Source of the DNA: Rhododendron vialii
Lineage: Eukaryota > Streptophyta > Magnoliopsida > Ericales > Ericaceae
Direction: 5' to 3'
DNA length: 64,000 nucleotides
NCBI RefSeq assembly: GCF_030253575.1
Contig: NC_080561.1
Coordinates: 32,015,564-32,079,563, forward strand
Positions 1 through 64,000 of the stretch are shown here, piece after piece. The position numbers and the translations under genes were made by a program. Below the pieces are notes generated by a model that had not been told where the DNA came from, searched no databases, and worked only from the letters and a program-made list of their open reading frames with translations. Every line of letters begins with the position of its first letter. The stretch's first letter is position 1.

Positions 1-1674
1 GTTGTAAGCGTTGTTTCTTTAAGTACCCTTGTTCGTTGGCCTAGTTGAGTCTTGTTAGAATTGTATTGAAATCTGTCCTTCGTAAAATTCGTTAAATTCT
101 TGATATTTAAGGTAGTTGTTACGCAATCCATTCCTAGCTTTTCTTAGGTATATTCAAATTCTTGTGGCGAAGAATCCTATGACACATTTGCTATTGATGT
201 TGACAACTGTTTCTTGTTCCCTATTTGAGGTCTTGTTTCTGACATTATCAGGTTTGAGATAAGCTTTCATTGGTCAGTTTAGGTCCCTCTATTACAACTA
301 TCAGCTTCGTTATTTGCTTGTAATTGTTAATCTGCACAAGTTCTTACGTTACAACTTCTATTTAATAAACCCAATTCGTGCTCACATTCTTATTGATATA
401 CAAATTCATTGGTACTGCTCAATTCAGACTTTGCTGCTACCGTTACCAATTTGGTGGTACCATTTGTCTTAATTCCATAACTATGAAATTGAGCGATTTG
501 AACTTGTATCCTCTTTGTATCTGTTTGCTTGCATAGATCTATTTGGTTGGTTTGGACTTTATTGCTGCAGTCACTAGTCTATCTTTTGAAAATTGTTACC
601 CTAGTTGAGTTCTTATGTTATAATTGGTGCAAAATCTTGTGGTGACAACCATTCTATTGTGGTTCCTCAACTCTGGAGGCACATGACTCGTTCTGTAACG
701 CTCAACCTTAATTTGTTGGAAGTTCACATCATTTCCGGTATTGGACAACAGAACTGTTAAAATGTGGGGCATTACAAATTGAAAAAAAAATGGAGGAGGG
801 TTCTTGTTTCATTTGGTAGATAGAGGTGATTTTTTGAAAATTACCCATGAATAAAAGTAAATCCCGGTTTTCATATGTTTAAGTTTCTTATTTGATCCAT
901 TGCGAGAAAATATATATTGGATGCAAACATTTTACTAGATTTATGCATTATAGTCATAGATGTCAAAGATTGTACGTAGTACATGTCAAAATGATCTCTC
1001 TAGACTCTAACGTTTTTGTAAAACTAAAAATTTTCAAAACTTGTTCGGTTTAGTGAGTTGCAACAAGAGTTTCTAAACAAAAATTGAACCCGAAAATTTG
1101 TTTGGTTCTCAATTCCCAACAGAATGGGGTGCATCTGCATGTTTTAACAAACCACAGGGTTGTTATGTGCCCATTTTTTAATTATAGGGGGTGTATCCTT
1201 ACATGACTCAAACCGTAAGAGGTTAAAGTGAACTTTGTCCTAATTTAAATTCAAAAAGTCTACTCTAGGTTGTCAGGTTGTTCCTTTCAAATTAAACACT
1301 TGTGTTTAATAAATTCAAGCCTAAGACTCCGCGCCATTTGTTATATAAGTCTCTTTATTTTGATTGCGACATAGTCTCAATCATCTACGTGGAAAAAAAA
1401 TTCAATGTAACGATTATTTGTAATGTTTGTCACTTGGAATAGAACCCACACATGCATGAGATCCACATCATTTGAGAGGACGTTACAAATAACTGTTATA
1501 ATCATTATATCATATTCGTTGTGAACAAAGTGGACCGACCTTTTCTTTCTAAGAAAATGCGATTCGTTGAGATAAATTGGTTATCCGATTAAGCTGATAC
1601 AGGAATGATTTGTACATCACGGTTAGCAAAATGAAATCGACATGGTGTATTGTTTGTGTTGGCCAGTTAGTTAA
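1..1674. other. Intergenic, no feature seen
   Basis: AT-rich sequence downstream of the first nuclease gene. I see no coding exon, tRNA or clear transposon end in either strand. Confidence 0.5.
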
Positions 1675-2119
1675 TCAAGTACTAGCTGCTTCCACATCTT
1701 CCTCCGAATCGCCAAAAACCCGGTTAAGTATCATGGCTAGTCGGACTCCACCCTGAGCAATCCGTTTCATGACAATCGGTAGCCTCGAATTGAAGTAATC
1801 ATCTGCAATTTATAGGCACATATACACGTTTTTTTGTTAACTAGCTATCATCATTTTTGGTGGTGTGGACATGAGACATAGCGTAGGGAATTTGGGAAAA
1901 ATGAACAACCAAAAAGTTCCCCTGCTTTAATTGGTGCAAAAATAATTAAGTGTCATTGGAATTGCAAGGATTGAACTAGAAAAAGTTTATGTATGCTGTA
2001 GGAAATTGAAATGTAACATTACCATCCAGAGTTTCACCAGACTCAACATCTTTGTAACCCCAATGGCAAGCTATGTTTATACTCTCCACTGCCCACCTGT
2101 GTATAACAAACTTTTAGTT

Positions 2120-2154
<35 letters not shown>

Positions 2155-4218
2155 ATTCTCACGGCCACAAAATCAGCCACATAAGGTGCATGGACGAATA
2201 CAATTTTGTAAAATGTGGATCCCATTAATACATAGTGAAATTGTCTATTCATCCACTTTTTTAACCATTCAATTTACGTAAGCGATTCTGTGGTCGGTTT
2301 CTGCGTCTACAAAAAAAAATTACTGAGGGAGAGAGAGGAAGAGAAAAATAGCTCACTTGTTGACGCAAGTAAACATATCACTACAGTCCGTCCAGGATGT
2401 AACATCTTCGCGCCAGAGTCCCTATTATTAACGAAAATTGAGGTCACGACGAATTTGAATTAGATGAAATACATGGACTTCAACTTTACTTAACGTTCTT
2501 GCAAGTACTTTACCACTTCATGAGCAAAATACCCATTTTTGATTTAGAGCGCAGTAGAAGTACTTCCAAGATGCTACTAACAAATTGCTACCAACGAAAA
2601 TATAATCCAGATTTTGAAGCAAATTAAAGAGGTAAAAATTTTATCAGACTTACATCAGTGAAGTTCGCCTCGATGTCTTGTCGAAGGAGGTCCATGTCCT
2701 TTCCATAGTAATCTTTAGCAGCCGTCAGAATTATCTCTCTGTCCCAAACCTATGTGTTACAAGTACTTGGAATTAAAATCAAAATCCAGGAAAGGGAATT
2801 TGTTTATTGACAGTTGCTTTTCAGAAAATTAAGCTACAAGTATTGAAGATAAAAAAAAAAAGTAGAACTCCATACACGTTAAAAAACTATCAGAGGTGCC
2901 TAATAGTAGTATATATTTTTCACTCACATGGTGCAAATTAGATTTATGCGTAAACCAGCGCAACTCAATGCTGTTTCCACCTTCATCACTTGTGAATCCA
3001 ACATGCAATGGCTGAACAACAGAAAGATTTGTTAGTTGTTGCGGTAGGGATTCTGGATTACGTTGTGGCAAGGGGACCTAAGATTCCGGTAGGTGGGATC
3101 GATCAGTTTCAGGTTTAGAAAGAAGATTTCTCTACTAATTTCTCATTAAATCGAGAAAGCACAAATGCAAAAGAAAAAAAGGGACATTAAAAACTTGCAG
3201 CCACATATATACCTGATGAATGTCACCCATGAAGTGTGACACAAATAACAAGGCCTCGGTCATGTTATCTGTCCAAAACGGAAAAAAATGTTAAACAAAA
3301 AAAATTGAAAAGAACTATTTACCAGAAAAGATTTTGAAAAAAACTAGTGAATGAAAATTGAGTGACATTAATCCACTTCTTACGTCGACGATCAGAAGTT
3401 CCCTCTCTGTAATGTGAAAGTTGAGTGGTAAAGTTTTGGATGGCACCAGCAACACACATGTCCTTCAATCCATGAGGATCATGGCAATCCCCTGATGATA
3501 CATGGACCAATTGTAATTTATTAATACATCGATAATTAGCTAAAACTTCAGGGAAAGAAATAAAACAAACGCATTGATGATCGACAGCTTACTTTTGTAA
3601 TGAAAGTTACAAGCTTCATCAGGAGTGTCAATGAAGTGAAGTGGGCTTGTCCACCGGTACTTGTACCAGTGCCGAATTTGGTCAGGCCAAACACAGAGAG
3701 CCGATAAATTTCCATTGACATAGTCCGGCAACAACATCTGAACAGCGTGCGCTGCATCCGGTCCGAGAAGACCCTATGGATTTGCAGTTTCACAATCTGA
3801 ATTAGTTCATACTTGCACGATGAGATATTATCGATACTTCTCTTTAAGACATACATATAAGCAACAGAATATTCTTCTGGGTAATGGACTATGGGTATAT
3901 CACGAGAAGTCACCAAAAAAGGCTACCCAATTTGTGTTTGGAATGTTTGAGGTATGCTTTGTGTTCCAATCATGAATCATGTTCTTTTCTACTTCACTCA
4001 AAATGATCATATGGACGATGATAGATCAAGGAAGTGAATAATTTAAAGAGCCTGTAAACAAAATTCTCTCAACAGGCATTGCATCTCTAAAGAACAGAAT
4101 GAGACTCTACCTGTGCGATTTGGCATACCATAACATGGCCCTCTTTGCTCCAAGCTTGAACCCCAGTTTCTAAAATGACCATAAAGCCCAGAAAGAAAAC
4201 AAAGCACAGCTTGAACAT
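1675..4218 (-). CDS. S1/P1-type endonuclease (bifunctional nuclease), gene 1
   Basis: Secreted or vacuolar zinc-dependent nuclease of the plant ENDO/BFN family, which cuts single-stranded DNA and RNA during senescence and cell death (family knowledge). Nine exons with GT-AG borders: 4218-4111, 3774-3593, 3492-3384, 3268-3213, 3011-2928, 2750-2654, 2421-2357, 2096-2023 and 1802-1675. They sum to 903 nt, giving 300 residues plus a stop, the usual length. A hydrophobic signal peptide of about 22 residues ends just before W-S-K-E-G-H, so the mature protein would begin with the tryptophan whose amino end and the nearby His bind zinc in this family. Other metal-site motifs are visible: WPDQIRH, PLHFIDTP, HFMGDIHQPLHVGF and NLHHVWD. 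The C-terminus is DSEEDVEAAST. The start is the only ATG preceding the signal peptide. A diverged paralogue follows at 4708-12263 on the same strand. I see no lesion. Confidence 0.9.
2124..2152. repeat. (GA)n microsatellite
   Basis: About 14 GA units in intron 7 of the first nuclease gene, close to the acceptor of exon 8 (plus strand reading). Confidence 0.95.
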
Positions 4219-4337
4219 TCTCCACAATCTTATGTATATACCCATCCCACTGAAATGGCCTTTTCTCTTGGCTTGTTTCTATATTTCTTGAACATGAAAT
4301 ACAAATGCCAATGCAATGACAAATCATTATGGACTTC

Positions 4338-4347
4338 ATATATATAT
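4338..4347 (-). promoter_or_regulatory. Possible TATA box of nuclease gene 1
   Basis: An alternating TATATATA stretch about 120 bp upstream of the ATG at 4218, read on the minus strand. Position is plausible for a plant core promoter; no transcript evidence is available. Confidence 0.35.
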
Positions 4348-4707
4348 GACATTAATAAAGTATTTGCATGGAGTGAAGTACAAAACTATCCCCAAAGTTG
4401 CTTGTAAACAGAAGCAAGGTGGGCATATTCCAGAATTACATACGAATCCCAGATATTAAATTAAAGAAACAAAGTTGAGTCATGCAGGCGGTAATGATGT
4501 ACATTGCTTGGCTTTCAGAAAATGATGACTTTCCAGGGGATCAAGAAGGAAGTTAGGTAGATGACTAGATGAGAGATGTTGACTTGTGGGGAACTTCAAA
4601 ATTGCAGAGTGGGCCCAGTTGGTGTGACATAACCAAAATTTCATTCTCTATCATCCCTCTTATCTTCATTCTCTTTGACGCTGAAATTCCTCATCTATCG
4701 CTATATT

Positions 4708-7700
4708 TCATTCTTGTGAAATCGATGGCTGTGACGCAAAGATACGGTTAAGGGTTGCAGCCAAGCGGACCCCACCTTGAGCTAGTCTCTTCTCCACAAC
4801 AGGCAGCCGAGAGAGGAAGTAATCATCTGAATCATAACAGCAAATGGAAGTGATAAGATACATAACCTAAAAAAAAACTAATACAAGCCACGGAGTTCTT
4901 GAAACTCAACACGTAGGTCAGTGACGACATGTTGCGTAACATAATTGCCAATTTGGAAGGCATTTCCATTAAAGTGGAATTACATGAATGGATTGGCTGA
5001 ACTAGGAGATGATGTTGATGGTCACACAGTGCAATTGGCTAATCACTGTATCGTTCTCATCACTTGCACGTAAACATGTGACATATTATCAGTGATGAAA
5101 AGAAGGCAGTGCGTCTTTTTGGTTAATAGACTTATCATTCTCAAACATGTAGGGATGCCCTTGTGAATCTAAATTCAAAAGCATAAGCTGCCTCAGAATG
5201 CTTCTTGAACTATATCCCCTTCACAACTAATTAATTGTGAGAAGAAGCTCCCGGAACAAAATCCATGGCTCCATAAATTTCAATCGCTGCATGTGAACAA
5301 AGCCAATCTACTGTATTCCAATCAGATATCTTTTAAATCTAACATCAAGCACAATGTGCAAGTTGCTATGTCCTCCATGACTCTAATGGGAACATAGCTT
5401 GTATGATTAAAGCTTTGTTTGAACAGAATGAACGGTATAGAGAATCAATTATGTACCTTCTAGAGTGCTTCCTGGTGTGGCATTTCTGTAGGCAAACTTG
5501 CAGGCCAAATTAATGCTTTCAAATGCATATCTGCAAATAAAAGATTCATTACCGCCGTAGAACCTAAGCCCAACTGTAGCTTGATTGAATTGCTTTTGAA
5601 GTTTTGAAAGATGGCCTCTCGTGAGGGGGGTAAAGAAAAGTTGCTACTTTTCTTCTCGTATCAACCAATAGCTCGAGAGCATGGGGGTACTTACGAGTCT
5701 GGACATGCTGTCTGATCAAGTGAGCAACTCTCCCAAGGTAAGATGTCATCGGACCAACCATCCTGTTACACACAACATACACACACAGAGGGGAAGAAAT
5801 TGAATGGTATATAACACTCCTCAGGTCGGACTCATGCTGGAAAACACAACAAAATACTTCAAAGCAAAACTCAAGTAACAGTCAAAAGATGAATTCCAGT
5901 TGTAGATAATCATTAGGTGTTTATTATACGGATTTGGGGGGAAAAATAGCTTCAAAAAACAAAGTGAAATGCAGGATGTATTAGGATCTCATATCCAATG
6001 ACTAATCTATAGAGGGGCAAGTTCGGGTAGCTGCCCCCACTAGCTTCTTCGAAAATCACTTTTACCCCTTAATTTTTATCATTGTGATACCTTAATCCTC
6101 AAATATTGCAAGCATGCTCCCTCCAAAGTTATCTTTAGTCTATCGCACTTTCTGAAGTTTCAAGAAAGTTATTCTTAACTCAATCCCGGAGAATTTTATT
6201 GCACAAAAGGTACTTTTGTTTTGGAAAAGGCCCAAAATTTGATTTTGTAGTTGAGAAGCAAGGTAACCTATGAAGGATGATAAATGGTTCAGCGTTGTGA
6301 AGAGTGACACGCCTTTGGCTGCATTGATGAAGGAAATACTGTGCGACCTATGAAAATAGGTCTGGGTCTACTGCAAAAGTGGGTAATATTGCCCCCATTG
6401 AAGTAAATTGCTGGCTCCACCACTGCTCATATCAGCAGTGAACCATTGAACAATTCATTCTTCAATGCAGCGAACTACTTTTCTGGGTGCTGGGTTAAAA
6501 GGGGATATGAACTTTTCTGTGTAAAAAAGCACTCTTTGGCGGAAAACTTCTACAGCACAATTCTGGCTACTGTTAATCACGTTTCATTGTACTAATCTAA
6601 TCTTCCTATTCAGTTTTAAAAAGAAGGTTGTTGCATTATTAACTGAGAAGATTTCAAAAAACCCTTGACCACAATATCAAATAGACACCTGAACTTCAAC
6701 AAACTTCAATTGCACACCTGAACTTTGACTCCGTTATTCAACTTACCCCCTGCCTTCTCAATCTGTGACTTTCCTAACACCACCCGCTGAGCTAGACACA
6801 GACAGACGTTATACACAGTGACAGGTTTTTGAAGAATCTCCATCTGCTGAATTTCCCTTCTTAATTTTATTACATGACAGGTGTTTGAAGATCTCTCCAT
6901 CCACTGATTTTCTCTCTAAATATTAGGAGGTGAGACTAGTGGGTGGGTAACCCAGAGTTCGGGTTGGAGAAGGAAGGAGTTCCTGGATTATGAGGGGTTT
7001 TTTTAATTGTAATTCTATGATTGCATTTCCAAGGCATTAATTGCTAGGGTTGACAGTAGTTCACTATGGACCCATAGCAGAATTCTATTGCTGGTACAGA
7101 GGTACAGATTTACAGTAGAGGGGATCTGAAGCCTATAGGTACCCTTTGTCATGCAAGGATGCTACATACATGTATGCCATCTAGTGGAAATTGTACATTG
7201 GTAATCATGCTAATATAATGACAATCAGTGACAATGCAAGAAGAGCCCACCGTGATGTTCCTTTGAATAGCTTGTATCATCATTGAAAGATCTGAACCAT
7301 AAAACATCTTCACAGCAGATTCAATGATCATATTGTCCCATACCTGGATTTGCAAAAACTAAATCATTTAACACATAAAAATAAAGGCGAGTGATTTTGC
7401 CACTACCCTTTTTGTTAATGTCACTCCCATTTGTGTCTTTATTAGATGATTTGTTTTGTGAGAGAAGGGGAGTGGCATTAACAAAAAGGAGAGTGGCAAA
7501 ATCAATTCCCAAAATAAATAATCGCAGTCCACCTTCCCACATTTATCCCCTGAAAGAACAAATAAAGAGCCTATTGATGGTTTTGATTGGGACAGGGGCC
7601 TAAAAAGCATGGCGTTCCCAGAAATATGAGTTCCAAAGAAAAAAACTGAAACAGCAATAAAAACACCAAAATATAATGAATAAGATTAAAGGAACAAACT

Positions 7701-10700
7701 TCAAGGACAAACAAATTGTAAATACCTACATGGTGTAAATTGGTCTTCCTCCGATACCAACGGACAGTGATGGTGTTCCCACCTTCATCTCCGGTGAAAC
7801 CAACATGAAGAGGCTGTCATCATAGATCCAAAAAGCCAAGATTAAATGTGCATTTTTCTAGTTCAATTTTCCCAAAGTAGTGTTATGAATGAATTTAGAC
7901 CTTCGGAGTTAAGCAAACGAAAACGAGTTAGGCAAACAAAAACTAAATTTAAGGCGTATAGATAGGAAAAAACATAGTAGCTTCAGCCGTAAACTAAATA
8001 AAGCTATCATTCAGACATCAATGGTTTCATACTTATACTACAAAATGTTCTACAGTATGCCCCCGAAAAATAGATGCCAAAGAACGGCATAGTCATAGCC
8101 ATAAAACAGTGTTATTATTCTCATTTTGAAATGGTTAATAACCTTCTATGTAGCATGGCACATAAGGCTGGGAGAGCATCAGATGCAGAAACCTGAAAAT
8201 GCTTCAAATGATAGAAAGAAACTTCCCAAATAAACTGGTAATAGGACTTCATATTACCACCCAATTAACACAAAAGTAAGTAAGTGATCAATGGGGAAGA
8301 CAACCCCACAAGAAGTATTTATAAATAAGGTCTTGTCCTAAAATCACAATGATTCCAATTACAAGATAGAAAAGGAAGATAAGTAGAGTGAAGAAAAATT
8401 TAGTTGTTTCCATCTATTTAACCTCAGAAGTAGAAGGGAGAGCACACCTGATGGATATCCCCAATGAAATGTGATAAGAACATAAGAGCCTCTGTCAAGT
8501 TGTCTGTCGAAGATAGAGAAATGAGTACCCCCATTATAGCCATGACAAAAACCTAGTAACACAGAGAACTTACATTTACTTTCCGTATTGGAGTCCTTAT
8601 AACCTGACATAAGTTGCATAGTATAGTTGTTAATTGCTCCAGAGACACACATGTTTTTTTGTCCAGCTGAATTATGGCAGTCCCCTATAAGAAGGGTAAG
8701 AGGATGGGTCATTTTTTAGCATTGTGTGAAATATCGTTACAATCAAATCACACACAGCAACCCATATATCAGAATATCTTCCCCAAACATAATGTCACAT
8801 GGACTGAGAAGGGGGTGTCAAGTGGAGGTAAGTGTTTGATCCATATAGTTTTCATTTCAAGGATACGTGACACGCCAAAGTGTTCATATTCCATACAATA
8901 TTTTTCTAATTGTTTAGGCTAAATGGTGTTACTTGTTACCTATAGGCTAGAGCATTTCATGCATAATATAGGAGTTCTATGCATACTTCAGGGTATATAC
9001 GAATTATGAGAATTCTTGCTAAATGAATGCCCAACTAAAGTGTTAGACACAGATCCCGTATTCCTATCCTTGAAAACTGTACGACCATAAGCAATGATGG
9101 AGCCAAGATTTAGCATTAGTGGGGGCACCTTTTAAACACACTTCAACCAAAAAATAAAAATCGTAATATGTAATGCTAAACCAAACCAAACCAAACAGAG
9201 CCTTATGTCCCAATCACTTGGGGTCGGCTACATGAATCTTTTTCCTCTATTTGGATTATGACATGAATCCAAATATGTAATGCTAGAACAATAAAAAAAA
9301 ATTATACTGAAAATAAGTAAAAGGTCACCATACTTATTAAGAAAGCTAGTCACATAAATTATCAAAACAAACCGATTGCTTGAATTGTCTCATCGGATCA
9401 AGTCTAAGAGCGATATACACATTACCAAAACATTGATATTTAGCAATCTTGCTCCAATTAGAAAGATTATCTAGTTTTCAAATCCTATTCCAAAATCTCC
9501 AAATTTGAATTGAGTTGTGGGTTCTATCGAGAGAGAGAAACAAACAAGACTACTGTCAAAACTATAAATAATTCCCAAAGTACAATGCATATATCCCATG
9601 GTTTAGCCACATTTGAATTTTGGACATTGTGTTGGGAAATTTCCAATTCCACCCACAACGGAAGCACAACCAAAAATAAACACGCACAAAAGAGACACAC
9701 AAGAGTTACGTGGTTGGGCCTCAATGCCTATTCCACAGGAGAGAGAACAATTTCCACTATTATATCATATATGTATAAGTACAATGAGATAAGAAATACC
9801 CCAACCCAAGCTCTCAAGCTCACTAGTATTTTTATCTCTCTCTCTTACTCACACAATTTTCTATACCAAAAACACCCACTTATAGTTTGGTTTTATTGAC
9901 TCTTTTTCACACACACACACACGACTCTTTTTCACACACACACACTACACGGCCAAAACCCCTTAAATATATAGGCATGACATGGCACTACTCCACAAGA
10001 ACAAAAGAACACTTGAATTGCCGAGAAACTTCTGGAGGCCAAGCATCAAATGCACTTGGGGACTTTGGAACACATAGCCAGCATTTTACCCGCTCAAGAC
10101 TATTTCCAAAGACATTTGCTTCAGCCAATTAAAAATACAACTAACAAACACTTTTTCATTTTTCTTTCAATGCATTAACACCACATGGGCAAAAACCCAA
10201 CACATTGTGCATTAGAGAGTTTTAATAGTAAGTGATGGCTGTTATTTGCATTAGAGATCTCATTTAACCTATGTAGTGGAATTGTCCTTTTTTTGAAATA
10301 AAAATTTGAGAATGCAATGACATACAAAGGGTATTAGGGTCATTAAAAAGAGATACATATAAAAGACAACTTATAAGGCAAAATGCAAAGTTTAAATAAT
10401 AAAAAAAGGAATTCGGTGGGGGGCACGAACACCCCACTAGGCCTACACTCCCTCCGCAACCAAACAGGAGCAAGTTACTAACGCCACTTAGTGTCCGAGG
10501 GTTGAGTGTCTGGCAACACAAATTCTTTATATAGTCAAAAGAATCCATGTAAGATAGCCCAAAGGTATGTAGCAACTCACATGTGATGAAGGGGGCAATT
10601 AATACAAGAAACTAAGTGATAAGCTGAACTTACGGCTGTAATTATAGTTACACCTGAAATCAGGGGTATCAATATAGTGTAAAGGTCCACTCCAGTGGTA

Positions 10701-12263
10701 ATGGAACCGAATCTCATCAGCCCACGAGCAAACAGAAGCAAGATCGCCTTGAGCAGAACGAGGAAGTAATTCATTCACCGCGAGTGAAGCATCTTCAGAA
10801 AGATATCCCTAAAATACCCAATAAATGTTAGGAAAAATGTTCTGTTTTGTGTTGAACTTAGAGAAACTATGAATGAGCTTGCCATTACGCATCTCTTGAA
10901 GGTTGGATAAAGCATATATGAAACCCCTTCCAACCCCCATAATGAGCATACGTCCCGTTATTTTCCACTTAAATGGTAAGTGATTTGGACTTTGAACAAA
11001 TAATTCATTTGGGTTTTTCACAGAAAAATTGCAGTGCAAAGTAATTGACAAGACAACAATCATGATTACTTAAAGTCGTGACTAATAAGTAATTGCTGAT
11101 CATAACCCCGCAACACACAAACATGTCTTAAAGGCCAAAAACCTATGATGTCAACATTTTCTTTACCCAGTTTCCCAAATTGATTGTACTCGTGCACCAA
11201 GGACCCGCAAATGATTGATTGAAAAGAAACTCTAGTGTGAATATTACAAATCCGAGCAATAATCTGATCTCTGAAGTTTTTTTTAATTCGATTATTAAGG
11301 TAAGTCGATCTCTGAAGTATTGAACTTAAGCATCACGTTAAAAGCCCCTTCCAGTGGATAACAAGTTATTATGTGAGTAGATAGCTAAATAGTTAATGGA
11401 TTGCAAGAAGTCCAGAAAACTATTGCCCAAACAAATCATAATTATGGTTTCTAAAAGTCAACTTTTGGTATTTTTTCAAAGCTAAATAGTTAATGGATTG
11501 CAAGAAGTCCAGAAAACTATTGCCCAAAACAAATCATAATTATGGTTTCTAAAAGTCAACTTTTGGTATTTTTTCGACACAGGACATGGAATATCACCCT
11601 CGTTGCCGTGTTTGATTGACCTAATTAATAGTGACGGCATACATAATCCCATAGGTTAAGTAATCTTGCTGAATTAAATGGGAGGGAATCAAAAGTGCCA
11701 CATTGATGTATACCCAATGCTTAGCGAGATTACCTGTATAAGAGATACGTAATCCCTTCCGAAAATTGGCATTCAAACACCAGAACTGCATTTCTATGAG
11801 ATTTGAAATCCAATCAGATGTCCCACGTTTAATCTAGCCAATGTAATAGGCACCAAGAGTTCTATGCAAAAGTGTGCAAATAATATTCCTAGTGTTAACC
11901 ACAAGGGTATTGATCAGACTGGGCATGAGACAGCAACAAAGGGCTTACCCAAGAGGTCGCAATGTTGAATCTCCCAAAGGCTAAATATTTCAAACTTGGC
12001 GCCACGGTCCTATTGTGATTTTATCTTAAAACTAAATAAACTAAATATTTCCTAGTTTGTTTGTTTCAATCAAAATTCCCAGTGTGATCAATGCAAACCA
12101 AACAAAAATTAGAACCCACAAAAATTGGCAACAATCTCGCAAATTTTACCTGGGCAATCTTGCATACAGTATAGTGACCATCCTTTCCCCAACCCAGAAT
12201 TCCTGGAATCAACTGCAGAAGAAGAATCGCCATCCCAATCCACATGAACTCAGATCCACCCAT
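4708..12263 (-). CDS. S1/P1-type endonuclease (bifunctional nuclease), gene 2
   Basis: Second member of the same zinc-dependent nuclease family, probably closer to the ENDO2 type (my inference from the WGKDGH start of the mature protein). Nine exons: 12263-12150, 10808-10634, 8684-8574, 8503-8448, 7813-7730, 7343-7251, 5762-5695, 5530-5457 and 4826-4708. They sum to 894 nt, giving 297 residues plus a stop. A signal peptide of about 24 residues ends before W-G-K-D-G-H. Metal-site motifs: WADEIRFH, PLHYIDTP, HFIGDIHQPLHVGF and NLHHVWD. The phases of exons 4 and 5 match the neighbour gene exactly, supporting tandem duplication, but the signal peptide, exon 3 and the C-terminus are clearly diverged. 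Introns 1, 2 and 6 are long (about 1.3, 1.9 and 1.5 kb) and hold inserted repeats. All splice sites are GT-AG and no lesion is seen. Confidence 0.9.
7392..7503. mobile_element. Small hairpin element (MITE-like) in an intron
   Basis: Two arms of about 40 bp (7392-7432 and 7463-7503) are inverted copies with a few mismatches. The ends read GATTTTGCCACT and its complement. The loop is about 30 bp. It lies in intron 5 of nuclease gene 2. No convincing target duplication seen. Confidence 0.55.
9180..9260 (+). repeat. SINE-like fragment
   Basis: Contains CTTGGGGTCGGCTACATGAA, a string I associate with the Au family of plant SINEs. It lies in intron 2 of nuclease gene 2. Similar TACATGGGTTCTGTTGTTG-type ends occur at 27131-27215 and 29042-29118. 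Boundaries are unclear. Confidence 0.4.
9630..10202. mobile_element. Solo LTR, 573 bp, with 5-bp target duplication
   Basis: Starts TGTTGGG and ends CCCAACA, the inverted TG...CA ends of an LTR. It is flanked by CATTG at 9625-9629 and again at 10203-10207. No internal retrotransposon sequence remains, so this is an LTR-LTR recombination product. It contains CA-rich runs around 9908-9950. It lies inside intron 2 of nuclease gene 2. Superfamily cannot be told from the LTR alone. Confidence 0.88.
11384..11577. repeat. 97-bp tandem duplication in an intron
   Basis: The segment beginning GCTAAATAGTTAATGG at 11384 is repeated immediately at 11481, with a single inserted A near the middle as the visible difference. 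A recent local duplication in intron 1 of nuclease gene 2. Confidence 0.95.
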
Positions 12264-13414
12264 AACTCTGCCAATTACAGGGGAAAAAAAGAAGAAGAAA
12301 GAAGGGTAATGAAGTACGTTCAGTTGCGTACAGGAATGCATATGGATTATATTCTATAGGTAGATGGAGTTGGCGTGAAAATTAGACATACTACCTGGTA
12401 ATCTGCTATTGGATGATCAACTGGGGAAGCAAGAAAACCCTAGGACTCTTTAACTGTAATGAGGAGAAATTTTTCAGTGCCTGGTGGGCACAGACCACGT
12501 GATGCCGAGCACCATCTCGGCCGTCCAACCGTGTTTCAAAGAATTTCTCCTCTCAGACGTAGTTGTACGAGAATGCTGATGATACCGTTGGTGTGGACCG
12601 TGTACACTGTCACCTGTGGGCTATACTCGCAGTAATAGGATTGTGTGATGAGATTTTCCGGTCATCGGATTTTGTGTGTTTTTCTTGGCCGGTGCTTTTG
12701 CCGATCTCTTTTTTTTAAACGTCACCCCGCAAAATCGGGTGGCGTTAAAAAAAAAAAAAAAAAGAATGTCAACATCATTTTCCTTTTTCTTTTGGAAATG
12801 ATATTGGTGTTTTAAAAATTGATGCAAGCACTCCAAAATCAGTGTAACTCCAACTCACTTTCCTTTGTTTTTTGGAGTGCCTGGGGTGATTTCCCTTTTC
12901 TTTTTATGTTTTATATATAAAAATTAAACGGACGAGCGGAAAAAATAAAAAATAAAAAAAAAAAACGGACGAAAAATTCATCGGGTACAGAGGCATAGGA
13001 TCTTTCCTCTGTTACAGAGTGATTAGTGAGTACAATGATGAAGTGAGCTAATCCCCTTTGGCCTAACTTTTTTTTTTATTCATTTGTCCAACTACTTTAT
13101 TCTTTTTGAATTTTGCTAATATCGTGTAAAAAAAGTACGGAGTAATTAATTTTCAACACTTAGTATAAAAATAATTTAGAAATAGATAGATCTAGCTTTT
13201 AGACTATTTTGTAGTATCTTCTCAGCTGTTTGCAAGCTTTTAAATAGGAGAACTTTTTATTGTTTGGATTTTTCTCTTCTTGAGTATTTAAAAATAAGTT
13301 AAATTAACACCGAACGTAAATAAATTAGTATTTAAAAACAAGTTAAATTAGTCCAAACTATAACCTAGCTAATTAAGCAAAGAATATTCTCCGAACAACG
13401 ATATTAAAATAGTA
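12264..13414. other. Upstream region of nuclease gene 2; small hairpin
   Basis: Presumed promoter of the minus-strand nuclease. A short perfect-looking hairpin with arms AACGTCACCCCG and CGGGTGGCGTT lies near 12718-12748, flanked by T- and A-runs. Otherwise AT-rich with no coding signal. Confidence 0.5.
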
Positions 13415-13864
13415 CTCCCTCTGTCCCAAAATATTTGTCTGGTCCGCAAAACGGAGTCTTAAAAATAATACTCCCTCCGTCCCAAAATAGATGACAATTT
13501 TTGAAACTCGTGTGATTTTCATCGCTTATATCTTTCAATCTATAATATTTTTCATGAGTTTGAAAACTTTGTATAATAGAACTAATCAAGAACTATCAAA
13601 CAAGATCCATATTATATATATTTTGAGATCTATATTGAAAGATATAAGTAATTAAAATTGGCACATATATCAAAAATTGACATACAATTTGAGATGGAGG
13701 GAGTACGATTTTTGCAAGAAAAATTCAAAAGTCTTTTAACAACTTACTAGATATCAATGATTTCGATTAATTTGTGAAATTTTTTTGAATTTTTTCTTTA
13801 AAAAATTGTATTATTTTTAAGTTATCGTTTTGCGGACCGGATAAACAATTTGGGACGGAGGGAG
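13415..13864. mobile_element. Stowaway-like MITE (outer copy)
   Basis: Ends read CTCCCTCTGTCCC and its complement GGGACGGAGGGAG, flanked by TA dinucleotides at 13413-13414 and 13865-13866. This is the standard signature of Tc1/mariner-derived Stowaway elements. The subterminal GGTCCGCAAAACG also pairs with the right end. It is split by a second copy at 13471-13703. Confidence 0.88.
13471..13703. mobile_element. Stowaway-like MITE (inner copy)
   Basis: Ends CTCCCTCCGTCCC and GATGGAGGGAG, flanked by TA at 13469-13470 and 13704-13705. It sits inside the outer MITE, so the order of insertion is clear. Confidence 0.88.
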
Positions 13865-13866
13865 TA

Positions 13867-14670
13867 GTAAATTGACAAGTGTTCTTTTCTTAATTTCAAT
13901 TAAGTCACACTCAGCTTTTGCAATTACTAGATAATTACTTTTTTTTTAAGATTGTATTGATGAACGTTCGGCGGCACTTACGAAACGGAGATCATTGCAA
14001 AAACTTGAACGAAGTCAAACTAATCGTCTAACAAACAAGTAAATTACAAGGCAATCGATGTCTTTCATCCTAACCCATGGCCTAATGCAATAGCGATATT
14101 TTAAAACTGCCTAACATCTATTTAGGAGTCTTAAACGAAAAAAGTGCAAAATTAAGGACAAAAGAAAAATTTGTCCATAGACGAAACTACTAACTCTCGT
14201 AGAATGAGTGACAAAACTCTCGTAAATCAGAAGACAAGACGTAAATCTAGAGAGACGGAAGGAAAAGAAAAAAAATCAAGAAAGAGAGTCGATAGTACCA
14301 TGGCCTCCCCCTCCTACCGCCGAACATGAATATGGAACCCACGAGATTGAGGAGAAGGTAGAAGATCCAGGGTTGGATAATTACTTTAGTAATAAACCTA
14401 AGGACACATATTTTTACACAGATGTTGCACGTACATTTTTGTACGGCTGTTCCAATATTTTCACACAGATAGTATGTGCACAGATTGTGTAAATACGACT
14501 CTGTGGGGTCCACGATATGATTCCCACAAACAATCTAAGTCGTTCATTAGCTTTAAAATGATTTTCTAAGACATCATTCTATGAATCAACTCAATCAGAT
14601 ATCTTTAAGTGCTTGATCCAATCACCTAAATATTTCTCTAGATTTCAAAATCCTAAAGTCTAATTGAAAA
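13867..14670. other. Intergenic, no feature seen
   Basis: AT-rich sequence between the nested MITEs and the foldback cluster. No coding exon or element ends recognised. Confidence 0.5.
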
Positions 14671-15352
14671 CACAAAGTCTACTAGTACAGAAAAAAACCT
14701 GTAACAGTGGGTACAAACCTCTTTTTGGGCCCATTTTGGGTCTCAAAAAAATGAAAAAAATTCTAACAGCATGGACAATTTGCAGAGAACTCCGCAAAGA
14801 CAAACGTGTTTGGCCTTATTTTGGGTCCCGAAAAAATTTTGAAAAATATCCATAAATATTTGAATATTATTTTATGGGGCCTTGTAAAAAATCAGCTCCA
14901 GCGGATATCGGTAAGTATTACTTTTGGATTCGTAGGGGCGCTTTTCGAAATTTTTTCGGGACCCGAAATGGGGCCAAACGCGTTTGTCTCTGCGGAGTTC
15001 CCTGCAAATTGTCCCTGCTCATAGCAAAGCAAAAATGATTAGAGTCGCTCATTTTGTTTAAAATACTTTGCTTATTGTCCCTAAAAAAAATAAGCTTAAT
15101 TCGGTATCAGTAAGAGTATTTACGAAACATCCAAACTTTGCTCTAGAATTCAGAAGAGCAAAGTTTGGATGTTTCGTAAATACTCTTACCGATACCGGAT
15201 TCAACTTATTTTTTTTAGGGACCATAAGCAAAGTATTTTAAACAAAATGAGCGACTCCGATTATTTTTTATTTTTTTGAAACCCAAAATGGGCCCAAAAA
15301 GAAGTTTGTACCCATTGGTACAGATTTTTTATCTGTACCAGTAGCACCTCTC
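14671..15352. mobile_element. Foldback element 1 (MULE-like), 682 bp
   Basis: A long hairpin centred near 15147, where CATCCAAACTTTGCTC faces its exact complement. The outer arms share GGGTACAAAC and GGGCCCATTTTGGGT with their inverted partners near 15275-15325. The flanks carry a 9-bp direct repeat AATTGAAAA (14662-14670 and 15353-15361), the target duplication size of Mutator-like elements. The left arm is interrupted by another foldback at about 14768-15019. Noncoding. Confidence 0.8.
14768..15019. mobile_element. Foldback element 2, nested in the left arm of element 1
   Basis: Arms read inward from GGACAATTTGCAG and from GTCCCTGCAAATT on the right. Both continue through a CGCAAAGACAAACG-like segment and GGGTCCCGAAAAAAT. 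The matching segment is absent from the right arm of element 1, so it is an insertion. Ends are approximate; no clear target duplication found. Confidence 0.7.
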
Positions 15353-15567
15353 AATTGAAAATTTAAAAGATTAGATTAAGTATTTAAACATATTGAATTG
15401 AAATGATTTTTTATGTGATGACTTAGAAAATTATTTTAAAGATAATGGACGGCTTGGATCATTTGTGAAGACCCCGTATTGGGCCCCATGAAGCTGTATG
15501 TGCACAATCTGTGCATATACTCTCAGTGTGGTTAGCATTTCTGATTCCCATATCTCATTTTTTACAC

Positions 15568-15957
15568 CAAAATGCTGCTGGTACAGCAGCTTGTTGCACA
15601 GACAGTGCATGCAACGCTCATTTGGGCTCGTCTCGGGTTCAAAAAAGATAATCGGAGCCGCTTATTTTGTTTAATATATTTTTCTTAAGGTCCCTGCAAA
15701 AAATTAGCTCCATCTGACATCGATAAGAGCATTTGCGAAGCATTCAAAATTGCTTTAGAAAATTTTTAAAGCAATTTTGGACGCTTCGCAAACGCTTTTA
15801 TCGATGTCGAATGGAGCTGATTTTTTGCAGGGGACCTTAAGAAAAATATATTGAACAAAATGAGCGGCTCCGATTATCTTTGTTGAACCCGAGACGGGCC
15901 CAAACGAGCGCTGTACGCGCTGTATGTGCAGAAAGCTCTGTACCTGTAGCAGCATTC
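15568..15957. mobile_element. Foldback element 3 (MULE-like), 390 bp
   Basis: Hairpin centred near 15767 with arms carrying GGTCCCTGCAAAAAATTAG and CATCGATAAGAGC. It is flanked by a perfect 10-bp direct repeat TTTTTTACAC (15558-15567 and 15958-15967). It shares the CAAAATGAGCGGCTCCGATTAT block with element 1, so the two are one family. Confidence 0.85.
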
Positions 15958-16036
15958 TTTTTTACACGACCTTGCACAGATTGTATGTGCGTAGACTTTC
16001 TGTATCCTCACCGTTATGTCGAAGAAATGATAGAGG

Positions 16037-16433
16037 TACCGATTTGGGGGTAGGGATTTCGTACCGACGGCCACCGGCGGGCCGTCTCCGGCCACCGGCG
16101 GGCCGTCTCCGGCCACCGGACAGCCGATCCGAGCCGTCCAAAAATTCTAAAAAACAAAACCGAGGGGCCCTACATGGGAATCAATGGCATTCAAGGTGTG
16201 TAGGGTACTTAATCCGAGCACCCATTTTCGTGTGTATATGTATATACGTGTATATACACGAAAAAGGGATGCTTGGATCAAGCACTCTACACACCTCGGA
16301 TGCCGTTGATTCTCATAAAATGGCCCCTCGGTTTTGTTTTTTAGAATTTTTGGACGGCTCGGATCGGCCATCCGGTGGCCGGAGACGGTCCACCGGCGGC
16401 CGTCGGTACGAAATCCCTCCCCCCAAATCGGTA
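16037..16433. mobile_element. Foldback element 4, upstream of KIN17
   Basis: Nearly 400-bp hairpin with ends TACCGATTTGGGGG and CCCCCAAATCGGTA and centre near 16240 in a GTGTATAT-rich loop. Both arms hold the block CCGAGGGGCC and TTCTAAAAAACAAAACCGAG. The left arm alone has a roughly 27-bp GC-rich tandem duplication (16070-16120). It is GC-rich, unlike elements 1-3. Target duplication not resolved. Confidence 0.75.
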
Positions 16434-16564
16434 CATATAGCACATCATCGTTCGTTCGTCCAAAAACAAACCAGAGTCCAGATCGGAAGCAGCTGTACAT
16501 CGACCAAGGAGAAGAAACCGATCGTCGCATCCTCACTCCTCTCGTCTCGCCGACTGGCCGGTTT

Positions 16565-16567
<3 letters not shown>

Positions 16568-16600
<33 letters not shown>
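16568..16600. repeat. (CT)n microsatellite in the KIN17 leader
   Basis: About 16 CT units, 230 bp before the KIN17 start codon. CT-rich runs are common in plant 5' untranslated regions. Confidence 0.95.
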
Positions 16601-16604
<4 letters not shown>

Positions 16605-16825
16605 GTGGTGCGGTGGCTGCGAGGGGAGTGGCGCAGGGGTAAGATCGGAAGAAGCTCTCTTTCTCGCGGAATCACGAAATGGGGTTTTAAGGGATTCCTG
16701 ATTCTCACCCTCCCCCTCCTTCTCTAACCGTTTCTCACCATTTTGAGAGAGTCCCCTCTCCCTCAGTTTCTTTTATTTTCTCCTGAAATCATTCAGTCCA
16801 AAGCAGAGGTAATTCCTGAATTCTC

Positions 16826-18007
16826 ATGGGGAAGAACGAATTCCTAACTCCGAAAGCTATCGCTAACCGGATCAAGGCCAAAGGTCTCCAAAAGCTCCGC
16901 TGGTACTGCCAGATGTGCCAGAAACAATGTCGCGACGAGAATGGCTTCAAGTGCCACTGCATGAGCGAGGGCCACCAGCGCCAGATGGAGGTCTTCGGCC
17001 AAAATCCTAACCGGATTGTCGACGGCTACTCCGAGGAGTTCGAGACCTCCTTCCTTGACCACATGAAGCGCAGCCACCGCTTCAGCCGCATCGCCGCCAC
17101 CGTGGTCTACAACGAGTACATCGCCGACCGCCACCACGTCCACATGAATTCCACCCAGTGGGCGACCCTGACCGAGTTTGTTAAGTACTTGGGGCGTGAG
17201 GGCAAGTGTAAGGTGGAGGAGACCCCCAAAGGGTGGTTTATTACGTACATTGATAGGGATTCGGAGACTCTTTTTAAGGAAAAGATGAAGAATAAGCGAG
17301 CTAGGTCAGATTTAGTTGATGAGGAGAAGCAGGAGAGGGAAATTAGGAAGCAAATTGAAAGGGCGGAACAGATGGTTCCGAATGGGGCAGCAGCGGCTCA
17401 GCCTTTGGAGGCTGAGCTTAAGCCGTTGGAGAAATCGGAGAATAGTGAGAAGATTGTGATTAGCTTGGGCTCATCGTGTAAACCCGTTGTCAAAGAGAAA
17501 GTTGGGAGTTCTAAGTTGGTTTTTGAAGAACCTGAGATTGAGAAAGTTAAAGAGAATGGAAAGTCGGTGAAAAGTGGGGGTGGGAGTAGGTCGGCATTGG
17601 ATGATTTGATGAAAGAGCAAGAGAAGGCGAAGGAGCGGAGCAATAGGAAGGATTACTGGTTGTGTGAGGGTATCATTGTGAAGGTCATGAGCAAGAAGTT
17701 AGCCGAGAAGGGGTATTATAAGCAAAAGGGCATTGTTCTGAAGGTGATGGATAAGTATGTTGGGGAGATTGAGATGCTTGAGAGTAAGCATGTTCTTCGG
17801 GTTGATCAGGAAGAGCTTGAAACAGTGATTCCACAAATTGGGGGGCTTGTTAAGATAGTTAATGGGGGTTACCGTGGATCAAAGGCGCGTTTGCTAGAAG
17901 TGAATACAGACAAGTTTTGTGCCAAGGTCCAGATTGAGAAAGGAATATACGATGGGAGGGTGCTTCAGGCTGTTGAATATGAAGATATTTGCAAAGTTGG
18001 TCAGTGA
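16826..18007 (+). CDS. KIN17: KIN17-like DNA/RNA-binding zinc-finger protein
   Basis: Nuclear protein of the conserved eukaryotic KIN17 family, linked to DNA repair, replication and RNA metabolism (family knowledge). One uninterrupted reading frame of 393 codons. The start MGKNEFLTPKAIANRIKAKG is the expected conserved N-terminus. A C2H2 finger uses C28, C31, H44 and H50. Residues 51-155 form the conserved KIN17 domain (winged-helix type), with the region around TQWATLTEFVKYLG. Residues 160-185 are charged and probably helical. The C-terminal 120 residues (from about 274, DYWLCEGIIVKV) match the SH3-like/KOW region, including NGGYRGSKARLLEVN. Length is normal for a plant copy. Local sequence is GC-richer near the start. 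The leader carries a (CT)n run and a large hairpin element further upstream. Confidence 0.95.
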   Translation: MGKNEFLTPKAIANRIKAKGLQKLRWYCQMCQKQCRDENGFKCHCMSEGHQRQMEVFGQNPNRIVDGYSEEFETSFLDHMKRSHRFSRIAATVVYNEYIADRHHVHMNSTQWATLTEFVKYLGREGKCKVEETPKGWFITYIDRDSETLFKEKMKNKRARSDLVDEEKQEREIRKQIERAEQMVPNGAAAAQPLEAELKPLEKSENSEKIVISLGSSCKPVVKEKVGSSKLVFEEPEIEKVKENGKSVKSGGGSRSALDDLMKEQEKAKERSNRKDYWLCEGIIVKVMSKKLAEKGYYKQKGIVLKVMDKYVGEIEMLESKHVLRVDQEELETVIPQIGGLVKIVNGGYRGSKARLLEVNTDKFCAKVQIEKGIYDGRVLQAVEYEDICKVGQ

Positions 18008-18536
18008 GATCTCTTATATAGTAGATTGTGGAATTTTGTGTCCTTCTCTGTGATAAGCCCGGGCTAATTTTAGAGGAAGTACTGTTATGTTCCATTGCAA
18101 ACACTTGTGTCTGGCTTTGTATCTTTCAACAAAGTTACCAAGTTATTGTGTTTTTCTTGTCACGGAGGGCTTGATGATTTTGAAATTGCAAGAACCTGAG
18201 ATCACATGTTTAACCTCCCCACTACATTTTAAATTATATGCCTCATTCTACTACTTTTGCATAATTTGACTCAGAAGTATCTTTATTCTTATGAAGTCTT
18301 TGATAATTCATTGGTCTTCCAGTAATGTTAATGTTTGAATATTCATTGACAACATTGGCTATCCACCTATTTTTTATTATATGTTTCTAGCAAGTACAAG
18401 TTTCACTACTTGTTTGACTGTTTTGTTCTATAAGTATTGTGTGAATGCATAATGAATGCCCATCCTGTTCTGCAGTTATTTGAGGTAATTATTGTATGCA
18501 TGTCTGTCTGTAAGTATTAGTTTTAGTTATGCTAAT
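18008..18536 (+). other. KIN17 3' flank
   Basis: Presumed 3' untranslated region and downstream spacer. No gene-like frame or element end seen before the LINE remnant. Confidence 0.4.
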
Positions 18537-18589
18537 TGCATGCATAATATTTTTTTGTTGTTGCTCCGGAATATCAAAGGTTCAAACAG

Positions 18590-19140
18590 CAGCAAAACGA
18601 AACACAAAAGCTAGAGTTGAAGCACCAACAAACACACAAATTTAAACCCTAAGGTGACCAACCCCAAGCACGTCTCTTTGCACAAAGTGCTGCACAGACA
18701 GTAGGGTATCTTCTGTTGTTACTACTAGAGCTTCCGACTGTTTGCTCTAAGTCTCGGCAGATGTTCTGCACTTTGGTAAGCTTGGTGATAGATGTGGTGA
18801 ATTGTGGCTCTGGTTCTCTACAAGAGGAATTTAGAGTCCACCAAGGGTTTATGCGGATGTCGATCCGGGGCTCCTTCTGTGATGAGTTGAACGGCCATTT
18901 GGGAGTCTGATTCTCTGTTGACATTGCTTAATCCTTTCTCAACCATGATATTCAGTCCTCCGTAAATTCCCCAAAGCTCCGTTTCCAAGCTTAACTCTCA
19001 CTCCAGCTTCCCATAGTATCCCAGCAACCAAACTCTTTCATTGTTCCGAAATAAACCTCTGAATCCGGCTTTGTCATTGCTCTTTATAACGACATCCATC
19101 AGTGTTTAACTTTAAGTTCCCAGCTCTCGGTAGAGACCAG
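18590..19140 (-). pseudogene. LINE RNase H (RVT_3) domain, decayed
   Basis: Minus-strand translation shows LKLNTDGC, then after a frameshift AGFRGLFRNNERVWLLGYYG, then after a stop ELWGIYGGLNIMVEKG and VNRESDSQMAVQLI. These are the successive blocks of the RNase H domain found at the C-terminus of plant LINE polyproteins, including the NTDG, ELW and ESDS active-site neighbourhoods. Frameshifts and stops make it nonfunctional. Confidence 0.75.
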
Positions 19141-19149
19141 GTAATTAGA

Positions 19150-19890
19150 GTGGGAGCTTTATAACCACTTTGAAGGGGAGACTTGAATGCATCTTGGCTA
19201 GAGTTATTTCCTGTTTCATGTCTAACGTAGGAATCTCTAGATCTGATCATGCTCCTAGCCTCCTATCAATTATCATTGATTCATTACCACTTCCTCTAAC
19301 TCACCTTATTTTCCTTTTCCTACCAAATTTGAAGCTTGGTGGCTTCAAATTCCTGCAGCAATGGAATTATCGTGTTCACATGTAAGCTATCAATTATACT
19401 CTTCTTTGTTTAGAGCTGTTAACATAACAAGATCACGATCCAAGTCTTGTCTCTTTGGGCCAGCAAAAGGGAAACTTCTATTCCAGTCGAGGTCAAAGTC
19501 ATTCAAGCTCAGCTGCAAAGTGTTTGAGGGAACATTGCTTCAAACAACATTCATCTTGAAAATTGCGAAGAGTTAGATCTCTGTTGGACCAGGAAGAATT
19601 TTTGTGGGCTCGAAGAGCCAAGCAACATCGGTAAGCTTCGTGGGTTTTCATCGCAAAGTTTTTTCATTCAATGACCAAAGCAAGAAGAGCTAAGAATCAC
19701 TTTTGGCAGTTGAAATCTCCTGCTCTCATCTTAAGTGAGGAGTCTGACATCAGAGATACTTTCCTTCCACCACTTCAAAGTCTCTTATTCATCATTATGG
19801 ATTCCCGAGAAGAGTGGAGCCGCAATGGTCACCTAATCCCTTCTAGATGGTATTCATCAATGCCAAATTTTGAGACGACTATCAAAATTT
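19150..19890 (+). pseudogene. LINE endonuclease tail and pre-RT region, decayed
   Basis: Plus-strand reading gives RSDHAPSLL, resembling the SDH motif near the end of the LINE endonuclease, and further on LDQEEFLWARRAKQHR, then KFFHSMTKARRAKNHFWQL. The latter is the linker between endonuclease and reverse transcriptase in plant LINEs. Several stops and frame changes; no RT core follows. Confidence 0.65.
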
Positions 19891-20027
19891 TCTAAAACTG
19901 CATTCTAATATTTTCAAAAGTATTCCTAGCATATTTGGTAGACGTGTTCATGCTTCTTTTAATTATTATTTGAAAAAAGAAGAAGAAGATATTTATAAAA
20001 TAATGAGTATTTGTGGTTGTGGCATAC

Positions 20028-20269
20028 CAGAGCTTCCCACAATTCTTCTCGTGAGTCCTCCAATCGCCTCTCACTGCAAAGGCTTTACCGCATTTCCTAC
20101 ACATGAAAGGCTTGATCCCATGCTTCCTCTTGTAATGCGTCTGAAGCGTTCTGAAATCCTTCAACGGCTTAGATCGAGGGTGATCAATGTTGTTCCGGCA
20201 CCCTGCCGCACAGCAGTAACACGGCAGCCTAAGCATCGCTGTTGGCTGTGTTCCCCTCAGAGACTCTGG
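20028..20269 (-). pseudogene. WIP-family zinc-finger exon fragment
   Basis: Minus-strand translation begins [20 protein letters not shown] and runs through [18 protein letters not shown] to [10 protein letters not shown], with no stop. This is the C2H2 zinc-finger core of plant WIP transcription factors (NTT/TT1 family). It ends at a GT donor at 20027 exactly where WIP genes have their intron. The upstream two thirds of the gene and the second exon, which carries the last finger, are absent nearby. So it is an isolated exon piece, probably a captured or duplicated fragment. The frame is intact, suggesting recent origin. Confidence 0.75.
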
Positions 20270-20309
20270 TTTTATGTTTTGTAACCTTTGGTTTGGTCAT
20301 GTGGTGCAG

Positions 20310-20716
20310 TGCAATTCCTGTCAAGCAACTGTTGGAAGAAAGGCGTGGTTTCTGCCTTTTGGCTGAGTTCCCTCCTGAAGTAAGGTTGGTGTGATCATTT
20401 ACCTTTGTGAAATTATTATGTCAAAGGAACCTGGAAATATGACTCTAGCTTTTTGTCGGAATTTGTTGGCTTGTTTTGCAGTTTCATCGATACCAAACAA
20501 ATGGTTGGCAGTGAAGCATACAGTTATTTTGAGCTCACACATCAGCCAGGCAGTGACACATCAGATGGAAGTGGGACACTGCTCTCAAGTTCAACAGAAA
20601 GTAGCTATAATAGCGATCAGGGTAGTGGCAATAAGGATGGCCGAGAAGCCAGCTACATAATTATGAGGAGAGTACAGATGAAGTGGACTTTCTGGTTGGC
20701 TGAAACAAGCGCCTAG
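20310..20716 (+). pseudogene. Unrecognised two-exon fragment
   Basis: Two coding-looking blocks with plausible splice sites: 20310-20379 (CSAIPVKQLLEERRGF..., donor GTAAGG) and 20482-20716 (FIDTKQMVGSEAYSYFEL..., rich in Ser, Gly and Asp, ending LAETSA and a stop). The two share phase if joined. I do not recognise the protein. It starts right after the WIP fragment in the opposite orientation and lacks an upstream start, so it looks like a piece of a larger gene. Confidence 0.35.
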
Positions 20717-21144
20717 TAAGCAAGAACTGTATGTGTGTGTAGGTGTAATATATCGGGTGATTACAAGAAATCTAGGTTCTGGTTGGTTTCCCCAAATCTT
20801 TCATTCGTTGGTTTGTTATTGCATGGCTTCACTTATTATGGGTTGCATGATTGGTTTTTCCTCATGTGACTTTTTCATATGAACTATGAAGCCATAGCAA
20901 TGTTCTCCTCAATACCAATGTAGCGATGGCTGCATTTGGACGTTAAGGGAACAACATGGTGCCTGAGGCTGAGGCAATTGTAAATTCTTGTAAAACATTG
21001 AAAAATTCGTCTGTTCCCCTCATAAGAGAGAATAAACTATGAAATAGAGCATAGCTTGACCTTTTTATGATATCTTCCTTGTTCTCGGCCCTTTTAGTAT
21101 TTCGAACGTAGTACCTGCAGCATATGAGGAGAGTGGTTTTGCAG

Positions 21145-24025
21145 GTTTGTGCTCTTCTTAGTGGAGGAGGGAATGCTGAGAAGGTGGCTGTACCGGCAAG
21201 ACAGGTTCTTCCTGTTCCACCTGGTGTTTCTCTTAAAGATGCTGCCAGTTTCCCTGAAGTGGTATGCACTCTGTGGTCGACCGTTTTCATGAGGAGCAGG
21301 CTAAGTGCAGGAGAAACATTCCTGGTAATTTACAAGCCCATCTACGCACAAAAGCATTGTTCTTTCCCGCTTTGTTTCTTTCATTAATAAAAAGCCGTTT
21401 GAACTTTTTCAGACTCAGTGTTTTGTAATGATCTTGAGGAAATGGTTTTTTTAAGCACAATCAATCATCATTTTCCGTTTTGTTTTTTTATTGTATTGAT
21501 CTTAATCAGTGTGCATTTGTGTGTGTGATTTTTTCAATTTTTATTTATTTTACCTCCGCATGAGTGATCCAGTGCCGACAATATTAGAAAAAAGTGAATT
21601 TGCATGTAAAAAATAAACTTTTTTTAATGCATTTTTTGGATCCAGGGGGTTCCCCTGATATAATGGTGGAGCCGCGCCTGGGTATCATCAATCATTGGTC
21701 GATCTTCTCTCTCCTCTCCTCTCTCCTCTCTCAATCATCAATCGATTTTCTCTCTTCGCGTATATAGTTGACATATATTATACTGTATATGGAAATGGAA
21801 AAGCTTTTTTTGTTTTAACGTTTTCAGAAATATATATGTGTGTACATATAATTATGTTGCATATGAAAACGAAAAAGCTTTGTTTTAATGATTTCAGATA
21901 CAGTACACTTTTTATGCTTTTAATCTGTATTAGGCTATAGAGTATTTTGTTGTATGCTATATTCCCTATTTTTTTCGCCTAGGTGCGCCTTGCTTCAAAA
22001 AGGCGCGCGCCTCGCCCTGCGCCTCTCACCTAGGCCCCAGAGATCTCTGCACCTCTCGCCCTTAACAACTATGGTTACTGTATAAATTGCTTTCTTGGAG
22101 TTGCCAAAAAATTTAACTAACTCATGGAGTTGTTTGTTTTACCCAATTTGAGCTTTCACATTTGGAGTTACATGCCTCTTTTTGATAAATTAGATGGACC
22201 AGTAAACTAAAAGGAACAGTAATATGATTATCTAAATTGTGGAAATGAAAAGTGCTGCGGCCTCATGGTTAGTGTGGCATAATACTTGTTTCCGTTTGGC
22301 GAAACGTTCTTATGTAAGCTTTCTCCACTTTATCACCATTGATAGCCAATCTTAAAATTATGACACTTTAGTTATTGACTGCGAGGACTTACATTTCAGA
22401 TACGTTTTTTTTTTTGGTCGGCCACATTTCAGATACATGGGGGCTCTAGTGGGATTGGTACATGTCCAAGGGAGCCAAAGTCAGCGGGTTTAGTAGCATT
22501 TTTTTTTCATCTCATGGCAGTGCGTGTAGCGATAGTTGAGCTTACATAAATCTATTAGCAATTTCATTTCACCAGGAAGTGCAGAAAAATTAGCTGCTTG
22601 CAAGGATCTTGGAGCTGATGTGTGCATCAACCACAAGACTGAAGATTTTGTTGCTCGTGTAAAGGAAGAAACACAAGGGAAAGGTATATTCTCTCTACCG
22701 TGGTGATCTCAACCTGTTCTTAGTTCAAGAAAATGTAGAAGCTTGACAGCTAAAGAGACATTTGGAGTTTGGACGTGTCCTCTTTTTTTTTTTCATCTCA
22801 TATCTAGAATTCCTATCTTTTTTTAGTTTTGGTATGTATCAGAAAATTACCTCAAAAGGTTTGATAACAGGAGTTGATGTTGTACTGGATAACATGGGAG
22901 GGCCCTACTTTCAGCGAAACCTTGACAGCCTAAAAGTTGATGGGAGACTTTTTATCATTGGTTTTATGGGTGGAACAGTATCAGAAGTGAATCTCGCGGG
23001 TTTGCTTGCAAGGCGCCTCACAGTGCAAGGTATGTTCTCAAGTCCTTACCTATATGTTTCTGGACTTTGGACTTACCTATATAGTTACACTTGCAAGTTG
23101 GAACTCATTTTGCTAGACAATGTTATCAGGGACTCAGTCCAAAATATATAGGTCGATCAATTTTCTACAACGGACGATCGAGATGCGGTAGTTTTCTAAA
23201 CGATTAAAAAATGTTCATGCAGCTTCCAAGGGGTGAGTGTATGTACCTTTACAAGCGTTCAAGCAGCTTTCAGCGCAACTCCTCATGCTTTTTAAAGGGA
23301 AATAATAAAACTTGCTGATGGGTGATGATAGTTTTTGGCGTACTTGGGAGAAAAGAGTAATCCAGAGGAAAGCCATGGTGGTAGAAACTTCATGCCAGAA
23401 GAAACAATCTGCTTCATCATGGGAATCTGATTCTAATACTGCTAGACAAAGTTTGTTGACCTCTGAGGCCATTGTTTCAAAAGAATTTCCTGATTCTCGA
23501 TAGCTATATGGACTATTTGCATCCTTATGGGGAACCTTTTTTAAAATTTCCGAGAAAAAGAGGGACATACCTATATTTTACATAATTACATCATCTAGGC
23601 GAAAGCTACCTCTTGTATCTTCTTTATAATACAGCTTAATTATTCAAGGAAACTCCTTTGTCACGATGGTTGGGCATGAAATGCCTACAAAAGTGGACTC
23701 TTTCTTGAAGTACTTCTGTGATGCTCTACTAATGTTCCGATTTTGTGGATTATTGCCTCAACTGAATGTTGTTTAGTTGGTATTCTGCGCTAGTTTTTCA
23801 AAAATTACCATTCTATACGTACAGCGGCTGGGTTGCACAGCAGAAGTACAGAAAACAAAGCTCTGATTGTAAATGAAGTGGAGAAGAATGTTTGGCCAGC
23901 GATCATGGCAGGGAAGGTGAAACCAGTTGTGTACAAGTATCTTCCAATATCTGAAGCAGCAGAGGATCACCGGCCCGCTTATGGAAAGTAGCAACCATAT
24001 TGGGAAAATTCTCCTTGTCCCATGA
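21145..24025 (+). pseudogene. PIG3-like NADPH quinone oxidoreductase, decayed
   Basis: Zinc-free MDR-family quinone oxidoreductase remnant. Exons still readable: 21145-21324 (VCALLSGGG... to GETFL), about 22433-22490 (IHGGSSGIGT, the start of the Rossmann nucleotide-binding loop), 22576-22683 (SAEKLAACKDLGADVCINHK), 22871-23029 (VDVVLDNMGGPYFQ... to ARRLTVQ) and 23825 onward (AAGLHSRSTENKALIVNEVE...). Lesions: no exon for the N-terminal third; the exon after GGSSGIGT is shortened by internal deletions; and four extra bases near 23973-23977 shift the frame so that translation stops at TAG 23988 instead of the ancestral stop near 24023. Splice sites are largely preserved, so this is a decayed genomic duplicate, not a processed copy. 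Confidence 0.85.
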
Positions 24026-24372
24026 TACCTCGGACGATATTGTGTATCCACAGATTCTACATCATATTATGTAAGTTATTTTTTCTTTTTGTTTCGAACA
24101 CCTTTAGAGGGTGCTCTCTGTATGGACTGAATGTCTGTTTTATGGCTTATCTTCGTACGCACCATTGTACATGAGAATAAATGGCACTCTGGTATTCTCC
24201 CTTGCTTGCTAAATTAGAATCTTGTACATGGTTTTTGACCGGAAAATATGCATTGGAATATGTTTTAATCTTGGTTTTTGATCAGGTAAATTTTTTGAAA
24301 CTTGTAATACAAGTGTGGACTTCAACAAGTTGTGTCAAACTTGAAGAGCAGTTACAGTGGTAATTAATTGTT

Positions 24373-24382
24373 GGAAACTTCT

Positions 24383-24431
<49 letters not shown>

Positions 24432-24449
24432 CAGGAAACTTCTAGAGTT
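24373..24449. mobile_element. Bare poly(T) run between direct repeats
   Basis: GGAAACTTCTAGAGTT occurs at 24373-24388 and again at 24434-24449, with about 42 T residues between and almost nothing else. This is what a poly(A)-only retroinsertion with its 16-bp target duplication would leave. Confidence 0.75.
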
Positions 24450-25042
24450 AGGTCACTAAGGCTTTCACACTTTCAAACAAAATTTTTCTCAAGGAAAGTA
24501 TTTGGATTTCCAGACCCTCCAAGTTTCACCTCTTTGCCAAATCAAATGACTTGATGCTATTACAGTCTCAGACGATTTTTTGAATCGGGCATAATTACAC
24601 CCTAAAATACCCCAACGAATTGTCAATGTCATTCATTTACTTTACCCAATTATTTTGAGAAATAACCACTTTATAGTGCAAAAATGACAAAAATGCGCTA
24701 AAAAGTGGTTATTTTCCAAAATACTTGAGTAAAAGTGCCAAAATTTTACTTTTCTGATTTCTCTTGTCGAGACAAATCAATAATCTACAAAAGTTTGGCG
24801 CAAAATTAACAAATGTGAAAAAAATTCAAATAAAAACAAATTTCAGATTTAAGTTAAGTCCAAGATAATGCAGCGTATTAACTTGAAAACATTTGAGCTT
24901 ATGGCTAGTTAACTTGATTTCAGATGTACCACATTCAATAGATGACATAAGAGCTGGCATTTACAGAAGCATACAATTAAATGGATCAAGTCCACGAATC
25001 TCCATTTTCAAACATCCGAGCATTGAACCCTCAAGAGGAAAT

Positions 25043-26555
25043 TTATTTGCCACGGCAAAGGGCTTGAATTGCTAAGCTTTTCAACTCTCCAGGACATGGG
25101 TCCCCTAGCTGAGATGTCGAGACAGGAACTGAACATCCTTGTTTCCCAATGCACGCCTGCAGTTTGAACCTTGTTAGCATGGATACTTTGCTAAGGGAAA
25201 TGTTGATGGAAAAGAATTGAGGAAGCCAGCACAAAAGAACATTGATCTTACACTCAGCTTAGCCCCAAAACCATTTTCCAAAGAAAGAAATAAGTGTAGC
25301 ATGTACAAGGCTACAAGTTTTTGTGTCCCGAGGGAGTTGAGTTTTGTTCACCCTCCACTTAGGAGGGTGAACATTACCCTCCTTCCTATTAGTTGAAATG
25401 GTATGGATCCCACCACAAAGTGATGCCATGCTTACCAAAAAGTGTATTGCACGGGTGAGACCAACACCATTTCAACCAATAAGATGGAGAGTAATGTTTA
25501 CCCTCTTTTAAGGAAGGTGAACAAAATTGCACTCGTCCCGAGGGGGCAGCGGACACGTGATTGGATATAATCAAAATGAAAAAATAACTCGTGTATTCTC
25601 GAAAGTCGTTCCATACGAATCCAAGGATCACATGTAATGCTGCAAAGGAAATGAAGATCAACCTATGGGGTTCTGTTTTCACTTTCAGTATCTACTTTCT
25701 GTTTTGGTTTTCCGATAGAGCAAAAAGACTCTGTCTGGGCGTAGGCCAAAAATCACAAGGCTCTCATCATTGACCACTAAAGCATGCGCAACCATGTAGG
25801 TTGATTTATGCAAAGAAAACAATATGCAACTTAGACTCTTCAGTCAATACTCTAAGATACCCTAAGATATACAGTACAACTAAGCAGAGTATATACATGT
25901 AAACCCCAAGTACTTTTACATAAAGAAAATTAAATCACTCTCATAGGGGCTCCTAATCTTAGGCTCTTCTCTATGCCCTCGAACCCACGCACCCTCTTCT
26001 ACCTCCGCCCCCCTCCTCCAGTTCATGCAATATGATGGTTTAACCAATGCCCTTTACGGCACTCATTTATAGGACCCTTGAAGATTACCCTCTTCATATC
26101 TCCTTGACAAGTTTAGGCTGAGCCTAGGCTCCAACTGACATATCTCCCAGGACCCAGGTTAAGAGAAAGTGCCGCGGATTGAGCGGGTTGGTTTTATACT
26201 AGATAGAGTAAAGAAAGATCTTTTTACCTTCTGAACAATCAACAAAACATTGGCATGACAACTTCCTGGACAGAATGCACCACAATGTCCCGTAGGAGTT
26301 CCAAAGCTAGCAAAACTGATTGAAGTAATTTGCCATCTTCTTTCACATGCCAGTCGAACTTCAGGAGTTTGAGAAATATATTCTGACATCAGTTTCCATG
26401 AATCTTCTGGCGGAGGATCAAACTCTGAAACATGTGCACAAATCTCTTGTCCAGCTCGTGTGGAGAAAGAAATTCTTGAAGGGTCACCTCCAAGTTCTTC
26501 ATGGAGAACCAGTAAGTTCTCACCTGGATGTACCCAAGGGCGTGGGATGTGATAC
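25043..26555 (-). pseudogene. Beta-galactosidase (GH35) 3' fragment, last two exons
   Basis: Exon 26555-26228 encodes YHIPRPWVHPGENLLVLHEE followed by RLACERRWQITSISFASFGT and SCHANVLLIVQK. This is the end of the GH35 C-terminal region and the start of the galactose-binding lectin (SUEL) domain. Exon 25156-25043 encodes ACIGKQGCSVPVSTSQLGDP to LKSLAIQALCRGK and a stop, completing the lectin domain. Both frames are open and the splice sites are canonical. None of the upstream exons, including the glycosidase barrel with its catalytic glutamates, is found in the following 4 kb, so this cannot make an enzyme. A 200-bp MITE lies in the intron. Confidence 0.8.
25335..25534. mobile_element. 200-bp MULE-like MITE
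   Basis: Inverted ends of about 40 bp (TTTTGTTCACCCTCC and GGAAGGTGAACAAAAT with more pairing inward), flanked by a perfect 10-bp repeat GTCCCGAGGG (25325-25334 and 25535-25544). It sits in the intron of the beta-galactosidase fragment. Confidence 0.88.
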
Positions 26556-28514
26556 CTGGACATGATATACATCCTCATACATTAAAAGTTGTACTAGTAA
26601 TGCTCCAAAGGTACGTGCAATGATAAGATGGTTTTTATCTACTTCACATACTAGAGGTGGCAGATGATATTGGGTATCTTTTTTCCATTTTATGTACGCT
26701 ATCGAGAAACGTCGTGCCGTAAGATATACATTACGAAGAGTAAATATAGTCGGAAAAAAGTTTTACCTTTCCTAGAATACAAAATCTAATGCCTACATAA
26801 AAATGGAATTTTGAAGATGCATATTTCAGGTCTTCAACCATATTACATGGTTGAGTAAGAAAAAGTATTTAGCACTTACAACCCAAATTTCCAGCAAACA
26901 TCCCTTCCTTGCATGCTTTATAAAAAGGGTTTACAAATATTCATTTTCCCTTCCAAATTTTCAATCAAAATAAAACAGAAAACAAAATGATACAGACAGG
27001 ATCCAAATTCTAAACATGTTTGAGCCAAATTCTAAACATGTTTGGCTTTGATTTGGGGGCATGGTTCTGCAGCAAAACATGTATAGGGGGGCCACTGTTT
27101 CAGTGGTATTCTGAGAGCAGCCACTTTGTGCATATTGCCAAATGTTAGATCTGTCTTCAATCCTCCCCCGCCCATAACCCCAAGGATTGGCGACTACATG
27201 GGTTCTGTTATTGTCGTTGTTGTATTGTATTTAAATTTTTTGGCGAAATTCAAGTCCACCCTTTGTTATGGTCTTTTGCCAAATCTCACACTGTCACACC
27301 AAGTGAACTGACCTCCATTGAGATATGACTTGGGTTTTATCCAATGATCTAGATTTGAGTTTGTGCAGCAACATGGCTATTTTTTGGTCTTTTTGACTCT
27401 GTAATAGGCCAAAAATTTACTTTTGCGAAGTCTTTTTGGCACCAATGGCTCTCGCTAGGAATTCATGGTCCAGCATCGGCGTATATACCAGCTCAAAAAC
27501 TTCAAAGGGCAACAACCTATTTCTTAGCTAGATCTAAGTTGATATCTGCATTTCTACAAACTTTACTACTTAGTAAGGAAAGAATTTTTTTCCCCACTTT
27601 ATGAAAGGCATATTGGTTTTACCTAGGTTTTGTCCTATTATTATGCTTTTGGTCAGTAATAGATTCAAGGGAAATCGTAGGACAGCACTCCCAAAGTTTT
27701 TCAGAAAAAAAAAAACCATGTTATAGTAGCAAGCTTAAGGTAGTCGCATTACCATACATGTTGGCACTCCAAAATTATAATAGTTTGCTCCCCAAAGAAG
27801 TTAGAATCCGGGATTTATTCCTGCTTGCTGTCACTGTTCTCATGTTTGGCCATTAACTGGTCTATGTCTCATGTGGCTATTTCCCTCTTACAGTCTGGAT
27901 TTATTAATTTCGGATTTTATACACTGCAAGAATTTGTTTGCTGAGATACTTTGATGATGGAGGCTATGCAGTTGATAAGTCTGCAGCTTGATTTCATCTT
28001 ACAATAGACCGTATTACTCTTTGTTTTGAAGATCGTATCAGCATTCTGACTCTTAGTGCATGGAAACTGATACTCATGCAACCCATGGAGAGTACTTTTC
28101 TTGGATCTCTCAAGTCTCTCCCTCAGTTTTTACTACGATGGCATGCAGCTAATACTTCAGTTTAAATTATTTTTTTTAAATTTTATACTTTTTGCATCAT
28201 TTGTCACGTGTCAACCGACCTTTATGCAGTTCAGATTGATCTAACCAAACATTATGACACACTCAGTACTATGACTACAGGTGTAACAACTGTTTGATAT
28301 GCTTCAATGAATGTGAAACTAACTGATTAATGGAGACAGTGCTTGGGGTTTTTATCGACAGAGAAACATATTGAAACACGTTATTCTTAGATGTATATGA
28401 AGCCTCGAAACTACAGCTCAGACGGAATAAACCTTTTGTGACCGCCTGCCTCAATTTATAATAAATACCTTATGCATTTACATATTTATGTTCTTTTACT
28501 GGCTTCTGCAATAG
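26556..28514. other. Intergenic; one SINE-like piece
   Basis: Mostly featureless. 27131-27215 contains GACTACATGGGTTCTGTTAT followed by a TTG-rich tail, a SINE 3' end type. No coding exon recognised. Confidence 0.45.
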
Positions 28515-28601
28515 AAGGAAAGATCGATCCGCGTTGAAGACATTGTCAAATTAGGCAGTCGTGCAGAAGATGCCGATACAACTAAAGGAGGAAAAGTATA
28601 G
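28515..28601 (+). other. Possible isolated terminal exon
   Basis: After an AG acceptor the frame reads KERSIRVEDIVKLGSRAEDA then DTTKGGKV and a stop. It is coding-like in composition, but no partner exon is seen nearby and I do not recognise the protein. Confidence 0.25.
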
Positions 28602-29041
28602 ATGGTGTGTTTATAGATCTGAAATTTCGGTCCTCGTTCAACTCCAATTTTCAGGCGGAGTTGGCTTGTCGATTGTTTGTGTCAATTTAATTTACCTAGT
28701 TGATACCTTAAAGCTACAGCTCTGCCCAGATGACATAAGCATCACTCCCGTCATTGGTGAGACTCGATCTTGAGTCTCGGCTACCCCTGGGTTACCACCT
28801 TCAGTGGTCAAAGAACTTCTACTGGTTTCGGCAAAATATATATTTTTTTTGCTAAGCAAAATAATTTATTAATCTTTATAAAGGATTACAAAGATTAAAA
28901 GGATTAAGGGCACACCAGGTTTTGGCAAAATATAAGCGCGACTTATTTTTTGTCTTTATTAAAAAAATTCGTTATTTATTAGTTTTGCATCAATCTTTTG
29001 TGAATCATTGATTGATCTTGATGAGAGAGTTTTTTATTGCA

Positions 29042-29118
29042 AAACGTTAGGTCTGTCTCCAATCCTCTCCCGTCCATATCCCCAACGATTTACGATTATA
29101 TGGGTTCTGTTGTTGTTG
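29042..29118 (+). repeat. SINE-like 3' end
   Basis: Reads TTAGGTCTGTCTCCAATCCT and then ATATGGGTTCTGTTGTTG, matching the piece at 27131-27215 with several differences. Two diverged copies of one family. Confidence 0.45.
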
Positions 29119-29862
29119 GAGTGACATTATGGATACCCGAAATTAAAGTTAGTTTTTTTTTTCATACTCTATGTGCAAATGAAAAACATCATTTATTATA
29201 GTTTTTGTTATGTTATTTTAATTTTTTTTTGGAGCTAATGACTATTAATATTGTAATGCATCTTTTTTATTTTTTTAGTATAAATTTCGTCACTGCTAGG
29301 ATAAAATCCTGACTCTGTCCTTAGACTTGTTCCTTTTAATAAGTTGAAGATGCATGTGATGATGATGCTTTCTCTATTTGGACCGTAAGATGGAGAATTT
29401 TCTAGTTTCCAAATTTGTTTGTGTTTTAAGCGCTACGATCGAATTTATACTTTTTTATGCACGTGACCCATCTATATCAGACGATTCTAGAGACATTGTG
29501 TCTGAATTTATGCACATCTGTATGTTTCCGTACGTTGCATTTTTTCTGACCATTACCCAAAGAAGTCTCTTTTTACTTTTTGGTTGTGGCTCTTAAGAAT
29601 GCCTTTCTTTTGGTCTGAGGTCCTATGAATGATAGTATATGACTTTTAGCCTTGGCTGCCGGGCTTGGGCTACTCGTGCGGGTTTAATTAAGGAGTTAAT
29701 TATGGGCCGGTCCTAATATTGAATTTTATAGCCCACTAAATTTTATGGGATAAAATTACAATGCTCACTAAATTCTATGAGTGTGATTTTACTTCTTTAC
29801 CCCACTTTAAATAACAACAAATGAGCACAACCCATCATTTAGGGTTTCAAGTGAATGTAGCT

Positions 29863-29866
<4 letters not shown>

Positions 29867-29917
<51 letters not shown>
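29867..29917. repeat. (CT)n microsatellite
   Basis: About 25 CT units directly before a proline-rich frame. Confidence 0.95.
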
Positions 29918-29919
<2 letters not shown>

Positions 29920-29923
29920 TGAG

Positions 29924-30151
29924 TCAGCCCCGCCACCACCGGCTACTCCTCCGCCAATCTCAGCCCCACCACAAGCCACTTCTCCGCCTGTCTTAGCTCC
30001 ACCACCAACTACTCCTCCTCCGGCCGTTCCACCTTTGCCGCCTCCATGGACGTCGATGCCTCCGCCGCCACCTCAGTCCACCACCTCCATTGACGTTGAT
30101 GCCTCCGCCGCCTCCGTCTGGAACTGCAGTCGCCGTTCTTGCCGCGGCTAA
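29924..30151 (+). pseudogene. Proline-rich coding-like remnant
   Basis: Open frame SAPPPPATPPPISAPPQATS followed by more Pro-Ala-Thr repeats, ending in a stop at 30149. The composition resembles the extracellular part of proline-rich receptor kinases or arabinogalactan proteins, but no start codon, signal peptide, membrane segment or kinase follows. Low-complexity sequence could produce this by chance. Confidence 0.3.
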
Positions 30152-30640
30152 TTAGCACTGTTAATTATGGTGTAAATTTATATGAAAATTAACATTGTTA
30201 ATTATAAATTTGGACAGAATTTAACACTGTTAATCATGGCAGTGGTGGTGGTGGCGGTGGAGTGGTGGTATAGAAGGTTATATAGGCTAACTATAAATTA
30301 ACATTGTTAATTTAGATAAAAATTAACACTGTTAATTGTGGCGGTGGCGGCGTGGTAGTGGCGATGGTGGTGACAGCGTGGTGGTGAAGGTGGAGTGATG
30401 GTGGCGGTGTAGGAGGTTGTATGAGTCAACTGTTAATTTGGAGACAAAAATTAACACTGTTAATTGTGGTGGTGGCGGCGGCGGCGTGATGGTGTGGGTG
30501 GTGGTGGTGGCAGTGGCGGTGGTGTTAGTGGCATGGTGGTGGTGACGGCGGCGGTGGGGTGGCGTGGTGGTGGCTGGCGGCGGTGGGGTGGCGTGGTGGT
30601 GGCTGGATCGTCTCTTTCCAATCGCTTTTTTTTACGAGGG
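30152..30640. repeat. Degenerate minisatellite, AACACTGTTAATTG plus (GGT/GGC)n
   Basis: Blocks AAATTAACACTGTTAATTGTGG recur in part near 30170, 30210, 30300, 30320 and 30450, each followed by GGTGGC-rich runs. The glycine/tryptophan-rich frames here are low complexity, not genes. Confidence 0.7.
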
Positions 30641-30661
30641 GTATTTTTGTCAACAAAATAA

Positions 30662-32304
30662 TGAGCTTACTGGGCTATAGGCTCTTTGGGCAGGACCTAG
30701 TAAGCTATTCTTCATCCAGACAGGATCGGCTAGGAAGTTCCCCTGGGCCCATCGACATTAAGGTGCTTTGCAGGCATTGAGCACAAGTTCCATGAATACA
30801 ACTTTCATGGATATTTTTGTTTGTTTGGGTTCTAGAAAAAATAAATAAAAGAATTAAAAAATTGGGTTCTTAGAAAGTTTATTAACCAATTATATTTTCC
30901 TTTTATGGCCACATAAATGTGGTAGGGACTAGGGAGATACTACTTTTATCGAAGGATTGGTCTGAACAAAGTTTTGAAATTCCTTACCAGCCCAAGCAGA
31001 AAAAGAAAACACGAATACAAACGCACAATTTATTTTGCTAAATGTCAATGCCAATATGTTTTAATGGATTGAAAAAATGTCGCAATCAATGTGAGTGTTG
31101 TTTGGACCCAAAAATGAATTCAGTTACTTATAATAAAAAAATTGGTGTTGTTTGAAAGATTTCCGAAAACTAACTTACGGAATTTTTTGAGTAAACAACA
31201 GTCAAGAAAAAATGACAGAGATAAAAGAAAGAGTGATTTTTGGTGGTTTTCATTAAATGCTACAAAAAATTTATTTGTTCTTAAAGTTTAACCAAAGCAA
31301 AATCACACAAAATTAACTGTCACATAAATCCATCAACGATAATTGTTCCTTTCAACGATACTTCCGCTTTGTTCACCATGATTGACCGCAGGTCTACTGG
31401 TAGAAATTTTGTGTATGCATTCTACTCCTAATTTTACATTTGTAGAAAGAAATCTTCTGGTGGTGATTGCTATGAGAAGCTAAAACCTAGTGTGAGATGG
31501 TAGAAAAACAGGAGTATGAGTATTGATTTGGACTGTTTATCTGTACTTCGATTTGTGTTTTTTTGACTGTTTACAGACATTACACATTCATACACGGGTG
31601 CACGCATCATGGATGTTGTGACAATCACGAAAGTAGAGAATAAATAAACCAACAAGCAATCAAAACAAGGATGCAAAGATTTACGTGGTTTCGCTCAAAC
31701 ACAAAGCAAGAACGTTTCCACGTGCGAAGAGCGACTTCGTCCCTTTTCTTGTTTTTCACAATTTCTCATGAGTATTAACTTGAAATAGCATTGAACTACA
31801 TAGAGAAACAAGAACCACGCCAATTGGATGCATGAGTGAGAAAATTTGGCGTCAATTAACTGGTTTGTCTTGTTCAAGTTATTATTGACATGATATTCAG
31901 GGACAAATCTCTGGTGCAACCCAAAGGGACCACAAACCGAATAGACAACTGATCAATACTTTAATATCAAGCCCCGACAATAAAAAAAACAAAGAACTCC
32001 ACAATTATACCCAAAGGAGTCTCTCCTTACTTATACCAAAGGAGCCTCTCCTCAATGGACCTACAAGAGACAAAAACTAGGAATCCTCAAGGTTCCTATT
32101 TATAGAAATGCGATGAAAACAAGTCTAAACCGATCAAAATACGAATTTTAGTCAAATAAACCTAAATAAATTTAAACAAGGAATTGTAACGGACGAATTC
32201 GCAAAACATGCGTAGGCGCATGCAAATACAAAAATGTACATAATGTGATATGCAACAAATATCGAGTTAATAAGGTTACAGTCACCTCTGTACTCTTTTC
32301 CTTA
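30662..32304. other. Intergenic; possible LTR-like remnant
   Basis: 31600-32200 contains AGATTTACGTGGTTTCGC and a GGTTCCTATTTATAG stretch, resembling parts of plant LTRs and the solo LTR at 9.6 kb (GAGTTACGTGG). I cannot find matching ends, so this is only a suspicion. Confidence 0.25.
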
Positions 32305-32331
32305 ATATATATATATATATATATATATATT
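32305..32331. repeat. (TA)n microsatellite
   Basis: About 13 TA units followed by a short CT run. Confidence 0.9.
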
Positions 32332-32923
32332 CTCTCTCTTCAATCAAGCCCAAATTTGAAGGATTGATTTAAATGAATTTGGATGCATGCATGCAAGAAT
32401 AAGAGTCTGTCTTGTGCATTCAAACAATAGAAGTTTTAATCCTAGGCACGAGCACAAGGAAGAATTGGTATGGGGAAACAACAGAACCACAAGTCAATTT
32501 TGAAATTCTTTTGGGAACGACCTTCAATACTTAAGTGGGTTTTGGAACATGTTAGGCAAGACCGCCAGGAGTGCACATTGACGCAAGGAGATGAACAATC
32601 AAGATGAGGAGAGGAGATGGTGGAGGAGAGAGAAATTTCTAGACCAATAGTTGTTCTCGATAGTGAATAAGTTTTGAGAAAGAAAAAAAAGTTTTGAGAA
32701 AGAATTTATTGCAATTAAGTTGTTAACTGTTTTCGGTAGTGAATTAAGTTGTTGAGAAGTGACAAGTTATTTTCACTAACTAATAAGTTGTAGATCGATA
32801 AGTGAGCGAAAAATTGTTGAAAAAGAAATTGTTGACAAATTGATAGTTAACGTGAACGTACAAAATGTTAAAATGTGAATTTTTTTTGCTTAGTGCGAAC
32901 GAGATTGCAAAATAACGTATTTA

Positions 32924-33162
32924 GGCTCCGTTCCAGAACGGGTTTTAAGTCCTTATTTTTTAAGAAGACAATTTCAAGCTCAAAAATTATAGGCTTATTG
33001 AAATCTAAAAATATGCAAAATGGATCTTGTTTGATAGATCTTATTGAGATCTTTAATATGATGCAAAAAAAATTGAAAAATTATTTTTTATTTACATTAT
33101 TTTTAAATTTAAAAATATGAAATAAGTACTTATTTTTTAAAAAAGTTTTTTTGAAACGGGCC
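32924..33162. mobile_element. Tourist-like MITE, copy 1
   Basis: Ends GGCTCCGTTCC and GAAACGGGCC are inverted. It is flanked by TTA on both sides (32921-32923 and 33163-33165), the PIF/Harbinger target site. A related copy lies at 59814-60048 with the same AAATAAGTACTTATTTTTTA block. Confidence 0.75.
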
Positions 33163-33251
33163 TTAGTGGAAACTCCACCGACTCCTGGAAATAAAAGTGA
33201 GTAGGACGTGTTTGCAGCTTTCCGGTTGGGACAGTTGATATGAAGAAGCAG

Positions 33252-34423
33252 AGAAATTATTCGGTGCCCCAAAGGCAACGCCAGGTGTTGCCACCCACCT
33301 GTTTTTTTTTTTTTTTTTATCCGCAGGTGCCTCCACCTTAAATATCTATTGACACGCGTTTTCTTCTCCTCTGTTCCACTAGACACAACCTTTTCTCTAA
33401 AATTAAGTGTTTCAAATTTCAATACTTTTGAATGGGTGAGAAGATTTTATTTTTTTATCATTTAATTCTAAAAGGTCATAATTAAATTTTGACTATAAGG
33501 CTCTCGTTGATTAACCCTAAGAAAGTCGTAGAATCAAATATCTCTTAGGACTAACCAACGAGAGCCTTAGAGTCAAAATTTAATTATGACCCTTTAGAAT
33601 TAAATGATCAGATAAATAAAATCTTCTCACCCATTCAAACGGATTGAAATTTGGAACACTTAATTTTTCAATCTTCAGTTTATATATTAAAAAATATGGT
33701 TAAAAAATTAAGTGCTTCAAATTTCAATCCGTTTGAATGGGTGAGAAGATTTTATTTATCTGATCATTTAATTATAAAGGGTCATAGTTAAATTTTGACT
33801 CTAGGGCTCTCGTTGGTTAGTCCTAAGAGATATTTGATTCTACGACTGTCTTAGGGTTAATCAACGAGAGCCCTATAGTCAAAATTTAATTATGACCCTT
33901 TAGAATTAAATGATCAGATAAATAAAATCTTCTCACCCATTCAAACGGATTGAAATTTGAAGCACTTAATTTTTTAACTATATTTTTTAATATATAAATT
34001 GAAGGTTAAAAATTAAGTATTCCAAATTTCAATCCGTTTGAATGGGTGAGAAGATTTTATTTATCTGATCATTTAATTCTAAAGGATCATAATTAAATTT
34101 TGACTCTAAGGCTCTCGTTGGTTAGTCCTAAGAGATATTTGATTCTACGACTTTCTTAGGGTTAATCAACGAGAGCCTTATAGTCAAAATTTAATTATGA
34201 CCTTTTAGAATTAAATGATAAAAAAATAAAATCTTCTCACCCATTCAAAAGTATTGAAATTTGAAACACTTAATTTTAGAGAAAATGTTGTGTCTAGTGG
34301 GACAGGGGAGAAGAAAACGCGTGTCAATAGATATTTAAGGTGGAGGCACCTGCGGATAAAAAAAAAAAAAAACAGGTGGGAGGCAACACCTGGCGTTGCC
34401 TTTGGGGCACCGAATAATTTCTC
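33252..34423. mobile_element. Foldback element 5, 1,172 bp, three hairpin units
   Basis: Outer arms (33252-33420 and 34255-34423) are inverted copies running from AGAAATTATTCGGTGCCCC inward through GCAACGCCAGGTGTTGCC. Between them are three head-to-tail hairpins of about 245 bp (near 33413-33655, 33718-33960 and 34023-34262). Each begins with TTTCAATNCNTTTGAATGGG and ends with its complement. Flanking direct repeats GAAGAAGCAG (33242-33251 and 34424-34433) are a 10-bp target duplication, MULE-like. No coding capacity. Confidence 0.85.
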
Positions 34424-34553
34424 GAAGAAGCAGGACAGTTGACATGAAGCCGCATTAAGCATTGTCGGCCACTGCCTTGAGAAAGACTTGTTACTTTTGT
34501 GAAAGACTTTCTTTGTCTACCTTGGAAAGAGTGTTACGGTGTCTCTTGCAATA

Positions 34554-35378
34554 GGACGCGGGGGCTCTGCTGCCCAGGGTGGGCAGCAGCCCCTACCCAC
34601 ACTCACACACACTAACACACGGCACCGTTTTATCAAATAAAAAAAAAAATAAACTCTTCCGCTTGTAATCCTATAGAACAGAAACGTGATTATGAGAGCC
34701 TTAGAGTTAAAATTTAATTATGTCTCTTTAGAATAATATGATCAGAATAATAAGATCTTCACGTCAATTCAAACGGATTGAAAATTGGAGCACTTAATTT
34801 TTTAATCATATTTTTTAATATATAAACGGTCTAAAAAATTAATTAAGTGTGCCACTTTTTAATTCGTTTGAACAAGTACGAATATCTTATTATTCTAATT
34901 ATATTATTCTAAAGCATCATAATTAATTTTTGTCTCTAGGACTCTCATAATTAAGTATCTGCTCTTTATTTAGGATCCTGTAGATCAGAAACGTGATTAT
35001 GAGAGTCCTATAGACAAAAGTTAATTATATCTCTTTAAAATAATATGATTAGAATAATAAGATATTCGTACTTGTTCAAACGAATTAAAAAATGGCACAC
35101 TTAATTAATTTTTTAGACCGTTTATATATTAAAAAATATGATTAAAAAATTAAGTGCTCCAATTTTCAATCCGTTTGAATTGACGTGAAGATCTTATTAT
35201 TCTGATCATATTATTCTAAAGAGACATAATTAAATTTTAACTCTAAGACTCTCATAATCACGTTTCTGCTCCATAGGATTGCAAGCGGAAGAGTTTTTTT
35301 TTTCTTTGATGAAACGGTGCCGTGTGTGAGTGTGGGCAGGGGCTGCTGCCCACCCTGGGCAGCAGAGCCCCCGCGTCC
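34554..35378. mobile_element. Foldback element 6, 825 bp
   Basis: Almost complete palindrome centred near 34966. Ends GGACGCGGGGGCTCTG and CAGAGCCCCCGCGTCC are perfectly inverted. A perfect 9-bp repeat CTTGCAATA flanks it (34545-34553 and 35379-35387). The core shares TTTCAATCCGTTTGAAT and TTAAATTTTGACTCTAAG-like blocks with element 5, so they are relatives with different ends. Confidence 0.9.
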
Positions 35379-35387
35379 CTTGCAATA

Positions 35388-36178
35388 AAATTCTATTTGG
35401 TTATCAAATAGTATCCGTGAGATGAGGTTGAACAGGGCTAATTCTTCGACCCAAAGCTATTTTCTGTTAGTGAATGGTGAGATTAATATTTCACAGATCA
35501 ATTGAAATGTGCGTAATGTGATTAAAAACTCCTAAATATAAAAGAAATAAAATTTATATATGGTACTCATTATATATATTTTTGCAAAATGCACATATGA
35601 TTGTTTGCGGTCATGGCATTTGAACCAGAACAGAATTACAACTCTAAAATATTGAATTTGCTAAATAATGTAACACATCGGCCTTTGCATAATGTGATTT
35701 AAATTCACGGTTCTATTAACATTTTCTGATTTACAATTACGGGATGAAACGGTTCCGAGGACTATATAGTGTGGCACCACAACCGTTCAAAAGTGTTTTT
35801 AATATATGGCGTGGATTTAAAATAAACCTTTTCATCAGAAAAGTAGACTATTCATGCAAATAGTTCTTTTTAAAATCTGAAATATTAATTATTGAGAAGG
35901 ACGGCTGTAAGGCCACGCTTACTACACTCTTGTATTGCAGTGGTGCCATGTAGGATCCTCGGTTCCGCCGGCTGAGACGGTGGGAGAAAAGTAAAAAGGG
36001 GAATTGGGAGAAAAGTAAAATGGTGAAATATTACAGAGACCTCTCCTGAATTTTTTCAAAAATCACATATCTTCTCCAAGTTTTAGCATGGCAGTGAGTT
36101 TGTCCTGGGTGACTGACATTTTCTATCCAAAAAATGCATGGAAGGGTGGGAGAAAAGTAAAAGGGTAGATTACATGGG
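35388..36178. other. Intergenic, no feature seen
   Basis: AT-rich; the phrase GGGAGAAAAGTAAAA occurs three times (near 35990, 36006 and 36149), a small dispersed repeat. No coding signal. Confidence 0.5.
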
Positions 36179-36183
36179 GCTAT

Positions 36184-36877
36184 TGTGGGGGCTCCGTTCC
36201 GAGTGGTTCTTGCTTTCTAAATATGGGTTCGTGATCCTCCCTTAGTTCCTCCCTCTGCCCTGCAAAACAAAACACGACTAAAGACCACACCGGAGGTCCT
36301 CCGGGATGGCCCTCCGGTGCAAGAGTCAGTTTTCTTGCAAAGAGAAGTTAGGAATCAGGAGCTAGGGTTTTCTTTGTGCATACCTTTTCCAAGCAGGCAT
36401 AATGAGATATTTATAGGGAACCTCTTAGCTTGGTCTCCAAGATTGCACCAACGCTCGACACGCGTCGGCTGATGTCACTCTTACGTCACGTTTTAGGGTT
36501 TTGCAACCATTTTTCAGGATGAGCTGGCACCTTCACGTGCCCCCATCATTATCCTCATAACCGTTTGGATGACGTCACGACCATCATCACTGCCATGGCT
36601 ACTGTTCTAACGCAGACGGGCTGGAACGTCGGCCACGCTTCGCTCGGAACCGAGCGTGTTGTGTGACCCCGGCAGCTGTCCAAACGAACGTATTTTCCGG
36701 TCATGCGAGTGCTGGGACTGGAGCGTTTAAGGAAGTAGTAATTAACGGGACCCTCGGCTACGGGGACCCTCGGCTACAGTTGCTGTTCCGAACGTTGAGA
36801 GAAAGATGACTTGGAGTTGAAAAGGGATACTGGATCACGTTCGGAAATAGCTCGAGCCATTTTGCTCGGCCTGCTAC
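36184..36877 (-). repeat. Element A 3' LTR
   Basis: 694 bp. Contains a TATA box on the minus strand at 36405-36415 (CTATAAATATC). A polypurine-type tract GGGTTGAGGGG (minus strand) lies immediately upstream at 36881-36892. Confidence 0.92.
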
Positions 36878-38978
36878 AATAGCCCCTCAACCCATGCCGA
36901 AGCTCTTTACTTGGTATGGGTTGATTTAAGATTTAGCCGAGCTTCATCCGAGGATCTTTTTTCGAACCTGCAACAGATAAATCCGAGCCCCACATAGGAT
37001 GACAGCTGTCGAGAATTTGAACGGGTGTGTTAGTCGAAAGGACGCCTTAGCAGATGAGGAGACGACTGGCGTGAGTAAGGCTTTCAGTTGCCACGTGTCA
37101 CTTTGTGGTTAGCGAGGGGTTCGGCTGTGAAATGATGGGCGGGAAATTCGAAACGCCCCGCTCCATCTATAAGTAATGTCGTAGAAGGAGAGAGAAAGTT
37201 CCTCTGCATTTTCTCTCTCTAACACTTGGAGCTTCTCTCTCTATGACTTCGTTCTAGAGCTTGATTCAGATCCAGATCTTCATTTTCAAACCTCATTTCA
37301 ACAGAAATCTTCAGGTATGTTATGGATTTTTACTGCTTCACTTTTCTCTTTGCCTTTTATGCGTTTTTTCTGGGCTTTTGGGTGATTTTTGGGGTTTTTT
37401 TTTGGTTCTGAATGAACAGTAGAATACTGGGAAGAACGATGATGTTCATCCCTGAACTCAACTAGTTCTTCCGAGCCCCAATAGGATGTTCGGGGCTCCC
37501 TGAACGACTTCTTCTGACGGGGATAAATAACCGAATGGGCCCCAATTTCCTGTTTGGCCGAGCGTAGGGAGACTTCCCAGTAACACCGAACCCATTATAG
37601 GTTAGCTTATGACTCGTGAGCCGATAAGATGAACCGAACTTCCAAATAGTTTTCTTTGCCGACGCAGATTTCAACTGCTTAATACCCTTTTGTTCTTTTC
37701 CTAGGTCTGGCTCACGAGGTCATCGATGTTTCTTCAGACTCGGATTGCTCGGAAACCGAATCCGATCGTCAGTTCATCAGCGAACTTCTTGAGCTGTGTA
37801 GGTTGAGGAGCGACCGAGCGATAGAATCTGCTTTAGCTAGAATGTCGGCGACTTCACCCGTGTCTGATGATTCTAACGCCGAGCGCGATTTTGAGTACGC
37901 CGCGGATGACTTCTTCACGGAGCCTGAGATAAGTTTTTCTCCGGAGACCCAGTCCGAGATCGAGCCATAGGTGGGGCAAGAGGCCAAATCACGGCTTATG
38001 TCAGGAGCCGAAGCTTCGACATCGGCCCCGAGCGATGCCGACCTTTTCGATAAAGGCTTGCTATGCCCTTACGCTCACTATTTCAGTGGCAGTCCTGGGG
38101 AGTATGCAACATTCCGGACGAAGTACAATATTCCCGACGATGTTCTGATTCATAGAGTCAAGAGCACTAAAATTAAAGACCATAGGGATCACCGTCCCGA
38201 GCATATAACCGTGCCCCTAATGGCCATTTGCGAGGCTGGGCTTCGGTTCCCCCTTCACCCCTTCCTTAGGGAGATTCTTTGGAGATTTAGTTTGGCACCT
38301 CATCAACTCGCGATCAACAGTTACCGAATCATCATGTCGGTAATTGCCTTGATCGAGAGCCAAGATCTGGACTTCAGGCCGACGGACCTCTTTTTTACAT
38401 ACACCATGTCTCGTCATGGTAAATCTAGCCGTCGGTACCTTACAACTCGACCTAAAAAGAGTCCTCTGATCGAAGGCTTATCTGACACGGATAAATGGGC
38501 CGATTTTTATCTTGAAGTTCATGGGAACTATGAATTTGGCGACGGTCTGCATCGGTACACAGTTCCTAAGGTTAAGGACACGAGAGATACTACCGAACCG
38601 CTCATTTTCTATTTTAGTAAATATTCATTCGGCTTTTCTTTTGTTGCTTAACGCTTTCATTCCTGCCATCTTTTGTTTGCAGAGCTCGGTCCTATATTAA
38701 AGGGACTTAATACTAACTCTCGAGAGAAAGCCTGCGACACACTTCTCGCCCAAGCTTGCCGATACGCTCCAACCTTGCTCGACTATATACCCTCATACAA
38801 GGGTGTGCTGAGAAGGAAAGAGAAGGGTAAAGAGGCCGAACCAGGAAGGAAAAAAACAGGCGCCTCCAAGGCTACCGGAGCTTCCAAAAAGGGGGAGGCT
38901 TCAAACGTTGAAGGCGTTCGGCAAAAGAGGCAGCAAGGAGTACGCTTGCCGAAGATTGGATTTACAGCTGAGGAGTGG

Positions 38979-39833
38979 TGTAGGGAGGTATTCCCGAACA
39001 GGTGCAAAATGTTCCCGAGCACGGTCAACAAAGGGTCAACACACTGTGGACCACTGATATGAGAAGTCAATGGTCCAGAGAGGTTGTACGATTCTCGGTA
39101 CAATAACATGAGACGTTATTGGACCAGATACAAGGAAAATGACATGAGATGCCACTGTTTATAGAAACTTGTTCGGCAAGAGAGAGCCGAACAAGTGGAG
39201 AGTTCCTTACAAAGGATATGGTTCAAATTGTTTCCTTAGGACCAGTAACACGTGAGGTAATTGGTCCAGGCCATCTGTTCGGCCATGAGATGGCCGAACA
39301 GAGAGAGAAGTCCTATTTGAGGGAACATTCTCGAAGGGTCCAGAATCACTGATATTCCGTTAAAGGATGAGATCCCAAGAATATAGGATCTAAGAAAGAT
39401 ACCCAACGAATATGGGATGTTCGGCTTGATATGGAAAAGAGTCCTACAAGGATTAAGGTAATGAACCGATAAAGGAAACGAGAATCATTGATATCCTGGG
39501 ATTCCTATACGAGTTAGGAATTCTAGGGCAACACGGATGCTTGGCCAGCAAGCATACGCAAATCTATAAATAAGAGGTAAACCTAGAGGAGAGAGGTACG
39601 CAATACACTGCATTCTTATTGCTTTCCTACTGATAATCAGGGTTTGATTGCTAGTACGTGATACTAACAAAGGCATCGGAGGGCCTTTGCCACGAGAGGC
39701 AAAGGTGCGCTCACTCCTTGTCTGTTTTGCAGGATAAGGGTTTCTCTGACGAATTAGGGTTACGTTCAAGAGGCACGTGGAGCCGCTGCATTCCAGTGCT
39801 GTTCAAAGCACTACTTGAATTTATCCACCTACA
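38979..39833 (+). repeat. Element B 5' LTR
   Basis: Begins TGTAGGGAGG and ends CCACCTACA. Contains three perfect short hairpins: 39168-39195 (stem CTTGTTCGGC), 39275-39301 (stem CTGTTCGGCCAT, loop GAG) and 39684-39705 (stem CCTTTGCC, loop ACGAGA). Confidence 0.95.
39564..39572 (+). promoter_or_regulatory. TATA box of element B (5' LTR)
   Basis: CTATAAATA in the second half of the LTR, placing transcription start near 39600. The same box is at 49479-49487 in the 3' LTR. Confidence 0.7.
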
Positions 39834-39834
39834 A

Positions 39835-39853
39835 TTGGCGCCGTCTGTGGGAA
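39835..39853 (+). other. Element B primer-binding site
   Basis: TTGGCGCCGTCTGTGGGAA starts one base after the LTR, the position where a tRNA 3' end primes minus-strand synthesis. This string is common in plant Tat-type elements; I have not assigned the tRNA. Confidence 0.75.
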
Positions 39854-39881
39854 ACGAAAGAGTTCCCTTTGAAATACGACC

Positions 39882-42800
39882 ATGGTGGAAGTAGAGCCAG
39901 CAACGCCACACGACCCAAAGGATGTGTTAATTGGAGGAGGGGATAAGTCTCCACCCGGGGCTCCGAGAAAGCCCGAAGGAGGACACAAGAGGACCACGAG
40001 TAAGGGCCACCCCCTTACTATCCACGGCAACTCCAGAAATAGAGATGGAGAGACGGCATCGAAGTCCACGAGAAGGACTAAATCCCATCGAGGGGATGAA
40101 TCGATTGCACACTCCAGGAGTATATACCGTAGCGAAGACGTTCTTGATAAAAAGAGACAAGAAATCGAGGAGTATGCTCGTTTGATCAAAAAACGAGAAC
40201 ATGAGATCAGAGAATTAGAGAAAATCAGAGAACATCCGGAGGACTCTGGACTATCTCGAAGAAATTCTAGAGGTAGTGAATACGCTCTGGTGCAGTATCA
40301 AAAGGCTCCTTCGCGAGGAAGGAGGAGCAGAAGCAGAAGTCTGACCCCGAGGCGACATAAGACTTCTCCACGAAAAGGGAGGAGCAGGATCCGAACACCC
40401 GAGCGAAGGAGGATATCTCCAAGAAAGAGGAGAAGCAGAGGTCGGAGTTCTACCCCCGAAGAAGAAGGGAGTAGAAAACATCATAGGGACAGGTACGAGA
40501 GACCTGATTCCGATTGGGAACGAATTAGGTCCAAGAAAGGACCAGAGGATGAAGCCATGACTGCACGAGAAGCAGCACGAAAAGCACTGCAGAATATAGC
40601 ATCTTCCCCTTTTGCAAGAAAGTTACAGGAGGCTAGATTGCCGACCAGGGTAAAGCACGGGACATTCATTCTCTATGAGACAGATGCTGATGCCGTGACC
40701 CATATACAGCATTACCAGCAAGCGATGTTTATGCATGAAGGGGATGATGCAATCATGTGCAAAATGTTCCCGTCGAGTTTGGGGAAGGTTGCTCTGTCCT
40801 GGTTCCACAAACTAGGCTCGCGCTCCATCCGAACATGGGTGCAATTGGCCGAGGAATTCACTGCACGGTTCTTGACGATCAGGAAAGCTCCCAAAACCGT
40901 TGAGAGTCTTTCTTTTATGAAACAAGGAGAGGACGAGCCGATCAGGACTTATGCAAAGAAGTACTGGGAAACCTTCAACGAAATTGAAGGATGTAGTGAA
41001 GAGTACGCAATAGCCACGTTCAAAACGGGTTTACCTGTTCGGGGGGAACTGCGTAAGTCTCTAAACATGAGTCCCGTGCAGACATTGGCAAAATTAATGG
41101 AGAGGATTGAGCAGCACGCCAGGAACGAGGATGACATCCTACGAGAGGATGGAAAGTTGGCCGCCGAGCAAGTAAAGGGGCCTATAAAGAAAGTTGACAA
41201 GCCAGAGCCCAAAACTTATCGTGAAAGGAAAGATTATGGGCAGGCGAAGAAAGAGCAGTACAAGGATAAACAAGCCCCGGATCCCAAGTCATTCTTTTCA
41301 ATAAACACGGTTTGGAAAGAGCCCATTTACAGGATTCTTTATCGAATAAAGAATCAACCATACTTCAAATGGCCCCCAACTCTTGGTGGGAATAAAGATG
41401 CGAAACGTGCTACGAACCAACACTGCAGTTACCATAAGGATTGGGGTCACATGACAGAGGACTGTGAGATGTTTAAACGACATCTTGATGATTTGGTCTC
41501 ACGAGGTTACCTCAAAGAATTTATCCAAGAGGACTCCAAGGATAAAGACAAGGCAATGGAATTGGATTATGAACAAAATCCAAAAGGGATAATCCATATG
41601 ATACATGGATTGGCCGAACCTTATACGAGAAATGAGGTGAGATTGCTTCAGAGACGAGTGAAACATGACCAGCATGTAATGCAGTTGGGGAAGAAAAGAG
41701 GTCGCAACGAAGGGGCAAGCAACGAGGGCATAGTTTTTACTGATGAAGATCTGGGAGGAGTCCAGGTACCTCACAATGATGCTTTGGTCATAACCCTACG
41801 AGTTGGGGAATATGATATGGAGATAATCCTGGTAGATTCAGGAAGTTGCACCGAAGTGCTATACTACGATGCGTTCAAGAAACTGGGGCTCACACAAGAA
41901 GATTTGGTACAATCAGCAACTCCACTGGTCGGATTTGGAGCAGGAGCAGTTTGGCCGTTAGGCAAGGTAACTCTGCCTGTTCGGGCTGGGACAGTGGTGC
42001 TACGAACCGACTTCTTAGTGGTGGATGTACCGTCTTCCTATAACGTGATTATAGGAAGGACATGGTTGCACAAGATGAGGGCAGTCTCTTCAACTTTCCA
42101 TCAGATGGTAAAGTTCCCAGGGTCTAATGGAATTGAGCACATCAAAGGTAACCAAAAGATAGCTCAACAATGTTTGGTATCCATCATTAAAAGAGTCCAT
42201 AATGCCCACCATATTAATGCTGTGGAAACTCCGGATCTGCCAACCATTGAGGATATCGGAAAAGACCCAACCGAGAGGGTGGTTGAGGATTTGAAGAAAA
42301 CACTGATCAAAGAGACTGATCCAGATAGGTACTTTCTAATTGGGGAATCATTGCTAGAAGAGGAAGAGAACGAACTGATTAGTTTTTTGAAAACTTATGT
42401 CGATGTATTTGCTTGGACACCAGAGGAGATGCCTGGGGTGAATGCAGATGTAATCTGCCATCATTTGAATATAGATCCACAGCATAAACCGGTCATTCAA
42501 AAGAAACGAAGGGCAGCCGTACAGCACGTTGACGCTGTAATTGAAGAAGTGGATCACTTGTTGGAAGCCAGGGCAATAAGGGAAGTTTATTATCCAGAGT
42601 GGCTATCAAATACCGTTGTCGTCAAGAAAAAGAACGGAAAATGGCGCGTATGTGTTGACTTCACAGATTTAAACAAGGCGTGTCCTAAAGACAGTTTTCC
42701 TCTTCCAAGGATTGACCAGTTGGTTGATGCAACAGCGGGATATGGACGGATGAGTTTTCTCGATGCATATCGAGGATACCATCAAATTGCAATGTTTGGG

Positions 42801-45554
42801 CCGGATCAGGAGAAGACGTCTTTTATTACACCACGAGGGTTGTACTGTTATAATGTCATGCCTTTTGGATTGAAGAATGCAGGGGCAACGTATCAGAGAC
42901 TGGCAACCATCATGTTCAGAAAATTGCTCGGCAAAACTATGGAGGTTTACATAGATGACATGGTGGTGAAAAGTAAGTCTGGGCAAGGCCATATTGCAGA
43001 TTTGAGAGAAGCTTTCGAGATTTTGAGGAAATACAAGTTGAAACTCAACGCCTCGAAGTGTGCGTTTGGAGTCGGCTCTGGAAAGTTTTTGGGCCATCTT
43101 GTAACTCTAAGGGGAATAGAGGCAAATCCCGACCAGATAAAAGCCTTACAGAATCTGGAAAGTCCTCGGACAACGAAAGAAGTCCAACGTTTAACTGGGA
43201 TGGCAGCAGCTCTTAATCGATTTATTAGCCGATCAAGTGACAAGTGCAGACCTTTCTTTCAGTTATTGAAAAAAAGGGAAGGGTTTGAATGGGGAGCAGA
43301 ATGTGAACAAGCCTTTCAGGATCTAAAGGGATATTTGGCCTCTCCTCCCCTTCTTTCGACTCCAGAAACAGGTGAGTCTCTGATTTTATATCTAGCTGTT
43401 TCTGAGCATGCTGTAAGTGCAGTACTTTTAAGGGATAAGGGATCCGAGCAAATCCCAGTCTATTATGTGAGCAAAACTTTGTTAGATGCCGAAACAAAGT
43501 ATTTGCCCCTCGAGAAATTGGTCCTAGCATTAAGGACAGCAACTAGAAAATTGCCACATTATTTCCAGAGCCATAAAGTTGTGGTCTACACCGAGTTCCC
43601 ATTAAAATCATTGCTCCGAAAGGCAGATTTCTCGGGAAGGATCTCAACTTGGTCCGTTGAGTTGAGCCAATATGAAATCGACTATCAGCCGCGCACAGCA
43701 ATCAAAGGCCAGGTGTTGGCAGATTTTGTGGCAGAGTTCTCACCTACGGTTGCACCTCTGCCTCCTACGAGAAAGGAGTGTGAAGCAAAGTCTCCTGTAA
43801 CGAAGAAACAGGCGTTAGCCGAACAAGATCCCCTGGAATGGAAGCTGTTTGTTGATGGGTCAGCTTGCAACACCGGTTCAGGTATTGGAGTTGTGCTTTT
43901 ACCCCCTGAAGGGTCAATGTTAGAATTATCTGTTCGGCTAGGGTTCAATGCATCAAATAATGTGGCAGAGTATGAGGCACTCTTAGCTGGTTTGAGAAGT
44001 GCAAAAACCCTAAAAGCTGAACGAGTTAGGGTGTATTCTGATTCACAGCTCGTGGTCCATCAACTGTCCGGGCAATATGAAACCCGGAGCGAGAAGATGG
44101 CGGCATATGTACAGGTGACCAGAGATCTACTTGATACCTTCGAAAGGGTGTATATTGAACAGATAAGTTCTGGGAAGAATGCTCATGCAGATTCATTGGC
44201 ATGGTTAGCCGCAGCTGTGTCATCTGAGTTTAAAAGAAAAATAGCCGTAGAGTATTTGGCTGAGCCGAGCATTGGCAGAAGTGTAGAGATGGTCTTGGAC
44301 GTGAACCAAGGACCAAGTTGGATGGACCCAATAGTGGAGTTTTTACGAGATGAAGTACTCCCTTTGGACAAAAAGGAGGCACATAAAATCAGGACCAAAT
44401 CTGCTCGGTTCTGGTTATCCCCAGAGGGAAAACTATATAGAAAGTCTTTTACAGGACCCTACTTGCTTTGTGTGCATCCTGAGATGGTGCAAAAGTTCCT
44501 CCACGAAATTCACGAGGGGACTTGTGGAAGCCATGCTGGTGGTCGGTCCATAGCCCACCGAGCAATCACCCAAGGGTATTGGTGGCCGTACATGCAAGAA
44601 GATGCTAAGGTGTACGTAAAAATTTGTGAGAAGTGTCAGAAGTTTTCACCAATGATTCGAACACCAGCCGAGGACCTGGTGCCGCTAACAAGTCCCTGGC
44701 CGTTTGCTCAATGGGGAATGGACATAGTGGGTCCACTACACAAAGCAACTGGGAATCGAAAATTCCTATTAGTTGCAACAGATTACTTCACTAAATGGAT
44801 TGAGGCTGAGCCGTTGGCCAAGATTACTGAACCTATGATAGAAAGGTTTGTGTGGAAAAGCATCATAACTCGCTTTGGGGTACCCTATTCGTTGATTACA
44901 GACAATGGGTCGCAATTTCAGAAAAAATTCAAAACTTTCTGTGCCCAGTATGGGATAAGAAATTATTACTCGACTCCAGCCTACCCACAAAGCAACGGAC
45001 AAGCAGAGGCTTCGAATAAAACGATCCTTGATGGGATTAAGAAACGTTTGGATAAAGCAAAGGGGAAATGGCCCGATGAATTGCCATTGGTCCTATGGGC
45101 ATACCGAACAACGCCTAGGAGGTCTACGGGAGAGACCCCCTATTCATTGGCATATGGAACGGAGGCTGTTATTCCATTGGAAGTAGGTCTGCCGACCAAC
45201 AGGACCACTTTGGTTGAAAGTGGAGGAAATGACAGAGCCTTGAAGATTGAGTTAGACTTTGCCGAGGAACGACGAGAACGGGCCTTGGTGCATTTGGCCT
45301 CATACCAAGAGCAGCTCATCAAAAGTTATAATAAGAATGTACACCCACGAGAGTTTGGTGTTGGAGACCTTGTGCTACGAAAAGTGCTCGGCAATACTAA
45401 AGTGGCTAATGAGGGAAAGCTAGGGGCAAATTGGGAAGGCCCATATCGAGTTACAGAAATCGCGGGCATTGGGGCTTATCGATTGGCGGACTTGGACGGG
45501 AACCCAGTGCCAAGACCTTGGAATGTCCATAATCTGAGAAAGTTTTTTATATGA
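39882..45554 (+). CDS. Element B gag-pol polyprotein, 1,890 codons, intact
   Basis: One unbroken frame. Residues 1-260 are basic and charged, with Arg-Ser repeats. About 265-415 is the retrotransposon gag domain (CKMFPSSLGKVALSWFHKLG). About 513-529 is a zinc-knuckle-like CSYHKDWGHMTEDC. The protease active site VDSGS is near 651. The reverse transcriptase runs about 900-1080, with YIDD at about 1023. An RT-linked RNase H spans about 1160-1260, and a second, archaeal-type RNase H starts at KLFVDGSACNTGSG (about 1320) and runs to 1445. Integrase: HHCC finger about 1541-1588, then catalytic D (GMDIVGP), D (TDNGSQF) and E (NGQAEASNK). A GPY/F-like WEGPYRV lies near the end. No chromodomain. ATG is in a strong context (ACCATGG). 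Two RNase H domains and no chromodomain define Tat. Cleavage into mature proteins is by the internal protease. Confidence 0.95.
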   Translation: MVEVEPATPHDPKDVLIGGGDKSPPGAPRKPEGGHKRTTSKGHPLTIHGNSRNRDGETASKSTRRTKSHRGDESIAHSRSIYRSEDVLDKKRQEIEEYARLIKKREHEIRELEKIREHPEDSGLSRRNSRGSEYALVQYQKAPSRGRRSRSRSLTPRRHKTSPRKGRSRIRTPERRRISPRKRRSRGRSSTPEEEGSRKHHRDRYERPDSDWERIRSKKGPEDEAMTAREAARKALQNIASSPFARKLQEARLPTRVKHGTFILYETDADAVTHIQHYQQAMFMHEGDDAIMCKMFPSSLGKVALSWFHKLGSRSIRTWVQLAEEFTARFLTIRKAPKTVESLSFMKQGEDEPIRTYAKKYWETFNEIEGCSEEYAIATFKTGLPVRGELRKSLNMSPVQTLAKLMERIEQHARNEDDILREDGKLAAEQVKGPIKKVDKPEPKTYRERKDYGQAKKEQYKDKQAPDPKSFFSINTVWKEPIYRILYRIKNQPYFKWPPTLGGNKDAKRATNQHCSYHKDWGHMTEDCEMFKRHLDDLVSRGYLKEFIQEDSKDKDKAMELDYEQNPKGIIHMIHGLAEPYTRNEVRLLQRRVKHDQHVMQLGKKRGRNEGASNEGIVFTDEDLGGVQVPHNDALVITLRVGEYDMEIILVDSGSCTEVLYYDAFKKLGLTQEDLVQSATPLVGFGAGAVWPLGKVTLPVRAGTVVLRTDFLVVDVPSSYNVIIGRTWLHKMRAVSSTFHQMVKFPGSNGIEHIKGNQKIAQQCLVSIIKRVHNAHHINAVETPDLPTIEDIGKDPTERVVEDLKKTLIKETDPDRYFLIGESLLEEEENELISFLKTYVDVFAWTPEEMPGVNADVICHHLNIDPQHKPVIQKKRRAAVQHVDAVIEEVDHLLEARAIREVYYPEWLSNTVVVKKKNGKWRVCVDFTDLNKACPKDSFPLPRIDQLVDATAGYGRMSFLDAYRGYHQIAMFGPDQEKTSFITPRGLYCYNVMPFGLKNAGATYQRLATIMFRKLLGKTMEVYIDDMVVKSKSGQGHIADLREAFEILRKYKLKLNASKCAFGVGSGKFLGHLVTLRGIEANPDQIKALQNLESPRTTKEVQRLTGMAAALNRFISRSSDKCRPFFQLLKKREGFEWGAECEQAFQDLKGYLASPPLLSTPETGESLILYLAVSEHAVSAVLLRDKGSEQIPVYYVSKTLLDAETKYLPLEKLVLALRTATRKLPHYFQSHKVVVYTEFPLKSLLRKADFSGRISTWSVELSQYEIDYQPRTAIKGQVLADFVAEFSPTVAPLPPTRKECEAKSPVTKKQALAEQDPLEWKLFVDGSACNTGSGIGVVLLPPEGSMLELSVRLGFNASNNVAEYEALLAGLRSAKTLKAERVRVYSDSQLVVHQLSGQYETRSEKMAAYVQVTRDLLDTFERVYIEQISSGKNAHADSLAWLAAAVSSEFKRKIAVEYLAEPSIGRSVEMVLDVNQGPSWMDPIVEFLRDEVLPLDKKEAHKIRTKSARFWLSPEGKLYRKSFTGPYLLCVHPEMVQKFLHEIHEGTCGSHAGGRSIAHRAITQGYWWPYMQEDAKVYVKICEKCQKFSPMIRTPAEDLVPLTSPWPFAQWGMDIVGPLHKATGNRKFLLVATDYFTKWIEAEPLAKITEPMIERFVWKSIITRFGVPYSLITDNGSQFQKKFKTFCAQYGIRNYYSTPAYPQSNGQAEASNKTILDGIKKRLDKAKGKWPDELPLVLWAYRTTPRRSTGETPYSLAYGTEAVIPLEVGLPTNRTTLVESGGNDRALKIELDFAEERRERALVHLASYQEQLIKSYNKNVHPREFGVGDLVLRKVLGNTKVANEGKLGANWEGPYRVTEIAGIGAYRLADLDGNPVPRPWNVHNLRKFFI

Positions 45555-45583
45555 ATAAATTTTTATTTTTGCACATCGTGATT

Positions 45584-46176
45584 GTGTGAGAGTTACGAAT
45601 AAAACTCTCTTATGTTCTAGTTCTGTTATTTTAGCTGCACGGGGTACGAATAACGCCCTCTTGAGCTCTATAGCTTATGAATAAAGTCGCCTTTTTTTTA
45701 TAACTATTGTTGTTTCTGGTATTTGTTTTAAATACGAATTACAAAAGTAAAATTCCCTCATTCGTATTGGGGAGCAGGGTATAGGATATCCATTTAAGTA
45801 CGTGAAACTTAAACATATCCATTTAAGTACGTGAAACTTAAAACAAAAGTTTAAGTACGTGAAACTTAAACTCAAGTTTAAGTACGAGACACTTGAACGC
45901 AAACGCAAGTACGAAACACTTGTGTGATGTTCTAAGTACGTGACACTTAGAGTATGAGAACACTTGTTTGGAATTTAAGCCATGAAATATCCAAGTACGA
46001 GAAACTTAACATTGCATACGAATACATGCCTACAAGCATACGAATATATGCACAAACAGTCCACAGCATACGAAAATATGCACAAACTTGGAAAGCATAC
46101 GAATATATGCATAAAGTACGTGACACTTTAGCCGATTTAAAGTACGAAACAACTTACATAAGTACGAAATACTTAA
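45584..46176 (+). repeat. Array of short hairpins with varying stems and ACG-type loops
   Basis: At least eleven stems of 5-9 bp, each enclosing a 6-8 nt loop starting ACG or CGA. Examples: GAGAGTT/AACTCTC (45588-45609), TTTAAGT/ACTTAAA (45793-45813 and 45822-45842), AGTTTAAGT/ACTTAAACT (45848-45872), CAAGT/ACTTG (45906-45922), TCTAAGT/ACTTAGA (45931-45951), GCATA/TATGC (46036-46051, 46066-46081 and 46095-46110), TAAAGT/ACTTTA (46112-46130) and TAAGT/ACTTA (46159-46175). Weaker ones lie near 45880, 45992 and 46014. It sits in the spacer where gag-pol and the antisense ORF converge. Confidence 0.8.
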
Positions 46177-46254
46177 AACATCCATGATAGAAATATGTGG
46201 AACAAGTATCTTGACAGGAATCATTCAAAACACAGATATAAAGAAAGGCAGAGC

Positions 46255-48319
46255 TCATTCATCTTCAGTGAGATCTTGCACAGAAGAAGGAGCAATTACA
46301 GGAGCTACTGGTGCAATCACATCATCAGTGGCAATTTCCTCTCCACGTTGACCACCACTGGCTTCCTTTTGGCCAGAGTTAGTCATATCACTCTGAGGCT
46401 CCACTTCGGTAACAGGAGGCTCCGCTGTCTGCAAGACCTGTTCTTCATCTCCCTCTTCAACAATTTCCTCCTGATCACCAGCTGCTGCGCTTGGAAGCTC
46501 GATATTGGTCCAAAGTGGAGATGACTCAGGAATCTCTGCTTTTTCAAGGCAGGCCCTCCAAGACGCCACCCAAACTTGATCCTGAATTCCAGGCATCTGG
46601 TTTGTGTAGCTCTCTGTGGCAACTTTGATTCCTTCGTTATATCCCTTTTCAAAGGCAGCCTTGGCTTCATTCTGGGACGTCTCGAGCTCCTTCAAAGTCT
46701 GGGCAAGACTGTCCTCAGTCCCCTTCAACTGTCCTTTCAGGCCATCTGCAACCCCCTGGGCCTGGTTCCTTTCTCTCTCAAGCCTGATGATGGTACGTTG
46801 GAGCTTGGAGTTTTCACTGACAAGTTTTGCTCGTTGGGGCTCTGATTGGCTAAGTTTTTGAGCCATGGCCACCATTTTTTGCATCACCTGGAAACATTCA
46901 AAACAATTGTGATAAACATAACTGTTAAAGTTCTGTGTACACTATGATCACAAAAAGAAATTTTACCTTGGCGTTGTGGGACATGAAGGAACTGAGAAGA
47001 TTGTCTGGAGACATTGCAACTTCTTTTTGCATGTCCCCAGGCAACAAAAAGGCCTGGGACAATGCAAGGGCAGTCCCTTCGGTCTCGACAGTGTCCCGGG
47101 CAGTGATAGCTCGGTTCCCATGAGAGAAGGAGGGAGCCCATATTGGAGCAGGAGACGAGGAGGAAGGTGGGGGTCTTTCTTGAGTTTCCTCCACTCGTTG
47201 ACGTTTCTCACGGTGAAGGGCTTCAATCTCTTCAAGGGAAAATCCTGGGGGAGCATCTGTTTGAGTTTGAGGGCGACAACCACGACCTTGGCCCCGAGCA
47301 GCGCCACGACCTCGACCAGGTATGGTGAGAAGACTCCCTAAATCAATTGGCTGGTTCATTGCTGAAGGTGAAGGCGTGTAACCGCTGGAAGAAGAACTTG
47401 ATGTGGGACTGGAGGCTTCTTCGGCAAGGGGAATTGGTTCGTCGGAGATTGGAGGTGTCCGAGAACGCCTTTCTTCGGAAACAGGTCTTGAAGGACCAGC
47501 CGCTGCAAGGTTGTCCGCTGCTCCGGTACGCCGATCGATAAACCCCCCGTATGACGCTTTGTAACTCAGCAGAACCTGAGCCGCTCTTGCTCGGCCAGCA
47601 AGGTAAGTCCCTTCGCCGTTGAAAGCAAGTGCTCGCTTGATATCAGCTACGTGCACTTGAGGGGTTATGATATTATAACCCCGGTTAATGTTCGAAGCTG
47701 CAGCCGAACAGAGCATAAATAATTAGAAAGCACGAAAAAGCTTTTCCTATGAAAAAGGACAAGGATTTGAAATTAGGGGAAAGCACTAACGTGGGCTCCC
47801 GAATACATGAGGAGCGTGAAAACCAATCACTTGGCCGTCCTCATCTCTGGGTTCGAAGTTGCCCGTGACAATCAGGAAGTCGTCGTCATCCCCTCGAGCA
47901 GAGTCAGGGAGTTCAAGGACAAGCTTCTTCCTAGAATCCCTACTCTTTAAATAATATGTGAGGGCATCCCCGGTTCTAGAGATACTGTATAGATGGTGAA
48001 TATCATACAGGCCTAGCGAAGTCCCTAACATTTGGTTTAAGGTATTTATGCCCATAACTACCCTGAAGAAATTAGCAGAAACCTGCATTGGCGAAAGCCT
48101 GTAATACGCTAAGACTTGGCGGAGCAGAGGGGCTAGGGGAAACCTAACTCCGCCTTCAACGACGGCTACTACTGGAATATGAAGGGTGTCAAAATCGAAG
48201 CTTTCACGAATGGCATCCTCAGGAGCCAAAACGGTAGCTACGTTGTCAGGAATCCCATATCGAGATCTAAAACTAGCCATGGTTTGAGGAGTATTACAAT
48301 GTCTACGAAATCTCCCCAT
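46255..48319 (-). CDS. Element B antisense ORF, three exons, intact
   Basis: Minus-strand gene inside element B, opposite to gag-pol. Exons 48319-47791, 47697-46967 and 46887-46255 join with GT-AG borders to exactly 630 codons plus a stop. Exon 1 begins MGRFRRHCNTPQTMASF and carries the 'putative gypsy type transposon' domain pattern (RFPLAPLLRQVLAYYRLSP). Exon 2 is Ser/Pro/Arg-rich with a Gly-Arg stretch (GRGRGAARGQGRG). Exon 3 starts VMQKMVAMAQKL, is coiled-coil-like, and ends in an acidic tail. The same order of parts is seen in element A's antisense ORF. Such antisense ORFs are known in the Tat lineage; the product has no established role. A start at the ATG at 48319 is my choice; other ATGs lie just upstream and downstream. 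Confidence 0.75.
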
Positions 48320-48879
48320 TACCAGAAAATCTTTTGGGGTTCTTTGAAGTATAAAGAAAGGGGACGATGAAACCCTAACGAAAGATTGTGAACAATCTAC
48401 CAAGAGAAAAAGAGCAGTAAGGAGAGGAATGATGACTTACGAAAAACAGTCGATTGAATCCCTAAAAGCAGAAAGGAGGAGGTCTTGAAATGATGAATAG
48501 AGCTTCAATGGCGGGTAAACCTTGAAATCGCCTCTTTCTGCTGAGGAAGTCTAAGAGAGAGATTGAGATATTTGAAAATGGGACGAAAACCCAAAAATAC
48601 CCCAAAAGTGGGTGGCGTACGTGAAACGTCATCCCAGACGCCGTTTGAGCGTTCCGTTTTCCCATAAACACGTCTGTTCGTATTTAATGAAACGCAATAC
48701 GATGATCGACGCGTGTAAAGGTTAGGGCTAAAAGCCTGTGACGGCCACAAGAAAAGATGATTTTTTCTTAAGCAAAGTGATGAAACATTGCACCAATATG
48801 TGAAATAGGGTGCAGAAACAAAGTGAATTTGTTCGGTTGAAAGCTTTACTCGTCATCTGAGTAAAATATAAACGAGCAA

Positions 48880-48893
48880 AGCTGGGGAGCAAT
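48880..48893 (+). other. Element B polypurine tract region
   Basis: AGCTGGGGAGCAAT directly precedes the 3' LTR; GGGGAG is the likely plus-strand primer. Confidence 0.6.
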
Positions 48894-49748
48894 TGTAGGG
48901 AGGTATTCCCGAACAGGTGCAAAATGTTCCCGAGCACGGTCAACAAAGGGTCAACACACTGTGGACCACTGATATGAGAAGTCAATGGTCCAGAGAGGTT
49001 GTACGATTCTCGGTACAATAACATGAGACGTTATTGGACCAGATACAAGGAAAATGACATGAGATGCCACTGTTTATAGAAACTTGTTCGGCAAGAGAGA
49101 GCCGAACAAGTGGAGAGTTCCTTACAAAGGATATGGTTCAAATTGTTTCCTTAGGACCAGTAACACGTGAGGTAATTAGTCCAGGCCATCTGTTCGGCCA
49201 TGAGATGGCCGAACAGAGAGAGAAGTCCTATTTGAGGGAACATTCTCGAAGGGTCCAGAATCACTGATATTCCGTTAAAGGATGAGATCCCAAGAATATA
49301 GGATCTAAGAAAGATATCCAACGAATATGGGATGTTCGGCTTGATATGGAAAAGAGTCCTACAAGGATTAAGGTAATGAACCGATAAAGGAAACGAGAAT
49401 CCTTGATATCCTGGGATTCCTATACGAGTTAGGAATTCTAGGGCAACACAGATGCTTGGCCAGCAAGCATACGCAAATCTATAAATAAGAGGTAAACCTA
49501 GAGGAGAGAGGTACGCAATACACTGCATTCTTATTGCTTTCCTACTGATAATCAGGGTTTGATTGCTAGTACGTGATACTAACAAAGGCATCGGAGGGCC
49601 TTTGCCACGAGAGGCAAAGGTGCGCTCACTCCTTGTCTGTTTTGCAGGATAAGGGTTTCTCTGACGAATTAGGGTTACGTTCAAGAGGCACGTGGAGCCG
49701 CTGCATTCCAGTGCTGTTCAAAGCACTACTTGAATTTATCCACCTACA
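48894..49748 (+). repeat. Element B 3' LTR
   Basis: 855 bp, same ends and length as the 5' LTR. The four visible differences are at about 49178 (A for G), 49317 (T for C), 49402 (C for A) and 49449 (A for G). Confidence 0.95.
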
Positions 49749-51772
49749 AGTGGCTCACTCCGTTCTCATCCGACGATTTAACCGATCCCGTCGTTGAAGA
49801 CATGTTGAGGAGAAACATCCCTAGGCCAGTCATCCCAACAAAATCGGCTAACCCAGGTCGTGGCCGCGGCTCTGCTGACCAGCAGCTTCAGCAGAAAGAA
49901 AAGAGACAGAAGATATCTGAGGATGTTCTGCCACCGAACGTTTCTCAGTCAGCCCCTTCAAGCATTGCCCAAGCCTCTCCGCCCAAGGAACAAAGGAATC
50001 TTCCCGAACCTCACATCGACCTTACCGACCCTGCGACCGAGGCTGCCGTTCGTCGTCAATTCAGCCCTTCTTACACTATGTCTGACGGCAGAGTCCTGCA
50101 GCTGAGTGATTCCGTTAAGGAAGAACCAAATCTTGCAGTGACGCTCCTAAGGGGTCTAGCTCTTCCGAGAGACTATGATCAAGTGCCGACCGACCTAATC
50201 CCTGGGCTTGGAGACATGTGCTCCCATCTAGTGCAGGTATTACTTGTGCTTAGTTTTTCTATTTGTGATCTTTCCTTTGGAATTTCCTTGTGGTAATCTT
50301 TATTTCCATGTTTTTGATAGGTCGGACAAGCTGCTTTGAAGGCTTACGACAAGGCAACCAAGGTGAGCGCCGAGCGTGAGCGATATAGGTCTGATCGGGA
50401 CTCCTTCCGAACAAAATGGAGGATATCTGATCAGCAGGTTAAGGATTCCGAAGCTGAGTTAGAGAGGCTTCGGAAAGAGCTTACTGATGCTAAGTCCGCT
50501 GCTTTGGCTGCCGAGGCTGAGGTAAAGAAGGTGAAGGAAGATGAGAAGGAAAAACTCAGGATGGCCGACGCTATATGAAGCCGGGATCAACCGAGCTGCC
50601 CTTGAGTACACCCAAATTGCTCACAACATGGTGAACGATGAATTGGAGGCTCGGCTACCTGACTTTTACAGACTGGGCTACAGTACTGGTGCTGATGCAA
50701 TGGCAGGGGTGATGGCTATCCAACCAGAATCAGGGTTCCTAAAACAGCTTCCTGAGCCGGTTGTGCCAGATCTTGACCTTCCATATACCGAAGAGGAATG
50801 CCAGCCTTTGCCGACTGAGGAGGAAGATGAGGAAATGGTCGATGGAGAGAAGAATGCTGAAAGTGCGGATGTTCAAATCGACTGAGATGGACGCGCTCTA
50901 GTCGAATGCCTGTTTGGTGGATGTTTTTTGAATGTTTGGAGAATTTTTCTTAAGTATTTTTTCTTATTTTGAACCTTTGTCTTTTGGGCTGGATGGCGCC
51001 GAACATTAGGTACTTGCCAAGCCAGGTGTAATAGTTTGAAGAGGGACGATATCGAATTATTTACCAAGCCGAGCCTTCTTATGTAGGAGTTTTCTGAATC
51101 TCCAGCTTATATTTCAATGACTTAGTAAAATTTCTCAAATTTGTTACTATAGTGAATATTTCTCTTATGCCTTAGAAATATTTTCTGAGTTTTGGCCGAA
51201 TGTCAAGCAACATTGGCTTGTTTCCAAGGTTTTGATAATTACTCATGATAGCCCCTACTTTGGTGTAAGGCTCGGCTCAAAATGCCAGTCTTATGCCAAG
51301 GTAATAGGTGGAGTAATTGTTTGATGTGGCTATTTAGTTCAAGTCAAATTATGAACGTAGCCGAGCTAAGAACAAACTTTTAAGTTCATTGATTGTTTTG
51401 TGACTGGACGTAAAGTTTGTCCGAACCACGACATGTTTTGCTGCTGGTTGATCCGAACGTAATCGTGAAAAGCTAGAAAGCCGAACTTAACTTTACGAAG
51501 TTTGAACAGTTAAATCGAATATAGATAACATTGATGCTTCAGAAATAGGAAGGACTTCTCATTAAATAAAAGGATGACCAAAACAGGTACAGCATTTTGG
51601 TAAGTGACAAGTAATAAACTTGGAAGGGGATGTGATAGATCGAGACCGAGGAGAAACTTCAAAGGTAAGCCTTCCTGAGGTTTAGGGCGTTCCAGGGGTT
51701 CTCAATTTCACTTCCTTCTTCGTCTTCTAACTTGTATGAGCCATTGCTGACCTCCCTTATCACTCTGTAGGG

Positions 51773-52057
51773 TCATTCCCAATTTGGTTTGAATTTAGTC
51801 TTCTGGTTGGCTCGGACAACCTTCCGCCAGACCCAATCGTCGGTTCTGAACTTCTTAAGCCTTACGCTCCGATTGTAGCCCCGAGCAACTTCCTGTTGAT
51901 AGTTAGCTAATTTGATCTGGGCATCATCCCGCTTTTCTTCGGCCAACATAAGCTCGGTAGCGACTGCATCATTGTTGGTTTCTGGATCAAAAGTTTTAGT
52001 GCGCAGGGTTGGGAACTTGGATTCGAGTGGGATGAAAGCTTCCATGCCGAAAGCCAT
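51773..52057 (-). pseudogene. Element A integrase C-terminal segment
   Basis: Continues the frame of the integrase core segment after a stop: YNRSVRLKKFRTDDWVWRKV and KFKPNWE, equivalent to the region before the GPY motif in element B. Truncated by a stop at 51773. Confidence 0.75.
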
Positions 52058-52213
52058 TGCAAAAGGAGTTTGGCCGGTTGAGCGTCTTGGAGTGGAGCGG
52101 TAGGCCCAAAGGACCCGCGGCAGTTCTTCGGCCCATTTTCCTCGTTTGGAGTCTAGCCGACGCTTGATACCAGCGCATACTGTCTTGTTTGTTGCTTCGG
52201 CCTGACCGTTGCC

Positions 52214-52615
52214 TTAGGGGTAGGATGAGGTTGAATTAAAAAACCTAATTCCGAACTCAGCACAAAGTCCGGTTAACTCTTTACCGACGAATTGGGAGCC
52301 ATTATCCGAAACAATCGCATAAGGCACGCCAAATCGTGTGACGATGTTCCTCCACACGAATTGCCGAACGTCTGTTTCGGTAGTAGTGACTAGTGGTTCG
52401 GCTTCTACCCACTTTGAGAAATAATCCGTTGCAGTTATCAAAAACTTGAAGCCCCCAGGGGCGATTGGAAGTTTGCCAACTATATCCAAGCCCCATTGAG
52501 CAAAGGGCCAATGGCTGGTAATAGGTTTGAGGGATTGAGTGGGCTGCTTTGGTATAAGAGAAAAGAGTTGGCAAGGTTTGCATTTTTTGACTACTTCTTC
52601 ACAATCCTTCTTCAT
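52214..52615 (-). pseudogene. Element A integrase core segment
   Basis: Contains CKPCQLF from the end of the zinc finger, then WGLDIVGKLP (first catalytic Asp), ATDYFSKWVEAEPL and SDNGSQF (second Asp). It ends at a TAA just before the position of the catalytic Glu. It is in a different frame from the upstream RNase H segment, so a frameshift lies between 52616 and 52705. Confidence 0.85.
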
Positions 52616-52704
52616 TCCTTTCCAGTAGTATCCCTGACTTAGAGCTTGTTGACAGAGGGAACACCCGCCGGAGTGACAACCGCAGCTTCCAGAGTGAAGT
52701 TCGG

Positions 52705-53592
52705 TTAAAATAGTTGGGACCTCGTTTGGATGGATGACTCGAAGATATGGCCCTGTGAAGCTTTTTCTGTAAAGTTGGTCGTGCTCAGAGATCCAATAGT
52801 AGGCTGCTTTGCTGCGTACACGGTAGGCCTCCTTTTGTCGGAGGGTAGTGTATCATCTTTGAGGAACGAGACGATTTCATCCATCCAACTAGGGCCGAGG
52901 GAAATGCCGAACACCTCTTCCGAGACTTCGAAGCTTGGCTGGTGGATCTCGCCAAGGCTGATGTGTTTGTATTCGGATGCTTTGCTTGCCGAGGCCAAAC
53001 TTGCAAGAGCATCGGCATGAGCGTTGTTCTCTCTGTTGATCTGTTCGATGTGGAATCCCTTGAACCCTCGGATTAGCTCAAGAGCCGTAGCCTGATACTT
53101 TATCATTCTTGGGTCTTGAGCTTCATAATCACTTATTACTTGATTGACGATCAGCTGAGAGTCACAGAAAACTTGTAGGTCTTCAACTTGTAAATTTGTC
53201 GCGACTCGGAGCCCAGCTAACAGAGCTTCATATTCGGCTTCGTTGTTCGTGGCTAGGAAGTTGATTGTGATAGCACTTTCATGAAGGACGCCACAAGGGT
53301 TTACAAGGACAACCCCTGCACCCGTGCCGTTGCTGTTTGATGCCCCATCAACGTGTAGCTTCCAAACGTCTCCACTGAATAAGTTCCACATTTTTCGAGC
53401 CTCTTGTTGTTCTAGCATTCCATAATTGGGCTTAACCAATGCTTCTTCGTCCGGGCTTCCGGGGGTGAATTCGGCAATGAAGTCTGCCAATACTTGGGCC
53501 TTGATTGCTATTCGAGGCTCAAAGTGGATATCAAAATTTGCTAATTCGACCGCCCACTGAGATACTCTACTTGATAGGTCGGCCTTCCTCAA
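52705..53592 (-). pseudogene. Element A second RNase H and start of integrase
   Basis: Starts with the end of the RT-linked RNase H (ADLSSRVSQWAVELANFDIH), then the Tat-specific RNase H with WKLHVDGASNSNGTGAG, NNEAEYEALLAGLRVA and CDSQLIVNQV. It then breaks up before the integrase finger. Confidence 0.85.
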
Positions 53593-53610
53593 GAGATTTT
53601 TAAGTGGAAA

Positions 53611-54057
53611 CTATGTGAGGACTATGATGGGGTGTTCCTGAAAATAAGGGAGTAATTTCCGAGCAGCTGTAACCAATGCTTGGAGAAGCTTCTCCAGTGG
53701 CAGATATCTGGTTTGTGCTGGGAGCAAGGTTTGGCTAGTAAAGTAGATTGGTTGGTCTTCAAGGCCTTCCCGTCGGATAAGTGCCGAGCTCACAGCATGT
53801 GGAGAGACAGCTAAGTAGAGATGGAGAGTTTCAAAAGCTTTTGGTTTGATGAGAAGCGGGGCCAAACATAGGTAAGATTTCAGCTCGGTTAGGGCTGCGT
53901 CGCAATCTTCCGTCCACTTAAAACTTTGTCGGCTTTGCTTTTTTAGAGTTTGGAAGAAAACGTGGCATTTATCTGACAAGCGGCTAATGAACCTGTTGAG
54001 GGCCGCTGCCATCCCTGTAAGCTTTTGAATTTCCCGAGGAGTTGATGGTGGTTTCAA
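53611..54057 (-). pseudogene. Element A RT thumb and RT-linked RNase H
   Basis: Same frame as the RT segment, separated only by a TAG at 54061. Contains REIQKLTGMAAALNRFISR and LYLAVSPHAVSSALIRREG. Ends at another TAG at 53611. Confidence 0.85.
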
Positions 54058-54060
54058 TTG

Positions 54061-54663
54061 CTAAATAGCTGAGATCTGGTTCGGATCTGCTTCGATTCCA
54101 CGCCGAGTGACAAGATAACCGAGAAACTTCCCGGAGCTAACTCTGAAGGCGCATTTGTCGGCATTTAGCCGTAACTTGTACTTCTTCAGAATTGCAAAGA
54201 CTTCGGCAAGGTGAGAGAGGTGGTTCTCGGCTTTGAGACTTTTGACTACCATATCGTCAATATAGGCTTCCATGATCTCTCTAATGAGCATACCGAACAA
54301 TAGGTATACCATTCTTTGAAATGTGGCCCCCGCGTTCTTAAGACCGAACGGCATAACCAAGTAGCAAAAGAGGCCCCTGGGGGTGATGAATGCCGTCTTC
54401 TCCATGTCGTCGGGGTCCATGGCTATCTGGTGGTAACCTCTGTAGGCATCCAAAAAACTTAGCCGAGCATGACCTGCTGTTGCATCTACTAGTTGATCTA
54501 TCTTTGGGAGGGGTAAACAGTCCTTCGGACAAGCATCATTCAAGTTGGTGTAGTCCACGCAGACCCTCCATTTTCCATTCTTCTTCTTTACCACCACGGG
54601 GTTTGCAAGCCAAGTGGGGTATTGCACTTCTTTGATGGCACCTGTCTCGAGGAGTTTACCCAC
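54061..54663 (-). pseudogene. Element A reverse transcriptase core
   Basis: Contains [47 protein letters not shown] and the catalytic YIDD in [11 protein letters not shown]. Protein-level similarity to element B is clear but the families differ. Confidence 0.9.
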
Positions 54664-54702
54664 TTCTTCGTTTACTGCTTCGGCATGAATTGTGGCCGAA
54701 CA

Positions 54703-55833
54703 TCAAGGCTTTTGAATCACCGGTTTTGCCGATTTTGAAACGTTGAGTGAGTGCTGGATGAGCTTCGGGTCGATGCCTGGCATATCGTACGGCGTCCAAG
54801 TAAAGACTTCAATGTTGCTTTTTAGGAACTGAAACGTTTCTTCACTCTCGGCTTTGGGCAGACCGGCGCCGAGCATGAAATACCGTGATGCATCCTCGTT
54901 GAGTGGGAATTTGATAAGATCTTCAATGGATTTTTCTTCAGGAAGAGATCCGACGTCCTCGAGAACCGGTTTGTCAGGGACTTCAACCCAATGTACTCGT
55001 TTGAAGCGTGATGTCTTTCCGATGGCCGAGACATAACATTGTCTAGCTTGTAATTGGTCTCCGAACAGATCTTGTTTGCCGTGAGCGCCGATGTACCTGA
55101 CCACCTGGTGGTAGGTTGAGGCGACGGCTTTTATTGGATGGAGCCAATTTTGGCCAAGGATTGCGTTGTATGGGCTTGGGGCGTCCACGACGACGAACTC
55201 CAAATTAGAAGCAACCGAGCCCGTAACAACGGGGAGGGTAATCCTATCGAGAGGCCAAACGAGAGTTCCACTAAATCCAATTAAGGGAACTTTCGCTGGG
55301 ACTAGGCATGACTCTGGGATTCCGAGCTCCTTGAAGAGGGATAAGTACATTACTTCGGCCGAGCTTCCTTGGTCTACAAGCACCTTTTTGACGGAGTGAG
55401 TCGAGATTTGCACCGTGACCACCAATGCGTCGCTATGGGGTGTTTGGATTCGTTGAAGATCTTGCTTGGTGAAAGAAATTGACCAGGGACGCTCAAGCGT
55501 CTTCATCCGTTTAGAAGCACGATTGACAAAAAAGATTTGGGTTGCCTTCTGAGCTTTGTCAAGCTCCAAACGAAGCTGTTTTGCTGCTTCCTTTGTGGTT
55601 GGTCCGTGGATAACGTTAATTACTCCTCCCGGACGGGGAATGGGATTTTGTCCACCGGCGTTCGGCTGTCTCCTCAGCGTTTTTGTCCAGTCAATATGAT
55701 CATCGAGAAGTCCCTGAGCCGCTAGATTTTCCAAAAGTGCTTTATATGGAGCGCAAGCCGTGGTGTAATGCCCGAGCTTGTTGTGGTACGAGCATCTCTT
55801 CCGACTGTTATTATTGCCTTCTTCCGTGTTCAA
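54703..55833 (-). pseudogene. Element A zinc-knuckle and protease segment
   Basis: Begins with a CSYHNKLGHYTTAC zinc-knuckle-like motif. The protease active site is VLVDQGSSAEVMY, with Gln in place of the Ser seen in B's VDSGS, so the D-S/T-G triad is altered (DQG). Ends at a TGA at 54703. Confidence 0.85.
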
Positions 55834-56064
55834 CTTGGGAGGGTTTGGCTAGACAAAGAACGGTTCCCTCTCTAACGTACGGAGGAGGAAATAAATTGGT
55901 TCTTTAAAAACGGTGGTTTCAGCTATATAGTCATGAGCTTTAGGACCCTTTTTGTCTGCCATCTTGACTGTGTTGACCTGCTTCTTCGGCTGGACTGCGA
56001 CCACAGGCTTTGGGGGTGCGATTTGGGGCGTGGGGATATGAAGGCTTTGAGGTGCGGTTGAGTT

Positions 56065-56742
56065 TTATCCTCCTTGGAGTTCTCGTTCGGCGAGGAACTC
56101 TTCGTAGGAACAGAACTGTTCAACCGTCCTCTTTAGCTCGTTCATTCCATGAGGCGCCTGTATTGCCAGCTCATCTAAGATCTTGCTTCCAGTTTCCAAC
56201 CCATTTTTGAAGTTCCTTGCAGCCCAGTATTGATCAACACCGGGTATTTCATTAAACAATTGCCAATAACGTTCGGCATACTTCCGAAGTGTTTCGCCGG
56301 GCCTCTTCCTCATTTGTGCCAGGGCATCTTCTTCCTTGGCTTGCTTGTTGCTAGTGATGAACCGACAGTAAAAAGCCCTTTCAAGCTCTTTAAAACTATG
56401 GATTGATCCTGCCTCTAATTGGTTAAACCAAAGCAGGCCGAGGCGCCCAAGACTCGAGGGAAATGCTTTGCACATGATGGCGTCGTCATCGGTGATGCAT
56501 GAGATGGTGCTTCTGTAGCTGATGAGATGGGTATATGCTTCGGTTGTGCTAGGGTCAAACTTCTGAAACTTCGGGAGGTGGAGCCCTGGCTTCGGCAAGG
56601 TGGCTTGGATCTTAGCGGAGAAGGGTGATTCCGTCAGCTTTTTCAATTGATACTCGTGAGTTGGCCGAGGGGGAAGTCCTTCCCGAGCGTTCTGAGGTTT
56701 CTTCGATGCTCGGTATTCCTGTTCCGTTTGTTTTTCTTCCAA
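56065..56742 (-). pseudogene. Element A gag domain segment
   Basis: Retrotransposon gag domain: CKAFPSSLGRLGLLWFNQLE, ERAFYCRFITS and MRKRPGETLRKYAERYWQLF. Stops at a TAA at 56065. In frame with the segments on both sides. Confidence 0.88.
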
Positions 56743-56976
56743 TAAATCATGCTGACGTTGGGATCCCCTCTCTCTCTTCTCTATGGGGACCCTTTTATGG
56801 TCCTTTTCTGGAAGATTTTCAGTATGATAGACCCTTCGTTGGCTAGGACGATCGTCCTGCCGAACGACGACACTTACACTCCTCTCACAGTGAAGTTTTC
56901 GAGCACTTTTCGAGTTTGTTGTTCGCCGATCATAGGCTTTTTCCCAAGGGACTTCATTATGTTCAATGTGGTAGCT

Positions 56977-57642
56977 CTAAGGACCTTTCCCGTTTTTTCG
57001 CGACGTTCGGCTTCTTCGCCGTTCGGATTCATACAGGATAAGAGCCTGATCGTTGTCTTGAAATTCCACGGTATCATAACTTTGGGAGCCCTGAGAATAT
57101 TCGTCTCCAGCCGACGAACTTGAGAAAACAGTATGTGGACTTCCTTCTCGTCGCCCTTCTCTTCCTCTAAGTCCCGCACCACTACCGAAACGTTGATGAA
57201 CCGGGGAGAGTTGCTGCCTAAGGCGAGCGCTATCCCTGGCTCGGTGCTTTGTCAATGGTGGGTCCAAGCGATCATGAACTGAGATTCTATGTGGCCGTAC
57301 ATCACCAACCAGGGGAGGATGAGGCGGCAGGTTTCCTTTCCGACGACGTCCCTTAGAGCCGGAATGGGATGCCGTCGGACATTCGTTGGCCTTAATCTTC
57401 GCGATTTCCATTTTGAGAATGGCAACATCAGCGTTGGTTTGTTCTTGCTGCTGTTCTAGCATCTGTACGTATGCTAGAGCGTCTTCGCTTAATCCTACTG
57501 GACGTTGGATGGAGGCGCTCACGCCTGGAGGAGTAAATCCAGGAGGGTGAGATGGGGAGGCAGCGTTGATACCGGTTTCAGAGGTAATGTGCAAAGAGGA
57601 ACTGAGGGGTTGAAAAAGAGGAGGTGGAGGTGCTCCGCCCAT
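56977..57642 (-). pseudogene. Element A gag N-terminal segment
   Basis: Starts MGGAPPPPLFQPLSSSLH, Pro-rich then basic and Ser-rich. A TAG at 56977 ends it. This is the probable polyprotein start, 120 bp inside the 5' LTR. Confidence 0.75.
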
Positions 57643-57742
57643 TGTTTAGGAGGAGGTTGGTAGAGATCTAGAGGAGTGAAGTTTTAGGGATAGAAGATGT
57701 GGTCGACGCGGAGGAGCCGCCGTGGATCTGAAAAACAATGAT

Positions 57743-57762
57743 TCACGTCAGGTTCACCAAAT
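57743..57762 (-). other. Element A primer-binding site region
   Basis: Minus strand directly after the LTR end reads ATTTGGTGAACCTGACGTGA. The position fits a primer-binding site; I have not matched it to a tRNA. Confidence 0.5.
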
Positions 57763-57839
57763 TGTGGGGGCTCCGTTCCGAGTGGTTCTTGCTTTCTAAA
57801 TATGGGTTCGTGATCCTCCTTTAGTTCCTCCCTCTAAAT
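57763..57839 (-). repeat. Duplicated terminus of element A 5' LTR
   Basis: The last 77 bp of the LTR (minus orientation) occur twice in tandem, at 57763-57839 and 57840-57916, each starting TGTGGGGGCTCCGTTCC on the plus strand. Confidence 0.9.
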
Positions 57840-58465
57840 TGTGGGGGCTCCGTTCCGTGTGGTTCTTGCTTTCTAAATATGGGTTCGTGATCCTCCCTTA
57901 GTTCCTCCCTCTGCCCTGCAAAACAAAGCACGACTAAAGACCACACCGGAGGTCTTCCGGGATGGCCCTCCGGTGCAAGAGTCAGTTTTCTTGCAGAGAG
58001 AAGTTAGGATCAAGAGCTAGGGTTTTCTTTGTGCATACCTTTTCCAAGCAGGCATAATGGGATATTTATAGGGAATCTCTTAGCTTGGTCTCCAAGATTG
58101 CACCAACGCTCGACACGCGTCGGCTGATGTCACTCTTACGTCACGTTTTAGGGTTTTGCAACCATTTTTCAGGATGAGCTGGCACCTTCACGTGCCCCCA
58201 TCATTATCCTCATAACCGTTTGGATGACGTCAAGACCATCATCACTGCCATGGCTACTGTTCTAACGCAGACGGGCTGGATCGTCGGCCATGCGGGTGCT
58301 GGGACTGGAGCGTTTAAGGAAGTAGTAATTAACGGGACCCTCGGCTACGGGGACCCTCGGCTACGGTTGCTGTTCTGAACGTTGAGAGAAAGATGACTTG
58401 GAGTTGAAAAGGGATACTGGATCACGTTCGGAAATAGCTCGAGCCATTTTGCTCGGCCTGCTACA
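57840..58465 (-). repeat. Element A 5' LTR
   Basis: 626 bp. It lacks about 68 bp present in the other LTR (between CGTCGGCCA and TGCGGGTGCTGGG). TATA box on the minus strand at 58061-58071. Confidence 0.92.
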
Positions 58466-59244
58466 GCTATCACAGTGGTAGAGTCGGGACTTTGAATCCG
58501 GGAGCCGGCTTTATAGATATATATATTTTATCGGATCATATATTCATAAGATTTTTACTTTCCAATAGATTATATTTATACATTGAAACGATTTTAGTCT
58601 AATGCAGTTAAAGTAGACCAATCATTTTTTTTCCTTAGATTACTTCAACATAGCTCCGGCTATCCTGAGATTTTTGTAAAACAAAGACCTTCTCATCCAG
58701 TTTTTAAATAACAGTAGTGACTCTCTTGTCACACATGACAAACACGGAACTCACACTTAATGATGTCATACAAATTTCAAATAATGGAGTTATTTCATAC
58801 CTCTGGAACATCACGTTGCAGTGTCCCAAATTATTCTCTAAAACATATTTATATGAGCTTCACACATTTTGTGATAGAGAGTTTGAAACCATACAAAGGA
58901 GATGAACAATGAAAATGAGGAAAGGAGATGGAGGGGGAGATTGAAATTTCCAAAGCTAGAGGTAGATTGAGAAATTTAATTAAGTTGTTTGTAACGACAA
59001 GGGGTGTCATATTGGAGATAAAATTATCCTCTTAATCCATGTCAAGGAAGAGATTTTCATGACTGTGATACTTATCCAAGTCACATGATGCGCATGTATA
59101 AGAATGAGAGCGATGCACGAGTAAAAAATGTATTTCAAAAACATCTCAAATTAATAGTATTAAAATTCATGAAATCGAAGATTAAAAAGAAGAGTGCAGG
59201 ACGAGAAGTAAAATTGAGAATGAGATGCTAGTACAAGTGAAATT
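58466..59244. other. Intergenic; tRNA-like fragment at its left edge
   Basis: The sequence where element A inserted reads GCTATCACAGTGGTAGAGTC then TTTGAATCCGGGAGCC, resembling the A and B boxes of a tRNA-derived SINE. The rest is AT-rich with no gene seen. Confidence 0.35.
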
Positions 59245-59583
59245 AGGGGTGTGCACGGGTTGGACGGGTCGGGTTCGGCCCCGAACCCGATTGGTCGGTT
59301 ATCGAATTTTTGGGACCCGAACCCGAACCGAAGGAGGGGGGATACCCGTCCGCTTAAACGATTTTTTTGGTCGGGTCCGACCAAAAACCGAAGTAAACTA
59401 TATGAATTCGTGCCTTTTGGTCGGGTTTGGTCGGGTCGGGTAAGAAAAAACAGCACTCCGAGCTCCGAATCGAAAACTGAATTTTTTTGGAAAAGTGTAC
59501 CCGTACCCGACCGAACCATATGTTCGGCCCCACCCGAAACCCTTCGGGTCGGGCCGTCGGGGCTCGGGTTTTTTCACACCCCT
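59245..59583. mobile_element. GC-rich MITE with AGGGGTGTG ends
   Basis: Ends AGGGGTGTGCACGGG and CACACCCCT are inverted. Flanks AAGTGAAATT (59235-59244) and AAGTGAATTT (59584-59593) form an imperfect 8-10 bp target duplication. The interior is made of CGGGTCGGGT and complementary CCCGACCCGAAC blocks. hAT- or MULE-derived by target size. Confidence 0.75.
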
Positions 59584-59619
59584 AAGTGAATTTGAGAATT
59601 ACTAGATGGGTACTAGGAC

Positions 59620-59810
59620 TTGTTTGGAGCTTCCCGTGTGGGACTGTTGATATGAAAGCAGCTTAGTATTGTCTGCCACTGCTTTGCGAAAGACTTTCTA
59701 TTGTGAAAGACTTTCTTTTGCGAAAGACGTTCCTTAAAGTTGCAACTTGCAAGGGGACGACCACTTGCTGATCAAAAAAAAAAAAAGGGGACGACCACTG
59801 GCTCCATTTC
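59620..59810 (+). repeat. Dispersed repeat, also at 33.2 and 34.4 kb
   Basis: GGGACTGTTGATATGAA and TTGTCTGCCACTGC match GGGACAGTTGATATGAA (33228) and TTGTCGGCCACTGCC (34463). AAGGGGACGACCACT occurs at 59751, 59785 and 60472. Confidence 0.6.
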
Positions 59811-59813
59811 TTA

Positions 59814-60048
59814 GCCCGTTTCAGAAAGAAAAATAAGTCTTTATTTTTTAAGAAGATAATTTCAAGTTTAAAAATTATGTGCTTACGTAAATAATTTTTT
59901 TATCAATATTAATCTTATTTGATAGATCTCATTCAGATCTTTTATACGGTACAAAAAAATTAAAAAATTATTTTTTATTTATATTATTTTTAAATTTAAA
60001 AATATGAAATAAGTACTTATTTTTTAAAAAAGTGGTTTACAATGGGGC
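59814..60048. mobile_element. Tourist-like MITE, copy 2
   Basis: Same family as 32924-33162, flanked by TTA on both sides (59811-59813 and 60049-60051). The terminal repeats have decayed (GCCCGTTTC versus GGGGC). Confidence 0.7.
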
Positions 60049-60600
60049 TTAGTCGTTTCGGTATTGAGGGAAAAGACATTAATTGATAAGGTGCAAAGGA
60101 AAAAAAAAGGGGGAGAGAGAGAGAGAGGGGGGAAGGGGGTCATGATGTTTTGCAAGTTGCAATAATGCAAATACTATTACATGGACCTCGATCTCCAACA
60201 TGTCACGTGCTACGTACTCCGGGCCTTTTGAATAATTTTCGTTGCAAACACTTTCTTTTGTGAGAGTAATTATTCAGTAATCCTAGAGTACTGTCACGTG
60301 ATACTTCGAATCATTTTATAATTACATATTTTTTCAGGGTTCACATACTTAGTGATATATCTTACAGAAATGTGTGATTGTAAAGTGAAAGAAAGTACCA
60401 CATGACGGTACTCCAGAGTATTGTATAATTTCACCTTTTGTGAACGACTTTTATCCAAAGTAGCAACTTGCAAGGGGACGACCACTCCATTTCTTGGTCT
60501 ACCATCAGGTGTAGTCATTTCCATGTTGTGGAAAAAACATCTATATTATAAAACAGAATGGTTTTCTTGAAAAATGTCTAGGTATATATACAAATAAAGT
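60049..60600. other. Intergenic with short (GA)n run
   Basis: GAGAGAGAG tract near 60110-60128 and part of the AAGGGGACGACCACT repeat at 60472. No gene seen. Confidence 0.5.
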
Positions 60601-60749
60601 AGCATCTATAGCCGTTTGATCGTAATTTCTGATAAGGTTATAGCCGTCGGATTGAATGAATACTTCCTATTACATCCACCTACACTAATGTTAAAAAAGA
60701 AGTTACACGTTTCCCTCCTAGAGAAATATACACCCCTTCATTTTTCAAT

Positions 60750-61831
60750 TGATTTCTCTAAAGTTGATTTCCTTACCTTCAATTCAATATTTGTTTTTAA
60801 GGATGGATTCTTTGCCCTAATTTGGGCTGAGATCTCCAAGAGAGGATTCTTTTTAGACTTCTGCTCCTTTCTTTTCAATTGTAATTTTAATTCTTGAGTT
60901 TCAGCCTTTATTTCTGAAAGAGTCTGATCAAGATTAATTCATTTCCACCATCTATATTGGAAAGTCCTTCGTAGAACTGGAAGTCCAAACTTATTACTTC
61001 CAAATTGAACATCCCATTTCCAAATCCATGGAATGCCAAAAGTCATTATTATAAAAAGGAATGATTTTCCTTTGGAAGTATTGGTCCCCTGCAATTAAGG
61101 ATGATGATTGGTAAAGAATTCCAGCTCCTTTTGCACTTCGGGTATAAGATAATCTGATCGAGGGCCAAATTTAGACCACCACATATAAAATCAATTTGGC
61201 AATTCATGTTGTCCATCAAGATTTGGACAAATTTTTAGAAACCATGAGTGTTTCCTCCGCTGATTTTGGTAGTAGAATGCCTTGTCCAAGCCTCAATGTT
61301 ATCCCAGTAATTATAGTGAACTGGAATTCCATTTTTTGCTTTTATTAACGAAGTTTTAGATTTTTGTGGGTGTATTCCCCATTTGTGAATTGGTATGACC
61401 ATCTTAATTATAGTCTTGCTATAGCTTATTGGACTTTTTTGTCCAATCTTGCAGTCATAAGTGTGGTGGAAGTCCACCGATCCAGATTCTGAGAGCATTA
61501 CCTCATAGATATATCTATATTTTTCTTCTGGAGCTGGATAACTCATTGTATCCAAATAGCGGGACTTTATTTCCCACGGTTCATTCTTAAATTGTTCATC
61601 CTAAGATTCCAAGATCATAAATGTTTCCGTGGTTTCCAGTGATCTGAAAACCTCTTCAAATTGCACCACCTCCTTAATTGAGAGTGATGTTGATGCTGAT
61701 GTAGCATCATGTAGTGAGGGAAATTGGAGTTTATGAGCCTTCAAATAGGCTTCAATATCAGCGTGAGTGACCTTGGATTTCCCTCGGCCACGAGAGATAT
61801 TTCCACGTCCTAGATCTGGAGGTCGATTCAT
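60750..61831 (-). pseudogene. Endogenous caulimovirid, downstream ORF region
   Basis: Minus-strand frames with stops and shifts: a basic N-terminal part (GRGNISRGRGKSKVTHAD), a middle part with YRYIYEVMLSESGSVDFHH and an ALA-poor WGIHPQKSKTS segment, then a Lys/Glu-rich coiled-coil-like stretch near 60800-60920. Lying just 3' of the RT-RNase H region, it probably corresponds to the second ORF of florendovirus-like elements, whose role is not known. Degraded and noncoding today. Confidence 0.5.
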
Positions 61832-62285
61832 TCTGCAAAATTAAGCACCAGCCAAAACATTCAGTTTATTCTGAAGACGTCCAATTGATAACTGGAGTAA
61901 TTCAATTTCCTAGTCTTGATCATCATCCGATCCGTTTCCTGATAGTGACGAAGCATTACTTCTCTGGCATGAATCCATCTGATTAAGTGACACCTATTAT
62001 GTGCTCTTTTGAGAATAGTCATCTTAAAATCCGTTTGGAAAACATTTCGTTGTAATTTCAACTAGTGTTGAAAAATAATTCGATTTTGAGCAAAATTGTT
62101 GTTCTCCATTAGGCAGCCAAAAGATTTAACTGCTGTTGTCTTTGTGCTATTTTGTATTGGTAAATAGCCAAATTAACCCTGTATGAATTTCTGGGCATAT
62201 TATGTCTCCTACTATTTAGATCTTTAATACAATCTTCCCAATAACGTATTTCGGAAAGGATTTCTAATCGTCCAATTAATAACAT

Positions 62286-63524
62286 TTAGCCCTGCAAAAA
62301 TTCACGAGTGAGGAAATCAGGGAGAGAATTATTTTCTTCTTTAATGTATTCTATATCAAAATCAAAGGCAGAAAATTCAGACTGCCAACGAGCAAAAATC
62401 TGCTTTGAGGCAAGATTTTTAATATCTTGTTTTAAAACCTGCTTTGTAGCACTACAATCAACTCTCAACAAAAATTATTGATTTAATAAATCATCTTGGA
62501 ATTTATTTATGCATTTAACAATAGAAAGAATTTCTTTCTTTATAGTGCTATAATTAGCTTGGGCATTTTTGAAAAGTCCAGAAGTAAACCTTACCAATTC
62601 TTCCTTGCCAGAATTTGGATTATGCTGTTTTAGGATGCCACCATATCCAATATTGGATGCATCTGTTTCTACAATTTTCTTCCTTTCTGGATTAGCAATA
62701 GCCAAACATGGTAGTTGGTTAGCTTTCAATTTAATTTTTTGGACAGCTCTTGTATGGTTTTCTGTTTAAGGAGGAGGATTCTTCTTAAGTCTTTCATATA
62801 AGAGAGCTGAATCTTGGGCCAACTCCTTATAGTAGTCTCCTATATAATTGAGACTTCCAAGAAATCTTTGTAATTGGGATTTTTCCTTAATTTCATTTGA
62901 AAATTTAGAAGCAAATTCTATGCTTCTATCAATTGGAATAATTTTCCCTTGGTGAATATTATGCCCTAAAAATCGGACCCTAGTTTGGAACAATTTCATT
63001 TTAGGTGCAGACACCACCAAACCATTTTTTTAATAACATTTTTAAAAATCCTAAGATGTTTTATATGTTGATCGATGTTTTGTGAAAAAATTAAAACATC
63101 ATCAATATAACAAATTACAAATTCTGCATAAGGATAAAAAATATCATTCATAATATTCTGAAATTCTGAAGATGCATTCTTCAGTCCAAATGGCATTACA
63201 TTCCATTCGTAATGCCCGAATGGGACAGTCTGTCCAATGAATCTGCCAATATCCAGATTTTAGATCAAATTTAGAAAAAACAATTGCCTTATTCAGTCTG
63301 TCCAATGAATCTTTTTTATTGGGGATAGGGTATCTTATCCACATTAATACTTCATTAAGAGGTTTATAATTTATGACTAATCTAGATACACCTCTTTCTT
63401 TTTCAGCATTCTTATTGACATAGAAAGCTGTGCAACTCCAAGGAGAGTAACTTTTTCGAATTAATTGTTTTTTAAGTAAATTGTCAATTTCATTTTGACA
63501 CATTTTTAAATATTCTTGTTTCAT
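62286..63524 (-). pseudogene. Endogenous caulimovirid (florendovirus-like) reverse transcriptase and RNase H, decayed
   Basis: Minus strand. 63524-63144 holds the RT start (SYSPWSCTAFYVNKN, FSKFDLKSGYWQIHW). 63196-62996 holds [13 protein letters not shown] and the catalytic YIDDVLIF. 63020-62766 holds the thumb (VRFLGHNIHQGKI, LQRFLGSLNYIGDYY). 62729-62475 and 62471-62286 hold RNase H (IVETDASNIGYGG, then FARWQSEFSAFDFDIEYIKE). Pieces are in different frames, with frameshifts near 63150-63200 and 63010 and a stop near 62475. The pattern is that of plant pararetroviruses integrated in host genomes, not Ty3/Gypsy: no integrase follows. Confidence 0.8.
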
Positions 63525-64000
63525 TTGAGAAGGCCTGGCCTTAATAGGAATTTTTTTCTTTCATCAAAGTCCTTCTCATAAGGAAGTGAAACAATATATT
63601 TTTTTCTATCTCAGAATGCATTAGGGATATCACTACAGATTTCTTTATGAAAATCTTCTTCAATTTGAGAAATTTTCTCCTTCATTACAGGTTTTTGTAA
63701 TGTTTCCTCAATACTCATTATTCTAATTTCTTTTTGATGAAAATATATTTGTTTATCCTTATTGAAAAATTTTCTCATAATATTATTTATTTCCTTGTAT
63801 ATAAGAGGAGAAACAAATTCAAAGAAATTTCCTATCCATCAACATGAGCAGTATTACCAGCAGTACTGGTTTGCATTGGCATCAACATTGCCAAACAAGG
63901 GGTTCCCAATATTAACTCTTGCTGGAGATTTCTTATACAAAGAAATGTTGTCTCCAAACAAACTCCCTTATTGCAAATGTATACATTATTAAGCTTATAT
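63525..64000 (-). pseudogene. Upstream part of the caulimovirid fragment, heavily decayed
   Basis: Continues upstream of the RT toward the protease region; frame shifts and stops are too many to assign domains. The element runs off the right edge of the window. Confidence 0.4.

Follow-up and report, generated by a model that had tools for sequence, protein, structure and literature searches.

Why should the short spacer between two converging reading frames of a plant retrotransposon be filled with hairpins whose stems differ while their loops stay nearly the same? Such a spacer lies in the window analyzed here, a stretch of 64,000 nucleotides from Rhododendron vialii to which all positions refer. 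A sequence-only reading had taken the paired changes of its stems as a sign of selection on structure, and had proposed shared 3′ ends of the opposing transcripts, protein-binding sites or packaging signals as functions.

The element and its spacer array

The spacer belongs to element B, an LTR retrotransposon at 38979–49748 (Table 1). Its LTRs, of about 855 bp each, appear as an 861-bp direct repeat of 99.4% identity, with five differences, one of them past the LTR end. The element is flanked on both sides by the target-site duplication AGTGG, its PBS is of the TGGCGCCGTCTGTGGGA type, and a TATA-like box is located in the LTR at 39565. By eye, the N-terminus of its Gag (about 40290–40560, + strand) is rich in Arg, Ser and Lys and resembles an RS domain. 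The antisense ORF at 47789–48403 matched PF04195 (TRP28) with an E-value of 2e-5 and 25.1 bits, just under the 26.2-bit cutoff, and the 3.3 kb from pol to the 3′ LTR (45555–48893) fall within the 2,933–6,566 bp given for this region of Retand elements in the available part of PMC11963269. Element B is contained in element A, a gypsy element that runs the other way and has LTR-like repeats near 36182–36878 and 57838–58465. A 77-bp tandem duplication (57759–57912) lies at the edge of the right-hand LTR-like repeat, and tandem repeats of about 305 bp, which have direct and inverted relatives at 72–89% identity, occupy 33399–34277 and 34668–35271, outside both elements.

Every stem first listed for the spacer was found: GAGAGTT at 45588, TTTAAGT at 45793 and 45822, AGTTTAAGT at 45848, CAAGT at 45906, TCTAAGT at 45931, GCATA at 46036, 46066 and 46095, TAAAGT at 46112 and TAAGT at 46159. 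Seven ACGWRA heptaloops in the spacer sit on a perfect stem of 5 bp or more, while 2000 dinucleotide shuffles gave a mean of 0.00 and a maximum of 1. As a whole it also folds better than shuffled sequence (z −2.5 for the sense and −2.4 for the antisense strand, with only 20 shuffles each). Part of the spacer is, however, an ordinary tandem duplication with a period of 27–29 bp, which bears on the covariation. Pairs flanking ACGWRA are Watson-Crick in 83.6% of cases against 73.8% after shuffling of the arms (p 0.006, 11 sites), and with a looser motif in 66.7% against 50.2%, a value reached in 0 of 2000 shuffles (15 sites); the excess is nevertheless modest because of the duplication, and the spacer alone is for this reason weaker evidence of covariation than first claimed. 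In the window and 20 other spacers, 25 distinct heptaloop sequences use only three inner stems, counting heptaloops with a perfect inner 5 bp and leaving out the GCATA type.

Table 1. Features of element B, in window coordinates.
Feature	Position	Strand	Remarks
5′ LTR	38979–39833	+	hairpin-bearing; TG...CA ends
U3 hairpin GACCACTGAT-ATGAGAA-GTCAATGGTC	39049–39075	+	one internal mismatch, unpaired in window and 19 copies
U3 hairpin CAATAAC-ATGAGAC-GTTATTG	39101–39121	+	loop also ACGAGAC in other copies
U3 hairpin GACCAGTAAC-ACGTGAG-GTAATTGGTC	39240–39266	+	
U3 hairpin, 11-bp stem, loop ATGAGAT	39274–39302	+	
U3 hairpin, loop TACGAGT	39501–39521	+	outer pair in 20 aligned sequences: A-T 8, T-A 7, unpaired 5
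Hairpin 3′ of TATA-like box	39648–39670	+	loops in 20 copies: ACGTGAT 11, ACGAAAT 8, CCGTGAT 1
LTR hairpin CCTTTGCC-ACGAGA-GGCAAAGG, 6-nt loop	39684–39705	+	stem intact in 18/20 copies
Hairpin GGGAA-ACGAAAGAG-TTCCC, 9-nt loop	39849–39867	+	3′ edge of PBS
gag-pol ORF, intact, 1890 aa	39882–45554	+	Pfam gag, RVT_1, RNase H, integrase
Coding hairpin, loop CCGAGAA	39958–39974	+	
Coding hairpin, loop ACGAGAA	40063–40079	+	fully paired in 20/20 copies; partly broken in sister family
Coding hairpin, loop ACGAGAG	40490–40506	+	fully paired in 17/20 copies, other three with a G-U pair
Coding hairpin, 4-bp stem, loop ACGAGAA	40561–40575	+	ACGGGAA in 18/20 copies
Coding hairpin CCTTCA-ACGAAAT-TGAAGG	40972–40990	+	sister family CTTTCA-ACGAGAT-TGAAAG, compensatory
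Coding hairpin, loop (A/T)CGAG	41135–41151	+	one mismatch in sister family
Coding hairpin, one G-U pair	41618–41638	+	closing pair U-A here, U-G in L098, C-G in L099, compensatory
Coding hairpin CTTCCTATA-ACGTGAT-TATAGGAAG, 9-bp stem	42034–42058	+	all Watson-Crick in 5/20 copies; 15/20 with one or two G-U pairs, two of these also with an A-C mismatch
Coding hairpin, loop ACGAGAA	43762–43778	+	fully paired in 19/20 copies; 4 bp left in sister family
Coding hairpin, loop ACGTGAA	44294–44310	+	
Coding hairpin, loop ACGGGAG	45121–45137	+	
Dense hairpin array	45588–46175	+	between gag-pol and antisense ORFs
Antisense ORFs, 210, 263 and 205 aa	46255–48403	−	
Hairpin AAAGC-ACGAAAAA-GCTTT, 8-nt loop	47727–47744	+	in gap between two antisense ORFs
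Hairpin GGGTGGCGT-ACGTGAA-ACGTCATCC, two G-U pairs	48610–48634	+	outside antisense ORFs
3′ LTR	48894–49748		copy of 5′ LTR

A shared heptaloop along the sense strand

The spacer array is the densest part of an element-wide hairpin set, most of the evidence coming from the members outside the spacer. This gives no support to shared 3′ ends of converging transcripts, as each LTR and the length of gag-pol, remote from the junction, bear similar hairpins. The shared loop is 7 nt long, A-Y-G-N-R-A-N and mostly ACGWRA, and is carried on stems of 5 to 11 bp with unrelated sequences. Using a fixed rule (loop [ACT][CT]GNRA, loop length 5–8, perfect stem of at least 5 bp, range 38979–48893), we found 20 hairpins on the sense strand, distributed over the LTR, gag-pol, the spacer and the 3′ region, and 0 on the other strand. 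A hand-extended list, which admits G-U pairs, short stems and the GCATA type, comprises 33 hairpins, and further weaker candidates exist; this list and the sets used for the third-codon, sister-family and wobble tests were hand-picked from the window sequence.

In the LTR, in coding sequence and in the spacer alike, loops and stems are non-random and specific to the sense strand. A motif-free search for over-represented loop-initial 3-mers, run on hairpins whose stems have 5 bp or more and whose loops measure 5–8 nt, placed ACG at the top on the sense strand of 36182–50300 (20 of 205 sites, p 4e-14). ACG was also first without the spacer, in 36182–45554, which includes the 5′ LTR and gag-pol (10 of 131, p 4e-7), and it lay outside the four top 3-mers on the antisense strand, in a stretch of element A (50300–58465) and in the flanks. 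Within gag-pol, nine hairpins bear the motif on a perfect stem of 5 bp or more, eight of them with heptaloops; the number rises once G-U pairs or stems of 4 bp are admitted. When synonymous codons were permuted, which keeps both the protein and the codon use, the eight loose-motif heptaloop hairpins (stem of at least 5 bp) compared with means of 0.13 (300 shuffles) and 0.20 (200 shuffles) and a maximum of 2, and the six that satisfy the strict motif with 0.01–0.03. On the antisense strand of gag-pol the count of motif heptaloop hairpins with such stems is 0.

Pairing around the motif gave the same picture with all sites taken and none chosen by its stem. At the 24 ACGWRA sites of the LTR and gag-pol, 55% of the five flanking pairs are Watson-Crick, compared with 27.6% (sd 4.1) after arm shuffling, and of 319 motifs built alike, ACGWRA ranks first in flanking pairing. 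Pairing at ACGWRA is at chance level in 33 kb of flank (29 and 20 sites) and only weakly raised in the region of the antisense ORFs (6 sites, p 0.05); motif heptaloop hairpins with stems of 5 bp or more are absent from both strands of 46255–48893. In gag-pol the motif is enriched, with 19 occurrences where 9.3 would be expected. Its complement was counted 0 times against 2.2 and 0 against 2.7 expected (p 0.10 and 0.06, the gag-pol value of 0 against 2.2 not being significant), and avoidance of the complementary motif is suggestive only.

A repeated peptide in the coding sequence is ruled out because the loops fall in all three reading frames. Loop–loop kissing was rejected as well, since hairpins with complementary loops and stems of at least 5 bp are absent from gag-pol, the LTR, the spacer and the antisense-ORF region. 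General folding along the whole gene likewise lacked support, gag-pol having a mean z of −0.32, near that of shuffled sequence; the LTR is strongly folded (z −2.03). Gag-pol hairpins with stems of at least 6 bp number 27 against 12.4 expected, and without those having YGNR loops 16 against 10.0, which is within the shuffled range. The LTR and gag-pol hairpins of the list have a mean predicted stem pairing of 0.82 in the sense RNA; pairing is low for some, among them those at 39648 (0.02) and 44294 (0.24), and the spacer mean is only 0.48. The antisense strands of the hairpins are predicted to pair as well. Strong perfect hairpins lacking the consensus loop, with stems of 11, 8 and 10 bp, are located at 39167–39196, 39999–40019 and 41333–41355.

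Conservation in copies and related families

We searched the genome (532.6 Mb, 13 contigs) with the spacer and obtained 55 matches from 40 scored candidates. Twenty spacers (L018–L037) were retained, 17 of which, together with the window, make up the spacer alignment (L019, L020 and L033 omitted). The 20 copies referred to below are gag, pol and LTR pieces of 18 spacer copies (all but L019 and L020) and of two further places. They were picked for divergence among the spacer matches, near-identical ones being passed over, and are 93–98% identical to the window in gag-pol and 86–93% in the LTR; the LTR alignment contains 19 of the 20 LTR pieces (the partial L097 omitted) and the window. One copy of the family, L104:1–8001, has two strict motif hairpins left in the spacer and nine in gag-pol, and partial spacer matches resembling its own occur at five other places. 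The notion that this subfamily consists of non-autonomous copies was dropped, as L104 carries gag and pol.

Third-codon positions in the stems vary at 4 of 38 sites, compared with 608 of 1835 elsewhere (Fisher p 0.0014, footprint permutation p 0.0016), and with a few more hairpins included the figures are 5 of 45 and 605 of 1823. Non-motif hairpins have no such deficit (29/98 vs 583/1755). The stem deficit loses significance when only fourfold sites are taken (3/15 vs 277/776, p 0.16) and when all codon positions are pooled (14/102 vs 1090/5510, p 0.08). Loop variation stays mostly inside the consensus (ACGTGAT/ACGAAAT, ATGAGAC/ACGAGAC), the exceptions, such as ACA, being mostly found in single copies. 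For the LTR set, the covariation score is 0.046 against 0.040 in shuffles (1 of 500 as high), and pairs with double changes number 4 against 3.0 (148 of 500 as high); formal covariation is weak here because the stems hardly vary. Distinct mismatch states in the stems are about equally G-U (27) and A-C (20), with no preference for RNA over DNA.

The same design is present in a sister family (family C), whose copies L098 and L099 are 79% identical to element B over gag-pol. Each has seven loose-motif heptaloop hairpins in gag-pol against a null of 0.16–0.18, and in both ACG is the top loop, on the sense strand only (p 1e-13 and 4e-12). Six of the nine core coding hairpins are paired in L098, one via a G-U pair; in the sister family the stems at 40063, 41135 and 43762 are either shorter or interrupted. 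Stem pairs are unchanged in L098 in 45 of 51 cases, compared with 4956 of 8024 background pairs at like spacing, and in the stem at 40972 a C-G pair of element B is U-A in the sister family, both sides being altered. Both sister LTRs have a hairpin with 10-nt arms and the same loop in a stretch that cannot be aligned with element B; in L105 it reads GTTACCAAAC-ACGTGAT-GTTTGGGAAC. By these comparisons the hairpins appear conserved at third-codon positions, compensated in a few places and common to the sister family. Together with the codon and arm shuffles, this strongly supports the original suggestion of selection on structure, in which the loop stays constant and the stems change.

Two other families behave differently. 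L101 belongs to the element A family, L102 and L103 to a third related one. Over the 7.4–7.9 kb around gag-pol (LTRs excluded), both strands of all three lack motif heptaloop hairpins with stems of 5 bp or more, and their sense-strand hairpin frequency is 0.0018–0.0041, compared with 0.010–0.013 in copies of B and C. Element A in the window has one ACCATG-ACGAGA-CATGGT hairpin with a 6-nt loop (38403–38420, minus strand, sense for A), which may be due to chance, and some weaker hairpin candidates. The Gag proteins of the hairpin-less families are 32–37% identical to that of B, their zinc knuckle is CSYHNELGHYTTAC in place of CSYHKDWGHMTEDC, and the first 260 residues of Gag contain 7 and 10 lysines as against 22 in B. 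In the few families covered, the presence of the hairpins coincides with the type of Gag, with only two bearing and two hairpin-less families, which also differ everywhere else. Searches of the genome with P0043, P0121 and P0006 found at least 73, 85 and 88 places, respectively, with no further family among the matches listed; intact-length frames among the listed places are mostly of 1893 or 1895–1899 aa, as in families B and C. IMG/VR yielded no relative by reverse transcriptase or integrase, and four PBS matches there came with neither polyprotein matches nor motif hairpins. Five distant gypsy-like loci in GTDB genome contigs had no motif hairpins, and a tblastn search of plasmids returned five records, all below 60% identity.

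What may read the loops

The constant loop, the changing stems, the single orientation, the occurrence in coding and non-coding sequence alike and the tie to particular families match the selection that a loop-reading protein would exert. Protein-binding sites or packaging signals, both putative, are the functions first suggested that fit best. We propose that the hairpins are a repeated loop-recognised signal through which Gag would bind and package the genomic RNA, a reading to which we give a little under an even chance. The heptaloop A-Y-G-N-R-A-N would be the recognised part, with the stem only presenting it; the loops would act in the genomic RNA and be read by the Gag (nucleocapsid) of the element itself, which, by binding many loops along the RNA, would select and condense it into the virus-like particle. 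The hairpins at 39049–39521, upstream of the TATA-like box, would come to lie near the 3′ end of the RNA, those at 39648–39867 at its 5′ end and all others between, so that the whole genomic RNA may be decorated with them. We prefer Gag as the reader because the presence of the hairpins goes with the Gag type in four families and because of the analogy with dispersed packaging signals.

A host RNA-binding protein could read the loops instead, and the element would employ it to have its unspliced RNA exported from the nucleus, for translation or localisation, or to control splicing. Everything in the sequence that speaks for a loop-recognised sense-strand signal fits such a protein equally; the loop has a GNRA-type core, and Rfam covariance models gave no match at E ≤ 1 on either strand of 38900–49800. 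Against it, the two related families live in the same host and have no such hairpin in three gag-pol stretches. Since these families share the host proteins, a general host factor would not be needed by every such element, and we regard this explanation as unlikely, if still a serious one. Less probable is that the hairpins act in DNA, as single-stranded cDNA or cruciforms read by the putative TRP28 product of the antisense ORF or by the integration complex. Strand-specific loops would suit single-stranded cDNA too, the wobble counts are neutral, and TRP28 is probably able to bind DNA (Vicient, 2025; PMC11963269, available part); yet element A also has a TRP28-like ORF (37971–38648, 27.8 bits, above the cutoff) while motif heptaloop hairpins are absent from the copy of its family, and several coding hairpins have stems of only 5 bp, weak for cruciform extrusion. 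We think it quite improbable that the hairpins protect or tune the RNA (small-RNA silencing, nucleases, translation) through structure, with the loop as a stable GNRA-like cap: the loop does contain G-N-R-A and the high predicted pairing would agree, but stability needs no A-Y before GNRA, no 7-nt loop and no sense-strand enrichment of the motif, and gag-pol folds much like shuffled sequence. A neutral process, in which tandem duplication and template-switch correction of near-palindromes yield perfect stems without selection, would suit the duplicated part of the spacer but leaves unexplained the same loop on unrelated coding stems, the single strand, the third-codon conservation and the recurrence in the sister family, and is very improbable.

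On a wider reading, a plant LTR-retrotransposon lineage would have evolved its own RNA address code, a protein-recognised heptaloop A-Y-G-N-R-A-N at twenty to thirty-odd sites, on free stems and within codons too; we advance this claim tentatively. How LTR retrotransposons select their own RNA is poorly defined, and a strict, countable loop signal found in two families and not in two related ones of the same genome raises the question of which protein reads it and whether it marks RNA for packaging. Within the open-licence literature of PubMed Central, where the searches showed no account of hairpins of this kind, it would be the first packaging system of an LTR retrotransposon to be encoded by loops at multiple sites. 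The locus is in any case a natural example, and an unusually clear one, of signals that are dispersed through coding sequence and keep the loop fixed while the stems are free.

Among known systems, the retroviral psi is a compact 5′ region. Both psi and the Ty3 structures would resemble element B in being structured RNA that is possibly bound by Gag, but neither is known as a repeated constant-loop hairpin. For Ty3, the available part of one report states that both UTRs and POL are necessary for RNA localisation and packaging, and that the cis-acting packaging sequences are ‘not precisely defined’ (PMC11381356). Retand (Tat) elements share with element B the architecture, an antisense ORF that is putatively TRP28-like in element B, and the repeats between pol and the 3′ LTR; the available text of the Retand paper contains no mention of ‘hairpin’ or ‘stem-loop’, and element B has hairpins in gag-pol and the LTRs too (PMC11963269). 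A further likeness is with hepatitis B virus, for which multiple dispersed packaging signals with -RGAG- loops are described in the part of the report available (PMC7612645). There, as in element B, stem-loops with a short shared loop motif are dispersed along the RNA, and RGAG resembles the [CT]GAGA core of our loops. Element B, a plant LTR retrotransposon, differs in that a single strand of it carries 20 or more heptaloops with one consensus. It displays two hallmarks of packaging signals, multiple dispersed stem-loops and a common loop motif, recognition of which is putative, and the multiple degenerate packaging signals of some RNA viruses and of hepatitis B virus may well serve as the model for its hairpins.
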